DNA from: Gentiana macrophylla
Taxonomy: Eukaryota; Streptophyta; Magnoliopsida; Gentianales; Gentianaceae
Assembly (NCBI GenBank): GCA_026214975.1
Contig: JAOBSW010000523.1
Coordinates: forward strand, 124,001-188,000
Direction of reading: 5' to 3'
Length of the DNA: 64,000 bases
Shown piece after piece: positions 1-64,000 of the stretch; positions within the stretch are counted from its first letter, which is position 1; each line of letters opens with the position of its first letter. The translations under genes and the position numbers were made by a program. The notes below the pieces were generated by a model that did no database searches, was not told the DNA's origin, and saw only the letters and a program-made list of their open reading frames with translations.

Positions 1-660
1 TGAGGTTTCTACTGAGTTAACAGTATCCTCTGAAGCCTTTCCGATTAGCTCAGTCTTTTCTATTCCTGTTTTAATTATTTCTCTTTGGAACGTTGGTGGA
101 ATAGAGATGACCTTTTGACTTAAAGATTTTGTATTTATCTTATCCCTTTTCTCAATGACCTTTATTGATCCTGTGTAATAGGTTTTGTCGTTACTCATCT
201 CTTTATGTAAAGCTGAATGATGATACGATTTTTTCTTAGAATCAATAATTATCTTCTATGAAGAAATAGAAGAATCAAGAGAGTTTTCAAAAGGATAATT
301 GATGGAATTTTCATTTGCATAGATTTCGAACCATTGAGAGAATAGAATATTGACTCAATATTCGAAGATGAACTCATAGAACTTGTCTTGAACATACTGT
401 CTAGTTTTAAGGAAGTTTTTGAAAAATCATATTCTTTTCTCAAGGTTTTAATAAACACAAAAATCATTGCGAAGAAATTGTTTATCAGGTTTAAACTCTT
501 TATTATTCTTATGACTATTCAATTTTAGTAGTTTACCAATTGTAAATTGATAATCCTCTATATCAATATTTTCTCCGTTCGTTATCTTCCTAGTTAGATC
601 TACGAATAACGATCTTGAAACAGAATCAGACGAAGTAGAGCCAGAGTGGTGCGAATCCAT
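1..660 (-). pseudogene. Unit B, 5' end of polyprotein frame (inverted fragment)
   Basis: Read on the minus strand from the ATG at 660, it begins MDSHHSGSTSSDSVS, the start shared by all units here. It goes on into the B-type N-terminus (DLTRKITNGENIDIEDYQF) and then the linker module seen after MP in unit A. A frameshift lies near 450-470, where the frame changes from the 70-codon piece (448-660) to the 72-codon piece (249-467). Bases 1-248 keep the Ser/Thr/Lys-rich tail in broken frame. The unit is cut by the window edge. It is head-to-head with the next B unit. Function unknown; same family as the frame at 48207-49625. Confidence 0.75.
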
Positions 661-928
661 CTCTGCTTCTCAACCTATTATATGGGGCTTGTATTCTTAC
701 TACGGTCCTTGAACAAAATAAGGATAAACTGCCATCACTTGAGGACTTACTACACCTTCAGTACCATTCGGGGCAAATATGCTCGCAAGAACACAATCCT
801 TTCTACAACAAGGACGAGACGCAGACTGTACCAGACCTCTACACCACACAGGTGAATGCAGTTTATCCTTATTTTGTTCAGGGACCGTAGTAAGAATACA
901 AGCCCCATATAATAGGTTGAGAAGAGAG
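661..928. repeat. Head-to-head leader junction (inverted repeat)
   Basis: The last part of the viral leader (PBS to ATG) is present in inverted form from 661 to about 849 and in direct form from about 850 to 928, so two B units diverge from here. The inverted arm reaches to within about 20-30 bases of the PBS; the direct arm starts roughly 100 bases further downstream. The PBS itself is missing. There is no gene in this stretch. Confidence 0.75.
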
Positions 929-2318
929 ATGGATTCACACCACACTGGCTCTACTAAATCGATCTGCTTTCAAGATCGTTATTCGTAGATCTAACTAGGA
1001 AGATAACGAACGGAGAAAATATTGTTATATATGATTATCAATTTACGATTGGTAAAGCTGCTAAAATTAAAATTAAGCGATCCGAGAATAATAAAGAATT
1101 TAAACACGATAAACAATTCCTTCACAATAATTTTGTCTTGATTATAACCTTGAGAAAGCGAATATGGTTTTTCATAAACATCCTTCAAACTAGGCGGTAT
1201 GTTCAAGACAAGTTCTATGAGTTAAATCTTGAATATAGGTCAATATTCTATTCTTTCAATGGTTTGAAATCTATGCATATCAAAATTCCATCGACTATCC
1301 TTTTGAAAACTCTCTTGATTCTTCTATTACTTCCTGGAAATAATTATTGATTCTAAGAAAAAATCGTATCATCATTCAGCTTTACATAAAGCAATGAGTA
1401 ACGACAAAACCTATTACACAGAATCAATAAAGAAAGAATCCTATGTCATTAAAGAAAGGGATAGGATAAATACAAAATCTTTAGGTCAAAAGGCCATCCC
1501 TATTCCTCCAACTTGCCAAAGTGAAATAATTAGAATAGAAAAGATTGAGCCAATCAGAAAGGTTTCGGAGAAAAACTTTGTGGAAACCTCACAAGGCAAT
1601 CATTCCTTGTATGAACAGATGACTACTAGAGCAATTCTAGTTGAATCCACTCCTACAATGAATCCGTCTAAATCTATAAGTAATGATTCGTATGATGATA
1701 AGATAATTCTATCTCCAACACAATCGTTATTAACAAAATTGTCTATTGAGGAAACTGAGAAAGATTATACCAAAACAATAGTTCTAAAACAAGACACTAC
1801 TGAAACCCAAGAGTCTAGTAAGGGTCAATTGATTCCTACCAGCCAACGAGTTCCTCCTCGAAATCTCATCTAAACAACATCCATGTCTCAAAACGTGTAT
1901 GACAATAGTCTAGGATTTAATGTGAACAAAGGTTTCAATATTAACCAAATACATATTATGTCCACAAATCTAGACATGTTTATTGGAAACAAATTGGATC
2001 GTTTACAACAAAGTAATCCTGACAAGAAAATCTTGAAAGGATCTTTAAACATTATGAATGATTCATCTACATCAATTTTAAATCTTTATGTTTTCCGACC
2101 ACTTTTCATGTGAAAACATCATCCAATATTAGACCATTTTGGAAAGAAAGATTTCTGAAAAGATTATAATTTCTTTTAAAAAGTGATTTCGAAAGACACA
2201 AGGTTTTAAAAGACTACTTCTTTAAAACCCAAATATATTATGCTATCAGAGAAAGGGATGATCACAGTAATAATTATTTTTACTTAATCAATTTTTTTCA
2301 CATAGGAAATATATTAGA
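929..2318 (+). pseudogene. Unit B (copy B1a), N-terminal region and linker module, broken
   Basis: The ATG at 929 begins MDSHHTGSTKS but meets a stop at 986-988. Homology with the copy at 48207 continues through 1008-1350 (KRIWFF-type and QDKFYE-type motifs, shifted frames). It goes on in an open frame at 1394-1873 (159 codons, Ser/Thr/Lys-rich) and another at 1883-2113 (NVNKGFNINQIHIMSTNLDM). The module with the aromatic run NILFFQWFEIY matches the segment after MP in unit A. At least two frameshifts and one early stop separate the pieces. The role is unknown; by position it is the linker ahead of the capsid in A. Confidence 0.7.
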
Positions 2319-4433
2319 ATGTGTCTTAATAAGATATATAAAACCTCTATTTTTACTAATCTAAGAAATATTCGTCCATCTAACATAAAGGACATTATCC
2401 AAAGATTAGTTGGTCTACTTATGGGCACTAGTTATGATCTTTTTGAATATTGTTTAACAATCTATTTTGTTAACAAGTATATTTTCAAAGGATTTGACTT
2501 ATATAAAAGTCATACTAGACCAATCAAGGCTCTTTACAATGTGCGTCATAAATGGCTTGAAGGCGCTAATATAAATCTGCTAAATAGGTTGCGCGGTCAT
2601 GATAAATCCAAAACCTTCATAAATTAATTGTTTTTGGATATAATGAGAGATGAAGAAAGGATTATTCAAAATACAAAACCTCATAACATATGCAAAAACA
2701 AAATTCATCGTTCATACTATATTTGGAATCCCAAAAAAGGATTAAATGCTTTTCCTAGATCAAACAATACAACAAGGTGTTTAGGAAAATCGGGTAAGGA
2801 TACAAAAATATATTTTATTAAAAGATATTCAAAGTTATGTTTTAAGGTAATAAAAAACTTGTTACTCATTATCAATTTCATTCTTGTTTATGATCAGAGA
2901 GGAAGGCCTCTCGTCTACCTTATTCTAAAGGCATCTATACGAATTAATATATGTTCCAAAAAACGTCATTTTAAGGACATTAATAACCTTTACACCGACA
3001 TTATAAATATCTATACAAGAGACTATGTCAATACTTTAATAGAAACTTATGAAATGTTTTCTTTGAGAAAACTTGGATTAAATAAATATAAGATTCAAGT
3101 CTCAGAGTTAAACCAAAATGTTTCTTTAAGAAATACTTGTAACATTAATTCACTTCAAATATTATAAAATACTTATTAGCATCAATTCAAAGGTTCCGTT
3201 GGGAATAGCCATTAAACAACAGGCTAGGATTCCAAAGAACCATTTTATTGGGGAAAATGAAGAAGTGAATCAAGCCCTAAGATCCAGCAAAATTCTTCAA
3301 CTAGAATTACATCTCAATATCAACATGAATAGGTTTCTTGGCAAAAAAGTAATTAATATTCAGGAAATGGTACAACGAAACCATACACTATGCAAAGGTA
3401 ATAATCCTTTGATTTTCCAAAACAGATGTGCTTTACTTCCGAGGATCTATTCCCAATTAATTATAAAAATGCCAAAAGAAGCAAATCAAAAATTCAAGTT
3501 TCTTCAACTAAGGTTACACTTAAATATTTGTATAATAAACCTTATAAAAAAAAGCCCAACTGATTCAAATACTACTGGATTGGTTGAAAAACTATGGTTT
3601 ATTGCTTCATCCTGCCTTTATAGGTACTAAATTCGATAGACAACCACGATGTTGTCTAAAACAAATAATTAATACGGAGAAGCATACTCATCTTAAACAA
3701 TCCATATGGGAAATCCCCTCTGATCCTAAAAACATCCTTCTTCAATGTCATATGTTTCCTAACAAAAGTTCAATACGTGAAGTATATTTTCAAATATACA
3801 CAGCTTGGTCACTAGATTACTTAAAAGTTCATGGATCAATTTATATTCCTTTTCTTTGGGGTATTTATCGAACCAGTTTATTCATGAAACAAGATACGAA
3901 CATCCCTAAGGGGAAAATTGTTCGCCACAAGAAAGAACATAAAAAAATATGATAAAATTAAAAATTATATTCGATACGTACTACAGAAAAAGGATGATAT
4001 TTCAAAATATTCACTCCATTACATAAGTATTCAGAAATCTGTGAATACTTGGCTATTAATGAAATCTCGGATTCTATGTGGAAAATACATAAAATCCAGA
4101 TACTGGTTACGAAAGAAATTTGAAACCACATTCAAATATGAATGGGTTCAAAAGGGAAAGATATTACATCCATTTTCTTACAAAAAAATAAACACCTTCA
4201 TACAGATGGAATACAAGGAAGGGATGCCCCCACGACATCCAAAAGATATCATTTTAATATCCAAAAAAGAAAAAGATGAGTTGGTTAAAAATTGGAGGGG
4301 GTCCAATGAATTACATTACTATGTGGTTGTTAAGGGTCACAGACCAGGGATAAACAAAACATTGTCTCTTGCAGAAAAATCGTTCTCAGCCATAAACTCC
4401 CTTTTTTTTTTACAAATTCCCATCTTTAAATAA
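2319..4433 (+). pseudogene. Unit B (copy B1a), B-specific central region plus viroplasmin-like domain
   Basis: It takes the place that CP-PR holds in unit A. Open pieces run 2319-2627 and 2628-3167 (same frame, one stop), 3199-3630, 3584-3952 and 3918-4433. The protein is rich in Lys, Asn, Ile and Tyr, and I see no RT, protease, helicase or zinc-finger motif. The end of the last piece (about 4290-4433) contains YYVVVKGHRPGINKTLSLAE, a Cauli_VI/viroplasmin signature (G-x-x-P-G-I-x-K-T). The unknown protein therefore runs in frame into the TAV region. It matches 49626-51694 closely and 43392-45410 more loosely. I do not recognise the central protein. Confidence 0.6.
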
Positions 4434-4528
4434 AGCCGTTGAATTCCTAAGTAGAGTCCCACTGACTGACTACTTCATGGAAGATTCAATCAAAGAAGAA
4501 TTAATACAAAACAAAAAAAATTCTATCT

Positions 4529-5539
4529 ATGACAGGGGCTTCTCGGGAAAAGGGTGATATGACGAATAAAGAAATACAAACCTTTGGAGATTTTGTAGCA
4601 AAAGAAAGAACAAAAATGAGATACAAAGAAGAAGAACATGAGATACTTCTTCAAGTAAAAACCTTTTTCTTTCCTCACCAAAAAATTCAAAGTTTGCCAA
4701 ACTCCATTCAAGACCTTATCCTTGAAAAAACAAGAGAGAAGTTCGAAAAGAAGGAAGAAGATATTCATGACTTCCTCGACTTGTTATGGAAGAGAAGGCT
4801 CTATGTACCTGGAATAACCATTCAGCATGAGTACTATGTGAAGCATTGTCACATAGTACTATCTGAAGCATTGTCACTACAAACCATGTGGTGTACATTG
4901 GACTACAAAATCAACAAATGTGCAATTGATTTTGAAGTATTCCAGACATTTTATCCTGAGGGATTACCATTTGAAGGGAATATATTCACAATACAAACCC
5001 TGCTAGATTTTGGTCTAGTAGACTGGATTCTTTTCAAGACATATGGAAACCTTCTTGAACAAAGCAGCCTGGGGAAAACATTTGTTACCCTTGTCAAGAG
5101 ATTCCATATTGAAACATCACCCGGTGCATCATGGATCATTGATGACATTGATTCAAAATCCCCAGAATGGATTGGCGATAAAATCGAACCAGCATGCCAT
5201 GTAATATACCTCGAAAGAATACAAGAAAATCCACTTGAAAACTATCAGCTAGGTGAATATCATTATAATATGGATTGTATAATGACAAGAAGAGAACAAA
5301 TCAACAATTGGAGATCTAGAACCCTAGCTTTTGATTCATGGGAAGGACTCCATCTCCACAACTCTAAGATAAATAATAGGCTTGTCTTCAAAAATCTGAT
5401 ATACAAATTCTATGTAGAAGATCCCGACAATCCTATAAAAAATGTGTCTTATTCACCTAAAAAAGCAGAGACCAAGTATCATCAGCTTGTCAACCAGTAT
5501 AAATCTGAGGGATATGAACAAGAAGGGATAAATCGTTAA
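4529..5539 (+). CDS. TAV-like C-terminal protein of unit B (copy B1a), open
   Basis: An open frame of 336 codons. It is conserved in all A and B units (compare 11501-12475, 45729-46670, 51684-52793 and, inverted, 34231-35538). Conserved points are a proline/Phe start (FFPHQKIQSLPNSIQDLI), a charged helix (EKFEKKEEDIHDFL), ITIQHEYY, a Cys/His patch near residues 105-135 that is partly lost here, TIQTLLDFGLVDWILF, SPEWIGDKIEPA and a C-terminal NNWRSRTLAFDSWE block. It follows the viroplasmin-like domain, so by position it is the distal part of a gene-VI/TAV product, which in caulimovirids acts in inclusion bodies and translation of the pregenomic RNA. That role is inferred. The true start is probably upstream; Met 4529 is only the first Met after a frame break near 4400-4528. 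Confidence 0.6.
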   Translation: MTGASREKGDMTNKEIQTFGDFVAKERTKMRYKEEEHEILLQVKTFFFPHQKIQSLPNSIQDLILEKTREKFEKKEEDIHDFLDLLWKRRLYVPGITIQHEYYVKHCHIVLSEALSLQTMWCTLDYKINKCAIDFEVFQTFYPEGLPFEGNIFTIQTLLDFGLVDWILFKTYGNLLEQSSLGKTFVTLVKRFHIETSPGASWIIDDIDSKSPEWIGDKIEPACHVIYLERIQENPLENYQLGEYHYNMDCIMTRREQINNWRSRTLAFDSWEGLHLHNSKINNRLVFKNLIYKFYVEDPDNPIKNVSYSPKKAETKYHQLVNQYKSEGYEQEGINR

Positions 5540-5862
5540 TTATCCCTAATCACAAGAATAAACCATTTGAACAATATATATGTAGAATTATTCTATATAC
5601 TCCGATGGAATTACAAGAAAGCAGCAATTTGTTAAGCATGATTATTATCGATGGTAATGAAAAGTTACTACATCAAAATTACCATTTACAACACAAAATT
5701 TACTACCAAGGATATTTACAACATGGGACCCACATTTCCAACAAAATGATGTATCTTGCCATGCTAATTGCTAAAATCACTATATGGTATCATCATATCA
5801 AAGACTTAGAAAATATCACTATTCTACACTATTCATGACATACTATTTGCACCCAAAATTTT
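5540..5862 (+). other. 3' non-coding region of unit B
   Basis: An AT-rich stretch between the last stop and the TATA box. A 77-codon open frame at 5605-5838 lies here, but its start codon is absent from the matching stretch after 52793, so I do not call it a gene. The same stretch occurs, inverted, at 19895-20203. Upstream promoter elements are likely here, but I can name none. Confidence 0.5.
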
Positions 5863-5873
5863 CTATAAATAGG
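5863..5873 (+). promoter_or_regulatory. TATA box of pregenomic RNA promoter
   Basis: CTATAAATAGG, with the leader following. The same element occurs at 53119-53129, while the A units and B2 carry CCTATATAAG instead. Its place just after the last ORF is that of the caulimovirid full-length transcript promoter. Confidence 0.6.
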
Positions 5874-5879
5874 AAGGGT

Positions 5880-7212
5880 TAGAAGACATGAAGAAAGGAG
5901 GCAAAAATAGAGAGTCAAAAGAGAGAGAGAAAGCTAGAGAAAGAAAAAAAAGTTTTCTTTGAAGAAAACCTCCAACTCTTTTCTTGTTTCCAACTTCCAA
6001 ATTTCTTCTTTCAATACTATAAATCTTTGTAATGTTCTTGATTGATCTTTCTTCTATACTATAAAGAAGATAGATTCAACTTGAACTTTGATCTTTAAGT
6101 TGAGGTTAAGTCCAACTTGGACTTTTTTTTTGAAGTTTGGTTCCACTTGGAACTTGTATGACAACTCCGGTGAGTGGTGGTTTCCGGCAACCGGTAGTCA
6201 AAGTTTCAGATCTACTACTCTTCTGTAAAGATCTACTATTCTTCTATAAAGGTAGCTTCTTTACCTAAATACCATCATCTAATACATGTGGTTGCGATTA
6301 TAAGCACCATATTTTTCTTTTCTTTTTCTGTTTTCCGGACATCTGTCAAAGTCATATATGTCTATCGCTACGCGGACTACCGCATGAGATAAACGTGCCT
6401 CCGACGAATGAACAGTTGTTTCCGTTAACAGACTACTTACTGTTCCGCGAGATCTGTGGTGACTCTTTCAAATAAGATTGGGGGTTCTCACGATCGTTTA
6501 ATACTATTCCGTCCAACTGGTCCTTAATCCAGTTGTTACTTTTTTGTCATTTTATTTTTTGTTATTTTTTTGTCATTTTATTTTTGTCATTTTATTCTTG
6601 TTATTTTATTTCAGTTTTTTATTTCTATTATTTTATTTTATGTTTATGCAACTAATCCACTAAGTTATCTTCTCAGTCGTGATTATAGTATATATTATTA
6701 TTATATTATATATATATATATACACTACTTATAATATAAAAAATATAAAAAACTTAAAAATATAAAAAAGAATTTTAGTAATTACCGACATATTTACAAT
6801 TCATATTTATATTTATTATTCCGCTGGGTTATCTTCCCAGCTGGGCTCATAACTCGTCATCTTCCAGTTTATTGTTTATGTTCTTACGTTCTTTTTAATT
6901 TTTGTACTTACTAATTGTATCTTTATATATCGTTCTATATCCATATCATTCCCCATCCCATTGTCCCCCCTTGCCCGATCATTGTGGCCGTTCTGGTATC
7001 AGAGCCACGAGGGGGTAGTGTTGTGTGTGGTGTAGAGGTCTGGTACAGTCTGCGTCTCGCCCTTGTTGTAGAAAGGATTGTGTTCCTACGAGCATATTTG
7101 ACCCGAACGGTATAAAAGGTGTAGTAAGTCCTCAGGTGAAGGCAGTTTATCCTTTTTTTGTTCAGGGACCTAGTAAGAATACAAGCCCCATATAATAGGT
7201 TGAGAAGCATAG
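5880..7212 (+). promoter_or_regulatory. Pregenomic RNA leader with chain of short hairpins
   Basis: About 1.3 kb with no gene. Perfect or near-perfect short inverted repeats follow one another: GTTTTCTT/AAGAAAAC (5952-5969), AAGTCCAA/TTGGACTT (6108-6124), GTTCCA/TGGAAC (6140-6153), CAACTGG/CCAGTTG (6514-6535) and GCTGGG/CCCAGC with loop TTATCTT (6823-6841), plus a weaker AACTCG/CCAGTT pair with loop TCATCTT (6852-6870). A run of TTGTTATTTTATTTT-like repeats (6538-6640) and a short (TA)n tract (6709-6724) lie between. Caulimovirid leaders are structured and carry short ORFs that allow ribosome shunting; a chain of small hairpins would be a variant of this. The leader recurs at 12660, 18880, 46920, 53130/62340 and, inverted, 20204/33284. 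Confidence 0.65.
6994..7006 (+). other. Primer-binding site (tRNA-Met), minus-strand start
   Basis: TGGTATCAGAGCC, the caulimovirid PBS complementary to the 3' end of initiator tRNA-Met. It occurs once per unit and lies about 207 bases before the MP start codon. Confidence 0.85.
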
Positions 7213-8307
7213 ATGGATTCGCACCACTCTGGCTCTACTTCGTCTGATTCTGTTTCAATTCAGTCTAGTAATCGTTCAACTAAGATAATAAACAGTGAAG
7301 AATACGTCATAGAAGATTTTAATGAGTCAATTGATAATTGGAAAATTCCTAAGGTAAGTAAAAAACATATCTATAAACCCTGGTGTCCAATCATATCTGA
7401 TTATACCGTTAAAACAGAAGAAAGGGGTATACAAATACAAAACCCCTCTGAAACTATTAGCCTACTAACTCCCAAAACCATACAAAAACACAGGGAACGA
7501 AAGTATGGATACATAAATATTGGTTTAGTTCAGGTTGGAATTAAACCCCTCACAAAAGAAGGCTTAAATACTTCTATTCTGGTTATGCTCAGGGACGCTA
7601 GGCATACAAGCTATGAAGATTCCCTTCTCAGTTCAATTGAGTCCAGTCTTTGTACAGGACCTATATCTTTTAATTGTTTTCCAAACCTATCAGTATCACT
7701 CTCAGACAAAAATGTTCTTGAAAGTCTAGTCTTGCAAATAAAGACTCATAATTATAGTATGATTGAAGGATCTATACCTATTGCAATCATTTATAGAGTC
7801 TACTACAAGACTATGATGACAGCTTTTACAACTAGAGCAAGAAATACATGTCCAAAAGGCTCAACCCTTTTATTACAGACATACTTCTCTCGTGCAAATG
7901 CTAATATCCCTAGAACTATTCAATGGAAAGAAATAACTATTCCAGATGAATGGTTCCTCGCAGGCGAAACCAAACCACCTTCTAGTAACAACTTAAGGCC
8001 GAACAATCAACTTAGTTATGTTACAGAATATGGAGATGGAAGAATCGGTATTTCTTTTAGAAAATCCCAAAGTGTTAAGTATCCCGAAGACCTCACTGAA
8101 TCAAGTACTACTGATTTAAGAAGAGTTTCTCAAATTAATACACTAATTAAGCGTAGAAGATCAATTTCCATTATACCAAATTCTCATATAAGAAAGGTTG
8201 ATTATTCGGGTGAAATACTAAGACCTTTTTATACATTTGAAACCGACACTGAAATACCTTCTACTCTTGATGCTCCTTCTAGCCCGACTTATTCTTCTGT
8301 ATCATAA
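7213..8307 (+). CDS. MP: Movement protein, N-terminal part of unit A polyprotein (copy A1)
   Basis: A 364-codon open frame. Residues about 98-215 fit the caulimovirid branch of the 30K movement-protein superfamily: a beta-rich start (YINIGLVQVGIKPL), the conserved Asp in LVMLRDAR (D128), DSLL (136-139), FPNLSVSL and AIIYRVYYKT. Such proteins form tubules or gate plasmodesmata for cell-to-cell spread. The N-terminus is Ser-rich. The frame ends at TAA 8305-8307. The A2 copy has a sense codon (GAA) there and the reading continues in the same frame to 8763, so the ancestral product was a longer polyprotein and this stop is probably a mutation. The start is the first ATG after the PBS and is shared by every unit. 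It is the best-preserved MP in the window. Confidence 0.88.
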   Translation: MDSHHSGSTSSDSVSIQSSNRSTKIINSEEYVIEDFNESIDNWKIPKVSKKHIYKPWCPIISDYTVKTEERGIQIQNPSETISLLTPKTIQKHRERKYGYINIGLVQVGIKPLTKEGLNTSILVMLRDARHTSYEDSLLSSIESSLCTGPISFNCFPNLSVSLSDKNVLESLVLQIKTHNYSMIEGSIPIAIIYRVYYKTMMTAFTTRARNTCPKGSTLLLQTYFSRANANIPRTIQWKEITIPDEWFLAGETKPPSSNNLRPNNQLSYVTEYGDGRIGISFRKSQSVKYPEDLTESSTTDLRRVSQINTLIKRRRSISIIPNSHIRKVDYSGEILRPFYTFETDTEIPSTLDAPSSPTYSSVS

Positions 8308-8970
8308 AATATCGGGGAAAGGATCAATGTTCTAGAAAAGGAATTTAGAGTCAACAAAAAGTTTTTTCATGATGATTTTGTGGCTGAACATAATCGCCAC
8401 AAAAGATTATGGTTCTTAAAAAACTTTCTAGAAATAAGGCAAAACATCCAAGAACAATTTTATAATTTTGTGATAAAACATAAGGTTAATATATTGTTCT
8501 TCAATTGGTTTAAAATATATTGCTCGGAGAATTCTATTGACTATCCCTTAAAAAATATAGCTAATCCAGTCTTAGAGAAAAAAGGAGTTACGGAATGGGA
8601 GGCAAAAAATAGCACCAAAAAAGTCCTGTCAAAACACCCAACTTTCCAAGAAATACTATTACCATTAGGAGAAAGAAAGGTTGAAGCAGTACCTATTAAT
8701 GACCCTTTAGAACCAAATAGGAAAAGTATTGTATCACAAATAAATTTTACCAATACTTACTAGGAGCTATAGGAAAACAAATTGAAGGAATAGAAAGTCT
8801 TGTTCAAACCCATTCAGTCATAATTAATAATCCAAACAAAGAGATTTTAATTAAGAATATTAAATCCCAAGGCACTATGTTTAAACCTTACCGATCTCCT
8901 CAAAAGGAAACAATGAGTATACAGGAAGTAGCTCTACCTACATCATCCCAGATACTCCTGAACGATCCCT
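8308..8970 (+). pseudogene. Linker module between MP and CP (copy A1), broken
   Basis: It stays in the MP frame up to a stop at 8761-8763 (127 codons after the first Met at 8380). That stop results from a one-base loss relative to A2. It contains KRLWFLKNFLEIRQ and NILFFNWFKIY, which match the B units (KRIWFFKNFLKTRQ, NILFFQWFEIY); this is the block shared between A and B. The segment after it (ITFTNTY-like, then GKQIEGIESLVQ near 8765-8810) looks like the short coiled-coil often found ahead of caulimovirid CP. Function unknown. Confidence 0.65.
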
Positions 8971-8989
8971 AGGAAAGAGAATAAACACT

Positions 8990-10536
8990 TTGAAACATAT
9001 TACAAATGATGAGTACCAATCATTTAAAGAAACTAAAGATCAGGTTAATAAGATCGAGTGGGACTCGGTCCTAGATCTTAGTATTGCTAAACCAGTGTCC
9101 CAACCTCAGTTCAGTAGTGACTCGATCTATGACAGGAATATCAATGGAAAATCAGAATATGAATTCATAAGTATACTACAACAAATGACAATGTATGCTA
9201 ATGCATTTAGGACAAATAATGGCCAAATTAGTGATAAAAGTATAGCAGAAATGATTATATCTGGCTTCTCCGGACAGCTAAAAGGATGGTGGGATTTCTA
9301 TTTAACACCTATAAACCAGACTTCCATTATTAACGTTGTTAAGCTCAATACGAAAGGGGAGGCTACTATGGATCCTGAAGGATTTTCCCAATCAAATTCG
9401 GTTGATGCTCTAATACTTGCGATTTCCTTACATTTCATAGGAGATCCGTCCCATATTAGAGATAAAAATCTTTGAATTCTTGGCAAATCTAAGATGCAGA
9501 AAACTTAGTGATTTTCTGGATTACAAGAATACTTTCTTAACCAGAATAATGCTAAGGGAATATTCTAATCAACCTTTTTGGAAAGAAAAGTTCTTAGCCG
9601 GTTTGCCTAATCTTCTTGGAGAAAAGGTTAGAAATAAGATAAGAGAAAATTGTGGAAAACAAATTATTCCTTATGATGATTTTACATATGGTCAATTAGT
9701 TTGTTTTACCCAACAAGAAGGTTTAAAGATATGTCAAAATTTAAAACTCCAGAAACACCTTAAGAGAGAACTAAAACAAACTAAGAAGGAATTAGGTAAT
9801 TTATGTCAACAATTTGATATTTACTCACAACAACCAGTCAAAAAATGCAAAGAGGAGGGTGGTTGTAGTACAAATAAAACACCCCCAAAATATCATTTCA
9901 CAACAAGAAAAAAAAGAATCTAGGGCGAAATTCCAAGATAAGGGTTACTACCGTAATAATCCTTCATGGGAGAAAAAATTTGAAGTTAAATACAAAGATA
10001 TTGAATGCTACAAATGCCATAAGAAAGGACACACTGCAAATTACTGTAGACTTAATAAAAGGCAACATGAATTAAACCTAGAAGAGGAATTAACAAATAA
10101 AATATCCCTCTTGCTTAATGATACAAACACTGATTCCTTTGATATAGAAAAGTGTATTCAGCAAGATGATATGCTCTCCTCTAGTACGGACTCAGGAGAA
10201 CATATCAATGTTCTTACAAAAAACCAAGAGTTCTGGTTAGAAGGATCAAAAAATATATTTGATTCTAGCATTTTTCAAAACTATCTTAAAAAAATCCTTG
10301 ATCCCTTTAAAAATATGGATCATATAGAACCAAGGCAACATTATGATCTAACAGAAATTCTCAAATTAAGACCAAAGCTTGATATTACAAATGATATTCA
10401 GAATAAGCTAAAAGATATTAGACTAGAAATAATCTCTTTTAAAGAATCTCAGGATCAAGAGATTGGTTTCATAAAAGATACTCTCTCAAAAATAGACCAT
10501 CCAGAAAAGAAGAAAATACCAGATACATTCCTATGA
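8990..10536 (+). pseudogene. CP: Coat protein with zinc knuckle (copy A1), frameshifted
   Basis: Three open pieces in three frames: 8990-9475, 9480-9923 and 9814-10536. The first has GFSGQLKGWWDFYLTP (residues about 92-107), the hallmark of caulimovirid capsid proteins. The second has the second capsid half (LRCRKLSDFLDYKNTFLTR, GLPNLLGEKVRNKIREN). The third has the CCHC knuckle CYKCHKKGHTANYC near 10008-10050, preceded by a basic region, and then an acidic tail. The role is packaging of the genome. Two frameshifts, near 9476 and 9900, make this copy non-functional. Confidence 0.85.
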
Positions 10537-10551
10537 TTTAAAGAAATAGTC

Positions 10552-10993
10552 GTGAGAAAATATTTGGTAAAAATCACTATCCAATTTTCTGAATGTGTCA
10601 AAATTGATACTATCGCACTCTTTGATACGTGCGCTGACCTAAATTGTATTCAACTAGGTTTAGTACCTGAAATTTTTAGGGAAACAACCATAGATCAATT
10701 ATCAGCCGCTGGCAATTCCAAGTTACACATCGATGCCAAAACTGAGGCCTCAATAGTAAAAAAATGGATTTTTATTTAAAACAACTTTCATGCTTGTGAG
10801 AAATATAAACCATACAGTAATCTCAGGAACACCATTTATTTCTTTGATTACTCCTTATACTGTTGGGATGAATTCCATTTCATTTGATGTCATGAATGAA
10901 ACCATACAATTTAAATTCCTTGAAACATCTGGGGAAATTAATATGCAGAACAAAAATTCTGTTCAGAGTCTTGTACAAAATAAAGGCTTCTGA
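10552..10993 (+). pseudogene. PR: Aspartic protease domain (copy A1), mutated
   Basis: Pieces at 10552-10779 and 10790-10993 are split by a one-base gain in an A-run near 10760. The catalytic motif reads FDTCADLNCIQ, so the Gly of D-T-G is Cys (codon 10630-10632, TGC; the A2 and A3 copies have Gly). ISGTPFI, the later flap/hydrophobic motif, is in the second piece. Retropepsin-type proteases cleave the viral polyprotein. After this domain an RT-RNase H would be expected. Instead, after one stop (10991-10993, TCA in A2), the same frame enters the TAV region. Confidence 0.8.
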
Positions 10994-11038
10994 AAGAGAA
11001 AATTATCAATAAATCTTGTCTCCAATAATTTATCACAG

Positions 11039-12475
11039 ATGGAGTCATGCTTCAAGGAAGTAACAAAATATCAAAGTACCACAGACAAAAAATTAACACA
11101 AGACCATCAAAACCTTATTGATCAACTTTATCAAAACAGGGAAGATGAGGCTATACACTATAAGTGTCTAAAGAGTCTTGAAGAATACTTTGTTACTAAA
11201 AGTAACTTTGCATGTTTTGTAATACTAAAGGGTAAAGCCCCAGGAATCTACAAAACATGGTCACTAATAAAAGACTCATTAAATGTTCCTGATCCTGAAT
11301 ATTATGGATTTCATACATTAAAAGGAGCTAAAAATTTAGCATCCAAAAATCTACAAAAAAATTACTACATAGAGGATATCATCAAAAACATCGATGACTA
11401 TCCTGAAATAAAGTTGCTACGCTTTGAAAGGCACTAGTTAAAAAAAGGTTGTCTAAAACTTGAAAGACATGTTCTTGAACTCAAAAACAAGTTCACACAT
11501 ATGGAGGAGTCATCTACAAAGACTCTTAACCCATCAAGAATGTTCTTCTTCCACAACCGAGAAATTGTCGTTTTACCTGAACCAATACAAGATTACATCT
11601 TCCAAAAGGTTCACGAGACTTTTGAAAAAAAGGAAGAACGAATCCATGAATTCCTCGATGACATCTTGTATAACAAGATCAAAGTACATGGCATATACGT
11701 CCAACAAGAGTTCAGTTATAGCAGGACAGGCACATGTGCAAACGGTTGCAATCCAGATTTCTGCAGATGTACACTTGAATATAAAGTAAATTTGTGCATC
11801 ATTAACGCCTGGCTATTTCATGCTTATCACAAAGAAGATATTTGGTACAAGGGTGAAAAATTTACAATCCAAACTCTCCTTGACTTTGGGGTAATTAAAC
11901 AAATTATTATCTCATCCAGTGAAGACCTTTCTCAGTACAGTTGGTTGGGGAAGACATTTAAAGAGGTGATTACCAAATACAAATAAATGATTAAATAACA
12001 TTACATCTTGGTAAGGATCACTTCAAAATCTCCAGAATGGATCAAACACGTGTTTGAACCATCAATACATCTGGTGCTTGTGGAAGGATGCTCAAATACG
12101 GATTTTATCCAAAGCCATGTCCTGATAAACAAAGATCACAAAGCACATTGCAAGGGCACCCTCCGAGAAAAAATCAACAGATGGAGAAGTACTAACCTTG
12201 CATTAAATTTCAATGAATGCAAAATACTTCAAAACTATATGACAGATAACATTGTTGTATATCAAAACCAAATATACAAAATCTACACTATAAGTACATT
12301 TACAAAAGTAAGAAGCAGGATGTACACCATCATCAAGGCCAGAACAAACTTGCCAGAGTTGGTAGAAAAATATAAGGCTGAAGAATATGCTGCAAGAAAC
12401 AGAAGAATGATACCACAACCAATCTTCTTGGGCAATGATAACGATTTCGATAAAGATGGTTCATCCCTGGAATGA
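11039..12475 (+). pseudogene. TAV/viroplasmin-like protein (copy A1), two stops
   Basis: A single frame with stops at 11435-11437 and 11984-11986. The viroplasmin-like (Cauli_VI) domain is at about residues 58-105: CFVILKGKAPGIYKTWSLIK then GFHTLKGAKNLA. The rest matches the TAV C-terminal block of the B units: IQDYIFQKVHETFEKKEERI, a Cys cluster (TCANGCNPDFCRCTLEYK), TIQTLLDFGV and SPEWIKHVFEPS. The family (gene VI) makes inclusion bodies and helps translation; its N-terminal fold resembles the RNA/DNA-hybrid-binding domain of RNase H1. It lies directly downstream of and in frame with the protease, with no RT between. Confidence 0.78.
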
Positions 12476-12634
12476 TGACACCTGCATTAGACATAATAAG
12501 TTAATGTGGCTAATTGACAAGTAAAAGATACATGGGACCCATGTCGTCCATTATATCATGACTTTTATTGTTCAAATAGTAAAAGAAAGATTCGATTACT
12601 GTTCATATTTGGACCTATCTAGCACCCAACCGCC

Positions 12635-12642
12635 TATATAAA
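12635..12642 (+). promoter_or_regulatory. TATA box of unit A promoter
   Basis: TATATAAA in the context AACCGCCTATATAAACAAGG. The 160 bases before it (12476-12634) hold no gene; they share ACATGGGACCCATG and AAGTAAAAGATACATG with the other A units. Confidence 0.65.
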
Positions 12643-13473
12643 CAAGGCTTGGGGACTCAGTCAAGGGAGGAGGCAAAATAGGGAGGCAAAATAGAGAGGC
12701 AAAATAGAGAGAGAAAGCTAGAGAAAGAAAGAAAGTTTTCTTTTTAGAAAACCTCCAACTCTTTTCTAGTTTCCAACTTCCAAATTTCTTCTTTCAATAC
12801 TATAAATCTTTGTAATGTTCTTGATTGATCTTTCTTCTATACTATAAAGAAGATAGATTCAACTTGAACTTTGATCTTTAAGTTGAAGTTAAGTCCAACT
12901 TGGACTTGTTTTTGAAGTTTGGTTCCACCTGGAACTTGTATAACAACTCTGGTGAGCGGTGGTTTCCGGCAACCGGTAGTCAAAGTTTCAGATCTACAAC
13001 TCTTCTGTAAAGATCTACTATTCTTCTATAAAGGTAGCTTCTTTACCTAAATACTATCATCTAATACATGTGGTTGCGATTATAAGCTCCACCTTTTCTT
13101 TTCTTTTTCTGTTTGCGGGACATCTGTCAAAGTCATACATGTCTATCGCTACGCGGACTACCGCATGAGAAAAACATTTCTCCGACGAATGAACAGTTGT
13201 TTCCGTCAACAGACTACTTACTGTTCCGCGAGATCTGTGGTGACTCATTCAAATAATATTGGGGTTCTCATGATCGTTTAAAACTGTTCCGTCCAACTGG
13301 TCCTTAATCCAGTTGTTACTTTTTTGTTATTTTAATTTTTGTTATTTTATTGTTGTCATTTTATTTTTGTTATTTTATTTACATTTATTTTATTTTATGT
13401 TTATACAACTAATCCATCTTTGAGTTATCTTCTCAATGTGATGATTATATATTATATTATTATTATATTATAT

Positions 13474-13478
<5 letters not shown>

Positions 13479-13520
<42 letters not shown>
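13479..13520. repeat. (TA)n microsatellite in leader
   Basis: About 21 uninterrupted TA units at the same leader position as the tracts at 6709, 19660, 47683 and 62862. Confidence 0.9.
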
Positions 13521-13527
<7 letters not shown>

Positions 13528-13793
13528 TACTTATAATTTAAAAAAATAAAAAATATAAAATATAAAAAAGAAGTTCGGTATTTACCGACATATTTACTAT
13601 TCATATTTATATTTATTATTCCACTGGGTTATCTTCTCAGCTGGGCTCATAACTGGTCATCTTCCAGTTTATTGTTTATGTTCTTACTTTCTTTTTAATT
13701 TTTGTACTTATTAATTGTATCTTTATATATCGTTCTATATCTGTATCATTCCCCGTACCGTTGTCCCCCCTTGCTCGATCACTGTGGCCGTTC

Positions 13794-13806
13794 TGGTATC
13801 AGAGCC
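13794..13806 (+). other. Primer-binding site (tRNA-Met)
   Basis: TGGTATCAGAGCC, identical to that at 6994. The distance from that site, 6800 bases, gives the length of one A unit. Confidence 0.85.
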
Positions 13807-14013
13807 ACGAGGGGGTAGTGTTGTGTGTGGTGTAGAGGTCTGGTACAGTCTGCGTCTCGTCCTTGTTGTAGAATGGATTGTGTTCTTGCGAGCATATTTG
13901 CCTCGAACGGTACAGAAGGTGTAGTAAGTCCTCAGGTGAAGGCAGTTTATCCTTATTTTGTTCAGGGACCGTAGTAAGAATACAAGCCCCATATAATAGG
14001 TTGTGAAGCAGAT

Positions 14014-14934
14014 ATGGATTCGCACCACTCTGGCTCTACTTCATCTGATTCTGTTTCAATTCAGTCTAGTAATCGTTCAACTAAGATCATAAACAGTGAA
14101 GAATACGTCATAGAAGATTTTAATGAGTCAATTGATAATTGGAAAATTCCTAAGGTAAGTAAAAAACATATCTATAAACCCTGGTGTCCTATGATATCTG
14201 ATTATACCGTTAAATCAGAAGAAAGGGATATACAAATACAAAACCCCTCTGAAACTATTAGCCTACTTACTCCCAAAACTATACAAAAACACAGGGAACG
14301 AAAGTATGGATACATAAATATTGGTTTAGTTCAGATTGGAATTAAACCCCTCACAAAAGAAGGCTTAAATACTTCTATTATGGTTATGCTCAGGGACGCT
14401 AGGCATACAAGCTATGAAGATTCCCTTCTCAGTTCAATTGAGTCCAGTCTTTGTACATGACCTATATCTTTTAATTCTTTTCCAAACCTTTCAGTATCAC
14501 TCTCAGACAAAAATGTTCTGAAAATTCTAGTCTTGCAAATAAAGACTCATAATTATAGTATGCTTGAAGGATCTATACCTATTGCAATCATCTATAGAGT
14601 CTACTACAAGACTATGATGACAGCTTTTGCAACTAGAGCAAGAAATACATGTCCAAAAGGCTCAACCCTTTTATTACAGACAGACTTCTCTCGTGCAAAT
14701 GCTTATATCTCTAGAACTATTCAATGGAAATGCAAAACTATTCTTGATGAATGGTTCCTCGAAGGAGAAACAAAACCACCTTCTAGTAACAACTTAAGGC
14801 CGAACAATCAACTTAGTTATGTTACAGAATATGAGGATGGAAGAATCGGTATTTCTTTTGCAAAATCCCAAAGCGTTATGTATCCCAAAAACCTCACTAA
14901 ATCAAGTACTATTGATTTAGGAAGAGTTTCTTAA
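14014..14934 (+). pseudogene. MP: Movement protein (copy A2), two nonsense codons
   Basis: Nearly identical to the A1 MP and in one frame. There is a TGA at 14458-14460 (GGA in A1, after LCT) and a TAA at 14932-14934 (CAA in A1). Conserved LVMLRDAR-like (here IMVMLRDAR) and AIIYRVYYKT blocks are kept. Not functional as a full protein. Confidence 0.85.
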
Positions 14935-15749
14935 ATTAATACACCAATTAAGCAAAGGAGATCAATTTCTATTATACCAAATTCTCATATAAGAAAGGTT
15001 GATTATTTGGGTGACACTGAAATACCTTCTACTCATGATGCTCCTTCTAGCCCGACTTATTCTTCTGTATCAGAAAATATCGGGGAAAGCATCAATGTTC
15101 TAGAAAGGAATTTAGAGTCAACAAAAAGTTTTTTCATGATGATTTTGTGGCTGAACATAATCGCCACAAAAGATTATGGTTCTTAAAAAACTTTCTAGAA
15201 ATAAGGCAAAACATCTAAGAACAATTTTATAATTTTGTGATAAAACATAAGGTTAATATATTGTTCTTCAATTTGTTTAAAATATATTGCTCAGAAAATT
15301 CTATTGACTATCCCTTCAAAAATATAGCTAATCCAGTCTCAGAGAAAAAAGGAATTACATAATGGGAGACAAAAAATTGCGCCAAAAAAGTCCTGTCAAA
15401 ACACCCACCTTTCCAAGAAATACTATTACCATTAGGAGAGAGAAAGGTTGAAGCAGTACCTATTAATGACCCTTTAGAACCAAATAGGAAGAGTATTGTA
15501 TCACAAATAAATTTTACCAATACTTACCTAGGAGCTATAGGAAAACAAATTGAACGAATAGAAAGTCTGGTTCAAACCCATTCAGTCATAATTAATAATC
15601 CAAACAAAGAGATATTAACTAAGAATATTAAATCCCAAGGTCCTTTGTTTAAACCTTACTAGATCTCTTCAAAAGGAAACAATGAGTATACAGGAAGTAG
15701 CTCTTCCTACATCATTCCAGATACTCCTAAACGATCTCTAGGAAAGAGA
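14935..15749 (+). pseudogene. Linker module between MP and CP (copy A2), broken
   Basis: Homologous to 8125-8970, with several short indels and stops; a 29-base stretch of A1 (near 8212-8240) is missing. At 15072-15074 the codon is GAA where A1 has its MP-ending TAA, which is why I think A1's stop is secondary. Confidence 0.6.
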
Positions 15750-16880
15750 ATGAACACTTTGAAACATATTACGATTGATGAGTACCAACCATTGAAAAAA
15801 CTCAAAATCAGGTCAATAAGATCGAGTGGGACTCTGTCCCAGATCATAGTATTGCTAAACCAGTGTCCCAACCCCGGTTCAGTAGTGACTCGATCTATGA
15901 CTAGAATATCAATGGAAAATCAGAATATGAAATCATAAGTGTACTACAACAAATGACAATGTATGCTAATGCATTTAGGACAAATAATGGCCAAAATAGT
16001 GATTTTTTGGATTACAAGAATACTTTCTTAACCAGAATAATGCTAAGGGAAGATTCTAATCAACCTTTTTGGAAAGAAAAGTTCTTAGCTGGTTTGCCTA
16101 ATCTTAAGAGAGAACTAAAACAAACTAAGCACGAATTAGGTAATTTCTATCAAAAATATGATATCAACTCACAACAACCAGTCACAAAATGCAAGGAGGA
16201 GAGTGGTTGTAGTACAAATAAAACACCCCCAAAAGATCATTTCACAACAAGAAAGAAAGAATCTAGGAAGAGATTCCAAGATAAGGATTACTACCGTAAT
16301 AACCCTTCGAGGAGAAAAAATATGAAGGTTGATACAAAGATATTGAATGCTACAAATGCCATAAGAAAGGACACACAGCAAATTATTGTAGACTTAATAA
16401 AAGGCTACATGATTTAAACCTAGAAGAGGAATTAACAAATAAAATATCCCTCTTGCTAAATGATACAAACACTGATTTCTCTGATATAGAAAAGTGTATT
16501 CAGCAAGATGTTATACTCTCCTCAACTACGGACTCAGGAGAACATATCAATGTTCTTACAAAAAACCAAGAGTTCCGGTTAGGAGGATCAAAAGATATAC
16601 ATGATTCTAGCCTTTTTCAAAACTATCTTGAAAAAAATCCTTGATCCCCTTAAAATTATGGATCATATAGAAAAAAGGAAACCTTATGATCTAACAGAAA
16701 TTCTCAAATTAATACCAAAGCTTGATATTACAAATGATATTCAGAATATGCTAAAAGACATTAGACTAGAAATAATCTCTTTTAAGGAATCTCAGGATTA
16801 AGAGATTGGTTTCATAAAAGATACTCTCTCAAAAATAGACCATCCAGAAAAGAAGTAAATACCAGATACATCCCTAAGAT
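15750..16880 (+). pseudogene. CP: Coat protein (copy A2), two internal deletions
   Basis: Pieces 15750-15938, 15953-16417, 16453-16644 and 16601-16801. The LKGWWDFYL block is gone: compared with A1, bases equivalent to about 9236-9512 are missing, and the deletion ends lie at AGTGAT copies. A second loss corresponds to about 9615-9761 and ends at CTT copies. The zinc-knuckle region (CYKCHKKGHT in A1) is frameshifted near 16330-16390. Clearly inactive. Confidence 0.8.
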
Positions 16881-16898
16881 TTAAAGAAATTCGTAAGA

Positions 16899-17330
16899 AA
16901 ACATTTGGTAAAAATCACTATCCAATTTTCTAAATGTGTCAAGATTGATACTATCGCACTATTTGATACAGGCGCTGACCTAAATTGTATTCAACCAGAT
17001 TTAGTACCTAAAAATTTTAGGGAAAGAACCATAGATCAATTATCAGCCGCTAACAATTCCAAGTTACACATCGATGCCAAAACAGAGGCCTCGATAGTAA
17101 AAATGGATTTTTATTTAAAACAACTTTTGTCCTTGTTAGAAATATAAACCATACAGTAATCTTAGGAACCCCATTTATTTCTTTGATTATACTGTTGCGT
17201 TGAATTCCATTTTATTTGATATTATGAATGAAACCATACAATTTGAATTACTTGAAACATCTGGGGAAATTAATATAAAGAACAAAAATTATGTTCAGAG
17301 TCTTGTAAAACATAAAGGCTTCAGAAAGAA
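16899..17330 (+). pseudogene. PR: Aspartic protease domain (copy A2)
   Basis: An 80-codon piece at 16905-17147 keeps the intact catalytic motif FDTGADLNCIQPDLVPKNFR. The frame is lost after the A-run near 17100-17140, then continues degraded to a join with the TAV region, again with no RT in between. Confidence 0.78.
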
Positions 17331-17370
17331 AAAATTATCAATAAATCATGTCTCCACTAAATTATCATAG

Positions 17371-18700
17371 ATGGAGTCATGCTCCAAGAAAGAAACAAAA
17401 TGTCAAAGCGCCACGGACAAAAAATTAGCACAAGATCACCAAAACCTTATTGATCAACTTTATCAAAATAGGGAAGACAAGGTTGGACACTATAAGTGTC
17501 TACAGAATCTTGAAGAATACATTGTTACTAAAAGTAACTTTATCTATTTTGTGATACTAAGGGGTAAAACCCCAGGAATCTACAAAACATGGTCATTAAT
17601 AAAAGACTCAATAAATGTTCATGATCCTGAATTTTAGGGATTTCATACATTAAAAGAAGCAAAAGCTTTAGCATCCAAAAGGCTGCAAAAGGATTACTAC
17701 ATTGAAAATATCATAAAAAACATCGATGATTACCCAAAAATAAAGTTGCTACGCTTTGAAAGACACTTATTAAAAATAGAGTGCCTAAAACTTGAAAAAC
17801 ATGTTCTTGAACTCAAGAACAAATTAACACATATGGATGAGTCGTCTACAAAGACTCTTAATCCAGCAAGAATGTTCTTCTTTACCAACCGTCAGATTGG
17901 TGGTCTACCTGAAAAAATCCAGGACTGCATCTTTCAAAAGGTCTACAAAAGTTTTGAAGAAAAAGAGGAATGGATCCATAGGTTCCTTGAGGAAATCCTA
18001 CAAAACAAAATCAAAGTCCATGGTATATATATCCAACAGGAATTCAGAAGAAGCACATGTAGGAATGGTTGTAAAGTGATATCTCTGTGGTTTGCAAATT
18101 GAATATAAAATAAACTTGTGCACCATTGATGCCTGGCTATTTTATGCTTATCACAAGGAGGGAGTTAAATATAGAGGTGAAAACATTACAGTCCAAACCC
18201 TATTTGACTTTGGAGTTGTTAGCCAAATCGTCATTCCATCCAGCGAAGACCTTTCACATTTCAGTTATTTGGGGAGAACATTCAAGAATGCGATCATCAA
18301 ATACAAAGGGCTAGTCAACAAGGTCCACATCTTGATAAGAATCATTTCGAAATCTCTAGAATGGGTCAAACAAGTATTTGAACCGTCAACACAACTAGTA
18401 CTCATTGAAGGCTACTCGCGTACTGATCTTATCCAAAGCATGATCCTGGTCAACAGAAAACATCATGAACCTCGTAAAGGTACTCTCATAATTAACATCA
18501 ATCGCTGCAAATTTACACGGCATGCAAATTTACAAAAATAAGAAATAGGATGTCTACACACATTGAGGCCAGGACCAACTTCCCAGAGCTAGTAGAAAAA
18601 ATTTAAAACTGAGGAAAGGGCAACAAGGTGTATAACCTCACAACCAATCTTCATGGACAATGATAGCGATTATGAGAGTGATGATTTAACTCTGGGATGA
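17371..18700 (+). pseudogene. TAV/viroplasmin-like protein (copy A2)
   Basis: Pieces 17371-17637, 17746-18102 and 18092-18541. The viroplasmin motif FVILRGKTPGIYKTWSLIKD is intact. A TAG at 17635-17637 (Tyr in A1) cuts it, and a frameshift lies near 18075-18100 at the Cys cluster (CRNGCK). A deletion near 18510-18540 removes part of the C-terminal block. It otherwise matches A1. Confidence 0.75.
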
Positions 18701-18858
18701 TGACACAGGCATTGGAAATAATATTCACTGTGGCTAATTGACAAGTAAAAGATACATGGGACCCATGTGGTCCATTATATCATGACCTTTACTGTTCAAA
18801 TAGTAAAAGAAAGATTCGATTATTGTTCATATTTAGACCTATCTGGCACCCAACTTCC

Positions 18859-18866
18859 TATATAAG
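18859..18866 (+). promoter_or_regulatory. TATA box of unit A2 promoter
   Basis: TATATAAG after CACCCAACTTCC. The 158 bases before it carry the same A-type 3' region as 12476-12634 and no gene. Confidence 0.65.
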
Positions 18867-18879
18867 CACACCTTGGGGG

Positions 18880-19894
18880 CTCATTCAGAAAGGAGGCAAA
18901 AATAGAGAGGCAAAAGAGAGAAAAAGCTAAAGAAAGAAAGAAAGTTTTCTTTGAAGAAAACCTCTAACTCTTTTCTAGTTTCCAACTTCCAAATTATTTC
19001 TTTCAATACTATAAATCTTTGTAATGTTCTTGATTGATCTTTCTTCTATACTATAAAGAAGATAGATTCAACTTGAACTTTGATCTTTAAGTTGAAGTTA
19101 AATCCAACTTGGACTTGTTTTTGAAGTTTGGTTCCACCTCGAACTTGTATAAAACCTCCGGTGAGCGGTGGTTTCCGGCAACCGGTAGTCAAAGTTTCAG
19201 ATCTACTACTCTTCTGTAAGGATCTACTATTCTTCTATAAAGGTAGCTTCTTTACCTAAATACTATCATCTAATACATGTGGTTGCGATTATAAGCACCA
19301 CATTTTTCTTTTCTTTTCCTGTTTGCCGGAAATCTGTCAAAGTCATATATGTCTATCGCTACGCGGACTACCACATGAGATAAACGTGGCTCCGACGAAT
19401 GAACAGTTGTTTCCGTCAACAGACTAATTACTGTTCCGCGAGATCTGTGGTGACTCTTTTAAATAAGATTGGGGGTTCTCACAATCGTTTAATATTGTTC
19501 CGTCCAACTGGTCCTTAATCCAGTTGTTACTTTTTTGTTATTTTATTTTTGTCATTTTATTTTTGTTATTTTATTTCTGTTATTTTATTTTATGTTTATA
19601 CAACTAATCCACTGAGTTATCTTCTCAGTCGTGATTATAGTATATATGATTATTATATTATATATATATATACACTACTTATAATATAAAAAATATAAAA
19701 AATAATAAATAAAAAATATAAAAAAGAAGTTCGGTAATTACCGACATATTTACTATTCATATTTATATTTATTATTCCGCTGGGTTATCTTCCCAGCTGG
19801 GCTCATAACTAGTCATCTTCTAGGTTATTGTTTATGTTCTTACTTTCTTTTTAATTTTTGTGCTTATTAATTGTATCTTTATATATCGTTCTAT
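18880..19894 (+). promoter_or_regulatory. Pregenomic RNA leader, truncated before the PBS
   Basis: Matches the other leaders up to GTATCTTTATATATCGTTCTATA and then stops; the PBS is missing. The loop hairpins are clear here: ACTGAG/CTCAGT (19611-19629) and GCTGGG/CCCAGC (19779-19797), both with loop TTATCTT. A third has the stem CTAG/CTAG around TCATCTT (19809-19823), where other copies have CTGG/CCAG. A palindrome TCGGTAATTACCGA is near 19732-19745. Confidence 0.65.
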
Positions 19895-20203
19895 AAATGT
19901 GGGTCCCATGTTGTAAATATCTTTGGTAGTAAATTTTTTGTAGTAAATGGTAATTTTGATGTAGTAACTTTTCATTACCATCAGGGTAATCACGTAAGCG
20001 ACCAAATTGTTGTTTTCTTGTAATTCCTTCGGAGTATAGATAATAATACTACATTTATCTTGGTCAAATTGTTTGATTTATCCCTTCTTGTTCATATCCC
20101 TCAGACTTATACTAGTTGACAAGCTGATGATACTTGGTCTTTGCTCTTATTTATAGGTGAATAAGAGACATTTTTTATAGGATTGTCGGGATCTAAAGAA
20201 AGT
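19895..20203 (-). pseudogene. Inverted fragment of a unit B 3' end
   Basis: Reverse complement of the segment that ends unit B1b (about 52676-52990): the 3' non-coding stretch followed by the last 35 or so codons of the TAV frame (from DPDNPIKN onward). It is joined on the left to a truncated plus-strand leader and on the right to a minus-strand leader. It marks a rearrangement breakpoint pair. Confidence 0.7.
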
Positions 20204-20390
20204 AACAACATAAACAATAAACTGGAAGAGGACCAGTTATGAGCCCAGCTGGGAAGATAACCCAGCGGAATAATAAATATAAATATGAATAGTAAATATG
20301 TCGGTAATTACCGAACTTCTTTTTTATATTTTTTATTTTTTATTTTTTAAGTAGTGTATATATATATATAATATAATAATAATATATACT
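20204..20390 (-). promoter_or_regulatory. Inverted viral leader, part 1
   Basis: Reverse complement of leader sequence such as 19640-19855, including GCTGGG/CCCAGC and the TCGGTAATTACCGA palindrome. It is cut by the Athila-type insertion and resumes at 33284. Confidence 0.7.
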
Positions 20391-22643
20391 TGTCTCGGAT
20401 TTTATAGCAAAGCAAAACAAACAAGTAATAAATAAATCCGGTTTACCCCAAAGTGCGAGGATTGTAGTATAGAGGTTAATACCGGAGTCGATCCACAGGA
20501 ATCGAGGTTGGTCTAGTTCTTAATTTTTGAAAGTTTGTCACGGAAAATAAAAACAAAAAGCAATTAAAAGCGAAAACAATAAACCGGACAGAGGGTTGTC
20601 AATCCAAAGCAGGAAAGATAATTCTGAACTAAGTTATTTCTACTTTATAACTAAAACTACAATTTCTACGATTACTACGATGAAGACGAAAGCAAGACAC
20701 ACAACGATTTCTTTTCAATTAATTTAACAACGAACAAGCAATGATCCACCGATTCCACAACACTCAATTTCTTCTCTGGATTATCTTGTAGTGATTTAAC
20801 GAAAATTGTGATTCACCCATCAAAGGTATGAATTTCTACTTTCGTAGATAATTCGCCTATCAATCTTTTATCTTTCGATCTTAAAGATTAACGCTTTCAT
20901 AACAAAGGTGTGAAATCTCTCAATTTCGTAATCTAGATATTCAACCTAACAACTCTCGTTATTTTAGATCAAAAATCCAATCTTTAATATGGTGATCTAA
21001 GTTTAACAACGACTCTCGTCAAACGTTAAACATCAAATATGCAACGATCTCTCGATATAATTGCATAAAAACGAATAAAGCATAATAAAGATACAACTTT
21101 TATTAAAACTTACAAGATAATCCAAATTCGAAATCGAGATGTGCTAAGAATCGGCTTCACAAGGCTTGTTCCAACGTGCTTTAGCTTCTCATCATCGTTT
21201 TATTACAACTTTATTTATACATACAAGCATATACATATACATACATAGACATATGCATATATATATGGCCCAAAACTAAAAAGAAAGAAGAAAGAAGCTT
21301 GTATGTATGCTTACATATAGATATACATAGACATATATGTATATATACATACACACATCTTCAATTCTTCAACAAAATGATAGAAAAAAGTGGAGAAACT
21401 ACATGGAGAAAGGGATGGACATGGAGGCCATGAGAGGGGCGGCCAAGGCCTTCTTTAGGTGAATGGGTGGTGTTATGATGGATATGTTCTCTCCATGTAT
21501 GGTGATGGATGTGTGTATATAATGGGAGGTGATATAAGGGAGGTATCATTTGGGGGAGGCTAGGAGGTTGTTATGGAGGCTTGGGAGTAATGATGAGTTT
21601 GTTGGGGAGGCTTGGGAGTTTGTTAGGTAGGCTTGGGAGAGCAAATAAATATCTCCGGTTCGTCCGTTTTTTCAGCTGTTCGGAAAAAAAATCATAACTT
21701 GAGTTGTAGACCTCCAATTGACGTGATTCAAAATGAGTTGGAAAGCTCGTTTGAATATCTACAACTTTCATCAAGACCTCGTCCCCTGAAAATGCCTCTA
21801 AGTCAGGTAAAATTTCCATCGAAAACAGGTTACGGTAGAAGCTCGTTGGACAAAATTGATCCCTTTAACTCGTAAACTCGTAGCATCTTCTTCTCTTCCT
21901 CAAAATCCATCTTTTAGGATTCCAAAACATGCCTTCTTCATCAAATATTCTCTTTGTCTCAAAATATTCTCTTTGTCCCCCAAATATTCTCTTTGTCCCC
22001 TCTTAGATTTTTTCTTGCTTGATCGAGCAAAACTCTCGTCTCGTGATTCGAGTCTTTAGTTCCGTCTCCATGATAATTCTTATCTTTTTACTCGAACACA
22101 AAGAAACGAACCACAGTATTTACGACTACAACAGATTTTAATGATGCAAAGATATGTATACATATATATATATATATATGTATACATATATATATATATA
22201 TATACATAGATATCATCGAGAGAAAAAAAAAAAACAAAAGAGACAAGCAAAAGACAAAGGGAATATATGGGGGGCCCAAGGAATATTTTTATTCCTTTGA
22301 AGATATATATAAATATATGGATAGATAGATAACTACTACTTATACATTTTAGTAATTATGACTTGAGTTGATATAATAATGCTCAAAATCCGAACCTTAT
22401 CATCTTTTAATCATTTTTTAGATCGAAAATATGTATCTACAAGACATCAAAACATTGCAAAGTGTAATCACATATAAAACCAACGATAAAACACATAAAT
22501 CAACCACTTTTGCAATTAAACCGTTTAAAACCTCACTTGCTCAATAAATCGATTAAACGCTCATTTTCTATGCAAATTATATAAATGTGGAGGAAATCAT
22601 TATAAAATATATCATTAGAAATCGTATAAAATCACCCTTAACA
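20391..22643 (-). repeat. 3' LTR of the Athila-type element (left copy)
   Basis: 2253 bases, TG...CA ends, same sequence as 31036-33283 apart from scattered substitutions and small indels. It holds dinucleotide and ATACAT-type repeats near 21220-21360 and 22155-22210. Open frames within it are not genes. Confidence 0.88.
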
Positions 22644-24764
22644 ACTCCCCACACTTAGCTTTTGCTCGTCCCGAGCAAAACAAAACAAGAATCAAGGCTC
22701 GAGAAAAGATAGACACCTCAGCAAATATAACATATATTCAATAAATCAGAGGTTCACCCTGGTGTGTGTGCATAGCCATAGAAAACTTCCACTAAGTCCA
22801 AACTTGAAAAATTCAAAGCAAACTAGCTAATACCCCCTTCAAGCTAGTAATAAATGATACTTATAAGATGCACCCTACAAACGTGACATATCCCGAAAGG
22901 ATAATAGAATGTATCTAGGAACTTTCGATATACTCGAGAGGATAATCCTCTGACATATCTCATCGGTTTATCTTGGGGATAAGGTATACGATAACTAAGT
23001 CTTTCACCCATGTTCTATTTTTTTATAGAATACTAACATATCCGAACTCATTGCCAAAATCGACTATCTTGCAAGTGTCATGAGGTGAGATCGAATACAT
23101 TAATACCTATCTAACTCTTTTTTTTCTTCTCTTTTTTTCAACACACATCAGAATGAGCTCTTGCCCGTCATAGCAGAATAGGATATTCGAGATATACCCT
23201 ACCTTACTCAAATCATAAGGCAGCTTCTTCTGACTGTCGTGAGCTTTTGGTCATCATAGTGGTATAGGACATTCGAGATATGACCTACCGCACTCAAATC
23301 ATCGACCAGCTTCCGACACACACAATTAATTCTATTAAATTCAACTTTTCTTTTTCTTTTTCAAAGCACAATAGTTACGCTTTACTTATCACATTCAAAC
23401 CTAAGATATTCACAGTATAACATACTTTGGATCTAAACACAAACTATCATAATTGTCACGATATATACGTTAGCACTAAGCACATGACTTATAAGATAAT
23501 CAACTATCACTAATCCAAAGGGGTATAGCTTTATATTTTAGCTCATCATTCACTATGGCTTGTGAAAAATATATCGGGTGAAACAACCAACTTACTGAAC
23601 ATACGGAATACAGCATCAATGACTATAAAGAACCGAACAAAGATATGCATTGCTTACTCGGAACTAAACAAAAAAACTAAAAATTTTGAAAAATTTAGCT
23701 CTTTTTTTTTTTTTTTTTGCATAGAATCATAATGAATTATGCAAATGGTAGATACACATAACCGACTATTCCTCCCCACACTTAAATCACAAGCGTGTCC
23801 TCAAGTTGTGCAGAAAGTAAAAGAAAAAGAACACTTAGTGATTGTAGTCGAAAGAGGCAGTGCGGAAGTGCTTCAAATCGAGATCGAAATGTCGTAAAGC
23901 GATGAGGCGTGGACCATCCACCGGAAAAGCGACATCGTGCGAAAGCGCACAATCACTATCGCAAATATCCACGCACACTTGACAAACACGAAAATATCTC
24001 GGGGATACGGGGGAATATAACATGTTACACAGAAAAATCTGATACAAGCACAGGAAATAATCGCTCAGATGGAAAAATCACCATACAGGGAAAACATAGG
24101 ACATCTAAGCATATACGTATCATAGAGAGTATCACATGAGCATAAATCATCAACTCATAGTCAGATATTCCTACTAGATCATAAAATGAAATGTAGTGAG
24201 TCTTTTATACCCAGATCCTCAAGGGTTCAACAACCTAAGTCCAAGAAATGATGTATTTGAATTTTCTCTTTGTTATACCTCGGGATTTTCGGATAACCAC
24301 CTAATCGTTCCCTCTTTAATGAAATTCAAACATTCATCCTAGGACTTAGTTGTGTTTTTTTTTTTTTTTTTTTTTTTTACAGGAAAATGTCTATCCTAAA
24401 AAAAAACATCCAGTTCTTTAATGTCTGACTGGTAAAAGACTAACCTAATGAAAATTAAATCACGAAATTTAATATTTTTACGGGCTGCCTCCCGGTAGCG
24501 CTTTTGGTTAACGTCGTTTGCTCGACAAATCAATTCTCAGCCTGGATCAGGCCACTTCACCTTCCTTCCTTCCACCACTATATCGTAAGCTCGATCATTG
24601 GTGTTCTTTGCGAAGCAAGACATCAAACACATGGGGTCAAGTTTACGATTGTTTTCCAAACACTTTTAATCCTCCCCATTGTAGACTTCTTCTTTTCAGC
24701 TTTCTCTTTAATTGTGCCTCCCTTTTGAGTTCTTCCATATCCCAACTACCGGCTATAACTTCCT
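22644..24764 (-). other. Athila-type element, 3' non-coding region with polypurine tract
   Basis: No convincing ORF, so no envelope-like gene as in some Athila elements. Next to the LTR, the minus strand reads AAGTGTGGGGAGT (22656-22644), the polypurine tract. A perfect 9-base hairpin TTTTGCTCG/CGAGCAAAA is at 22660-22680. T-runs occur at 23701-23719 and 24355-24379. Confidence 0.65.
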
Positions 24765-25970
24765 CTAATGAACCCTTGCCCGTGATCCTCGAGAAAACAA
24801 GTCGGGTGAAAATTCGTCAAACTTAGTGACTTCGGTCATACCACACCCGAGGATGTCGAGGAAATGAACAATCAAAGGTTTCTCTTTGATTTGACCTACA
24901 TAATGCTTGCACCTTTGACCATTCACTCTGAACGGCTGGTCACCATGACCTCTTAGTTCTAAAACACCTCCAGGAATGATTTGCAGAATTTCAAAGGGGC
25001 CGGACCAATGTGTCCTTAACTTTCCAGGAAACAGATGTAACCTGGAATTGTACAATAAAACTTGCTCCCCAACTTGAAATTCTCGCTTCTTGATCTTTGC
25101 ATCATGAAGGAGTTTCATTCTATCCTTACTCATCCTGGCACTTTCGTGAGGCTCGAGTCTAAACTCATCTAACTCATGCAAGCTGCTGCAATCGATGTTC
25201 ACCACATGATTGGGTATCGAAGTTTAAGAACTTAGTAGCCCAATACGCCTTATGCTCCAACTCAGCGGCAAGTGGCATGGTTTTCCATATACCATCTCGA
25301 TAGGGTGATGTACCCATGGGGGTCTTATAGGCGATTCGGTATGCCCATAGCACATCATCCAACTTAAGACTCAAGTCTTTCTGTATTTCATTTACAACTT
25401 TTTCCAGGATCTTCTTTAAACTCGATTGCTTCTCTCGACACGGCCACTAGTCATAGGATGATACGGTGTGCCAATTTTATGCCGGACACCATATTTCTCA
25501 AGGACTTTCTCTAGTGGTCGGTTGCGAAAGTGTGTTCCTCATCACTAATTAAAAAGCGGGGACATCCAAATCTCACAAAGATATTTTTCTTAAGAAAGCT
25601 CATGACCGTTTGTGGTCATTGCGAGAAGTGGCTTGAGCCTCCACCCATTTTGACACATAGTCAACACAGACTAAGATGTATTTGTTTCCACAGGAAGATG
25701 GAAACGGACCCATAAAATCAATACCCCACACATCAAAGACCTCACATTCTAAAATGGGCTTTAATGGCATGTCAAAACGCCTAGTTAGAGTACCGGTTCG
25801 TTGGCACCTATCACAAGCCTTGCGAAGGCTTCAATCCTTGAAGATCGTGGGCCAATAGAAACCGGATGAAAAGATTTTAGCAACGGTTTTCCAGGGACCA
25901 AAGTGGCCACCAAGAGGCCCTTTGTGGCATTGTTTAATGATATCACGTTGCTCTCGATTCGAGAACACAT
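24765..25970 (-). pseudogene. pol: Integrase region of the Athila-type element
   Basis: Minus-strand pieces at 25943-25785 (zinc-finger side), 25374-25174 ([19 protein letters not shown], the region after the catalytic core) and 25205-24765 (FQVGEQVLLYNSRLHLFPGK and LRTHWSGPFEILQI, the integrase C-terminal domain). Frames are interrupted between the pieces. It would integrate element cDNA; this copy cannot. Confidence 0.75.
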
Positions 25971-26031
25971 CTTCTCAACAATCCATCTTTACTGATTTTA
26001 AAGAGGTAAGGTTCATCCCACACGAAGGTTT

Positions 26032-27709
26032 TCAAATCGAGAAAAATTTCTTCTTCTCCCGATATGAAAATTTCGGATTTAAATATGGGAATGCGGTGTA
26101 GTTGACGATTGAGGCAAACCATGAAACATCTGGAGTGCACTCGTCTATATGCATAACATGCTCGAGAGGAAAGTAAAGGTCTATCTCTTCAGGTTCTTTC
26201 TTCTCATCATTCTGCATTCTAGAAACATGATCTGCTACTACGTTTTCACTGCCCTTTTTATCCTTAATTTGAACATCGAATTCTTGCAGGATCAGTATCC
26301 AACGTAGTAAGCGCGGTTTAGCATCTTTCTTTGTCATAAGATAGCGCAGAGCAGCGTGGTCAGTCCAAACAATGACTGATGCGCCCAACAAGTAACTCAC
26401 TGAAATTTGTCCATAGCAAAGACTACGCCAATAATTCCTTTTCGTAGTGGTGTAGTTAACTTGAGTAGGTTTTAGTGTGTGATCAAGGTAAGATATAGGC
26501 TGGAATTTCCCCTTAATTCGTTGTCCTAAGACGCGCACTAACAAAGATAGTTGGATGCATCGCATATAAGTTCGAAGGGTAGATTCCAGTCAGGAGAGAT
26601 AAGAATCGGTGCAGAAATCAATTGACTTTTAAGCTCCTCAAACGCTTGCTTGCAACTATCATCAAAATTAAAAACGACGTCTTCTTTAAGTAAAGTAGAA
26701 AGGGGCTTGGCTATCTTGGAAAAGTCCTTAATGAATCTCCTATAAAAACCGACATGTCCAAGAAAACCTCTAACTTCACGCACATTTCTAGGAAAATTCA
26801 TCTTCTCTATAGCTTCCACTTTTGCCTTATCTACTTCCATTCCTTTTGCTTGAGATCTTGTGGCCAAGAACTATTCCTTCATCTACCATAAAATGGCACT
26901 TTTCCCAATTTAGGACTAAGTTCTTTTCCACACAGCGGGATAACACTTGGTCAAGATTATCAAGACAGTCATCAAAGGATTGACCAACGACTGAGAAATC
27001 ATCCATGAATATTTCCATACACTTTTCAACAAGCCCATCAAAGATTGCCAGCATACATCTTTGGAATGTAGTGCAGGGCATTACAAAGACCAAATGGCAT
27101 TCGCTCACAAAAAGCGAATGTACCATAAGGCGGTGAAAGTGGTCTTTTCTTGGTCAATTTGGGTCTATGGGTATCTGGAAATATCCCGAATATCCATCAA
27201 GGAAACGATAGAATGCATGTCCCGCCAGACGTTCTAGCATCCGGTCAATGAAAGGAAGGGGAAATGATCTTTCATTGTAACTTCATTGAGCTTTCTATAG
27301 TCGATACAAACTCTATAACCCGATGTGAGCCTCAATGCTACTTCTTCGCCTTCTCATTCTTCTCAATAGTAATTCCTCCTTTCTTAGGAACTACTTGAGT
27401 AGGGGACACCCATTCACGCATCGACAATTGCAAAAATAATACCCATGTCCAAAAGCTTAATAATCTCCTTTTGACCACCTCTTGCATATGAGGGTTGAGC
27501 CTCCTCTGGGGCTGTCTAACACACTTGGCACCCTCTTCGGTCTTAATCTTATGCATACAAATGTTAGGAGATATCCCTCTGATGTCTCCTACTTGCCAAC
27601 CAAAGGCTTTCTCATTCTTTCTTAAGACGTCCAATAACTTCATCTCTTCTAATCGAGATAGCTTGGCAGAAATAATCAACGGAAGCTTGTCACCTTCTCT
27701 TAAGAACAC
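26032..27709 (-). pseudogene. pol: Reverse transcriptase and RNase H of the Athila-type element
   Basis: Read on minus: RT start at 27709-27338 (EKAFGWQVGDIRGISPNICM, WVSPTQVVPKKGG), the active-site region at 27126-26827 (EIFMDDFSVVG), the thumb/connection at 26867-26538 (EVRGFLGHVGFYRRFIKDFS) and RNase H at 26565-26032 ([28 protein letters not shown]). Frameshifts separate all the pieces. This RT belongs to the retrotransposon, not to the viral units. Confidence 0.82.
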
Positions 27710-27806
27710 GTATTTGGATGCTTAGGTAACGGCTTGAGTACCAAATCAGCAGGGATCTTCTAAACTCGATTTAAGCTCCCCACTTTTCAACTCAACATCA
27801 TCGAGT

Positions 27807-28404
27807 CTACTTAGTGGTCCCACTTGCCAAAGCTTCTCCTTTCAACAAATCTTTATCAAATTCGACTTCTAATTGTTCTAGATTCACCCAACCATGATTA
27901 TTCAAGTTCTCTATTAATCGCTCATATTCGATTTCAATGACCATGACTTGCTTTTCCATGTAATCATTAAAATCATCGAGATATATCTTATATAGAAGCC
28001 GGTTGGATAATCGAGGGTCTCGAATAGCTTTGGAGACACTATAGCTCACCTCCGATCACCAACTCGGATGGTCACTTGGCCACCATCACGGTCAATGAGG
28101 GCTCTGTTTGCTAGAAAAAGCGGTCTTCCAAGTATCAAAGGAGCATTCTCATCCTTCCCAGTGTCTAGGACGTGCACCAAGCGGGAAAGTGAATCTATCA
28201 ATTTGAACTAGAACATCCTTTAATATCCCCGCAGCTTTCTGGAAGATCTATCGGGAATTGAAGGTTCATGGTTGTGGGTTCTAAAAGATCATTCAAACCA
28301 AGTTTGTTTCTGATGCCAGAGACAATGGCATCGAGACTTATGGATGCACCTAGGTCACATAAAGAATTTGGAAAGACTAAGCCTCCCATCAACAATGTGA
28401 GCAC
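27807..28404 (-). pseudogene. pol: Protease region of the Athila-type element
   Basis: The minus-strand piece 28404-28198 contains SLCDLGASISLDAI, the D-L/S-G-A form of the aspartic protease motif usual in Athila/Tat elements. A second open piece (28049-27807) reads through the protease-RT linker. Frames are broken between them. Confidence 0.65.
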
Positions 28405-30481
28405 GAATTTCCTGGGTCACCCCTCTTGATTGGTAGATCATCATAACTTATCATAGAGCGAGTCCTCACCAATCAACCGATCCATGTCTTGAGCTTCTTT
28501 TAGAAGAAACAACATCCTTGATGAACTTAGTATACTTAGGCATCTCTACCAAAACATCGAGATAATGGAAGATCAACTTGAGTATTTTTCGGAAGATTAA
28601 GCACTTTTTCATATTTCTTGTCCTCATGCAATGAAATGTTGCTTTTTCTAGGTGGAAAAGGAAGTTTCTTTAAATCACTCTTAAAAGACTTTCTTCGAGG
28701 ATGAACCCGATGACTTTGTCTTCCAAGTCTTTCCACCTCACTACTTTCTCATTTTTCTTACTAGTCGGGGATCACCCACGACCTCACTTGAATTCTCATT
28801 ACTTGGGGTTCGACCACCGAGGTCTTTCGATCTCGTTACTTCTCGGGATCAGCCACTGAGTGCTCTCTTTGCGATAAAGGGGAACGTGGGTGCTCTACTT
28901 CCCTCTGCCTCTTTCGCTGGCAGGAGGGGTTAGTGGTTTCCCTGGTTCGGGGGACCACTTAGTTGAGTACCAGACCTTAAGTTCATTGCACTGGCCTCTT
29001 CTCTACCGTAAGGAATTGAAGGTACCAAGTCAGTGAGTTGGCAATTATTCAAATCGGTCTGAGCAACTTGACCGTCCTTTAGATTCTTTTCGTGGCTGGC
29101 GGTACCACTGGGTCTGAAGCTAATCTGTCCGACCAATTGTCCGATTTGCCTCTCAAGATTTTTCATTGATCTATTTTGCTCCTCCTAAAGGAGTCCCATT
29201 GAGCTTTGATATCACTTGAGTGCGAGGGCCTTGAGAGTTTTGGTAGTTTCGCGAATAAGGTTTGGACCAATTTTGAAATGTAGAATTAGAATTGTTAGGC
29301 CAATTATGATTGAACCTTTGATTTGTATTGGAAAAATTGGAGTTCTGGTTCTGATTGTAACTAGGGTTTTGATTGAAGTTTTGATTTTGATTAAAATTTG
29401 AATTTAGATTGAAATTTTGATTTCGATCGAAACCCTGGTTTTGAAGATTACTCGGCCGAAGAATTGATTATTGAATCTCGATTGGGTGGCCAAAGAATGC
29501 ATTCACTTGACATTCTCGTCCATTCATAGGACGTAAACGAGATGTGTGCCCCAAATTGTCTGATTCGACATGTGATTTGGATTATCTTGTCCATGATTCG
29601 GACGAAGATTAACTTGATTGGTCAAAGGGAAATGAATTGACTTTGGCCAACCATATGGCCGATTTGACAACAATTTTCGCAAAAGCGTAACTTGAGAGTT
29701 CGTGAAAATGAAGGATTCTTATTCTTTTGATTTAGAGGCGTGGTAAGAGCGACCATCTGCTTTGTTTGACATGGCGATTTCATTTTGATTATTCACCTCC
29801 TCGATCCTAGGAGGAGGAAGTGGTGCTTGAATAGCTTGATACGAGGGGACATAGTTATATTTGGCAATATCCTCGAATAATGCCCACCCTCTTGGTGTTT
29901 TTTCAGAATGCCCCACTGAAGAAGCGCTGACCATGCCCTTAGTGAGCTCGGTCAAGCATTTGAAAAATGTGTTGACTTGCCTCTGCAAGTCCAAACCATG
30001 ATGGGGGCATTTTCTAAGGAGAGCTTTGAATCTCTTCCAATGATCGAAGAAAGACTCATTTTCCTTTTGATAGAAAGTGAATATTTCACTTAGACACTGG
30101 GCTGTCTTAGATGGTGGAAAGTATTGACTCAGGAACTCTTTCTCGAGTTCAGCCCAGGGGGAAATTGATTCAGCAGGGAGAGAGTTGTACCACTCTTTAG
30201 CCTCCTCGTAAGGAAAATGGAAAAAGTTTCAATTTTATCGCATCCTCACCGACTCTTGGATGCGAGTCGTACTACATATCTCCGTAAATGTGTGTATGTG
30301 AGTATGAGGATTCTCAGATCGAAAACCATGGAAAATAGATGCATGTTGCATCATTTGTATGAGACCAGGTTTAAGTTCGAAGGTTGGTGCATTAATGACG
30401 GGTAAAAGCGATTGCCGGGTTGACCTTGACTTCACCAGGCATGGCGTGAGTCACCAACGACGCGTCATCGTCTGCAGCCAT
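28405..30481 (-). pseudogene. gag: gag region of the Athila-type element
   Basis: A likely start is the minus-strand ATG at 30481. Pieces include 29994-29719 (LQRQVNTFFKCLTELTKGM) and 29166-28930 (MKNLERQIGQLVGQI, EASAMNLRSGTQL), both typical of Athila gag. Between 29470 and 29200 the minus strand codes an Asn/Gln-rich low-complexity stretch. There are many stops and frameshifts. Confidence 0.7.
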
Positions 30482-30906
30482 TATGACTATTTCTTCGATC
30501 TCGTCCACCAGGCGTTCTCAAGATCTTGATCGGCCTCACTCCGCTTCGTCGGGAGGAACGCGGGGACGGACTCTTCGCTGTTTGGTTTGACTATGGTTCG
30601 CTCGAGGTCGAGGGTGTAAAGCGGTGGACCTTTTCGACTCGAGTTTGCATATAAACATTTCGAACACCAACACCTAAATCACGAGGTTTCGGGATTTTTT
30701 TCCTTATGCTTTCGCAGAGTGGGATTCACCGAGAATCCTTCACCCAACCTCGACGATTGAAACGTGTTCCTTGGTTCTTTAATTATTATATATATATTTT
30801 TTTTTATTTTTTTAGAAAAGATACAGAAACAGGAACAAAAACCTACCTACGAAAAACTTGATAACAAAAACTAGAAAAATTAATAAAACTAGACAACCGT
30901 ACCGAT

Positions 30907-30924
30907 TCCCCGGCAACGGCGCCA
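30907..30924 (-). other. Second (internal) tRNA-Asp primer-binding site copy
   Basis: The minus strand reads TGGCGCCGTTGCCGGGGA, identical to the LTR-adjacent site, but about 105 bases further inside. Confidence 0.7.
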
Positions 30925-31011
30925 AAAACTTGTTTTTGGTTCCGTTGGCGGGAACACTCACCACTATACTACCTTAGAAAAATTAATAATGAACTGGACA
31001 ACCGAACCGAT

Positions 31012-31029
31012 TCCCCGGCAACGGCGCCA
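31012..31029 (-). other. tRNA-Asp primer-binding site next to the 5' LTR
   Basis: The minus strand reads TGGCGCCGTTGCCGGGGA, a few bases after the 5' LTR end at 31036. This PBS is typical of Athila elements. Confidence 0.8.
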
Positions 31030-31035
31030 ACAACT

Positions 31036-32806
31036 TGTCTCGGATTTTATAGCAAAGCAAAACAAACAAGTAATAAATAAATCCGGTTTACCCCAAGTGC
31101 AGGGATTGTAGTATAGAGGTTAATACCGGAGTCGATCCACAGGGAATCGAGGTTGGTCTAGTTCTTAATTTTCGAAAGTTTGTCACGGAAAATAAAAACA
31201 AAAGCAGAATTAAAAGCGAAAACAATAAAGCGGATGAGAGGTTGTCAATCCAAAGCCAGGAAAGATAATTACTGAACTAAGTTATTTCTACTTTATAACT
31301 AAAACTACAATTTCTACGATTACTACGATGAAGGCGAAAGCAAGACACACAACGATTTCTTTTCAATTAATTTAACAACGAACAAGCAATGATCCACCGA
31401 TTCCACAACACTCAATTTCTTCTCTGGATTATCTTGTAGTGATTTAACGAAAATTGTGATTCACCCATCAAAGGTATGAATTTCTACTTTCGTAGATAAT
31501 TCGCCTATCAATCTTTTATCTTTCGATCTTAAAGATTAACGCTTTCATAACAAAGGTGTGAAATCTCTCAATTTCGTAATCTAGATATTCAACCTAACAA
31601 CTCTCGTTATTTTAGATCAAAAATCCAATCTTTAATATGGTGATCTAAGTTTAACAACGACTCGTCAAACGTTAAACATCAAATATGCAACGATCTCTCG
31701 ATATAATTGCATAAAAGCGAATAAAGCATAATAAAGATACAACTTTTATTAAAACTTACAAGATAATCCAAATTCGAAATCGAGATGTGCTAAGAATCGG
31801 CTTCACAAGGCTTGTTCCAACGTGCTTTAGCTTCTCATCATCGTTTTATTACAACTTTATTTATACATACAAGCATATACATATACATACATACATAGAC
31901 ATATGCATATATATATGGCCCAAAACTAAAAAGAAAGAAGAAAGAAGCTTGTATGTATGCTTACATATAGATATACATAGACATATATGTATATATACAT
32001 ACACACATCTTCAATTCTTCAACAAAATGATAGAAAAAAGTGGAGAAACTACATGGAGAAAGGGATGGACATGGAGGCCATGAGAGGGGCGGCCAAGGCC
32101 TTCTTTAGGTGAATGGGTGGTGTTATGATGGATATGTTCTCTCCATGTATGATGATGGATGTGTGTATATAATGGGAGGTGATATAAGGGAGCTATCATT
32201 TGGGGGAGGCTAGGAGGTTGTTATGGAGGCTTGGGAGTAATGATGAGTTTGTTGGGGAGGCTTGGGAGTTTGTTAGGTAGGCTTGGGAGAGCAAATAAAT
32301 ATCTCCGGTTCGTCCGTTTTTTCAGCTGTTCGGAAAAAAAATCATAACTTGAGTTGTAGACCTCCAATTGACGTGATTCAAAATGCGTTGGAAAGCTCGT
32401 TTGAATATATAAAACTTTCATCAAGACCTCGTCCCCTGAAAATGTCTCTAAGTCAGGTCAAATTTCCATCGAAAACAGGTTACGGTAGAAGCTCGTTGGA
32501 CAAAATTGATCCCTTTAACTCGTAAACTCGTAGCATCTTCTTCTCTTCCTCAAAATCCATCTTTTAGGATTCCAAAACATGCCTTCTTCATCAAATATTC
32601 TCTTTGTCTCAAAATATTCTCTTTGTCCCCCAAATATTCTCTTTGTCCCCTCTTAGATTTTTCTTGCTTGATCGAGGCAAAACTCTCGTCTCGTGATTCG
32701 ATCTTTAGTTCCGTCTTCTTGCATAATTCTTATCTTTTTACACGAACACAAAGAAACGAACCACGAGTATTTCTGACCACAACAGTTTTAACAGTACAGT
32801 ATATGT

Positions 32807-32858
<52 letters not shown>

Positions 32859-33283
32859 TCGAGAGAAAAAAAAACAAAAGAGACAAGCAAAAGACAAAGG
32901 GAATATATGGGGAGCCCAAGGAATATTTTTATTCCTTTGAAGATATATATAAATATATGGATAGATAGATAACTACTACTTATACATTTTAGTAATTATG
33001 ACTTGAGTTGGTATAATAATGCTCAAAATCCGAACCTTATCATCTTTTAATCATTTTTTAGATCGAAAATATGTATCTACAAGACATCAAAACATTGCAA
33101 AGTGTAATCACATATAAAACCAACGATAAAACACATAAATCAACCACTTTTGCAATTAAACCGTTTAAAACCTCACTTGCTCAATAAATCGATTAAACGC
33201 TCATTTTCTATGCAAATTATATAAATGTGGAGGAAATCATTATAAAATATATCATTAGAAATCGTATAAAATCACCCTTAACA
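31036..33283 (-). repeat. 5' LTR of the Athila-type element (right copy)
   Basis: 2248 bases, same ends as the left copy. It differs by scattered substitutions and indels, including a longer (TA)n tract at about 32811-32856. Confidence 0.88.
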
Positions 33284-34048
33284 ATACTATAATCACGACT
33301 GAGAAGATAACTCAGTGGATTTGTTGTATAAACATAAAATAAAATACTAGAAATAAAATAACAAAAATAAATTGACAAAAATAAAATAACAAAAAAAGTA
33401 ACAAATGGATTAAGGACCAGTTGGACGGAACAGTATTAAACGATAGTGAGAACCCCAAATCTTATTTGAAAGAATCACCACAGATCTCGCGGAACAAAAA
33501 GTAGTCTGTTGACGGAAACAACTGTTCATTCGTCAGAGCCACGTTTATCTCATGCGGTAGTCCGCGTAGCGATAGACATGTATGACTTTGACAGATGTCC
33601 GGTAAACAGAAAAAGAAAAGAAAAAGGTGGTGCTTATAATTGCAACCACATGTATTAGATGATAGTATTTAGGTAAAGAAGCTACCTTTATAGAAGAATA
33701 GTAGATCTTTACAGAAGAGTAGTAGATCTGAAACTTTGACTACCGGTTGCCGGAAACCACTGCTCACCGGAGTTGTTATACAAGTTCCAGGTGGAACCAA
33801 ACTTCAAAAACAAGTCCAAGTTGGACTTAACTTCAACTTAAAGATCAAAGTTCAAGTTGAATCTATCTTCTTTATAGTATAGAAGAAAGATCAATCAAGA
33901 ACATTACAAAGATTTATAGTATTGAAAGAAGAAATTTGGAAGTTGGAAACTACAAAAGAGTTGGAGGTTTTCTTCAAAGAAAATTTTCTTTCTTTATCTA
34001 GCTTTCTCTCTCTCTTTTGACAACTTCTGAATGAGCCCCCAAGGTGTG
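33284..34048 (-). promoter_or_regulatory. Inverted viral leader, part 2
   Basis: Continues the leader from 20390 after the Athila insertion. Inverted versions of all the hairpins are present, for example ACTGAG/CTCAGT with its loop near 33298-33316. No gene. Confidence 0.7.
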
Positions 34049-34056
34049 CTTATATA
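34049..34056 (-). promoter_or_regulatory. TATA box of unit A3 (minus strand)
   Basis: The minus strand reads TATATAAG in the context CCGCCTATATAAGCACACC, as in the other A units. The stretch 34057-34230 is the A-type 3' region with no gene. Confidence 0.65.
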
Positions 34057-34230
34057 GGCGGTTGGGTGCCAGATAGGTCCAAATATGAATAGTAATCGAA
34101 TCTTTCTTTTACTATTTGAACAGTAAAAGTCATGATATAATGGACGACATGGGTCCCATGTATCTTTTACTTGTCAACTAGTCACAGTAAATTTTGTTTT
34201 TATTGAGCACTTTTTACCAATGTTAAAAGA

Positions 34231-35568
34231 TCAAATCCTTCCCGGTTTTCTTTCCTTTGGAAAAGAGTCTGTTTCCTCTTTTATGAAATATTCCGCCTGA
34301 TACCAATTCACCAGGTCTGTGAACTTGGTTTGTATATTGTACGGAATACATATATCCTGATTCTTTTCCTCATCTTCTTGTATATATATTTTGTAGATGT
34401 GGTTTTGATATATTAATTCATGACGCAGCCATGAGAATGTGAGATGGTTCTTTTCCCAAAGATTGAAGGCGATGGTTCTACTTCTCCATCTATCTATCTG
34501 TAGTCTTTTTGGATAATTGCATTTTATCATATATTCTAACTCTCCATTGTACCAGTTTCGTGTTGCTTGGTTGACCTGATATTTTTCTAGGAATATGATA
34601 TGCTTTGCAGGTTCAAAGATATGATCTATCCATTCTGGAGATTTTGATTCGATGTTTGCCACCACGCCACATTGGACAGAGCTGGAGGAGGATTGTTGTG
34701 ATAGTATTTGGAAATCATTGATGATTTGTTTAAATTTGCTCCCCAGACAGCAGTTAGATATTGTATTAGGATGGAAGAGAATAAAATCGATCAATCCAAA
34801 GTCTAGGAGAGTTTGTATTGTAATTGTTTCTCCTTTGAACATTGTTCCATCTTGGTGGTGTATATTAAATTGCTAAAAGTCAATTGCACACTTATTTATC
34901 TTGTAATCTAGCGTGCAGCTACATGGTTGTCGTATACATTACGAATTTGTGGCATTCTTTTGTCCTGCTATGGTAGTATTCTTGTTGTATGAAGATTCCT
35001 TTAATACATAACTTTTTTTTAAGATGAAATCAAGAAATTCATGTATCTTTTCTTCCCTTGCTTCGAAGTTTTGTCGTGCAATGTTGAAGATATGTTGCCT
35101 TATTGTAACTGGTAATCCGAGTATTTGTGAATGAGGATGAAAAAATGTTTTTACTGGATCAAGAGGAGCTGATCCATAATCTTTTGATAGGTTTATGACA
35201 AGTCTATTTTTGAGATCAAGTATCTCTTTTTGTAGTTTATGATAGTATATTTGGAGGGAATTTTTCTTAAAACTCACCAGCGGCATATCGGACAAGTCAC
35301 TGATCTCAGTTCTAATGACTTTCTCAATATAGAAATTGGCTCTATGTTTTCTAAATGCCAATTTTTTAGCTGGTGCTATTGTATGAAATCCGTAGAATAT
35401 AGGATCAGGAACATTAATTGATTCTTTCACATGTGACCATGTTTTATATATTCCAGGGGTTTTACCCTTCAATACCACAAAGTATTTAAAGTTACTTTTG
35501 GTGATAAAATATTTCTCAACATCTTGTAGACCTTTCATGTATCTATCTTTATCATCCCTGCTTTGGTT
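34231..35568 (-). pseudogene. TAV/viroplasmin-like protein (copy A3)
   Basis: One minus-strand frame in two open pieces (35538-34939, 199 codons; 34842-34231, 203 codons) split by stops between 34938 and 34843. It starts with the viroplasmin domain (YFVVLKGKTPGIYKTWSHVK, GFHTIAPAKKLA). C-terminal blocks are TIQTLLDFGLIDFILF, SPEWIDHIFEPAKHIIFLE and DRWRSRTIAFNLWE. It is more like the B-unit TAV than A1 is in this last block. Upstream, only one TAA (35587-35589) separates it from the protease in the same frame. Confidence 0.78.
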
Positions 35569-35586
35569 AAGATGGTCAAGCAGGTT

Positions 35587-36156
35587 TTATTGATCTTTTG
35601 TTAATATATTGCCTTTTGTGCTTCTATATTTTCTTCTATGCTTGGAAACTTTGAAGACTGGTTTCATCTGTAATGAATTTTGCTCTTTAGCCAAAAGTTT
35701 TGGCTGAGATGCTTTATTATTATTAGGACTTTGTATCAACGGTTTGTCTTTTGTGGGTGTTTCAACAAAATCAAAATTTATAGTTTCGCTTCCAATATCA
35801 AAGTAAACAGATTTATTTCTGACTGTGTATGGTGTTATTAGTGCAATGAATGGTGTTCCTAATATTACTTTGTGATTCATATTTTTGATGAGGACGAAAG
35901 ATATTTTTAACAAAAATCCATCTTTAGATTTTGATGCCTCAACCTTGGAATCAATTTGTAATTTAGAATTATTAGCAGTAGATAATTGATCAATGGTCTT
36001 TTGTCGGAAGTTTTTGGGTACTAGATCTGGTTGTATGCAATTAAGATCTGCCCCTGTATCAAATAACGAAATTGTTTCGATATGGAAGTCTTTAGAGAAA
36101 TATATTTTGATTTTCATTAAATATTGTTTTGATGTAATTTCTTTAAGGATGAACAA
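35587..36156 (-). CDS. PR: Aspartic protease domain (copy A3), open
   Basis: A 189-codon open frame on the minus strand. Catalytic motif SLFDTGADLNCIQ (residues about 30-42), then VILGTPFIALITPY. Length and order match a retropepsin plus a Lys/Gln-rich tail. The tail leads straight, in the same frame, into the TAV region after a single TAA (CAA in the other copies). It would process the polyprotein. It is the best-preserved PR in the window. Confidence 0.8.
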   Translation of the reverse strand: MFILKEITSKQYLMKIKIYFSKDFHIETISLFDTGADLNCIQPDLVPKNFRQKTIDQLSTANNSKLQIDSKVEASKSKDGFLLKISFVLIKNMNHKVILGTPFIALITPYTVRNKSVYFDIGSETINFDFVETPTKDKPLIQSPNNNKASQPKLLAKEQNSLQMKPVFKVSKHRRKYRSTKGNILTKDQ

Positions 36157-36409
36157 GAAGTTTTCTGTAACTTTCTCAATTTCAGGATCATCATCCTTAT
36201 CAGAAAGATTGTTATTATCGTTATTTAAGAAAAGGATATTTTTTATTTCTTCAACCTCTCATTTTCTATAATCCCATAAATCCTTCAATTCCTCTTTAAT
36301 TTCCATTATTTGTTCTTGGAGTTTATTAAGTGTAACGTCATCCTTGGGTTTCGTTTTAAGGATCTCTGTTAAGTCATAAGGTTTTCTTGGACTAACAGCT
36401 AACCTATTT

Positions 36410-38174
36410 TCATTTTTTCCTTATGGGGTCTAAGATTTTTTCAAGGTAGATTTGTTGAAGGTTAGGATCACTTAGATTTTTTAACACTTCAATTTGGAAT
36501 TCCTGGTCCTTGGTAAGAACATAAATATGTTCTCCAGAGTTAGAGGCATCATGTTGACGTGTTTCCTCATTATCAGAAGAAGAATCCGTCTCAGACAAGT
36601 CATTGAGTAGTACTGATAACTTATTTGCTACCTCTTCCTCTATATTTAACTCTTGTAGTTTTTTATTAAACCTACAGTAGTTTTTCAGTATGTCCTTTTT
36701 TATGACATTTATAACATTCAATATCTTTATACCACGGTTTGGTATCTTGTCTTGGTTTGGCATCTTGGTGCCTCTGGTGATAATCCCCTTTAGGCTTTTG
36801 AGGCTTCCTCTTCGGGTATTTCTTTTTGAAAGGTTCTTTGTATTGTTTGTTGCTACAATCCCCTTTAAATTTTAAAACAGGTTTTTGTTGATCTATATCA
36901 GACCGTGTACAAAATGTTCCTAGTTCTTGTTTAGTTTGCTTTAGCTCCCATTTTAGGTGCTTTTGAAGTTTTAAGTCTTGACATATTTTTAATCCTTCTT
37001 GCTGGGTTAAACAAACTAACTGTCCGTAGGTGAACTCATCATAGGGAATTATTTGTTTACAACAATTTTCTCGGATCTTATTTCTGACCTTCTCTCCAAG
37101 GAGTGTTTGTAATCCGGCTAAGAATTTTTCTTTCCAAAATGGTTGGTTGGAGTCTTCTCTAAGCATTACTCTTGTTAGGAAGGTATTCTTGTAATACTGG
37201 AAATCACTTAGTTTTCTGCACCTAAGGTTAGATAGTAATTCCGCATTTTTATGCCTTATGTGAGATGGATCTCCTATGAAATATATAGAAATTGATAGAA
37301 TAAGGGTGTCAACAGCATTTCGCTCCGCAAACCCACTAGAATTAATGTAAGTTTCTCCTCTGTCATTAGTTTTTACAGAATTGAGAATTCCATCTTGGTT
37401 TGTTGGGGTTAGGTAGAAATCCCACCATCCTTTTAGTTGTCCCGAAAAACCTGATATAATTGTTTCTGCTATGGTTTTATCAGATACATTTATATCATGT
37501 TTTCTAAAAATTTTAGCATACATGGTCATCTGTTGTAGTATGCCAAGTATCTCATATTCTTATTTTCCATTTATGTTCCAATCATATATATAATCACTGC
37601 TAAACTGTGGTTGTGATATTGGTTTGACAGTGTATAGATCTCGAACAGAATCCCATTCAATCTTATTGATCAAATTTTCTCCTTCTTGGAACTGTTCTAT
37701 TGTTTTATCAGAATCTGAACTGGAACCATGGTCTAGGGTATTTATCCTTTTATTTGAAGAGATTTCAGCTGTGTCAGGAACCACATTGGTGTGACTATTA
37801 GTCATAGCCTCATTATATAGTTCCTCTTTAATCTTTTTTATAGTTTCCAGATATTCAGAATGATTATCATTGAATTTTTTTCTACCCTCTTTAGATATTT
37901 GGAATGGTTTGAAGACGGGGTCTTGGTGTCTATTGGTAGAAGTCGTAATAATAGACTGGTTTTGAACAAGATCCTCAATCCTGTCAAGAAGTTTTCCTAC
38001 TGTTTTGAGATGGATGTTGGTATAATTTAGTTGTTTGACTATATCCTTCCCCTCCTTATCACTAGGATCTGTTGGGTTACTAATAGGTATAGCTTCAACT
38101 TGTTCCTTCTCTATTCGTAAGATTATTCCTTGTAAAGGAGGATGAATAGACGAGACCTTTATAGCTTTATCCAT
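36410..38174 (-). pseudogene. CP: Coat protein with zinc knuckle (copy A3)
   Basis: Minus-strand pieces 38174-37560 and 37529-36672 are in one frame, split by a TAA at 37562-37560 (TCA in A1); 36763-36410 is in another frame. They hold the coiled-coil start (VGKLLDRIEDLVQN), the capsid core with GFSGQLKGWWDFYLTP, GDPSHIRHKNAELLSNLRCR and a basic Lys/Pro tract. The zinc knuckle CYKCHKKGHT is broken by a frameshift just before its last Cys. More diverged in sequence from A1 and A2 than they are from each other. Confidence 0.82.
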
Positions 38175-38540
38175 GGTTTCCCATTATACAATTCCTTTTT
38201 TCTCAGATACTGGATTAACAGTATTATTAAAAGGATAATCAATGGAGTTTTCAGAACAATATATTTTAAACCAATTGAAGAACAATATATTGACTTTTTG
38301 TTTTATCACAAAATCATAAAATTGTTCTTGAATATATTGTCTTGTTTTTATGAAATTTTTTAAGAACCATATTCTTTTGATGTGGTTATGTTTAGCAACA
38401 AAATCATCATGGAAAAACTTCTTGTCGATCTTGAACTCCTTTTCTAGTACATTTAAAATTTTCCCAATATTTTCTGATACAGAGGAATAAGAGGGACTAG
38501 TGGGAGTATTACTGAGATCTTCATTAGATGTTAATTTGGA
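38175..38540 (-). pseudogene. Linker module between MP and CP (copy A3), broken
   Basis: The minus strand carries degraded matches to the KRLWFLKNFLEIRQ and NILFFNWFKIY block (about 38380-38250) with frameshifts and stops. Same position as 8308-8700 in A1. Confidence 0.55.
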
Positions 38541-39550
38541 ATAGGTAGTTTACTAGAGTAATCAATCTTCCTAATATGGGAATTTGGTATAACGGAGGTT
38601 GATTTCCTATGCTTGATTAGCGTGTTTGGTTGAAAAGTTTCTTGTGGGTTAAGAATACCTTGGTCAGAGATGACTTCAGGTTCCCTATGGCTTTGAGATT
38701 TTGTGAAAGAAATACCAACTCTTCCATCTTCATATTCCGTAACATAACTAAGTTGATTGTTTGGCCTTAAGTTGTTACTAGAAGATGGTTTGGTTTCTCC
38801 TTCGAGGAATCATTCATCAGGAATAGTTATGTCTTTCCATTGAATAGTTCTAGGAATATTAGCATTTTCACGAGAAAAGTCTGTTTGTAACAAAAGGGTT
38901 GATCCTTTTGGACATGTATTTCTTGCCCTGGTTGCAAAAGCTGTCATCATTGTCTTATAGTATAATCTATAGATGATTGCAATAGGTATAGATCCTTCAA
39001 GCATTCTATAATTATGAGTCTTTATTTGGAAGACTAGACTTTTAAGAACATTTTTGTCTGAGAGTGATACTGATAGGTTTGGAAAACAATTAAAAGATAT
39101 AGGTCTTGTACAAAGACTAGACTCAATTGAACTGAGAAGGGAATCTTCATAGCTTGTATGCCTAGCGTCCCTGAGCATGACCAGAATAGGAGTATTCAAG
39201 CCTTCTTTTGTGAGGGGTTTAATTCCAACCTAAACTAAACCAATATTTTTATATCCATACTTTCGTTCCCTGTGTTTTTGTATAGTTTTGGGAGTAAGTA
39301 GGCTAATAGTTTCAGAGGGGTTTTGTATTAGTATATCCATTTATTCTATTTTAACGGTATAATCAGATATTATAGGACACCAGGTTTTATAGATATGTTT
39401 TTTACTTACCATAGGAATTTTCCAATTATCAATTGACTCATTAAAATCTTCTATAACGTATTCTTCACTGTTTATTATCTTAGTTGAACGATTACTAGAC
39501 TGAATTGAAACAGAATCAGACGAAGTAGAGCCAGAGTGGTGCGAATCCAT
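38541..39550 (-). pseudogene. MP: Movement protein (copy A3)
   Basis: ATG at 39550 on the minus strand. Pieces 39550-39341 and 39199-38810 share one frame and are split by stops (after YTVKIE, and before GIKPL). LVMLRDARHTSYEDSLL and AIIYRLYYKT are intact. A further stop follows IPDE (TGG to TGA). The C-terminal part differs more from A1. Confidence 0.82.
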
Positions 39551-39979
39551 CTATGCTTCTCAACCTATTATATGGGGCTTGATTCTTACTACGGTTCTGA
39601 ACAAAATAAGGATAAAATGCCTTCACCGAGGACTTACTACGCTTTTATACCGTTCGGGGCAAATATGCTTATAAGAACACAATCCTTTCTACAACAAGGA
39701 CGAGACGCGGTATGCAGACCTCTACACCACACACACACTACCCGCCGTGGCTCGATGCGAGCGGATTGAGCCACGATGGGGTAGTGTTGTGTGTGGTGTA
39801 GAGGTCTGGTATAGCCTGCGTCTCGTCCTTGTTGTAGAAAGGATTGTGTTCCTGCGAGCATATTTGCCCCGAACGATACAGAAGGTGTTGTAAGTCCTCA
39901 AGTGAAGGCAGTTTATCCTTATTTTGATCAGGGACCGTAGTAAGAATACAAGCACCATATAATAGGTTGAGAAGCAGAG
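39551..39979. repeat. Head-to-head leader junction inside the PBS
   Basis: Inverted leader of A3 (39551-39753) meets direct leader of B2 (39768-39979). Each arm ends in the last five bases of the PBS (GGCTC at 39749-39753, GAGCC at 39768-39772), with 14 unmatched bases between. The first eight PBS bases are missing on both sides. No gene. Confidence 0.75.
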
Positions 39980-40777
39980 ATGGATTCGCACCACTCTGGC
40001 TCTACTTCGTAGATCTAACTAGGAAGATAACGAACGGAGAAAATATTGATATATAAGATTATCAATTTACGATTGGTAAACTGCTAAAAATTGAACAGTC
40101 CTGAGAATAATAAAGAGTTCAAACCTGATAAACAATTCATTCACAATGATTTTTGTGCTGATTATAACCTAGAGAAAAGAATATGGTTTTTCAAAAACTT
40201 CCTTAAAACTAGACAATATGTTCAAGACAAGTTCTATGAAATTGTCTTCGAATATAGGGTCAATATTCTATTCTTTCAATGGTTTGAAATCTATCCATAT
40301 GAAAATTCTATCAATTATCCTTTTAAAAACTCTCTTGATTTTTCTATTCCTTCATGGAAGATAATTATTGATTCTAAGAAAAAATCGTATCATCATTTAG
40401 CTTTACATAAAGCGATGAGTAACGGCAAAACCTATTACACAGAATCAACAAAGAAAGAATCATATGTCTGTGAGAAAAAGGATAGAATAAATAAACAATC
40501 TTTAGGTCAAAAGGCCATCCCTATTCCTCCAACTTTCCAAAGTGAAATAATTAAAACAGGAATAGAAACGACTGAGCCAATTAGAAAGGTTTTGGAGAAT
40601 ACTGTAAACTCTGTAGAAACCTCACAAGGCAATCATTCCTTTATGAACAGATAACTACTAGAGCAATTCTAGTTGAATATACATAAGTAATAATACACAT
40701 GATGAGAAGATAATTCAAATTCCAACACAATCGTTGTTGATAGAGTTGGCTAATAAGGAAACTAAGAAAGATAATAC
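39980..40777 (+). pseudogene. Unit B (copy B2), N-terminal region and linker module, first part
   Basis: ATG 39980 reads MDSHHSGSTS and stops at once (TAG 40010-40012), because about 28 bases present in B1b are missing. An open frame at 40091-40654 (187 codons) carries the linker module (KRIWFFKNFLKTRQYVQDKF, NILFFQWFEIYPYENS) and the Ser/Thr-rich tail. It is then cut by the solo LTR at 40778. Matches 48300-49070. Confidence 0.7.
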
Positions 40778-42639
40778 CGTTGGTCCCTTAGAAAGGCTAA
40801 CACAAGGTTAGAGGGGGGGGGGGTGAATAAACTTGTCACCAAAAACATTCCTTAAGCTGGATTTTAAACAAATTATGGTTCAGTTAAAACTTGTGTGGAG
40901 TTAGGCTGACTGAGCTGAGTTTAAGTCAAACTGACTTAATCAAAACCGAGTCAACCGGTAGCGGATATAATTCTAGCCTTTTTCTTGATCTTGTTATTCT
41001 TTTATGAAAACTGAGTGTGGTAAATCGAATTACGATGAATGTCGGTTTAGAACTGTGAAGTGTATAACAATCAATTATTAAAATGTTGTAAGTAAATGCT
41101 GAGTAAGTAAATAAATGCGTAAAGTAAATAAGGCAAATATTATAGAGTTTCCAGGTAGTGTAATCCTGTACGTCCTCTCTTCCCCTGTGGTGTGGAGGAA
41201 AATTCCACTAGAACTTCTTGAGGTGAACTGTTACAAAAAGTCCTAAACAATAGTCCTTGGCTAATCCCTAGCTTCTCTATCTAAACAGTTGTAGAATAGG
41301 TAGAGTTGTTGTTCTTCAAATGCTTGAACACTGGTCCTTAGAGGGTTGAATTGCCTCTTCACCAGCTACCACCACAAACACACACGCTGATCGTCTGTAA
41401 TAACTCGCCCTTGACAAAAACCTTCCCGGTTTGCTTCACAGTCTGAACCTTTGATATATAATCAAGGTTGGATTGAGAATCAATGAATTGATTCTTGTTT
41501 GTGGTTCATCAAAGTGTCTGATCCTTGATAAATTCTTTGTAGCTTGAACACTTGAAGAAATTCTTGATATGATCTTGTTATAGCGCAGAGATGATAGCAA
41601 TTCGAATGATTAATGCACAAGTTAATTCTAGTTAAATCTCTGTGTATCTATGTATATAATCCTTGGTGCAAAGTCCTCTATTTATAGTGTGAGGTCCAAC
41701 GTTCATTTGGCTTGAATTCGAATTGTATCAACGTCTATCTTGTAACGGATATATTTTCTGACCGTTCTGTTGTGTCAGTATTTCATCCAATAAAATTGCT
41801 TCCTTTATAACGTTCGACTGTACTATCAGCTTGTTGGATGACTGACATATAAAACTGAGTTTCCTTATCAGTTTTATATTGAGATTATCACTTGTCAGTT
41901 TCTTGATTGACTTGGAGCATTATCTGAGATTTTACTCTTCTTTAAATATCAGTACTCCAGTTTTTCATCTGATTATATTTGACTTAATCAGAGTACACCA
42001 TGACTCATTATCTTCTAAGAATTCATTGTCCTTATAATTCTTAGGTCTTCATACAAGATCCATAAAGTCAGTTCAGGTCACCACAATCTTGCCTGAAGTG
42101 TAACTTTACAGTCTCAACGTAGTCTTTATAACTGAGTTTGAGCCCTCAGCTCTTCAATCTTCTGTAACTGAGTCTGTGACCCTCAGTTCTTCAATCTTCT
42201 ACAACTCAGTCTGTGACCCTCAGTTCTTCAATCTTCTATAACTGAGTCTGTGACCCTTAGTTCTTCAATCTTCTATAATTGAGTCTGTGACCCTTAGTTC
42301 TTCAATCTTCTAGATAAGCCAACTGAGTCTGTGTCCCTCAGCGAGCTTATCTTCTTCAGTTTCATATAGATGTAGTCTGAGTCAGTTTGTTTCTCTTGAT
42401 GATTTCTAGTTTTCTAAATGACTTCCAGTTTTCAGTTTTACGACACACTAACTATTACAGTGCTTGTCTGATGTAACCTATACAAATATCAGACTCTAGT
42501 AAAGCCTAAACATTCAGTTCTAGACATCTTTTAGCTTTTCACTATAACAACTAGCTTCAGCACTTCATCAATAAGGTTAAGGTAATACTTAGAATAATTA
42601 TGATGAATTATCATCAAAACATAAATTTTATTCCCAACA
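40778..42639. mobile_element. Solo LTR of a retrotransposon, inserted in unit B2
   Basis: 1862 bases with GTTGG...CCAAC near the ends, flanked by AATAC (40773-40777 and 42640-42644); the viral sequence is continuous across it. The first base of the expected TG appears changed to C. No coding frame. It contains a G-run (about 40811-40822) and a tandem repeat (42129-42330). The family is uncertain; a Copia/Sirevirus-type LTR is my guess. Confidence 0.6.
42129..42330. repeat. Tandem repeat of about 37 bases inside the solo LTR
   Basis: Around five units of the form ACTGAGTCTGTGACCCTCAG plus TTCTTCAATCTTCTA, the first and last diverged. Confidence 0.75.
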
Positions 42640-43391
42640 AATACCAAAACAATAGTCCTAAAGCAAGACACTGTTGAAACCGAAGAGTCCAGTAAGGGTC
42701 AATTGGTTTCTATTAGCCAACATGTTCCTCCACGAATTCTCATCAGTACAACACCCATGTCTCTTGACGTGTATGATAATAATCTTACATTTGATGTGAA
42801 CAAAGGCCTCAATATCAACCGAAAACATATTATGTCCACAAATCTGGACATAGTTATTGGAAATAAATTGGATCATTTACAACAAATTAATCCCGACAAG
42901 GAAACTTTGAAAGGATCTTTAAACTTTATTAATGATTCATTTATCTTAAATCTTGATGATTTCCAAACCACTTTTCATTTGGAAACATCATTCAATACTA
43001 GACTATTTTGGAAAGTAAGATCTCTGAAGAAATTATTATTTCTTTTAAAAAGAAATTTTGAAAGATATAAGGTTTTAAATGACTACTTCTTTAAAGCACA
43101 ATATATTGCACTATAAATGAAAGAGATAATCACAGTAATACTTATTTTTACTTAATCACCTTTCTTTCACATAGGCAATATATTAAAATATGTTTTAATA
43201 AGATATATAAAACCTCTATTTTTACTAATGTAAGAAACATTCGTCCATCTAACAAAAAGGATGTTATCCCAAGATTTGTTGGTCTAACTAGGTGCACTAG
43301 TTACAATCCTTTTGAATATTGCTTAACAACCTATTATGTTGACAAGAATATTTTTAAAGGATTTATCTTATACCAAAGTCATACTAGACCA
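42640..43391 (+). pseudogene. Unit B (copy B2), linker tail after the solo LTR
   Basis: Resumes the frame broken at 40778. Open piece 42703-43116 (VNKGLNINRKHIMSTNLD, then TFHLETSFNTRLFWKVRSLK). It ends at a stop caused by a one-base loss relative to B1b. The next stretch (43117-43391) matches B1b 49520-49810 with a compensating one-base gain, and contains IRPSNKKDVIPRFVG in broken frame. Confidence 0.6.
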
Positions 43392-45410
43392 ATGAAGGTT
43401 CTTTACAATATGCGTCATAACTGGCTTGAAGACGCTAATATACATCAGCCAAATAGATTATGTGGTCATGATAAATCCAAAATCTTCATAAATTACTTTG
43501 GTACTATCAAAGATGAAGAAAGGATTTTTCAAAATACAAAACCACATTATCAAAATAACATTGGAAAAAACAAAATTCACCATTCGTACTATGTTCAAAA
43601 TCCCAAAAAAGGACTATATACTTTTCCTAGATTAAACAATTCAACAAGATGTTTAGGAAAATCCGATAATGATAAAAACACATATTTTCTTAAAAGATAT
43701 ACGATGTTATGTTTTAAGTTAATAAATACCTTGTTACTCATTATCAATTTTATACTTGTTTATGATCAAAGAGGAAGGCATGTCCTCTATCATCCCTTCA
43801 TTATACAAGTTGGTGTCCTTTGTATAAAACGTCATTTTAAGTCTATTAGTAACCTTTACACCGACATTATAAATACCTGTATAAGATATCATGTCAGTGC
43901 TTTAATAGAAACTTATGAAAGGTTTTCTTTGAAAAAACTTGGATTAAATAAAAAATCTAATATCCAAGCCTTAGAGTTAAACAATAATGTTTCTTTAAGA
44001 AATATTTGTATCGTTGATTCACTCCAAATATTAATGCTAAAGATACTTATTATAACCTGTAATATCATTAGCATCAATTCAAAGGTTCGGTTATGGATAG
44101 CAATTAAACAACAGGCTAGAGTTCCAAAGAACCATTTTATTCATAAACATAACATTGTTAAAAATGTAGAATCCACTTCTTTAAAAGTATCAGAAGTGAT
44201 GAATCAGTCTTTAAGATTCAAAATTCTTCAACTAAAATTACATATCAATATCATCATGAATAGGTTACTTGTCAAAAAAGTAATTAATATTCAAGGCATG
44301 GTCCAACAAAAACATATACTATCCAAAGGTAATAATCCTTTAATTTTCCAAAATATATGTGCTTTACTACTAAGTCTCTATTCCAAATTCAATATAAAAT
44401 CAAGATTCTGGAAAAAGCTAAATACTTACAAGAGGAACCATATTCTATTTGGACTATGTAAACGGAATATGCATTTTGATTCAAATAACCACTATCAGAT
44501 AAATATTGGTAAGGGTTTTTTAGATTTCATGAAATTATCTTATACCAATAATCATATAACACCAAAAAAGGAGAATATTAAATATTTTAAAACATTCCTT
44601 TATGACAAAAGGAAAGTTTTGAATATATCAAAACCGAGTTCTGATCAAAAAAATATATCAAAGACAATAAGCACGGAGGAAAGGTCTTGTCAATCGCTAA
44701 AAGCTTCGTCACATATTTCCTTACAAGATTTGAGGTGTGTTCCTAATTGTGGAAGATATCCCAACCATATTCATAATTCCTTTATTTTTTATCAATATGG
44801 ATTGATTACTATAAACAGGAGACATGGAACATATTACCACAAATCTAATGACAATATTTCAGACTCTACGAATAATAGAATCTCTGAGGAAAGAACAAAG
44901 CGATCTATTATCATGAAAGATCTGACTTGTATTGTTTATCAAGAACAATACATATTACAAAGAAATGATTCTATTCAAATAGCTTCCTACTGGTTTATAT
45001 GGGTTCAAATCCTATTGAACACCTGGCCACTATTGAAATCTAGGATTCAATGTAAGATACATATGAAATCCAGATATTGGTTACTAATGAAATCTAGGAT
45101 TCTATGTAAGATACATATGAAATCCAGATACTGGTTACTTATGAAATCTCGGATTCTATGTGAAAAACATATGCAACCCAGATACTTGTTACTGATCAAA
45201 ATCAAAAATACAATTATGATCTTCAGATTTCTGTATCTCCAGAAGGAATACATGATATATTCATCTTCTCATGTAATAATGAATACCTTCATACAGATGA
45301 AATACAAGGAAGGATTACCATCACTACAATCAGAAGATATTACTTTCACAAGGTCCAAAAAAGAAATAGATGAGTTCCTCAAAGAATGGGGGAACAAGGA
45401 GGAGGCATAA
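43392..45410 (+). CDS. B-specific central protein (copy B2), long open frame, unrecognised
   Basis: A 672-codon open frame in very AT-rich DNA, so it is not a chance frame. The protein is rich in Lys, Ile, Asn, Leu and Tyr and basic overall. I see no catalytic motif: no YxDD, no DTG, no zinc knuckle, no NTP-binding loop. A hydrophobic run FKLINTLLLIINFILV (near residue 110-125) could be a membrane or amphipathic segment. A block near residues 547-600 holds three 18-residue repeats (KSRI-CKIHMKSRYWLL). The stop at 45408-45410 is followed in the same frame by the viroplasmin domain, so the original product was longer. It replaces CP-PR of unit A. The true N-terminus lies upstream; Met 43392 is internal to the homologous frame of B1b. 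Confidence 0.6.
   Translation: MKVLYNMRHNWLEDANIHQPNRLCGHDKSKIFINYFGTIKDEERIFQNTKPHYQNNIGKNKIHHSYYVQNPKKGLYTFPRLNNSTRCLGKSDNDKNTYFLKRYTMLCFKLINTLLLIINFILVYDQRGRHVLYHPFIIQVGVLCIKRHFKSISNLYTDIINTCIRYHVSALIETYERFSLKKLGLNKKSNIQALELNNNVSLRNICIVDSLQILMLKILIITCNIISINSKVRLWIAIKQQARVPKNHFIHKHNIVKNVESTSLKVSEVMNQSLRFKILQLKLHINIIMNRLLVKKVINIQGMVQQKHILSKGNNPLIFQNICALLLSLYSKFNIKSRFWKKLNTYKRNHILFGLCKRNMHFDSNNHYQINIGKGFLDFMKLSYTNNHITPKKENIKYFKTFLYDKRKVLNISKPSSDQKNISKTISTEERSCQSLKASSHISLQDLRCVPNCGRYPNHIHNSFIFYQYGLITINRRHGTYYHKSNDNISDSTNNRISEERTKRSIIMKDLTCIVYQEQYILQRNDSIQIASYWFIWVQILLNTWPLLKSRIQCKIHMKSRYWLLMKSRILCKIHMKSRYWLLMKSRILCEKHMQPRYLLLIKIKNTIMIFRFLYLQKEYMIYSSSHVIMNTFIQMKYKEGLPSLQSEDITFTRSKKEIDEFLKEWGNKEEA
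45030..45191 (+). repeat. Three in-frame 54-base tandem repeats in B2
   Basis: Units start at 45030, 45084 and 45138, each coding 18 residues (LMKSRILCKIHMKSRYWL type). The B1 copies hold a single unit here (MKSRILCGKYIKSRYWL near 4060-4110), so the expansion is specific to B2. Confidence 0.85.
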
Positions 45411-46670
45411 TACTTTGTAGTTACCGTTGATCAAAACCCAAGAATATACAAAACTTTACCTCTTATTAAAGAAGCTTTGTCCACTCCAAACTCATCCTCT
45501 CGTAAATTTCAAACCCTTTATGAAGACATTAAATTCATATGTGATATCCCAACAACAAACTACTCTTTGGAGGATGCTGTCAAAGAAGAGCTAACAGAAA
45601 CCCAAAAGATTTTGTTACTAACAGCTGAGAAAAAAGCCATTCTAGAATGATGTGATAAACTCACCAGCCATGTTCAAACATTCAAAGTCCTTTTACTAGG
45701 AGAAAGAAAAAGAAGGAAAGAGGAAGTATTGTCAGAAAGGCAAAAATTACTCCAACATAAAACCTTTCCTCTAAATCCAATTAAATTCTTACTTTTTCCC
45801 AATCAACAAATCCAATGTTTACCAAGTGAACTTCAAGATCTGATCTTTGAACAGGCAAAAGAGAAATTTGAAAAAAGGGAAGAAGAGATTCATTGCTTTC
45901 TTGAATCAATATCAAAAGAAAGATTATACGCTCCTGCAATATTGATCCAACAAGAGTTCTATCATAGCAGACAACGGAAATGTGAAATGTACTATGATGG
46001 TTTCATTTATAGATGTACACTTGATTACAAATTCAATAAATGTACTATTGATTTTTACATATTCCAGACTCTATACCCTGAGGGTTTACCATTTAAGGGA
46101 CAAACTATTACAATTCAAACTCTCTTGGATTTTGGATTGGTAGATTGTATCCTTTTCCATACATCTGAAATACTGCTTAAACAAAGTTGCTTGGGGGAGA
46201 ATTTTATCACCATGGTTCAAAAATTTCACTCTCAAAAGACTCAAAGACCAGCATGGGTGCTTGCAAATATTGAATCGAAATCTCCAGAGTGGATTGGTCA
46301 CAAGTTTGAGCCAGCTAGACACGTTATAATCCTTAAGAGCGTGCCAGTATATTGAAAGCTCCATGAATATTATTATTCACTTGAATGCCAACAGCCAAAG
46401 AGAAGACAAATTGATAACTGGAGATCACGAACTCTGTCTTTTTATCTATGGGAAATACAACATCTTCAAAATTCTTGGATAAACAACAAACTTGCCTTTC
46501 AGAACAGGATATACAAATTCTATATGGAAGACCCAAGCAACATTATAAGGAATATGTTTTACTTTCCTATTGAGGTTGAAACTAGATATTTTGATTTAGT
46601 CTACTGGTATAAACATATTGATATCATGGCTCCGCTAGGAGAGATTGATTCCTTTCTTAGAGAGAGATAA
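45411..46670 (+). pseudogene. TAV/viroplasmin-like protein (copy B2)
   Basis: Same frame as the 672-codon ORF upstream. It has stops at 45648-45650 and 46353-46355 and ends at TAA 46668-46670. The viroplasmin part is weak (YFVVTVDQNPRIYKTLPLIK; the G-x-x-P-G is N-P-R). The open piece 45729-46355 has IQCLPSELQDLIFEQAKEKF, the Cys cluster (RKCEMYYDGFIYRCTLDYK), TIQTLLDFGLVDCILF and SPEWIGHKFEPARHV. The last block is NWRSRTLSFYLWE. Confidence 0.75.
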
Positions 46671-46897
46671 CCAGGAAGACTTCAATTATCTTTACTATCA
46701 ACTGAAGATCTATTCTATGAAGCGAGTTACCCTTGAAGATAAGTAATAGAAACATGGGACCCTTGTTTCCAACTATAAGTGCATTTTTCTATTTACGCCT
46801 TATTAAAGTAAGATTCCTTTACTATTCATGATTGACTATTTGGAAAAAGTAAGTTTCTCTTACTATTCATGCTTGCCTTTATTGGCACCCAACTGCC

Positions 46898-46905
46898 TAT
46901 ATAAG
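46898..46905 (+). promoter_or_regulatory. TATA box of unit B2
   Basis: TATATAAG in GCACCCAACTGCCTATATAAGC: this is the A-type promoter, not the CTATAAATAG of the B1 copies. The 227 bases before it (46671-46897) hold no gene. Confidence 0.65.
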
Positions 46906-47679
46906 CACAACTCGGGGCTCATTCAGAAGGAGGCAAAAGAGAGAGAGAAAGCTAGAAAAAGAAAGAAAGTTTTCTTTGAAAAAAACCTCCAACTCTTTTC
47001 TAGTTTCCAACTTCCAAATTTCTTCCTTCAATACTATAAATCTTTGTAATGTTCTTGATTGATCTTTCTTCTATACTATAAAGAAGATAGATTCAACTTG
47101 AACGTTGATCTTTAAGTTGAAGTTAAGTCCAACTTGGACTTGTTTTTGAAGTTTGGTTCCACCTGGAACTTGTATAACAACTCCGGTGAGCGGTGGTTTC
47201 CGGCAACCGGTAGTCAAAGTTCCAGATCTACTAATCTTCTGCAAAGATCTACTATTCTTCTATAAAGGTAGCTTCTTTACCTAAATAATATCATCTAATA
47301 CATGTGGTTGTGATTATAAGCACCACCTTTTTCTTTTCTTTTTCTGTTTGCCAGACATCTGTCAAAGTCATACATGTCTATCGCTACGCGGACTACCGTA
47401 TGAGATAAACGTGGCTCCGACGAATGAACAGTTGTTTCCGTCAATAGACTACTTACTGTTCTGCGAGATCTGTGGTGACTTTTTCAAATAAGATTGTGGG
47501 TTCTCACGATCGTTTAATACTGTTCCGTCGTACTGGTCCTTAATCCAGTTGTTACTTTTTTGTTATTTTATTTTTGTCATTTTATTTTTGTTATTTTACT
47601 TCTGTTATTTTATTTTATGTTTATACAACTAATCAATGAGTTATCTTCTCGATCATGATTATAGTATATATTATTATTA

Positions 47680-47682
<3 letters not shown>

Positions 47683-47739
<57 letters not shown>
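47683..47739. repeat. (TA)n microsatellite in leader
   Basis: About 28 TA units, the longest of the leader tracts in this window. Confidence 0.9.
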
Positions 47740-47741
<2 letters not shown>

Positions 47742-47986
47742 TACTTATAATATAAAAATATAAAATATAAAAAAGAAGTTCGGTAATTACCGACATATTT
47801 ACTATTCATATTTATATTTATTATTCCGCTCGGTTATCTTCCCAGCTGATAACTGGTCATCTTCCAGTTTATGTTCTTACTTTCTTTTTAATTTTTGTAC
47901 TTATTAATTGTATCTTTATATATCGTTCTATATCCGTATCCTTCCCCGTCCCGTTGTCCCCCTTTGCTCAATCACTGTGGCCGTTC

Positions 47987-47999
47987 TGGTATCAGATCC
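47987..47999 (+). other. Primer-binding site (tRNA-Met), one mismatch
   Basis: TGGTATCAGATCC, with G to T at position 11 relative to the others. Confidence 0.8.
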
Positions 48000-48206
48000 A
48001 CGAAGGGGTAGTGTTGTGTGTGGTGTAGAGGTCTGGTATAGTCTGCGTCTCATCCTTGTTGTAGAAAGGATTGTGTTCTTGCGAGCATATTTGCCCCGAA
48101 CGGTACAGAAGGAATAGTAAGTCCTCAGGTGAATGCAGTTTATCCTTATTTTGTTCAGGGATCGTAGTAAGAATACAAGCCCCATATAATAGGTTGAGAA
48201 GCAGAG

Positions 48207-49625
48207 ATGGATTCGCACCACTCTGGCTCTACTTCGTCTGATTCTGTTTCAAGATCGTTATTCCTAGATCTAACTAGAAAGATAACGAACGGAGAAAATA
48301 TTGATATAGAAGATTATCAATTTACGATTGGTAAACTGCTAAAATTAAACAGTCCTGAGAATAATAAAGAGTTTAAACCTGATAAACAATTCCTTCCGAA
48401 TGATTTTTGAGCTAAATATAACCTAGAGAAAAGAATATGGTTTTTCAAAAACTTTCTTAAAACTAGACAGTATGTTCAAGACAAGTTCTATGTGTTCGTC
48501 TTTGAATATAGGGTCAATATTCTATTCTTTCAATGGTGTGAAATCTATGCATATCAAAATTCCATCAACTATCCTTTTGAAAACTCTCTTGATTCTTCTA
48601 TTCCTTCATGGAAGGTAATTATTGATTCTAAGAAAAAACCGTATCATCATTCAGCTTTACATAAAGCAATGAGTAACGACAAAACATATTTCACAGAATC
48701 AATAAAGAAAGAATCCTATGTCAATGAGAAAAGGGATAAAATAGATACGAAATCTTTAAGTCAAAAGGTCATCCCTATTCCTCCAACTTTCCAAAGTGAA
48801 ATAATTAAAACAGGAATAGAAAAGACTGAGCCAATCAGGAAGGTTTCAGAGAATACGGTAAACTTTGTAGAAACCTTGCAAGGCAACTATTCCTTGTATG
48901 AACAGATAACTACTAGAGCAATTCTAGTTGAATCCACTCCTACAATGAACCCTTCTATATCCATAAGTAATGATACATATGATGAGAAGATAATTCGATT
49001 TCCAACACAATCGTTGTTAACAAAATTGTCTAATAAGGAAACTGAGAAAGATAATACCAAAACAATAGTTCCAAAACAAGACACTACTGAAACCCAAGAG
49101 TCTAGTAAGGGTCAATTGATTCCTATCAGCCAACAAGTTCCTCCTCAAAATCTCATCAGTACAACATCCATGTCTCAAAACGTGTATAACAATAGTCTAG
49201 GTTTTAATGTGAACAAAGGTTTCAATATTAACCAAATACATATTATGTCCACAAATCTAGACATGATTATTGGAAATAAATTGGATCATTTACAACAAAG
49301 TAATCCTGACAAGAAAACCTTGAAAGGGTCTTTAAACATTATAAATGATTCATCCACATCAATTTTAAATCTTTATGTTTTCCAAACCACTTTTCATTTG
49401 GAAACATCATCCGATATTAGACCTTTTTGGAAAGTAAGATTTCTGAAAAGATTATTATTTCTTTTAAAAAGAGATTTTGAAAGGCACAATGTTTTAAAAT
49501 ACTACTTCTTTAGAACCCAAATATATTATACTATCAGAGAAAGAGATGATCACAGTAATACTTATTTTTACTTAATCACCTTTTTTCACATAGGCAATAT
49601 ATTAGAATATGTCTTAATAAGATAG
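48207..49625 (+). pseudogene. Unit B (copy B1b), N-terminal region and linker module, one stop
   Basis: 473 codons in one frame from ATG 48207 to TAG 49623-49625, with a single TGA at 48408-48410. This is the clearest B start. Residues 1-15 equal the MP start of unit A. Residues about 20-45 (DLTRKITNGENIDIEDYQF) resemble A's STKIINSEEYVIEDF. The MP core is absent, and the frame then enters the linker module (KRIWFFKNFLKTRQ, NILFFQWCEIYAYQNS). A Ser/Thr-rich region and a basic part with FLKRLLFLLKRDFERH follow. Function unknown. Confidence 0.75.
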
Positions 49626-51540
49626 ATAAAATCTCTATTTTTACTAATCTAAGAAGTATTCGTCCATCTAACATAAAGGACGTTATCCCAAGATTAGTTG
49701 GTCTACCCATGGGCACTGCTTATGATCTTTTTGAATATTGTTTAACATTCTATTTTGTTAACAAGTATATTTTCAAAGGATTTGACTTATATCAAAGTCA
49801 TACTAGACCAATCAAGGCTATTTACAATGTACATCATAAATGGCTTGAAGGCGCTAATATAAATCTGCTAAATAGGATCTGCGGTCATGATAAATCCCAA
49901 ACCTTCATAAATTCCTTGTTTTTGGATACAATAAGAGATGAAGAAAGGATTGTTCAAAATACAAAACCTCATAACATATGCAAAAGCAAAATTCATCGTT
50001 CAGACTATATTCGGAATCCCAAAAAAGGATTAAATGCTTTTCCTAGATCAAACAATCCAACAAGATGTTTAAGAAAATCGGGTAATGATACAAACATATA
50101 CTTTCTTAAAAGATATTCAAAGTTATCTTTTAAAGTAATAAACACCTTGTTACTCATTATCAATTTCATACTTAATCAAAAAGGAAGGCCTCTTATCTAC
50201 CATATTCTAAAGGCATCCATACGAGTTAATATCTATACAAAAGACTATGTCAATACTTTAATAGAAACTTATGAAACTTTTTCTTTGAAAAAACTTGGAT
50301 TAAATAAATATAAGATTCAAGTCTCAGAGTTAAACCAAAATGTTTCTCTAAGATATGCTTTTAACATTAATTCACTTCAAATATTAAAAATACTTATTAG
50401 CATCAACTCAATGGTTCTGTTGGGGATAGCCATTAAACTGCAGGCTAGGATTCCAAAGAACCTTTTTATTGGGGAAAATGAAGAAGTGAATCAAGCCCTA
50501 AGATCCACCAAAATTCTTCAACTAGAATTACATCTCAATATCAACATGAATGGGTTTCTTGGCAAAAAAGTAATTAATATTCAGGAAATGGTACAACGAA
50601 ACCATACACTATGCAAAGGTAATAATCCTTTGATTTTCCAAAACATATGTGCTTTACTTCCAAGGATCTATTCCCAATTCATTATAAAAATGGCAAAAGA
50701 AGCAAATTGAAAATTCAAGTTTCTTCAGCTAACGTTACACTTAAATATTTGTATAATAAACCTTATAAAGAAAGCCCAACTGATTCAAATACTATTGGAT
50801 TGGTTGAAAAACTATGGTTTATTGCTTCATCCTGCCTTTATAGGTACCAAATTCGATAGACAACCACGATGTTGGCTAAAACAAATAATTGATACGGAGA
50901 AGCATACTCATCTTAAACCATCTATATGGCAAATCCCCTATGATCCTAAAAATATCCTTCATCAATGTCATATGTTTCCTAACAAAAGTTCAATACATAA
51001 AATGATAGTCTTATATGAAATATATTTTCTAATATACATAGCTTGGTCGCTAGATTCCTTGAAAGTTCATGGTTCAATTTATATTCCTTTTCTTTGGTGT
51101 ATTTATCGAACCAGTTTATTCATGAAACAAGATACGAACATCTCAAAGGGGAAAATTGTTCGCCACAAGAAAGAACAAAAAAACATGATAAAATTAAACA
51201 TTATATTCGTTTCCCTAAACGATACGTACTACAGAAAAAGGATGATATTTCAAAATATTCATTACATTACATAAGTATTCAGAATTCTGTGAATACTTGG
51301 CTATTAATGAAATCTCGGATTCTATGTGGAAAATACATAAAATCCAGATACTGGATATGAAAGAAATTTGAAACCACATTCGAATATGAAAGGGTTCAAA
51401 AGGGAAAGATATTACATCCATTTTCTTACAAAAAAATAAACACCTTCAAACAGATGGATTACAAGGAAGGGATGCCCCGACGACATCCAAAAGATATCAT
51501 TTTAATATCCAAAAAAGAAAAAGATGAGTTGGTTAAAAAA
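49626..51540 (+). pseudogene. B-specific central region (copy B1b), nearly open
   Basis: In the -1 frame relative to the previous ORF it reads from about 49600 to 51274 with one TGA at 50708-50710 (TCA in B1a): 333 codons from Met 49709, then on through YGLLLHPAFIGTKFDRQPRC to 51274. A frameshift near 51190 moves the reading to the frame of 51043-51360 (NTWLLMKSRILCGKYIKSRY). I find no known motif. It matches B1a almost throughout and B2 loosely. It would lead into the viroplasmin-like domain. Confidence 0.6.
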
Positions 51541-52793
51541 ATTGAGGGGGTCCAATGAATTACATTACTATGTGGTTGTTGAGGGTCACAGACCAGGGAT
51601 ATACAAAACATTGTCTCTGGCAGAAAAATCGTTCTCAGCTATAAACTCCCTTTTTTACAAATTCCCATCGTTAAATAAAGCCGTTGAATTCTAAATGCAC
51701 AATGACCCCCATTGATCGACTACTTGAGGAAGATTCAATCAAAGAAGAATTAATACAAAACAAAAAAATTCTATCTATGACAGGGGCTTCTCAGGAAAAG
51801 GGTGATATGACTAATAAAGAAATACAAACCTTTGGAGATTTTATAGCAAAAGAAAGAACAAAAAGGAGGTACAAAGAAGAAGAACATGAGATACTTCATC
51901 AAGTAAAAACATTTTTCTTTCCTCACCAACAAATTCAAAGTTTGCCAAACTCCATTCAAGACCTTATCTTTGAAAAGGCAAGAGAGAAGTTCAAAAATAA
52001 GGAAGAAGATATTCATGACTTCCTAGACTTGTTATGGAAGAGAAGGCTCTATGTACCTGGAATAACCATTCAGCATGAGTACTATCATAGCAGACAACGA
52101 AAATGCCTGAAGCATTGTCACTACAAACCATGCGGGCGTACATTGGACTACAAAATCAACAAATGTGGAATTGATTTTGAAGTATTCCAAACATTTTATC
52201 CTGAGGGATTACCATTTGAAGGGAATATAATCACAATACAAACCCTGCTAGATTTTGGTCTAGTAGACTGGATTCTTTTCAAGACATATGGAAACCTTCT
52301 TGAACAAAGCAGCCTGGGGAAAACATTTGTTACCCTTGTCAAGAGATTCCATAGTGAAACATCACCCGGTGCATCATGGATCATTGCTGACATTGATTCA
52401 AAATCCCCAGAATGGATTGGCGAAAAAATCGAACCAGCATGCCATGTAATATAACTCGAAAGAATACAAGAAAATCCACTTGAAAACTATCAGCTAGGTG
52501 AATATCATTATAATATGGAGAATATGGATAGTATAAAGACAAGAAGAGAACAAATCAACAATTGGAGATCTAGAACCTTGGCTTTTGATTCATGGGAAGG
52601 ACTCCATCTCCACAACACTAAGATAAATAACAAGCTTGTCTTCAAAAATTTGATATACAAATTCTATGTAGAAGATCCCGACAATCCTATAAAAAATGTC
52701 TCTTATTCACCTATAAGAGCAGAGACCAAGTATCATCAGCTTCTCAACCAGTATAAGTCTGAGGGATATGAACAAGAAGGGATAAATCGTTAA
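51541..52793 (+). pseudogene. TAV/viroplasmin-like protein (copy B1b)
   Basis: The viroplasmin domain is at about 51551-51695 (YYVVVEGHRPGIYKTLSLAE, then FYKFPSLNKAVEF and a stop). The C-terminal part 51684-52454 and 52515-52793 is in one frame with one TAA at 52452-52454 (TAC in B1a). The Cys/His patch is intact here: KCLKHCHYKPCGRTLDYK. Other blocks are as in B1a. Confidence 0.78.
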
Positions 52794-53119
52794 TTATCCC
52801 TAATCACAAGAATAAACCATTTGACCAAGATAAATGTAGTATTATTATCTATACTCCGAAAGAATTACAAGAAAACAGCAATTTGGTCGCTTACGTGATT
52901 ACCCTGATGGTAATGAAAAGTTACTACATCAAAATTACCATTTACTACAAAACATTTACTACCAAAGATATTTACAACATAGGACCCAAATTTCCAACAA
53001 AATGATGTATTTTGCCATGCTAATTGCAAAAGGCACTATATGGTATCATCGTATCAAAGACTTAGAAAAAATTACTATCTTACACTATTCATGACTTACT
53101 ATTTGCACCCAAAATTTTC
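52794..53119 (+). other. 3' non-coding region of unit B1b
   Basis: Matches 5540-5862 closely. It includes a run of TTACTAC/TTACTACC motifs near 52920-52975. No gene. Confidence 0.5.
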
Positions 53120-53127
53120 TATAAATA
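53120..53127 (+). promoter_or_regulatory. TATA box of unit B1b
   Basis: TATAAATA, as at 5864, ahead of the leader start. Confidence 0.6.
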
Positions 53128-53129
53128 GC

Positions 53130-53388
53130 AAGGGTTAGATGACATAGAAAGGAGGAAAAATAAGGAGGCAAAAGAGAGAGAGAAAGCTAAAGTTTTCTTT
53201 GAGGAATACCTCCAACTCTTTTCTAGTTTCCAACTTCCAAATTTCTTCTTTCAATACTATAAATCTTTGTAATGTTCTTGATTGATCTTTCTTCTCTACT
53301 ATAAAGAAGATAGATTAAACTTGAACTTTGATATTTAAGTTGAAGTTAAGTCCAACTTGGACTTGTTTTTGAAGTTTGGTTCCACCTG
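53130..53388 (+). promoter_or_regulatory. Viral leader, part 1, cut by retrotransposon
   Basis: The first 260 bases of the leader, up to GTTCCACCTG, where the chromovirus-like element has inserted. It resumes at 62340. Confidence 0.75.
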
Positions 53389-55338
53389 TGTAATATCCCG
53401 ATTTTTGAAAAAGGGCAATTCAGTCTTTTAGCAAAAAAAATCGGAATATTATGTTATTTTTTTTTAAAGGATTTTTCGAAAAAAAAATAAAAAGGGATAA
53501 ACAAGGACTTATCTTTTAAGGAAAATAATTAGATAATTGGGATTATAAAAGGAAAACTAATCCTAATTTTAACCTAGTTGTTTTTGACAAAAAAAAAAAA
53601 GGGGCATATTTTTGAGAAGAGAGGCCATAAGTTTGAAAAAAAAGGAGAAGAAGCTCTCGCCGAGGCTAATCCGTTGTTCTTTTCATCGACTCATCAAGAG
53701 AGAAAGGATCACCGCGAGACGAGGATCGTTTTGATATCAACAATCCTTAAATCCATTAACGTTTGGATTTAAAGGTTAAACTTTTGACGGGTTGAAGCTT
53801 TGGTTCGTTGTACCACGCAATTAAGGTAACGTGGTCTTCTTATCGTATGATTAAGGTTTCGTAAAGTGGTAGAGCAATTTGTATGATTGTTTTTCATGGT
53901 TTTAATTCGTTTAAGTCGAGTTTGGGTTGAATTTATGAAGAAAACGCAGAGCGCAGAAAACTGTCCTCTGTGGTGCAGGAAAGGAAAACGCGTAACAGGT
54001 GCAAGAGGAGGCTCGGTCGACCGAGCCTGTCCATCCGGTCGACCGAGTGTTGGTTCATCCGTACGGATGAGTGGTGTATACGTACAGCTATTTCTCAGTA
54101 TCGGACATAAAGTTTATCCGTCCGGACAGGGACTGTTTCAGTACTGTTTTCCTTTGTTATGTGTTTAAAGCTCCATAATAACGTATTTACTGCTTAACCT
54201 TATGTGACAAAGCTCTGAATTAGCTTTTGGTGCGTTTAGTTCCGGCACCACATGGATTCCCTAAAAAGACGAAGTGTGGGACCGTCGAAAGCTTTGGATT
54301 TGCCTTGTGCTTCGATAAGCTAGAGTTTTATCGATGTCTGTGTAATTGCTAGGCCTTGCCCGTGTCTAGTGGTCTAGGAAGAGAGTAGGAGATGTGAGGG
54401 AGCTTACTTGAAAACACTTAGGTGGCTAGTTAAACATCTAATCAAATGTATGTGTTAGATTAATAATATTAAACATCATGTAATGCTTGGTAAGGCTTAG
54501 TACAATATCGCGATGTGTTCTCTGACCAGACAAAGTAGACTGTACCCACGCCGGTCAATCGATTGGCCAGATAAAGCGTCTGGTGCACTCTGCCGGTCAT
54601 CACACTATCGGGACTCGAGATATTCCCGGGCTACTAGAGCGTGTCTCTAAGTAGGTTGCACCCGATTGTCCTAGTACATCCTATTACTAGGCGTAGTGCC
54701 CTTGTTATTCATGATGTAACAAACATGAGCTAGGTTAGATACCTTTTGGAACCTCATGTTATGCTATGAACATAATATGATAGTTAGCTAGGGTTAACAA
54801 CGGAAATGAATTAATAAAAGACGGCGTTGCTTTTATTTCTTTATGAGATCATAGTTATACGATCTTCTACGCGTTACTAAGTACTTTTGTACTTACCCCG
54901 TTACTTTTCGTTTGTCTTTCCCTTTCCCCAAAGAAGATGAACAGGTTGCTAATGCTGATGAGTTCTTTAGCGAGGGCGTGTGAGATGGAGCTCGTGAAGA
55001 CTTAGTTCTTTTACTTTTGACACTTTCAATAATGTTGTTGACTTAGTTTCAAACAATGTTGTCTTTCTTTTGGATTAGTTCTGGTTAAGTTCTTTTGAGA
55101 TCTTTTGGGATTTGAATGTTGGATGATTAGTTTTCTTTATTGGATTTAGTTTCACAGCATTGAAAACCGTGTGTTCGATCTTTTGTCTTTTGTTTTCCCC
55201 GAGTCGTTTTATCTTCCGTGTCGTTTTAATTCTGATGTATGACGTAAGGCTTACGTATATTATTGAATTTATTTGATAATATATGTGCCGAGCGCTCTTT
55301 CCGGATAAGGACTCGGTGTCCGGGAATGGGGCGTTACA
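53389..55338 (+). repeat. 5' LTR of the chromovirus-type element
   Basis: 1950 bases, nearly the same as 60380-62339. It contains a cluster of perfect palindromes at 54010-54027 and 54055-54070 (see findings). Short open frames within (53578, 53887) are not genes. Confidence 0.88.
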
Positions 55339-55340
55339 GT

Positions 55341-55351
55341 TGGTATCGGAG
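55341..55351 (+). other. Primer-binding site of the chromovirus-type element
   Basis: TGGTATCGGAG, two bases after the LTR end, close to the tRNA-Met PBS TGGTATCAGAG. Confidence 0.75.
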
Positions 55352-55439
55352 AAAGGTTTTTCTTGCTGTGTAGGACTTGATTTATTCCTTAAGATAAGTT
55401 TTAGAGCTTTAGTAACCCCTCTCTTTTCTTAGTAACAGA

Positions 55440-56760
55440 ATGGTTCTTACTAGAGGAGGAGCTAATACGAGTAACACCGAGGCGGCTAACACCCAGACGG
55501 GTAATCTTTGGCGGGATTTACCGAGGTTGTGATTCGAGAAGGAGAAGAAGTGGACTAGCTACCCAGGGCCCTACAGCTTTCCAAGTTAACACCCGTCTAT
55601 GAACAACATCATGCGTGGGGTGAATCGGGGACCGACATTGACACCGGTAGAGGAGAGTGGAACAAGGGGTCCTTCACGGTTTAACACCCGCGTGCGGTTA
55701 CTACTTCACTCAAGGACCACGAGTTGGACCGGGTTGGGACTTTCTAATCCACCGGCTAGTCGATTTTTCGATTATCCACGGTATCGGCGTTTCCGCCGGC
55801 ACGCCCGAGTTTTACACCACAACCGACGGTTCTACCTCCACCACCGCCTAGGTCGGATTCTTTCAGTAGCACTGGCTACACCCATCCACAACAAAACTAT
55901 CGAGATCGAATGCCCCACCAAAGGTGCGACAACGATGCAAAGATCATCGGTTTGGAGGCTATGATGGACGATGGATTGGTATGAAAAGATAAAAAGCACA
56001 GTGGTGCCGAGTTCTTTGGCAATCTTGAGCGGCGGCGGCAGCATTTATGGATTCGTGGGTTCGAGAAGGCGTGCGAGAAATATGAAAGCTCAGAATCCTA
56101 GTGGGCTCATTTAGCCATATCCTTGTTGGCAGAGAATGCAGAAAGTTGGATGGAAGCATATGAGCAAGTTAATCCGAGGATCACGGATTGGGCATTGTTC
56201 AAGGATCTGTTCTACAAGGAATACTTTCCTAGGACAGCACAGAATGCGAAGGCTAATGAGTTTCTAAGTTTAAAACAGGGAAGATATACTACGGTGACTC
56301 AGTACTCCCAGAAGTTCCATGAGTGGGGCAGGTTCTACCCGGAGATTATGAAGAGTGAAGAGAAAAAGATAGACAAGTTCATGGAAGGATTGTCACATGA
56401 AGTGGCAAAAGGCATGCTAGGAGATAGACCTACGAGCATGGCAAGCGTCATGGATAGAGCTTTGACAGCAGAAAGGTTTGCCAGTAGACAGACGGTTGTA
56501 GTTGGAGATAAGAGGTCTTTCTCAAATTTTCAAGGAAGTAATAGAGGAGCACCGCAGAAGATTTTAAGAGGGACAGGAAATCCTGCCACGAAGAGTTCAA
56601 ACAAGTGGGCGCCATCGGTTTGTGCTAAGTGTAACAAGACACACATAGGAGAGTGCATGGCGTAGTAGCATGAGTTGTTTCCCTTTGTGGGAAGTGGGAC
56701 ATTACTCGAGAGCGTGTCCTAAGAAAATCTCTCAAGGTAATCGGTAGGAGGACGAGGTAA
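55440..56760 (+). pseudogene. gag: gag of the chromovirus-type element
   Basis: Likely start ATG 55440 (MVLTRGGANTS), soon broken. The capsid-like region is in the open piece 56123-56665: AESWMEAYEQVNPRITDWAL, FLSLKQGRYTTVTQYSQKF, MEGLSHEVAKGM, then a zinc-knuckle start CAKCNKTHIGEC. The knuckle's remaining part (GHYSRACPKK) is in another frame near 56690-56720. Confidence 0.78.
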
Positions 56761-56936
56761 CCAAAGCAGGTAATCGTACCCACAGTGTGCGCACCGATTC
56801 GTGTCTTCGCAGCAGAGATCTGAGAACCGGAAGAGTTAGATGATCTTGTGGTGACTGGTACTTTTCAGTGTTTGTGTTTCTTATAAATATTTAATATGAT
56901 ATAGCGCGCATATGATATTACATATTTATACGTAAA

Positions 56937-57611
56937 TTGATTCACTTGTTAGGTACCATAATCATAAATAATCTAGCAGTTTCAGCTCTGTTTGATACCG
57001 GAGCTTCAAGAACTTTTGTTTCCTCTAAGATAGCTAAGAAGTTGAACCTACCTCTTAAGGAATTGGAGAGACCTTTGAGTATAACCACACCTTTGGGCAG
57101 AGTCACTAGATGTGCTCAAGTCACACCCCAAGTTGACATTAGAGTTGGGACTTACAAGTGCCAGCATGTTTTGACGGTGTTGGATTTCTCGGATTTCGAT
57201 GTTATCCTGGGTATGGACTGGTTGTCCAAGAATTACGTCTACTTGGATTGTAGAGGTAAGAGGGTGATCTTTAAGGCCCCAGGAAAATCCGCTAAGACAT
57301 TTATGGGTAACGTATACAAGCCTAGAAAGGGTCGTTATCCGATTATCTCAGCAGTTAAAGCCCTAAAAGCTTTGAAGAGGAGTTGCCAGGGTTTCGTTGT
57401 TTATGCATTAGATAAGGAAAATCATAGGCCCGAGTTAGGAGAGACTCATGTGGTCAAGGACTTTCCCGAAGTTTTCCCGGAAGATTTGCTAGGACATATG
57501 CCTGATAGGGCCATAGAGTTCGAGATCGAATTGATTGCCGGAGCATCACCGATGGCTAAAGCACCTTATAGGATGGCACCAAATGAGTTGAAAGAGTTGA
57601 AAACTCGGTGA
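56937..57611 (+). pseudogene. pol: Protease and RT start of the chromovirus-type element
   Basis: 224 codons with ALFDTGASRTFVSSKIAKKL, the catalytic D-T-G-A, and VILGMDWLSKN, both usual for Ty3/Gypsy proteases. It then has DFPEVFPEDLLGHMPDRAIE, the start of the RT. The frame ends at a stop after KELKTR. Confidence 0.8.
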
Positions 57612-58751
57612 AGTAGATGCTAGAGAAAAATCATCCAGCCAAGTACATCACCGTGAGGAGCACCGGTCTTGTTTGTGAAGAAGAAAGATGGGAGTATGCG
57701 TTTGTGCATCGACTACGAGAGGTTGAATAAACCGACAATCAAGAATAAGTATCCTTTACCAAGGATTGATGATGTGTTCGATCGATTTGCAAGGTAAGAA
57801 GGTGTTTTCTAAGATTGATCTTAGGTCCGGTTATCATCGATTGAAGATCAAGGTGTCGAGATATACCTAAGACTGACCTTGATGCGAGATATGGACATTA
57901 TGAGTTTTTGGTCATGCCGTTTGGACTCACTAATGCTCCATCGAAATTCATGGACTTGATGCAAAGAGTTTTCATGCCTTATCTCGATAAGTTTGTGATA
58001 GTTTTCATAGACGATATCTTGGTATACTCTAAAGATGAGGAAGAGCATGAAGGACACCTAAGGATAGTTCTACAGACCTTAAAGGAGAACAAATTGTATG
58101 CCAAGTTTTCTAAGTGCGAATTTTGGTTGGACCAGGTTAGTTTTCTTGGGCATATAATTTCTGGAGAAGGTATTAAGGTGGATCCAGCGAAGATAGAAGC
58201 CGTTTCTAAGTGGCCTAGACCGACATCGAGAATATGAGATAAGAAGTTTCTTGGGTTTAGCTGGGTACTACCGGAAGTTTGTAAAGGATTTCTCTAAGAT
58301 AGCTACACCTCTCACGAGGCTCACTCAAAAGAACGTTAAGTTTGAGTGGACCAATGAATGTGAGGAAGCTTTTCAGACTTTGAAAGAAAAGTTGACCACA
58401 GCACCCGTGTTAGCATTACCAGAAGTTTTTGATAACTATGATGTATATACAGACGCATCGGGTCAAGGTTTGGGTTGTGTTTTGATGCAATCAGAAAAGG
58501 TAATTGCTTATGCATCTAGGCAGTTGAAGGTGCATGAGAAGAATTACCCTACACACGACTTGGAGTTGGCAGCAGTGGTTTTTGCTCTGAAGCTTTGGAG
58601 ACACTATTTGTATGGTGTCAAGGCAAGGATCTTCACGGACCATAAGAGTCTTAAGTTCTTCTTTACTCAGGAGAATCTGAACATGAGACAAAGAAGATGG
58701 TTGGAGTTCGTGAAAGATTACGACTTGGACATTCAATACCACCCTGGGTAA
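57612..58751 (+). pseudogene. pol: Reverse transcriptase and RNase H of the chromovirus-type element
   Basis: Frames shift several times between 57612 and 57907 ([16 protein letters not shown] block in broken frame). The piece 57908-58237 has [20 protein letters not shown] and [20 protein letters not shown] (the RT active site, F-I-D-D). The piece 58251-58751 has [20 protein letters not shown] and the RNase H ([44 protein letters not shown]). Intact motifs, broken frame. Confidence 0.83.
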
Positions 58752-60400
58752 AGCTAATGTTGTAGCCGATGCACTTAGCCGGAGAGCGGTTAATGCTATC
58801 ACTACCTTGCAAGAAGTTGTGGACCAATTGGATAGGATGCGATTCAAGTAATTGAAAGGAAGGCGAAGCTCGGACTTTGGCGCCATTGATGGCAAGGTCG
58901 ATTTGCTAGATGAGATTCGGGCTAAGCGGGATAGAGACCCTATGTTGATTAATTTGAAGCGAGTGGCCGAGAAAAGCCTACGAGTGGGTTATCGGTTGGA
59001 CAAGAGTGGTCATCTTTGAGTACGGAGACCGTTTGTGTGTGCCCGATGTGGATGGCCTAGGGAGAAAGTTATGGATGAAGCCCATAAGATTGCTTTTGCG
59101 GTACATCCAGGAGCCACTAAGATGTATAGAGATCTCAAGGAAAGGTATTGGTGGCCTGGTATGAAGTTAGGGATCGCAGAGTTTGTGGCAAGATGTGATA
59201 CATGCCGGAGAGTGAAAGCGAGAACATAGAAGACCGGGAGGTTTGTTGAAACCCTTAGAGGTACCGGAATGGAAATGGGAGAATATCACGATGGATTTCA
59301 TCACCGGTTTGCCTAAGACTAAGGGTGGTCATGACATGATTTGGGTGATTGTGGATAGACTCACAAAATCAGCCCATTTCTTGCCGTGTAAAGTGGACAT
59401 GCCTATAAAGAAGTTCGCTACTATGTATATCGACAATATAGTGAAGCTTCATGGTGTGCCTCTATCTATTGTATCTGACAGGGATAGTAGATTTATCAGT
59501 CACTTCTGGAAGGGTTTGCAGAAAGCTTTTGGGACAAAGACTGATTTGAGTACAGCGTTTCATCCGCAGACGGATGGGCAGTCCAAGAGAACAATTCAGA
59601 CTCTCGAGGATATGCTTAGAGCTTGTGTTTTGGATGCCGGAGGATCATGGATAGATTACCTCAACTTGGCTGAGTTTGCTTACAACAATAGTTATCATGC
59701 AAGTTTAGGAATGCCACCTTTTGAGGCTTTGTATGGTAGGAAGTGTAGAACTCCCCTTTACTGGAATGAAGTGGGAGATAAACATATCACAGGGCCAGAG
59801 ATGGTTCAGCAAGCCAAGGAGAAAATCGAGTTGATAAGGAAAAATCTGAAAGTTGCTCAAGATCGTCAGAAGAGTTGGGACAATGTTAGAAGAAGACCGC
59901 TAGAGTTTGAGGTCGGGGATAGAGTTTACCTTCGAGCGTCTCCGATGAAGGGTATCAAGAGGTTCGGACAGAAAGGAAAGCTAAGTCCAAGGTATGTAGG
60001 ACCTTTTGATGTCATCGAAAGAGTTGGGAAGTTGGCTTATAGACTTCGGTTACCAGAGTCGATGTCTAGAGTCCACGATGTTTTCCATGTATCGATGCTT
60101 AGGAAGTGTCTATCTAAAGTGGACATGGAATCTGAGATTGACCCGGAAGTTTTGCAAGATAATCTAACATACGTGGAGAAGCCGATAAAGATTCTGGATA
60201 GGAAAGAGAAGGTGATAAAGAGACGAGTGATTCCGTTAGTATTAGTGCAATGGAGCAAGCATGCACCGACGGAAGCCACTTGGGAAGTGGAAGGACATGT
60301 TCGACGAGTTCCCAGAGTTCCCTCATCTACCAGGTATGTTCTAGTTTCGAGGACGAAACTCCTCTTAAGGGGGGAGGAATGTAATATCCCGATTTTTTAA
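58752..60400 (+). pseudogene. pol: Integrase with chromodomain-like end
   Basis: The zinc-binding H2C2 part is at 59035-59229 ([31 protein letters not shown]). The catalytic core and C-terminal parts are in the 385-codon piece 59243-60400: first Asp in [12 protein letters not shown], second in [10 protein letters not shown], and GQSKRTIQ where GQSERTIQ is usual, so the catalytic Glu is Lys. [20 protein letters not shown] is the GPY/F block. [16 protein letters not shown] then [13 protein letters not shown] is a chromodomain-like end, which in this lineage directs integration to heterochromatin. Confidence 0.83.
60367..60379 (+). other. Polypurine tract of the chromovirus-type element
   Basis: AAGGGGGGAGGAA directly before the 3' LTR. 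Confidence 0.85.
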
Positions 60401-62339
60401 AAAGGGCAATTCAGTCTTTTAGCAAAAAAAATCGGAATATTATGTTATTTTTTTTTAAAGGATTTTTCGAAAAAAAAAAAAGAAAAAGGGATAACAAGGA
60501 CTTATCTTTTAAGGAAAATAATTAGATAATTGGGATTATAAAAGGAAAACTAATCCTAATTTTAACCTAGTTGTTTTTGACAAAAAAAAAAAGAAAGGGG
60601 CGCATATTTTTGAGAAGAGAGGCCGCAAGTTTGAAAAAAAAAAGGGAGAAGAAGCTCTCGCTTTTCGAGGCTAATCCGTTGTTCTTTTCATCAGAATCAT
60701 CAAGAGAGAAAGGATCACCGTGAGACGAGGATCGTTTTGATATCAACAATCCTTAAATCCATTAACGTTTGGATTTAAAGGTTAAACTTTTGACGGGTTG
60801 AAGCTTTGGTTCGTTGTACCACGCAATTAAGGTAACGTGGTCTTCTTATCGTATGATTAAGGTTTCGTAAAGTGGTAGAGCAATTTGTATGATTGTTTTT
60901 CATGGTTTTAATTCGTTTAAGTCGAGTTTGGGTTGAATTTGAGAAGAAAGCGCAGAGCGCGTAAAAGCGTCCTCGTGGTGCGAGGAAAGGAAAACGCGTA
61001 AGCAGGTGCAGAGGAGGCTCGGTCGACCGAGCCACATCCATTCGGTCGACCGAGTGTTGGTTCATCCGTACGGATGAGTGATGTATCCGTACAGCTATTT
61101 CTCAGTATCGGACAGAAAGTTTATCCGTCCGGACAGGGACTGTTTCAGTACTGTTTTCCTTTATTATGTGTTTAAAGCTCCATAATAGCGTATTTCTTGC
61201 TTAACCTTATGTGACAAAGCTCGAATTAGCTTTTGATGCGTTTAGTTCGGCACCACATGGATTCCCTAAAAGGCGAAGTGTGGGACCGTCGAAAGCTTTG
61301 GATTTGCCTTGTGCTTCGATAAGCTAGAGTTTATCGATGTGCGTGTAATTGCTAGGCCTTATGCGTGTCTAGTGGTCTAGGAAGAGAGTAGGAGATGTGA
61401 GGAGCTTACTTGAAAACACTTAGGTGGCTAGTTAAACATCTAATCAAGCGTATGTGTTAGATTAATAATATTAAACATCATGTAATGCTTGGTAAGGCTT
61501 AGTACAATATCGCGATGTGTTCTCTGACCAGACAAAGTAGACTGTACCCACGCCGGTCAATCGATTGGCCAGATAAAGCGTCTGGTGCACTCTGCCGGTC
61601 ATCACACTATAGGGACTCAGATATTCCCGGGGCTACTAGAGCATGTCTCTAAGTAGGTTGCACCCAGTTGTCCTAGTACATCCTATTACTAGGCGTAGTG
61701 CCCTTGTTATTCATGATGTAACAAACATGAGCTTGGTTAGATACCTTTTGGAACCTCATGTTATGCTATGAACATAATATGATAGTTAGCTAGGGTTAAC
61801 AACGGAAATGAATTAATAAAAAGGCGGCGTTGCTTTTATTTCTTTATGAGATCATAGTTATACGATCTTCTACGCGTTACTAAGTACTTTTGTACTTACC
61901 CGTTACTTTTCGTTTGTCTTTCCCTTTCCCTAAAGAAGATGAACAGTTGCTAATCTTGATGAGTTCTTTGACGAGGGCGTGTGAGATGGAGCTCGTGAAG
62001 ACTTAGTTCTTTTACTTTTGACTCTTTCAATAATGTTGTTGACTTAGTTTCAAACAATGTTGTCTTTCTTTTGGATTAGTTCTGGTTAAGTTCTTTTGAG
62101 ATCTTTTGGGATTTGAATGTTGGATGATTAGTTTTCTTTATTGGATTTAGTTTCACAGCATTGAAAACCGTGTGTTCGATCTTTTGTCTTTTGTTTTCCC
62201 CGAGTCGTTTTATCTTCCGTGTCGTTTCAATTCCGATGTATGACGTAAGGCTTACGTATATTATAGAATTTATTTGATAATATATGTGCCGAGCGCTCTT
62301 TCCGGATAAGGACTCGGTGTCCGGGAATGGGGCGTTACA
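60380..62339 (+). repeat. 3' LTR of the chromovirus-type element
   Basis: 1960 bases, very like the 5' LTR, with a few substitutions and small indels. Confidence 0.88.
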
Positions 62340-62856
62340 ACCTGGAACTTGTATAACAACTCTGGTCAGCGGTGGTTTCCGGCAACCGGTAGTCAAAGTT
62401 TCAGATCTACTACTCTTCTGTAAAGATCTACTATTCTTCTATAAATGTGCTTCTTTACCTAAATAATATCATCAAATACATGTGTTTGCAATTTTAAGCA
62501 CCACCTTTTTCTTTTCTTTATCTGTTTGCTGGACATCTGTCAAAGTCATACATGTCTCTCGCTACGCGGACTACCGCATGAGATAAACGTGGCTCTGACG
62601 AATGAACAGTTGTTTCCGTCAACATACTACTTACTGTTCCACGAGATCTGTGGTGACACTTTCAAATAAGATTGGGGGTTCTCACGATCGTTTAATAATG
62701 TTCCGTCCAACTGGTCCTTAATCCAGTTGTTACTTTTTTGTTATTTTATTTTTGTCATTTTATTTTTGTTATTTGATTTCTGTTATTTTATTTTATGTTT
62801 ATACAACTAATCCACTGAGTTATCTTCTCAGTCGTGATTATAGTATATATTATTAT

Positions 62857-62861
<5 letters not shown>

Positions 62862-62908
<47 letters not shown>
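62862..62908. repeat. (TA)n microsatellite in leader
   Basis: About 23 TA units at the standard leader position. Confidence 0.9.
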
Positions 62909-63170
62909 TACTTATAATATAAAAAATATATAAAATATAAAATATAAAAAAGTTCGGTAATTACAGACATATTTACTATTCATATTTATATTTATTATTC
63001 CCCTGTGTTATCTTCCCAGCTGGGCTCATAACTGGTCATCTTCCAGTTTATTGTTTATGTTCTTACTTTCTTTTTAATTTTTCACTTATTAATTGTATCT
63101 TTATGTATCGTTCTATATATGTATCCTTCCCCGTCCCGTTGTCCCCCCTTGCTCGATCACTGTGGCCATC

Positions 63171-63183
63171 TGGTATCAGAGCC
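63171..63183 (+). other. Primer-binding site (tRNA-Met)
   Basis: TGGTATCAGAGCC. Subtracting the inserted element, the distance from the PBS at 47987 gives about 6.23 kb for unit B1b. Confidence 0.85.
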
Positions 63184-63390
63184 ACGAGGGGTTAGTGTTG
63201 TGTGTGGTGTAGAGGTCTGGTATAGTTTGCGTCTCGTCCTTGTTGTAGAAAGGATTGTGTTCTTGCGAGCATATTTTTCCCGAACGGTAAAGAAGGTGTA
63301 GTAAGTCCTCAGGTGAAGGAAGTTTATCCTTATTTTGTTCAGGGACCGTAGTAAGAATACAAGCCCCATATAATAGGTTCAGAAGCAGAG

Positions 63391-64000
63391 ATGGATTGTC
63401 ACCACTCTGGCTCTACTTCGTCTGATTCTGTTTCAATTCAGTCTAGTAATCGTTCAACTAAGATAATAAACAGTGAAGAATACGCCATAGAAGATTTTAA
63501 TGAGTCAATTGATAATTGGAAATTCCTAAGGTAAGTAAAAAACATATCTATAAACCCTGCTGTCCTATCATATCTAATTATACTGTTAAAACAGAAGAAA
63601 GGGATATACAAATACAAAACCCCTCTGAAACTATTAGCCTACTTACTCCCAAAACTACACAAAAACACAGGGAACGAAAGTATGGATACATAAATATTGG
63701 TTTAGTTCAGGTTGGAATTAAACCCCACACAAAAGAAGGCTTAAATACTTCTATTATGGTTATGCTCAGGGACGCTAGGCATACAAGCTATGAAGATTCC
63801 CTTCTCAGTTCAATTGAGTCCAGTCTTTGTACAGGACCTATATCTTTTAATTGTTTTCCAAACCTTTCAGTATCACTCTCAGACAAAAATGTTTTGAAAA
63901 TTCTAGTCTTGCATATAAAGACTCATAATTATAGTATGCTTGAAGGATCTATACCTATTGCAATCATCTATAGAGTCTACTACAAGACTATGATGACATC
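63391..64000 (+). pseudogene. MP: Movement protein of a further unit A, cut by window end
   Basis: Begins MDCHHSGSTSSDSVSIQ, then an early one-base loss near 63519 (GGAAATTCC against GGAAAATTCC in A1) shifts the frame. Later sequence matches A1 and A2 closely through MVMLRDARHTSYED to the window end. Incomplete on the right. Confidence 0.82.

What the first reader, a model, noticed from the sequence alone, without database searches (positions are those of the whole stretch)
929..12475. Two viral components with shared ends and an exchanged centre
Units A and B share the leader, the PBS, the first 15 residues (with weaker likeness to about residue 45), the linker module after MP, and the TAV end. 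A has MP and CP-PR; B lacks the MP core and has an unknown protein in place of CP-PR. Three B copies plus a start fragment, and three A copies plus a start, show the same plans, so neither is a one-off decay product. The simplest readings are a multipartite pararetrovirus whose RT is on a further component, or RT-less satellite-like genomes that use a helper. From memory, a bipartite plan has been proposed for some endogenous florendoviruses; I do not know of one with this layout.
Basis: partly seen in the sequence, partly recalled or inferred. Interest (0 to 1): 0.9.

Follow-up and report, generated by a model that had tools for sequence, protein, structure and literature searches.

The report
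RT-less twin components of plant pararetrovirus
Plant DNA holds fossil copies of two partner viral units that share one control region but carry different genes, neither with a reverse transcriptase of its own that could be found, and one of them lacks nearly every standard gene of its virus family.

Summary
The window has an array of endogenous caulimovirid units of two plans. A (3 copies plus a start) encodes MP, DUF7588, coat, protease and a transactivator (TAV). B (3 copies plus a start fragment) shares the first residues, DUF7588 and a TAV end, but no MP, CP, PR or RT was found in it; its centre is a long open frame without known relatives. Leaders are mostly 91-96% identical and do not sort by type, while TAVs are only 36-38% identical in the longest alignments, so B is not a recent deletion of A. 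New here: B1/B3 promoters are at chance level against A's, and identity starts 30-50 nt past the TATA box (blurred in B3), as leader exchange by template switching would leave. B's centre is kept open (0 stops in 771 codons; 11 of 14 B2/B3 indels are multiples of three) with little amino-acid constraint. The host genome could not be searched (tool did not complete), so a third RT component versus a helper virus stays open. Bipartite florendoviruses and non-autonomous pararetroviruses are published; a component lacking MP, CP, PR and RT appeared in no paper I saw.

The parts
1..850 (-). B start fragment (leader end, start codon at 660 with intact 15-residue start, B amino-terminal region), head-to-head with B1
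   Evidence: 28-741 matches 1570-849 inverted
849..928 (+). B1: surviving 3' end of the shared leader
   Evidence: alignment of 3 B and 4 A starts
929..1347 (+). B1: start codon, damaged shared N-terminus, DUF7588-homologous region
   Evidence: blastp of 1000-1347 to A3 38187-38549, 42% over 59 aa, E 5e-14; Pfam DUF7588 itself not scored in B1
1319..2110 (+). B1: linker after DUF7588
   Evidence: stop-to-stop frames
2274..3949 (+). B1: central region, no known family, frame broken by shifts
3888..5536 (+). B1: TAV end
   Evidence: 36-38% aa to A1 and A3 TAV in the two alignments over 150 aa; model of 4529-5536 matches caulimovirid TAVs; Cauli_VI only weak in B1 (E 0.089)
5864..5870 (+). B1 TATA box (B1/B3 promoter class)
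5896..7212 (+). shared leader between B1 and A1, PBS core at 6994
7213..8307 (+). A1: N-terminus plus MP
   Evidence: PF01107 E 1.4e-21; 58 relatives, best listed 53% identity over 93% of the query
8380..8763 (+). A1: DUF7588 and linker
   Evidence: PF24496 E 4e-16
8990..9923 (+). A1: coat region (DUF7746, Caulimovir_coat_dom)
   Evidence: PF24925 E 1e-26, PF22909 E 1e-14
9814..10536 (+). A1: coat end with zinc knuckle below cut-off
   Evidence: PF00098 E 0.28
10550..10990 (+). A1: protease region by collinearity with A3
   Evidence: A1/A3 alignment; RVP scored only in A3 35587-36156
11039..12475 (+). A1: TAV end
   Evidence: Cauli_VI E 1.2e-6; alignment
12635..14013 (+). A1 TATA box and shared leader, PBS core at 13794
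14014..18640 (+). A2: second A copy (deletion in the coat region; TAV of another lineage)
   Evidence: MP, DUF7746 and Cauli_VI scored
18859..19895 (+). A2 TATA box and truncated leader
33284..34199 (-). A3 promoter and part of its downstream leader
34231..39550 (-). A3: third A copy; DUF7746, coat, RVP and Cauli_VI scored, MP by collinearity with A1
39768..40778 (+). B2: leader end, start codon 39980, DUF7588
   Evidence: PF24496 E 2.6e-14
42641..43113 (+). B2: linker resumes after a 1.9-kb insertion
43095..45407 (+). B2: intact 771-codon central frame
   Evidence: 0 stops against 65 and 73 in the other two frames of the strand; no Pfam match
45411..46667 (+). B2: TAV end, same frame as the centre; three single stops including the one before it
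46898..48206 (+). B2 TATA box and shared leader before B3
48207..49622 (+). B3: intact 15-residue start, DUF7588, linker
   Evidence: PF24496 E 3e-9
49559..51271 (+). B3: central frame, 1 stop in 571 codons
51506..52790 (+). B3: TAV end with Cauli_VI
   Evidence: PF01693 E 5.6e-7
53120..53388 (+). B3 TATA box and leader, interrupted by an LTR retrotransposon
62340..63998 (+). leader resumes (PBS core 63171) and A4 start (start codon 63391)

Best explanation
The array is a fossil of two non-autonomous caulimovirid components that replicated together. A supplied movement protein, coat protein, protease and a transactivator. B supplied a second transactivator and a DUF7588 protein, joined by a long fast-changing central stretch. 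Both RNAs began with the same leader, so one reverse transcriptase, supplied in trans by a partner not seen here, could prime and copy both. First-strand cDNA made on the leader of one RNA could jump to the end of the other, which kept leaders alike while bodies and (for B1/B3) promoters diverged. DNAs of both kinds were joined through the leader and captured in the host genome. Shown: two plans, shared leader edges, diverged bodies, TAV in both, no viral RT in the frames scanned. Inferred: trans-supplied RT, co-packaging, template switching, and B serving mainly as a transactivator source.
For: Two plans repeated in mixed tandem order. Leaders do not sort by type: 3' blocks average 0.928 within type (12 pairs) and 0.918 between types (16 pairs), while A and B TAVs are 36-38% identical in the four alignments over 150 aa and DUF7588 regions of B2/B3 are 51-62% identical to A's in the alignments confined to it. 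In the 120 nt before the TATA box, B1 or B3 against A is 0.55-0.57 (6 pairs; shuffled mean 0.52, 95% 0.56), A-A 0.93-0.97, B1-B3 0.92; in the MAFFT alignment B1/A identity rises from 0.12-0.39 at 5876 to 0.78-0.90 at 5913, 12 to 49 nt past the first T of the TATA box. A is constrained: dN/dS about 0.28 in MP (233 codons); TAV of B 0.45 (222 codons). TAV fold in B: 15 BFVD matches at E<=0.001, 13 with names, all 13 viruses that I know as caulimovirids; Cauli_VI in B3. Central frame kept: 0 stops of 771 in B2, 1 of 571 in B3, 11 of 14 B2/B3 indels multiples of three (P 7e-4 at chance 1/3) against 3 of 13 and 2 of 9 in leaders. No Pfam match in any frame of the B2 centre and no DD pair in its open frame.
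Against: The clean promoter/leader edge rests on one B lineage (B1 and B3 are close relatives); B2's core promoter is partly A-like (0.63-0.90 in the last 40-nt windows against A2 and A3; 0.60-0.62 over 120 nt). Past the edge a short purine-rich repeat varies in length, so fixed windows +30 to +89 do not rise above shuffled sequence in B1/A3, B3/A1 and B3/A3 (3 of 6 pairs), and B3 reaches over 0.9 only about 100 nt past the TATA box. The transcript start is not mapped; a start about 30 nt after the TATA box is recalled. The downstream edge at codon 15, about 250 nt past the PBS, is not explained by first-strand transfer. B2/B1 indels do not show the frame bias (6 of 15; B1 is more decayed). 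Centre dN/dS 0.69 is not clearly below one off frame (0.75). The TAV model has low confidence (pLDDT 53, TM-scores 0.32-0.42 by query length). All copies come from one locus. No RT partner was seen.
Confidence: 0.62

Rival explanations
1. B is a satellite or parasite (a sub-case of the best explanation): it uses proteins of A and of an autonomous helper virus, gives nothing needed in return, and its centre is filler that keeps genome length and an open frame through to the TAV.
For: The centre has no relative by protein search, in IMG/VR or, for its first half, in PDB, no predicted fold for that half (pLDDT 36), near-random composition in two of its three thirds and weak amino-acid constraint, yet stays open.
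Against: B keeps a constrained TAV and a DUF7588 region; open frame and frame-preserving indels suggest a translated product; B and A longer copies are equal in number here, 3 and 3.
Confidence: 0.35
2. A true three-part virus (the other sub-case): a third component with the same leader and start carries RT-RNase H, and A, B and C are all needed.
For: A matches the domain content of the published RT-less component B of bipartite florendoviruses, whose partner carries RT; B is a stable additional plan.
Against: No RT unit among the 8 whole or partial units of this window; host genome not searched.
Confidence: 0.27
3. A and B are deletion products of one ordinary genome, made before or after integration.
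For: Shared ends with missing middles are what deletions give.
Against: B's centre has no convincing match to A by blastp (best E 0.002, 22.6% over 146 aa without composition correction) or by profile comparison with A coat; TAV and DUF7588 of B are far diverged from A's; the codon-15 junction is the same in B1 and B3; B2/B3 indels in the centre keep the frame.
Confidence: 0.08
4. The B centre is a decayed or very divergent reverse transcriptase, so B is simply the known RT component.
For: Size and place would suit RT-RNase H of component A in bipartite florendoviruses.
Against: No Pfam match in the open frame of B2 or its five other frames with stops masked; no DD pair in 771 residues, so no catalytic motif of the known kind.
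Confidence: 0.04

Closest known systems
Bipartite endogenous florendoviruses, components A and B (Geering 2014, PMC4241990; passages and part of section 4 read)
   Same: RT-less component with MP, CP, AP and an ORF2-like carboxy end; unit spacing 6.2-6.8 kb here, components of 5.5-6.9 kb there; intergenic region over 90% identical between components there, mostly 91-96% here; compound insertions; Met-tRNA primer site.
   Different: There the partner carries RT-RH1. Here no RT, MP, CP or PR was found in partner B, and its centre is unknown. The carboxy end here scores as Cauli_VI/TAV, while a review reports no TAV homologue recognisable by BLAST in florendoviruses (PMC5902531, passages).
Non-autonomous pararetroviruses eRTBVL2, ePVCVL, ePVCVL2 of grasses (Chen 2017, PMC5491270; Discussion and passages read)
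   Same: RT-less species with an unknown domain (SFKTE) in the place of RT; control region homogenised between partners while other parts diverge.
   Different: Those RT-less species keep MP, CP and PR. The authors report that similarity patterns did not fit primer sites and polypurine tracts and favour DNA recombination; here the B1/A upstream edge sits near the expected transcript start. The SFKTE string and close variants do not occur in any frame of the window; their domain sequence was not at hand for a real comparison.
Satellites and multipartite ssDNA viruses with common regions (recalled; concerted evolution in nanoviruses is mentioned in Chen 2017)
   Same: Shared control region, exchanged gene content.
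   Different: Different replication: reverse transcription, not rolling circle.

Membership tests
Caulimoviridae | 30K movement protein | tested here: met
   A only: PF01107 E 1.4e-21, A2 E 1.9e-8; not found in B frames scanned
Caulimoviridae | coat protein and retropepsin | tested here: met
   A only: PF22909, PF24925, RVP in A3
Caulimoviridae | RT-RNase H1 | tested here: not met
   none in the A and B frames scanned (not every frame of every copy); the RT_RNaseH hits lie in LTR-flanked elements
Caulimoviridae | Met-tRNA PBS in a long leader | tested here: met
   core at 6994, 13794, 63171; motif recalled
Florendovirus (tentative genus) | monophyly in AP-RT-RH1 tree | not testable with these tools
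   no viral RT-RH found in the window
Florendovirus (tentative genus) | ORF2 protein of the florendovirus type | not tested
   no reference ORF2 sequence at hand; the C end here is TAV-like
Bipartite florendovirus | RT-less component with MP-CP-AP plus C extension | tested here: met
   unit A
Bipartite florendovirus | partner component with RT-RH1 | tested here: not met
   none in unit B; a further component elsewhere is untested
Non-autonomous pararetrovirus pair | control region homogenised between partners with diverged bodies | tested here: met
Caulimovirid TAV/viroplasmin | TAV fold / Cauli_VI domain in the C end of B | tested here: met
   Cauli_VI in B3 E 5.6e-7, weak in B1, none in B2 45411-45647; BFVD matches for B1, model pLDDT 53

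The most novel reading that the evidence does not exclude
A three-part reverse-transcribing plant virus in which one component (B) is a dedicated transactivator carrier with a frame-locked but otherwise free central stretch, and in which the components keep one leader by jumping of leader cDNA from RNA to RNA at the cap site.
Probability: 0.25. Interest if true: 0.85.

Novelty: new variant of a known kind. Interest (0 to 1): 0.6.

Why it matters
Divided genomes are rare among reverse-transcribing viruses, and the published cases seen here pair an RT-less component that keeps MP, CP and PR with an RT-bearing partner. A component with none of MP, CP, PR or RT, kept over the divergence of at least two B lineages, would mean that gene loss in these viruses went further than reported, down to a leader, a DUF7588 region and a transactivator. 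If more loci confirm the edge near the transcript start, it would give a direct reason why partners keep identical leaders: they are exchanged as cDNA during reverse transcription, which would also show co-replication.

Tried and rejected
Hidden RT in B: Pfam on the six frames of the B2 centre and a DD scan of its open frame: rejected. B centre as diverged coat: profile comparison: no similarity, though each profile holds only four sequences. B relatives elsewhere: protein searches with the centre and with B3 48411-49622 gave none. The second miss is weak, because that query has a DUF7588 which proteins in the same database carry; the word filter did not reach them. IMG/VR scans with MP, TAV, coat and centre: none. 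TAV model against PDB: nothing at E<=0.001. Composition test for codingness: too weak alone; of 12 whole pieces 4 exceeded the 95% line (A1 MP, A1 9814-10536, A3 CP, B1 TAV), so other true coding pieces failed it too, and of three thirds of the B2 centre one exceeded it. Leader fold: z -1.9 for one stretch, not pursued. SFKTE string: absent. Genus placement: no RT, not decided.
Full report
WHAT IS THERE. The window holds a cluster of endogenous pararetrovirus units: a B start fragment on the minus strand (1-850) head-to-head with B1 (849-5900), then A1, A2, a broken leader, a 13-kb LTR retrotransposon, A3 on the minus strand, B2 head-to-head with A3, B3, a second LTR retrotransposon, and an A4 start. 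Units follow one another through the leader in mixed order (B-A-A; B-B-A). Spacing between equivalent leader points is 6283 for B1, 6801 for A1 and 6209 for A2, which carries a deletion.

UNIT A. Pfam finds MP, DUF7588, DUF7746, Caulimovir_coat_dom, a zinc knuckle below cut-off, RVP (scored in A3) and Cauli_VI. MP has 58 relatives at E<=0.001 in the protein collection; the best is 53% identical over 93% of the query, and named ones include proteins from Citrus sinensis, Cicer, Eutrema, Brassica and Populus. A1 against A3 shows in-frame dN/dS of about 0.16-0.8 in MP, coat and protease windows and 0.55-0.93 towards the TAV end. In the cleaner count where A1 equals A2 it is about 0.28 over 233 MP codons.

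UNIT B. The first 15 residues are those of A, intact in B3 and in the start fragment, damaged in B1 and B2; the switch to B-specific sequence lies at nt ~7257 of A1. DUF7588 scores in B2 and B3 and is seen by blastp in B1. The MP core is missing. The end is a TAV: 36-38% identical to A's in the four alignments over 150 aa, 34-50% in shorter pieces over 80 aa; Cauli_VI in B3 (E 5.6e-7), weak in B1 (0.089), not in the B2 piece; and a model of the B1 end (pLDDT 53, pTM 0.52) with 15 BFVD matches at E<=0.001, of which 13 carry names, all from viruses that I know as caulimovirids and mostly called transactivator or inclusion-body protein. The PDB gave nothing at that level. No B frame scanned matches MP, CP, PR or RT.

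THE CENTRE OF B. In B2 a frame of 771 codons has no stop while the other two frames of the strand have 65 and 73; the longest run in 2000 simulated sequences, both strands, is 167. In B3, whose first 1.2 kb of centre is about 85% identical to B2's, the same frame has 1 stop in 571 codons against 51 and 48; B1, with frameshifts, has 18, 31 and 51 of 558. B2/B3 indels are multiples of three in 11 of 14 cases (P 7e-4 at chance 1/3), against 3 of 13 and 2 of 9 in the leader; B2/B1 shows only 6 of 15. Amino-acid constraint is weak: dN/dS about 0.69 over 369 codons, with 1.60 and 0.75 in the off frames. Two of its three thirds cannot be told from random sequence purged of stops, but that test also fails for some true coding pieces. 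The model of the first half has no fold (pLDDT 36). No relative was found and no likeness to A coat. I infer that the frame was translated while the virus lived; what the product does is unknown, and I think it a fast-changing accessory or spacer segment between DUF7588 and TAV.

THE SHARED LEADER. Over six 5' blocks identity is 0.92-0.96 (15 pairs). Over eight 3' blocks it is 0.91-0.96 apart from the 7 pairs with B1's short damaged stub (0.85-0.92); the mean is 0.928 within type (12 pairs) and 0.918 between types (16 pairs), so leaders do not sort by component. In the 120 nt before the TATA box A1, A2 and A3 are 0.93-0.97 alike, B1 and B3 0.92, and B1 or B3 against A 0.55-0.57, about the level of shuffled sequence (mean 0.52, 95% 0.56; shuffles of B1 and A1). 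B2 against all others is 0.60-0.62 over 120 nt, but 0.63-0.90 like A2 and A3 in the 40-nt windows next to the TATA box, so B2 does not show the clean edge. For B1 against A the MAFFT identity rises from 0.12-0.39 to 0.78-0.90 between 12 and 49 nt past the first T of the TATA box; by eye a common AGGAGG-type motif starts 30-33 nt past it in 5 of 6 copies. A purine-rich repeat of varying length follows, which delays the rise in B3 to about 100 nt and keeps 3 of 6 fixed-window comparisons at shuffled level. Transcription would be expected to start near this edge (recalled, not mapped here). A shared block that starts at the cap site is what first-strand transfer of leader cDNA between RNAs would leave. 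The downstream edge at codon 15, about 250 nt past the PBS, needs a further step.

WHY NOT DELETION PRODUCTS. Bodies of A and B have diverged far more than leaders, the centre of B has no convincing match to A, B1/B3 have their own promoter, and two B lineages keep the plan (TAV 66-67% nt between B2 and B1/B3).

WHAT IS KNOWN. Geering 2014 (PMC4241990; passages, part of section 4) describes bipartite florendoviruses: component A with RT-RH1 and ORF2, component B with MP-CP-AP and an ORF2-like extension, intergenic regions over 90% identical, compound insertions. Chen 2017 (PMC5491270; outline, passages and Discussion) describes non-autonomous pararetroviruses whose control regions are homogenised by recombination, and argues mainly for DNA-level exchange because similarity patterns did not fit primer sites and polypurine tracts. 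A review (PMC5902531, passages) states that no TAV homologue is recognisable by BLAST in florendoviruses. Passages of PMC10377300, PMC9719215, PMC5766536 and PMC13308828 were also seen. I saw no paper with a component that lacks MP, CP, PR and RT together (ten search listings; most subscription journals are not held).

LIMITS. One locus; no host genome (genome search did not complete); genus not assigned; RT source not seen; not every frame of every copy was scanned for domains; codon counts are simple site counts that mix virus-time and post-integration changes, although restricting to sites where two copies agree removes part of the latter.

Noticed in passing
20388-33284 and 53389-62339: Two LTR retrotransposons inserted into viral leaders: LTR pairs 97% and 96% alike, target-site duplications read by eye as ATACT and ACCTG; gag, protease, RNase H and below-cut-off integrase in the second, RNase H in the first.
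   Followed up: partly
11300-12130 and 17650-18455: A1 and A2 are mostly 91-98% alike up to about 10900 but drop to 68-81% in the TAV end with third-position excess: a TAV swap between virus lineages.
   Followed up: partly
7213-7900 and 38900-39550: A1 and A3 are 91-96% alike over the leader end and first part of MP, then 56-80%: a recombination edge inside MP.
   Followed up: no
45029-45193: 54-nt tandem repeat, 3.1 copies, inside the B2 centre.
   Followed up: no
40778-42640: 1.9-kb insertion in B2 of unknown type with a 37-nt tandem repeat of 5.2 copies near its end.
   Followed up: no
19895-20194: 300-nt B-type TAV-end fragment, inverted, where two arrays meet.
   Followed up: no
45411-46667: In B2 the TAV is in the same frame as the centre, separated only by single stops, so centre and TAV may have been one polyprotein.
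   Followed up: partly
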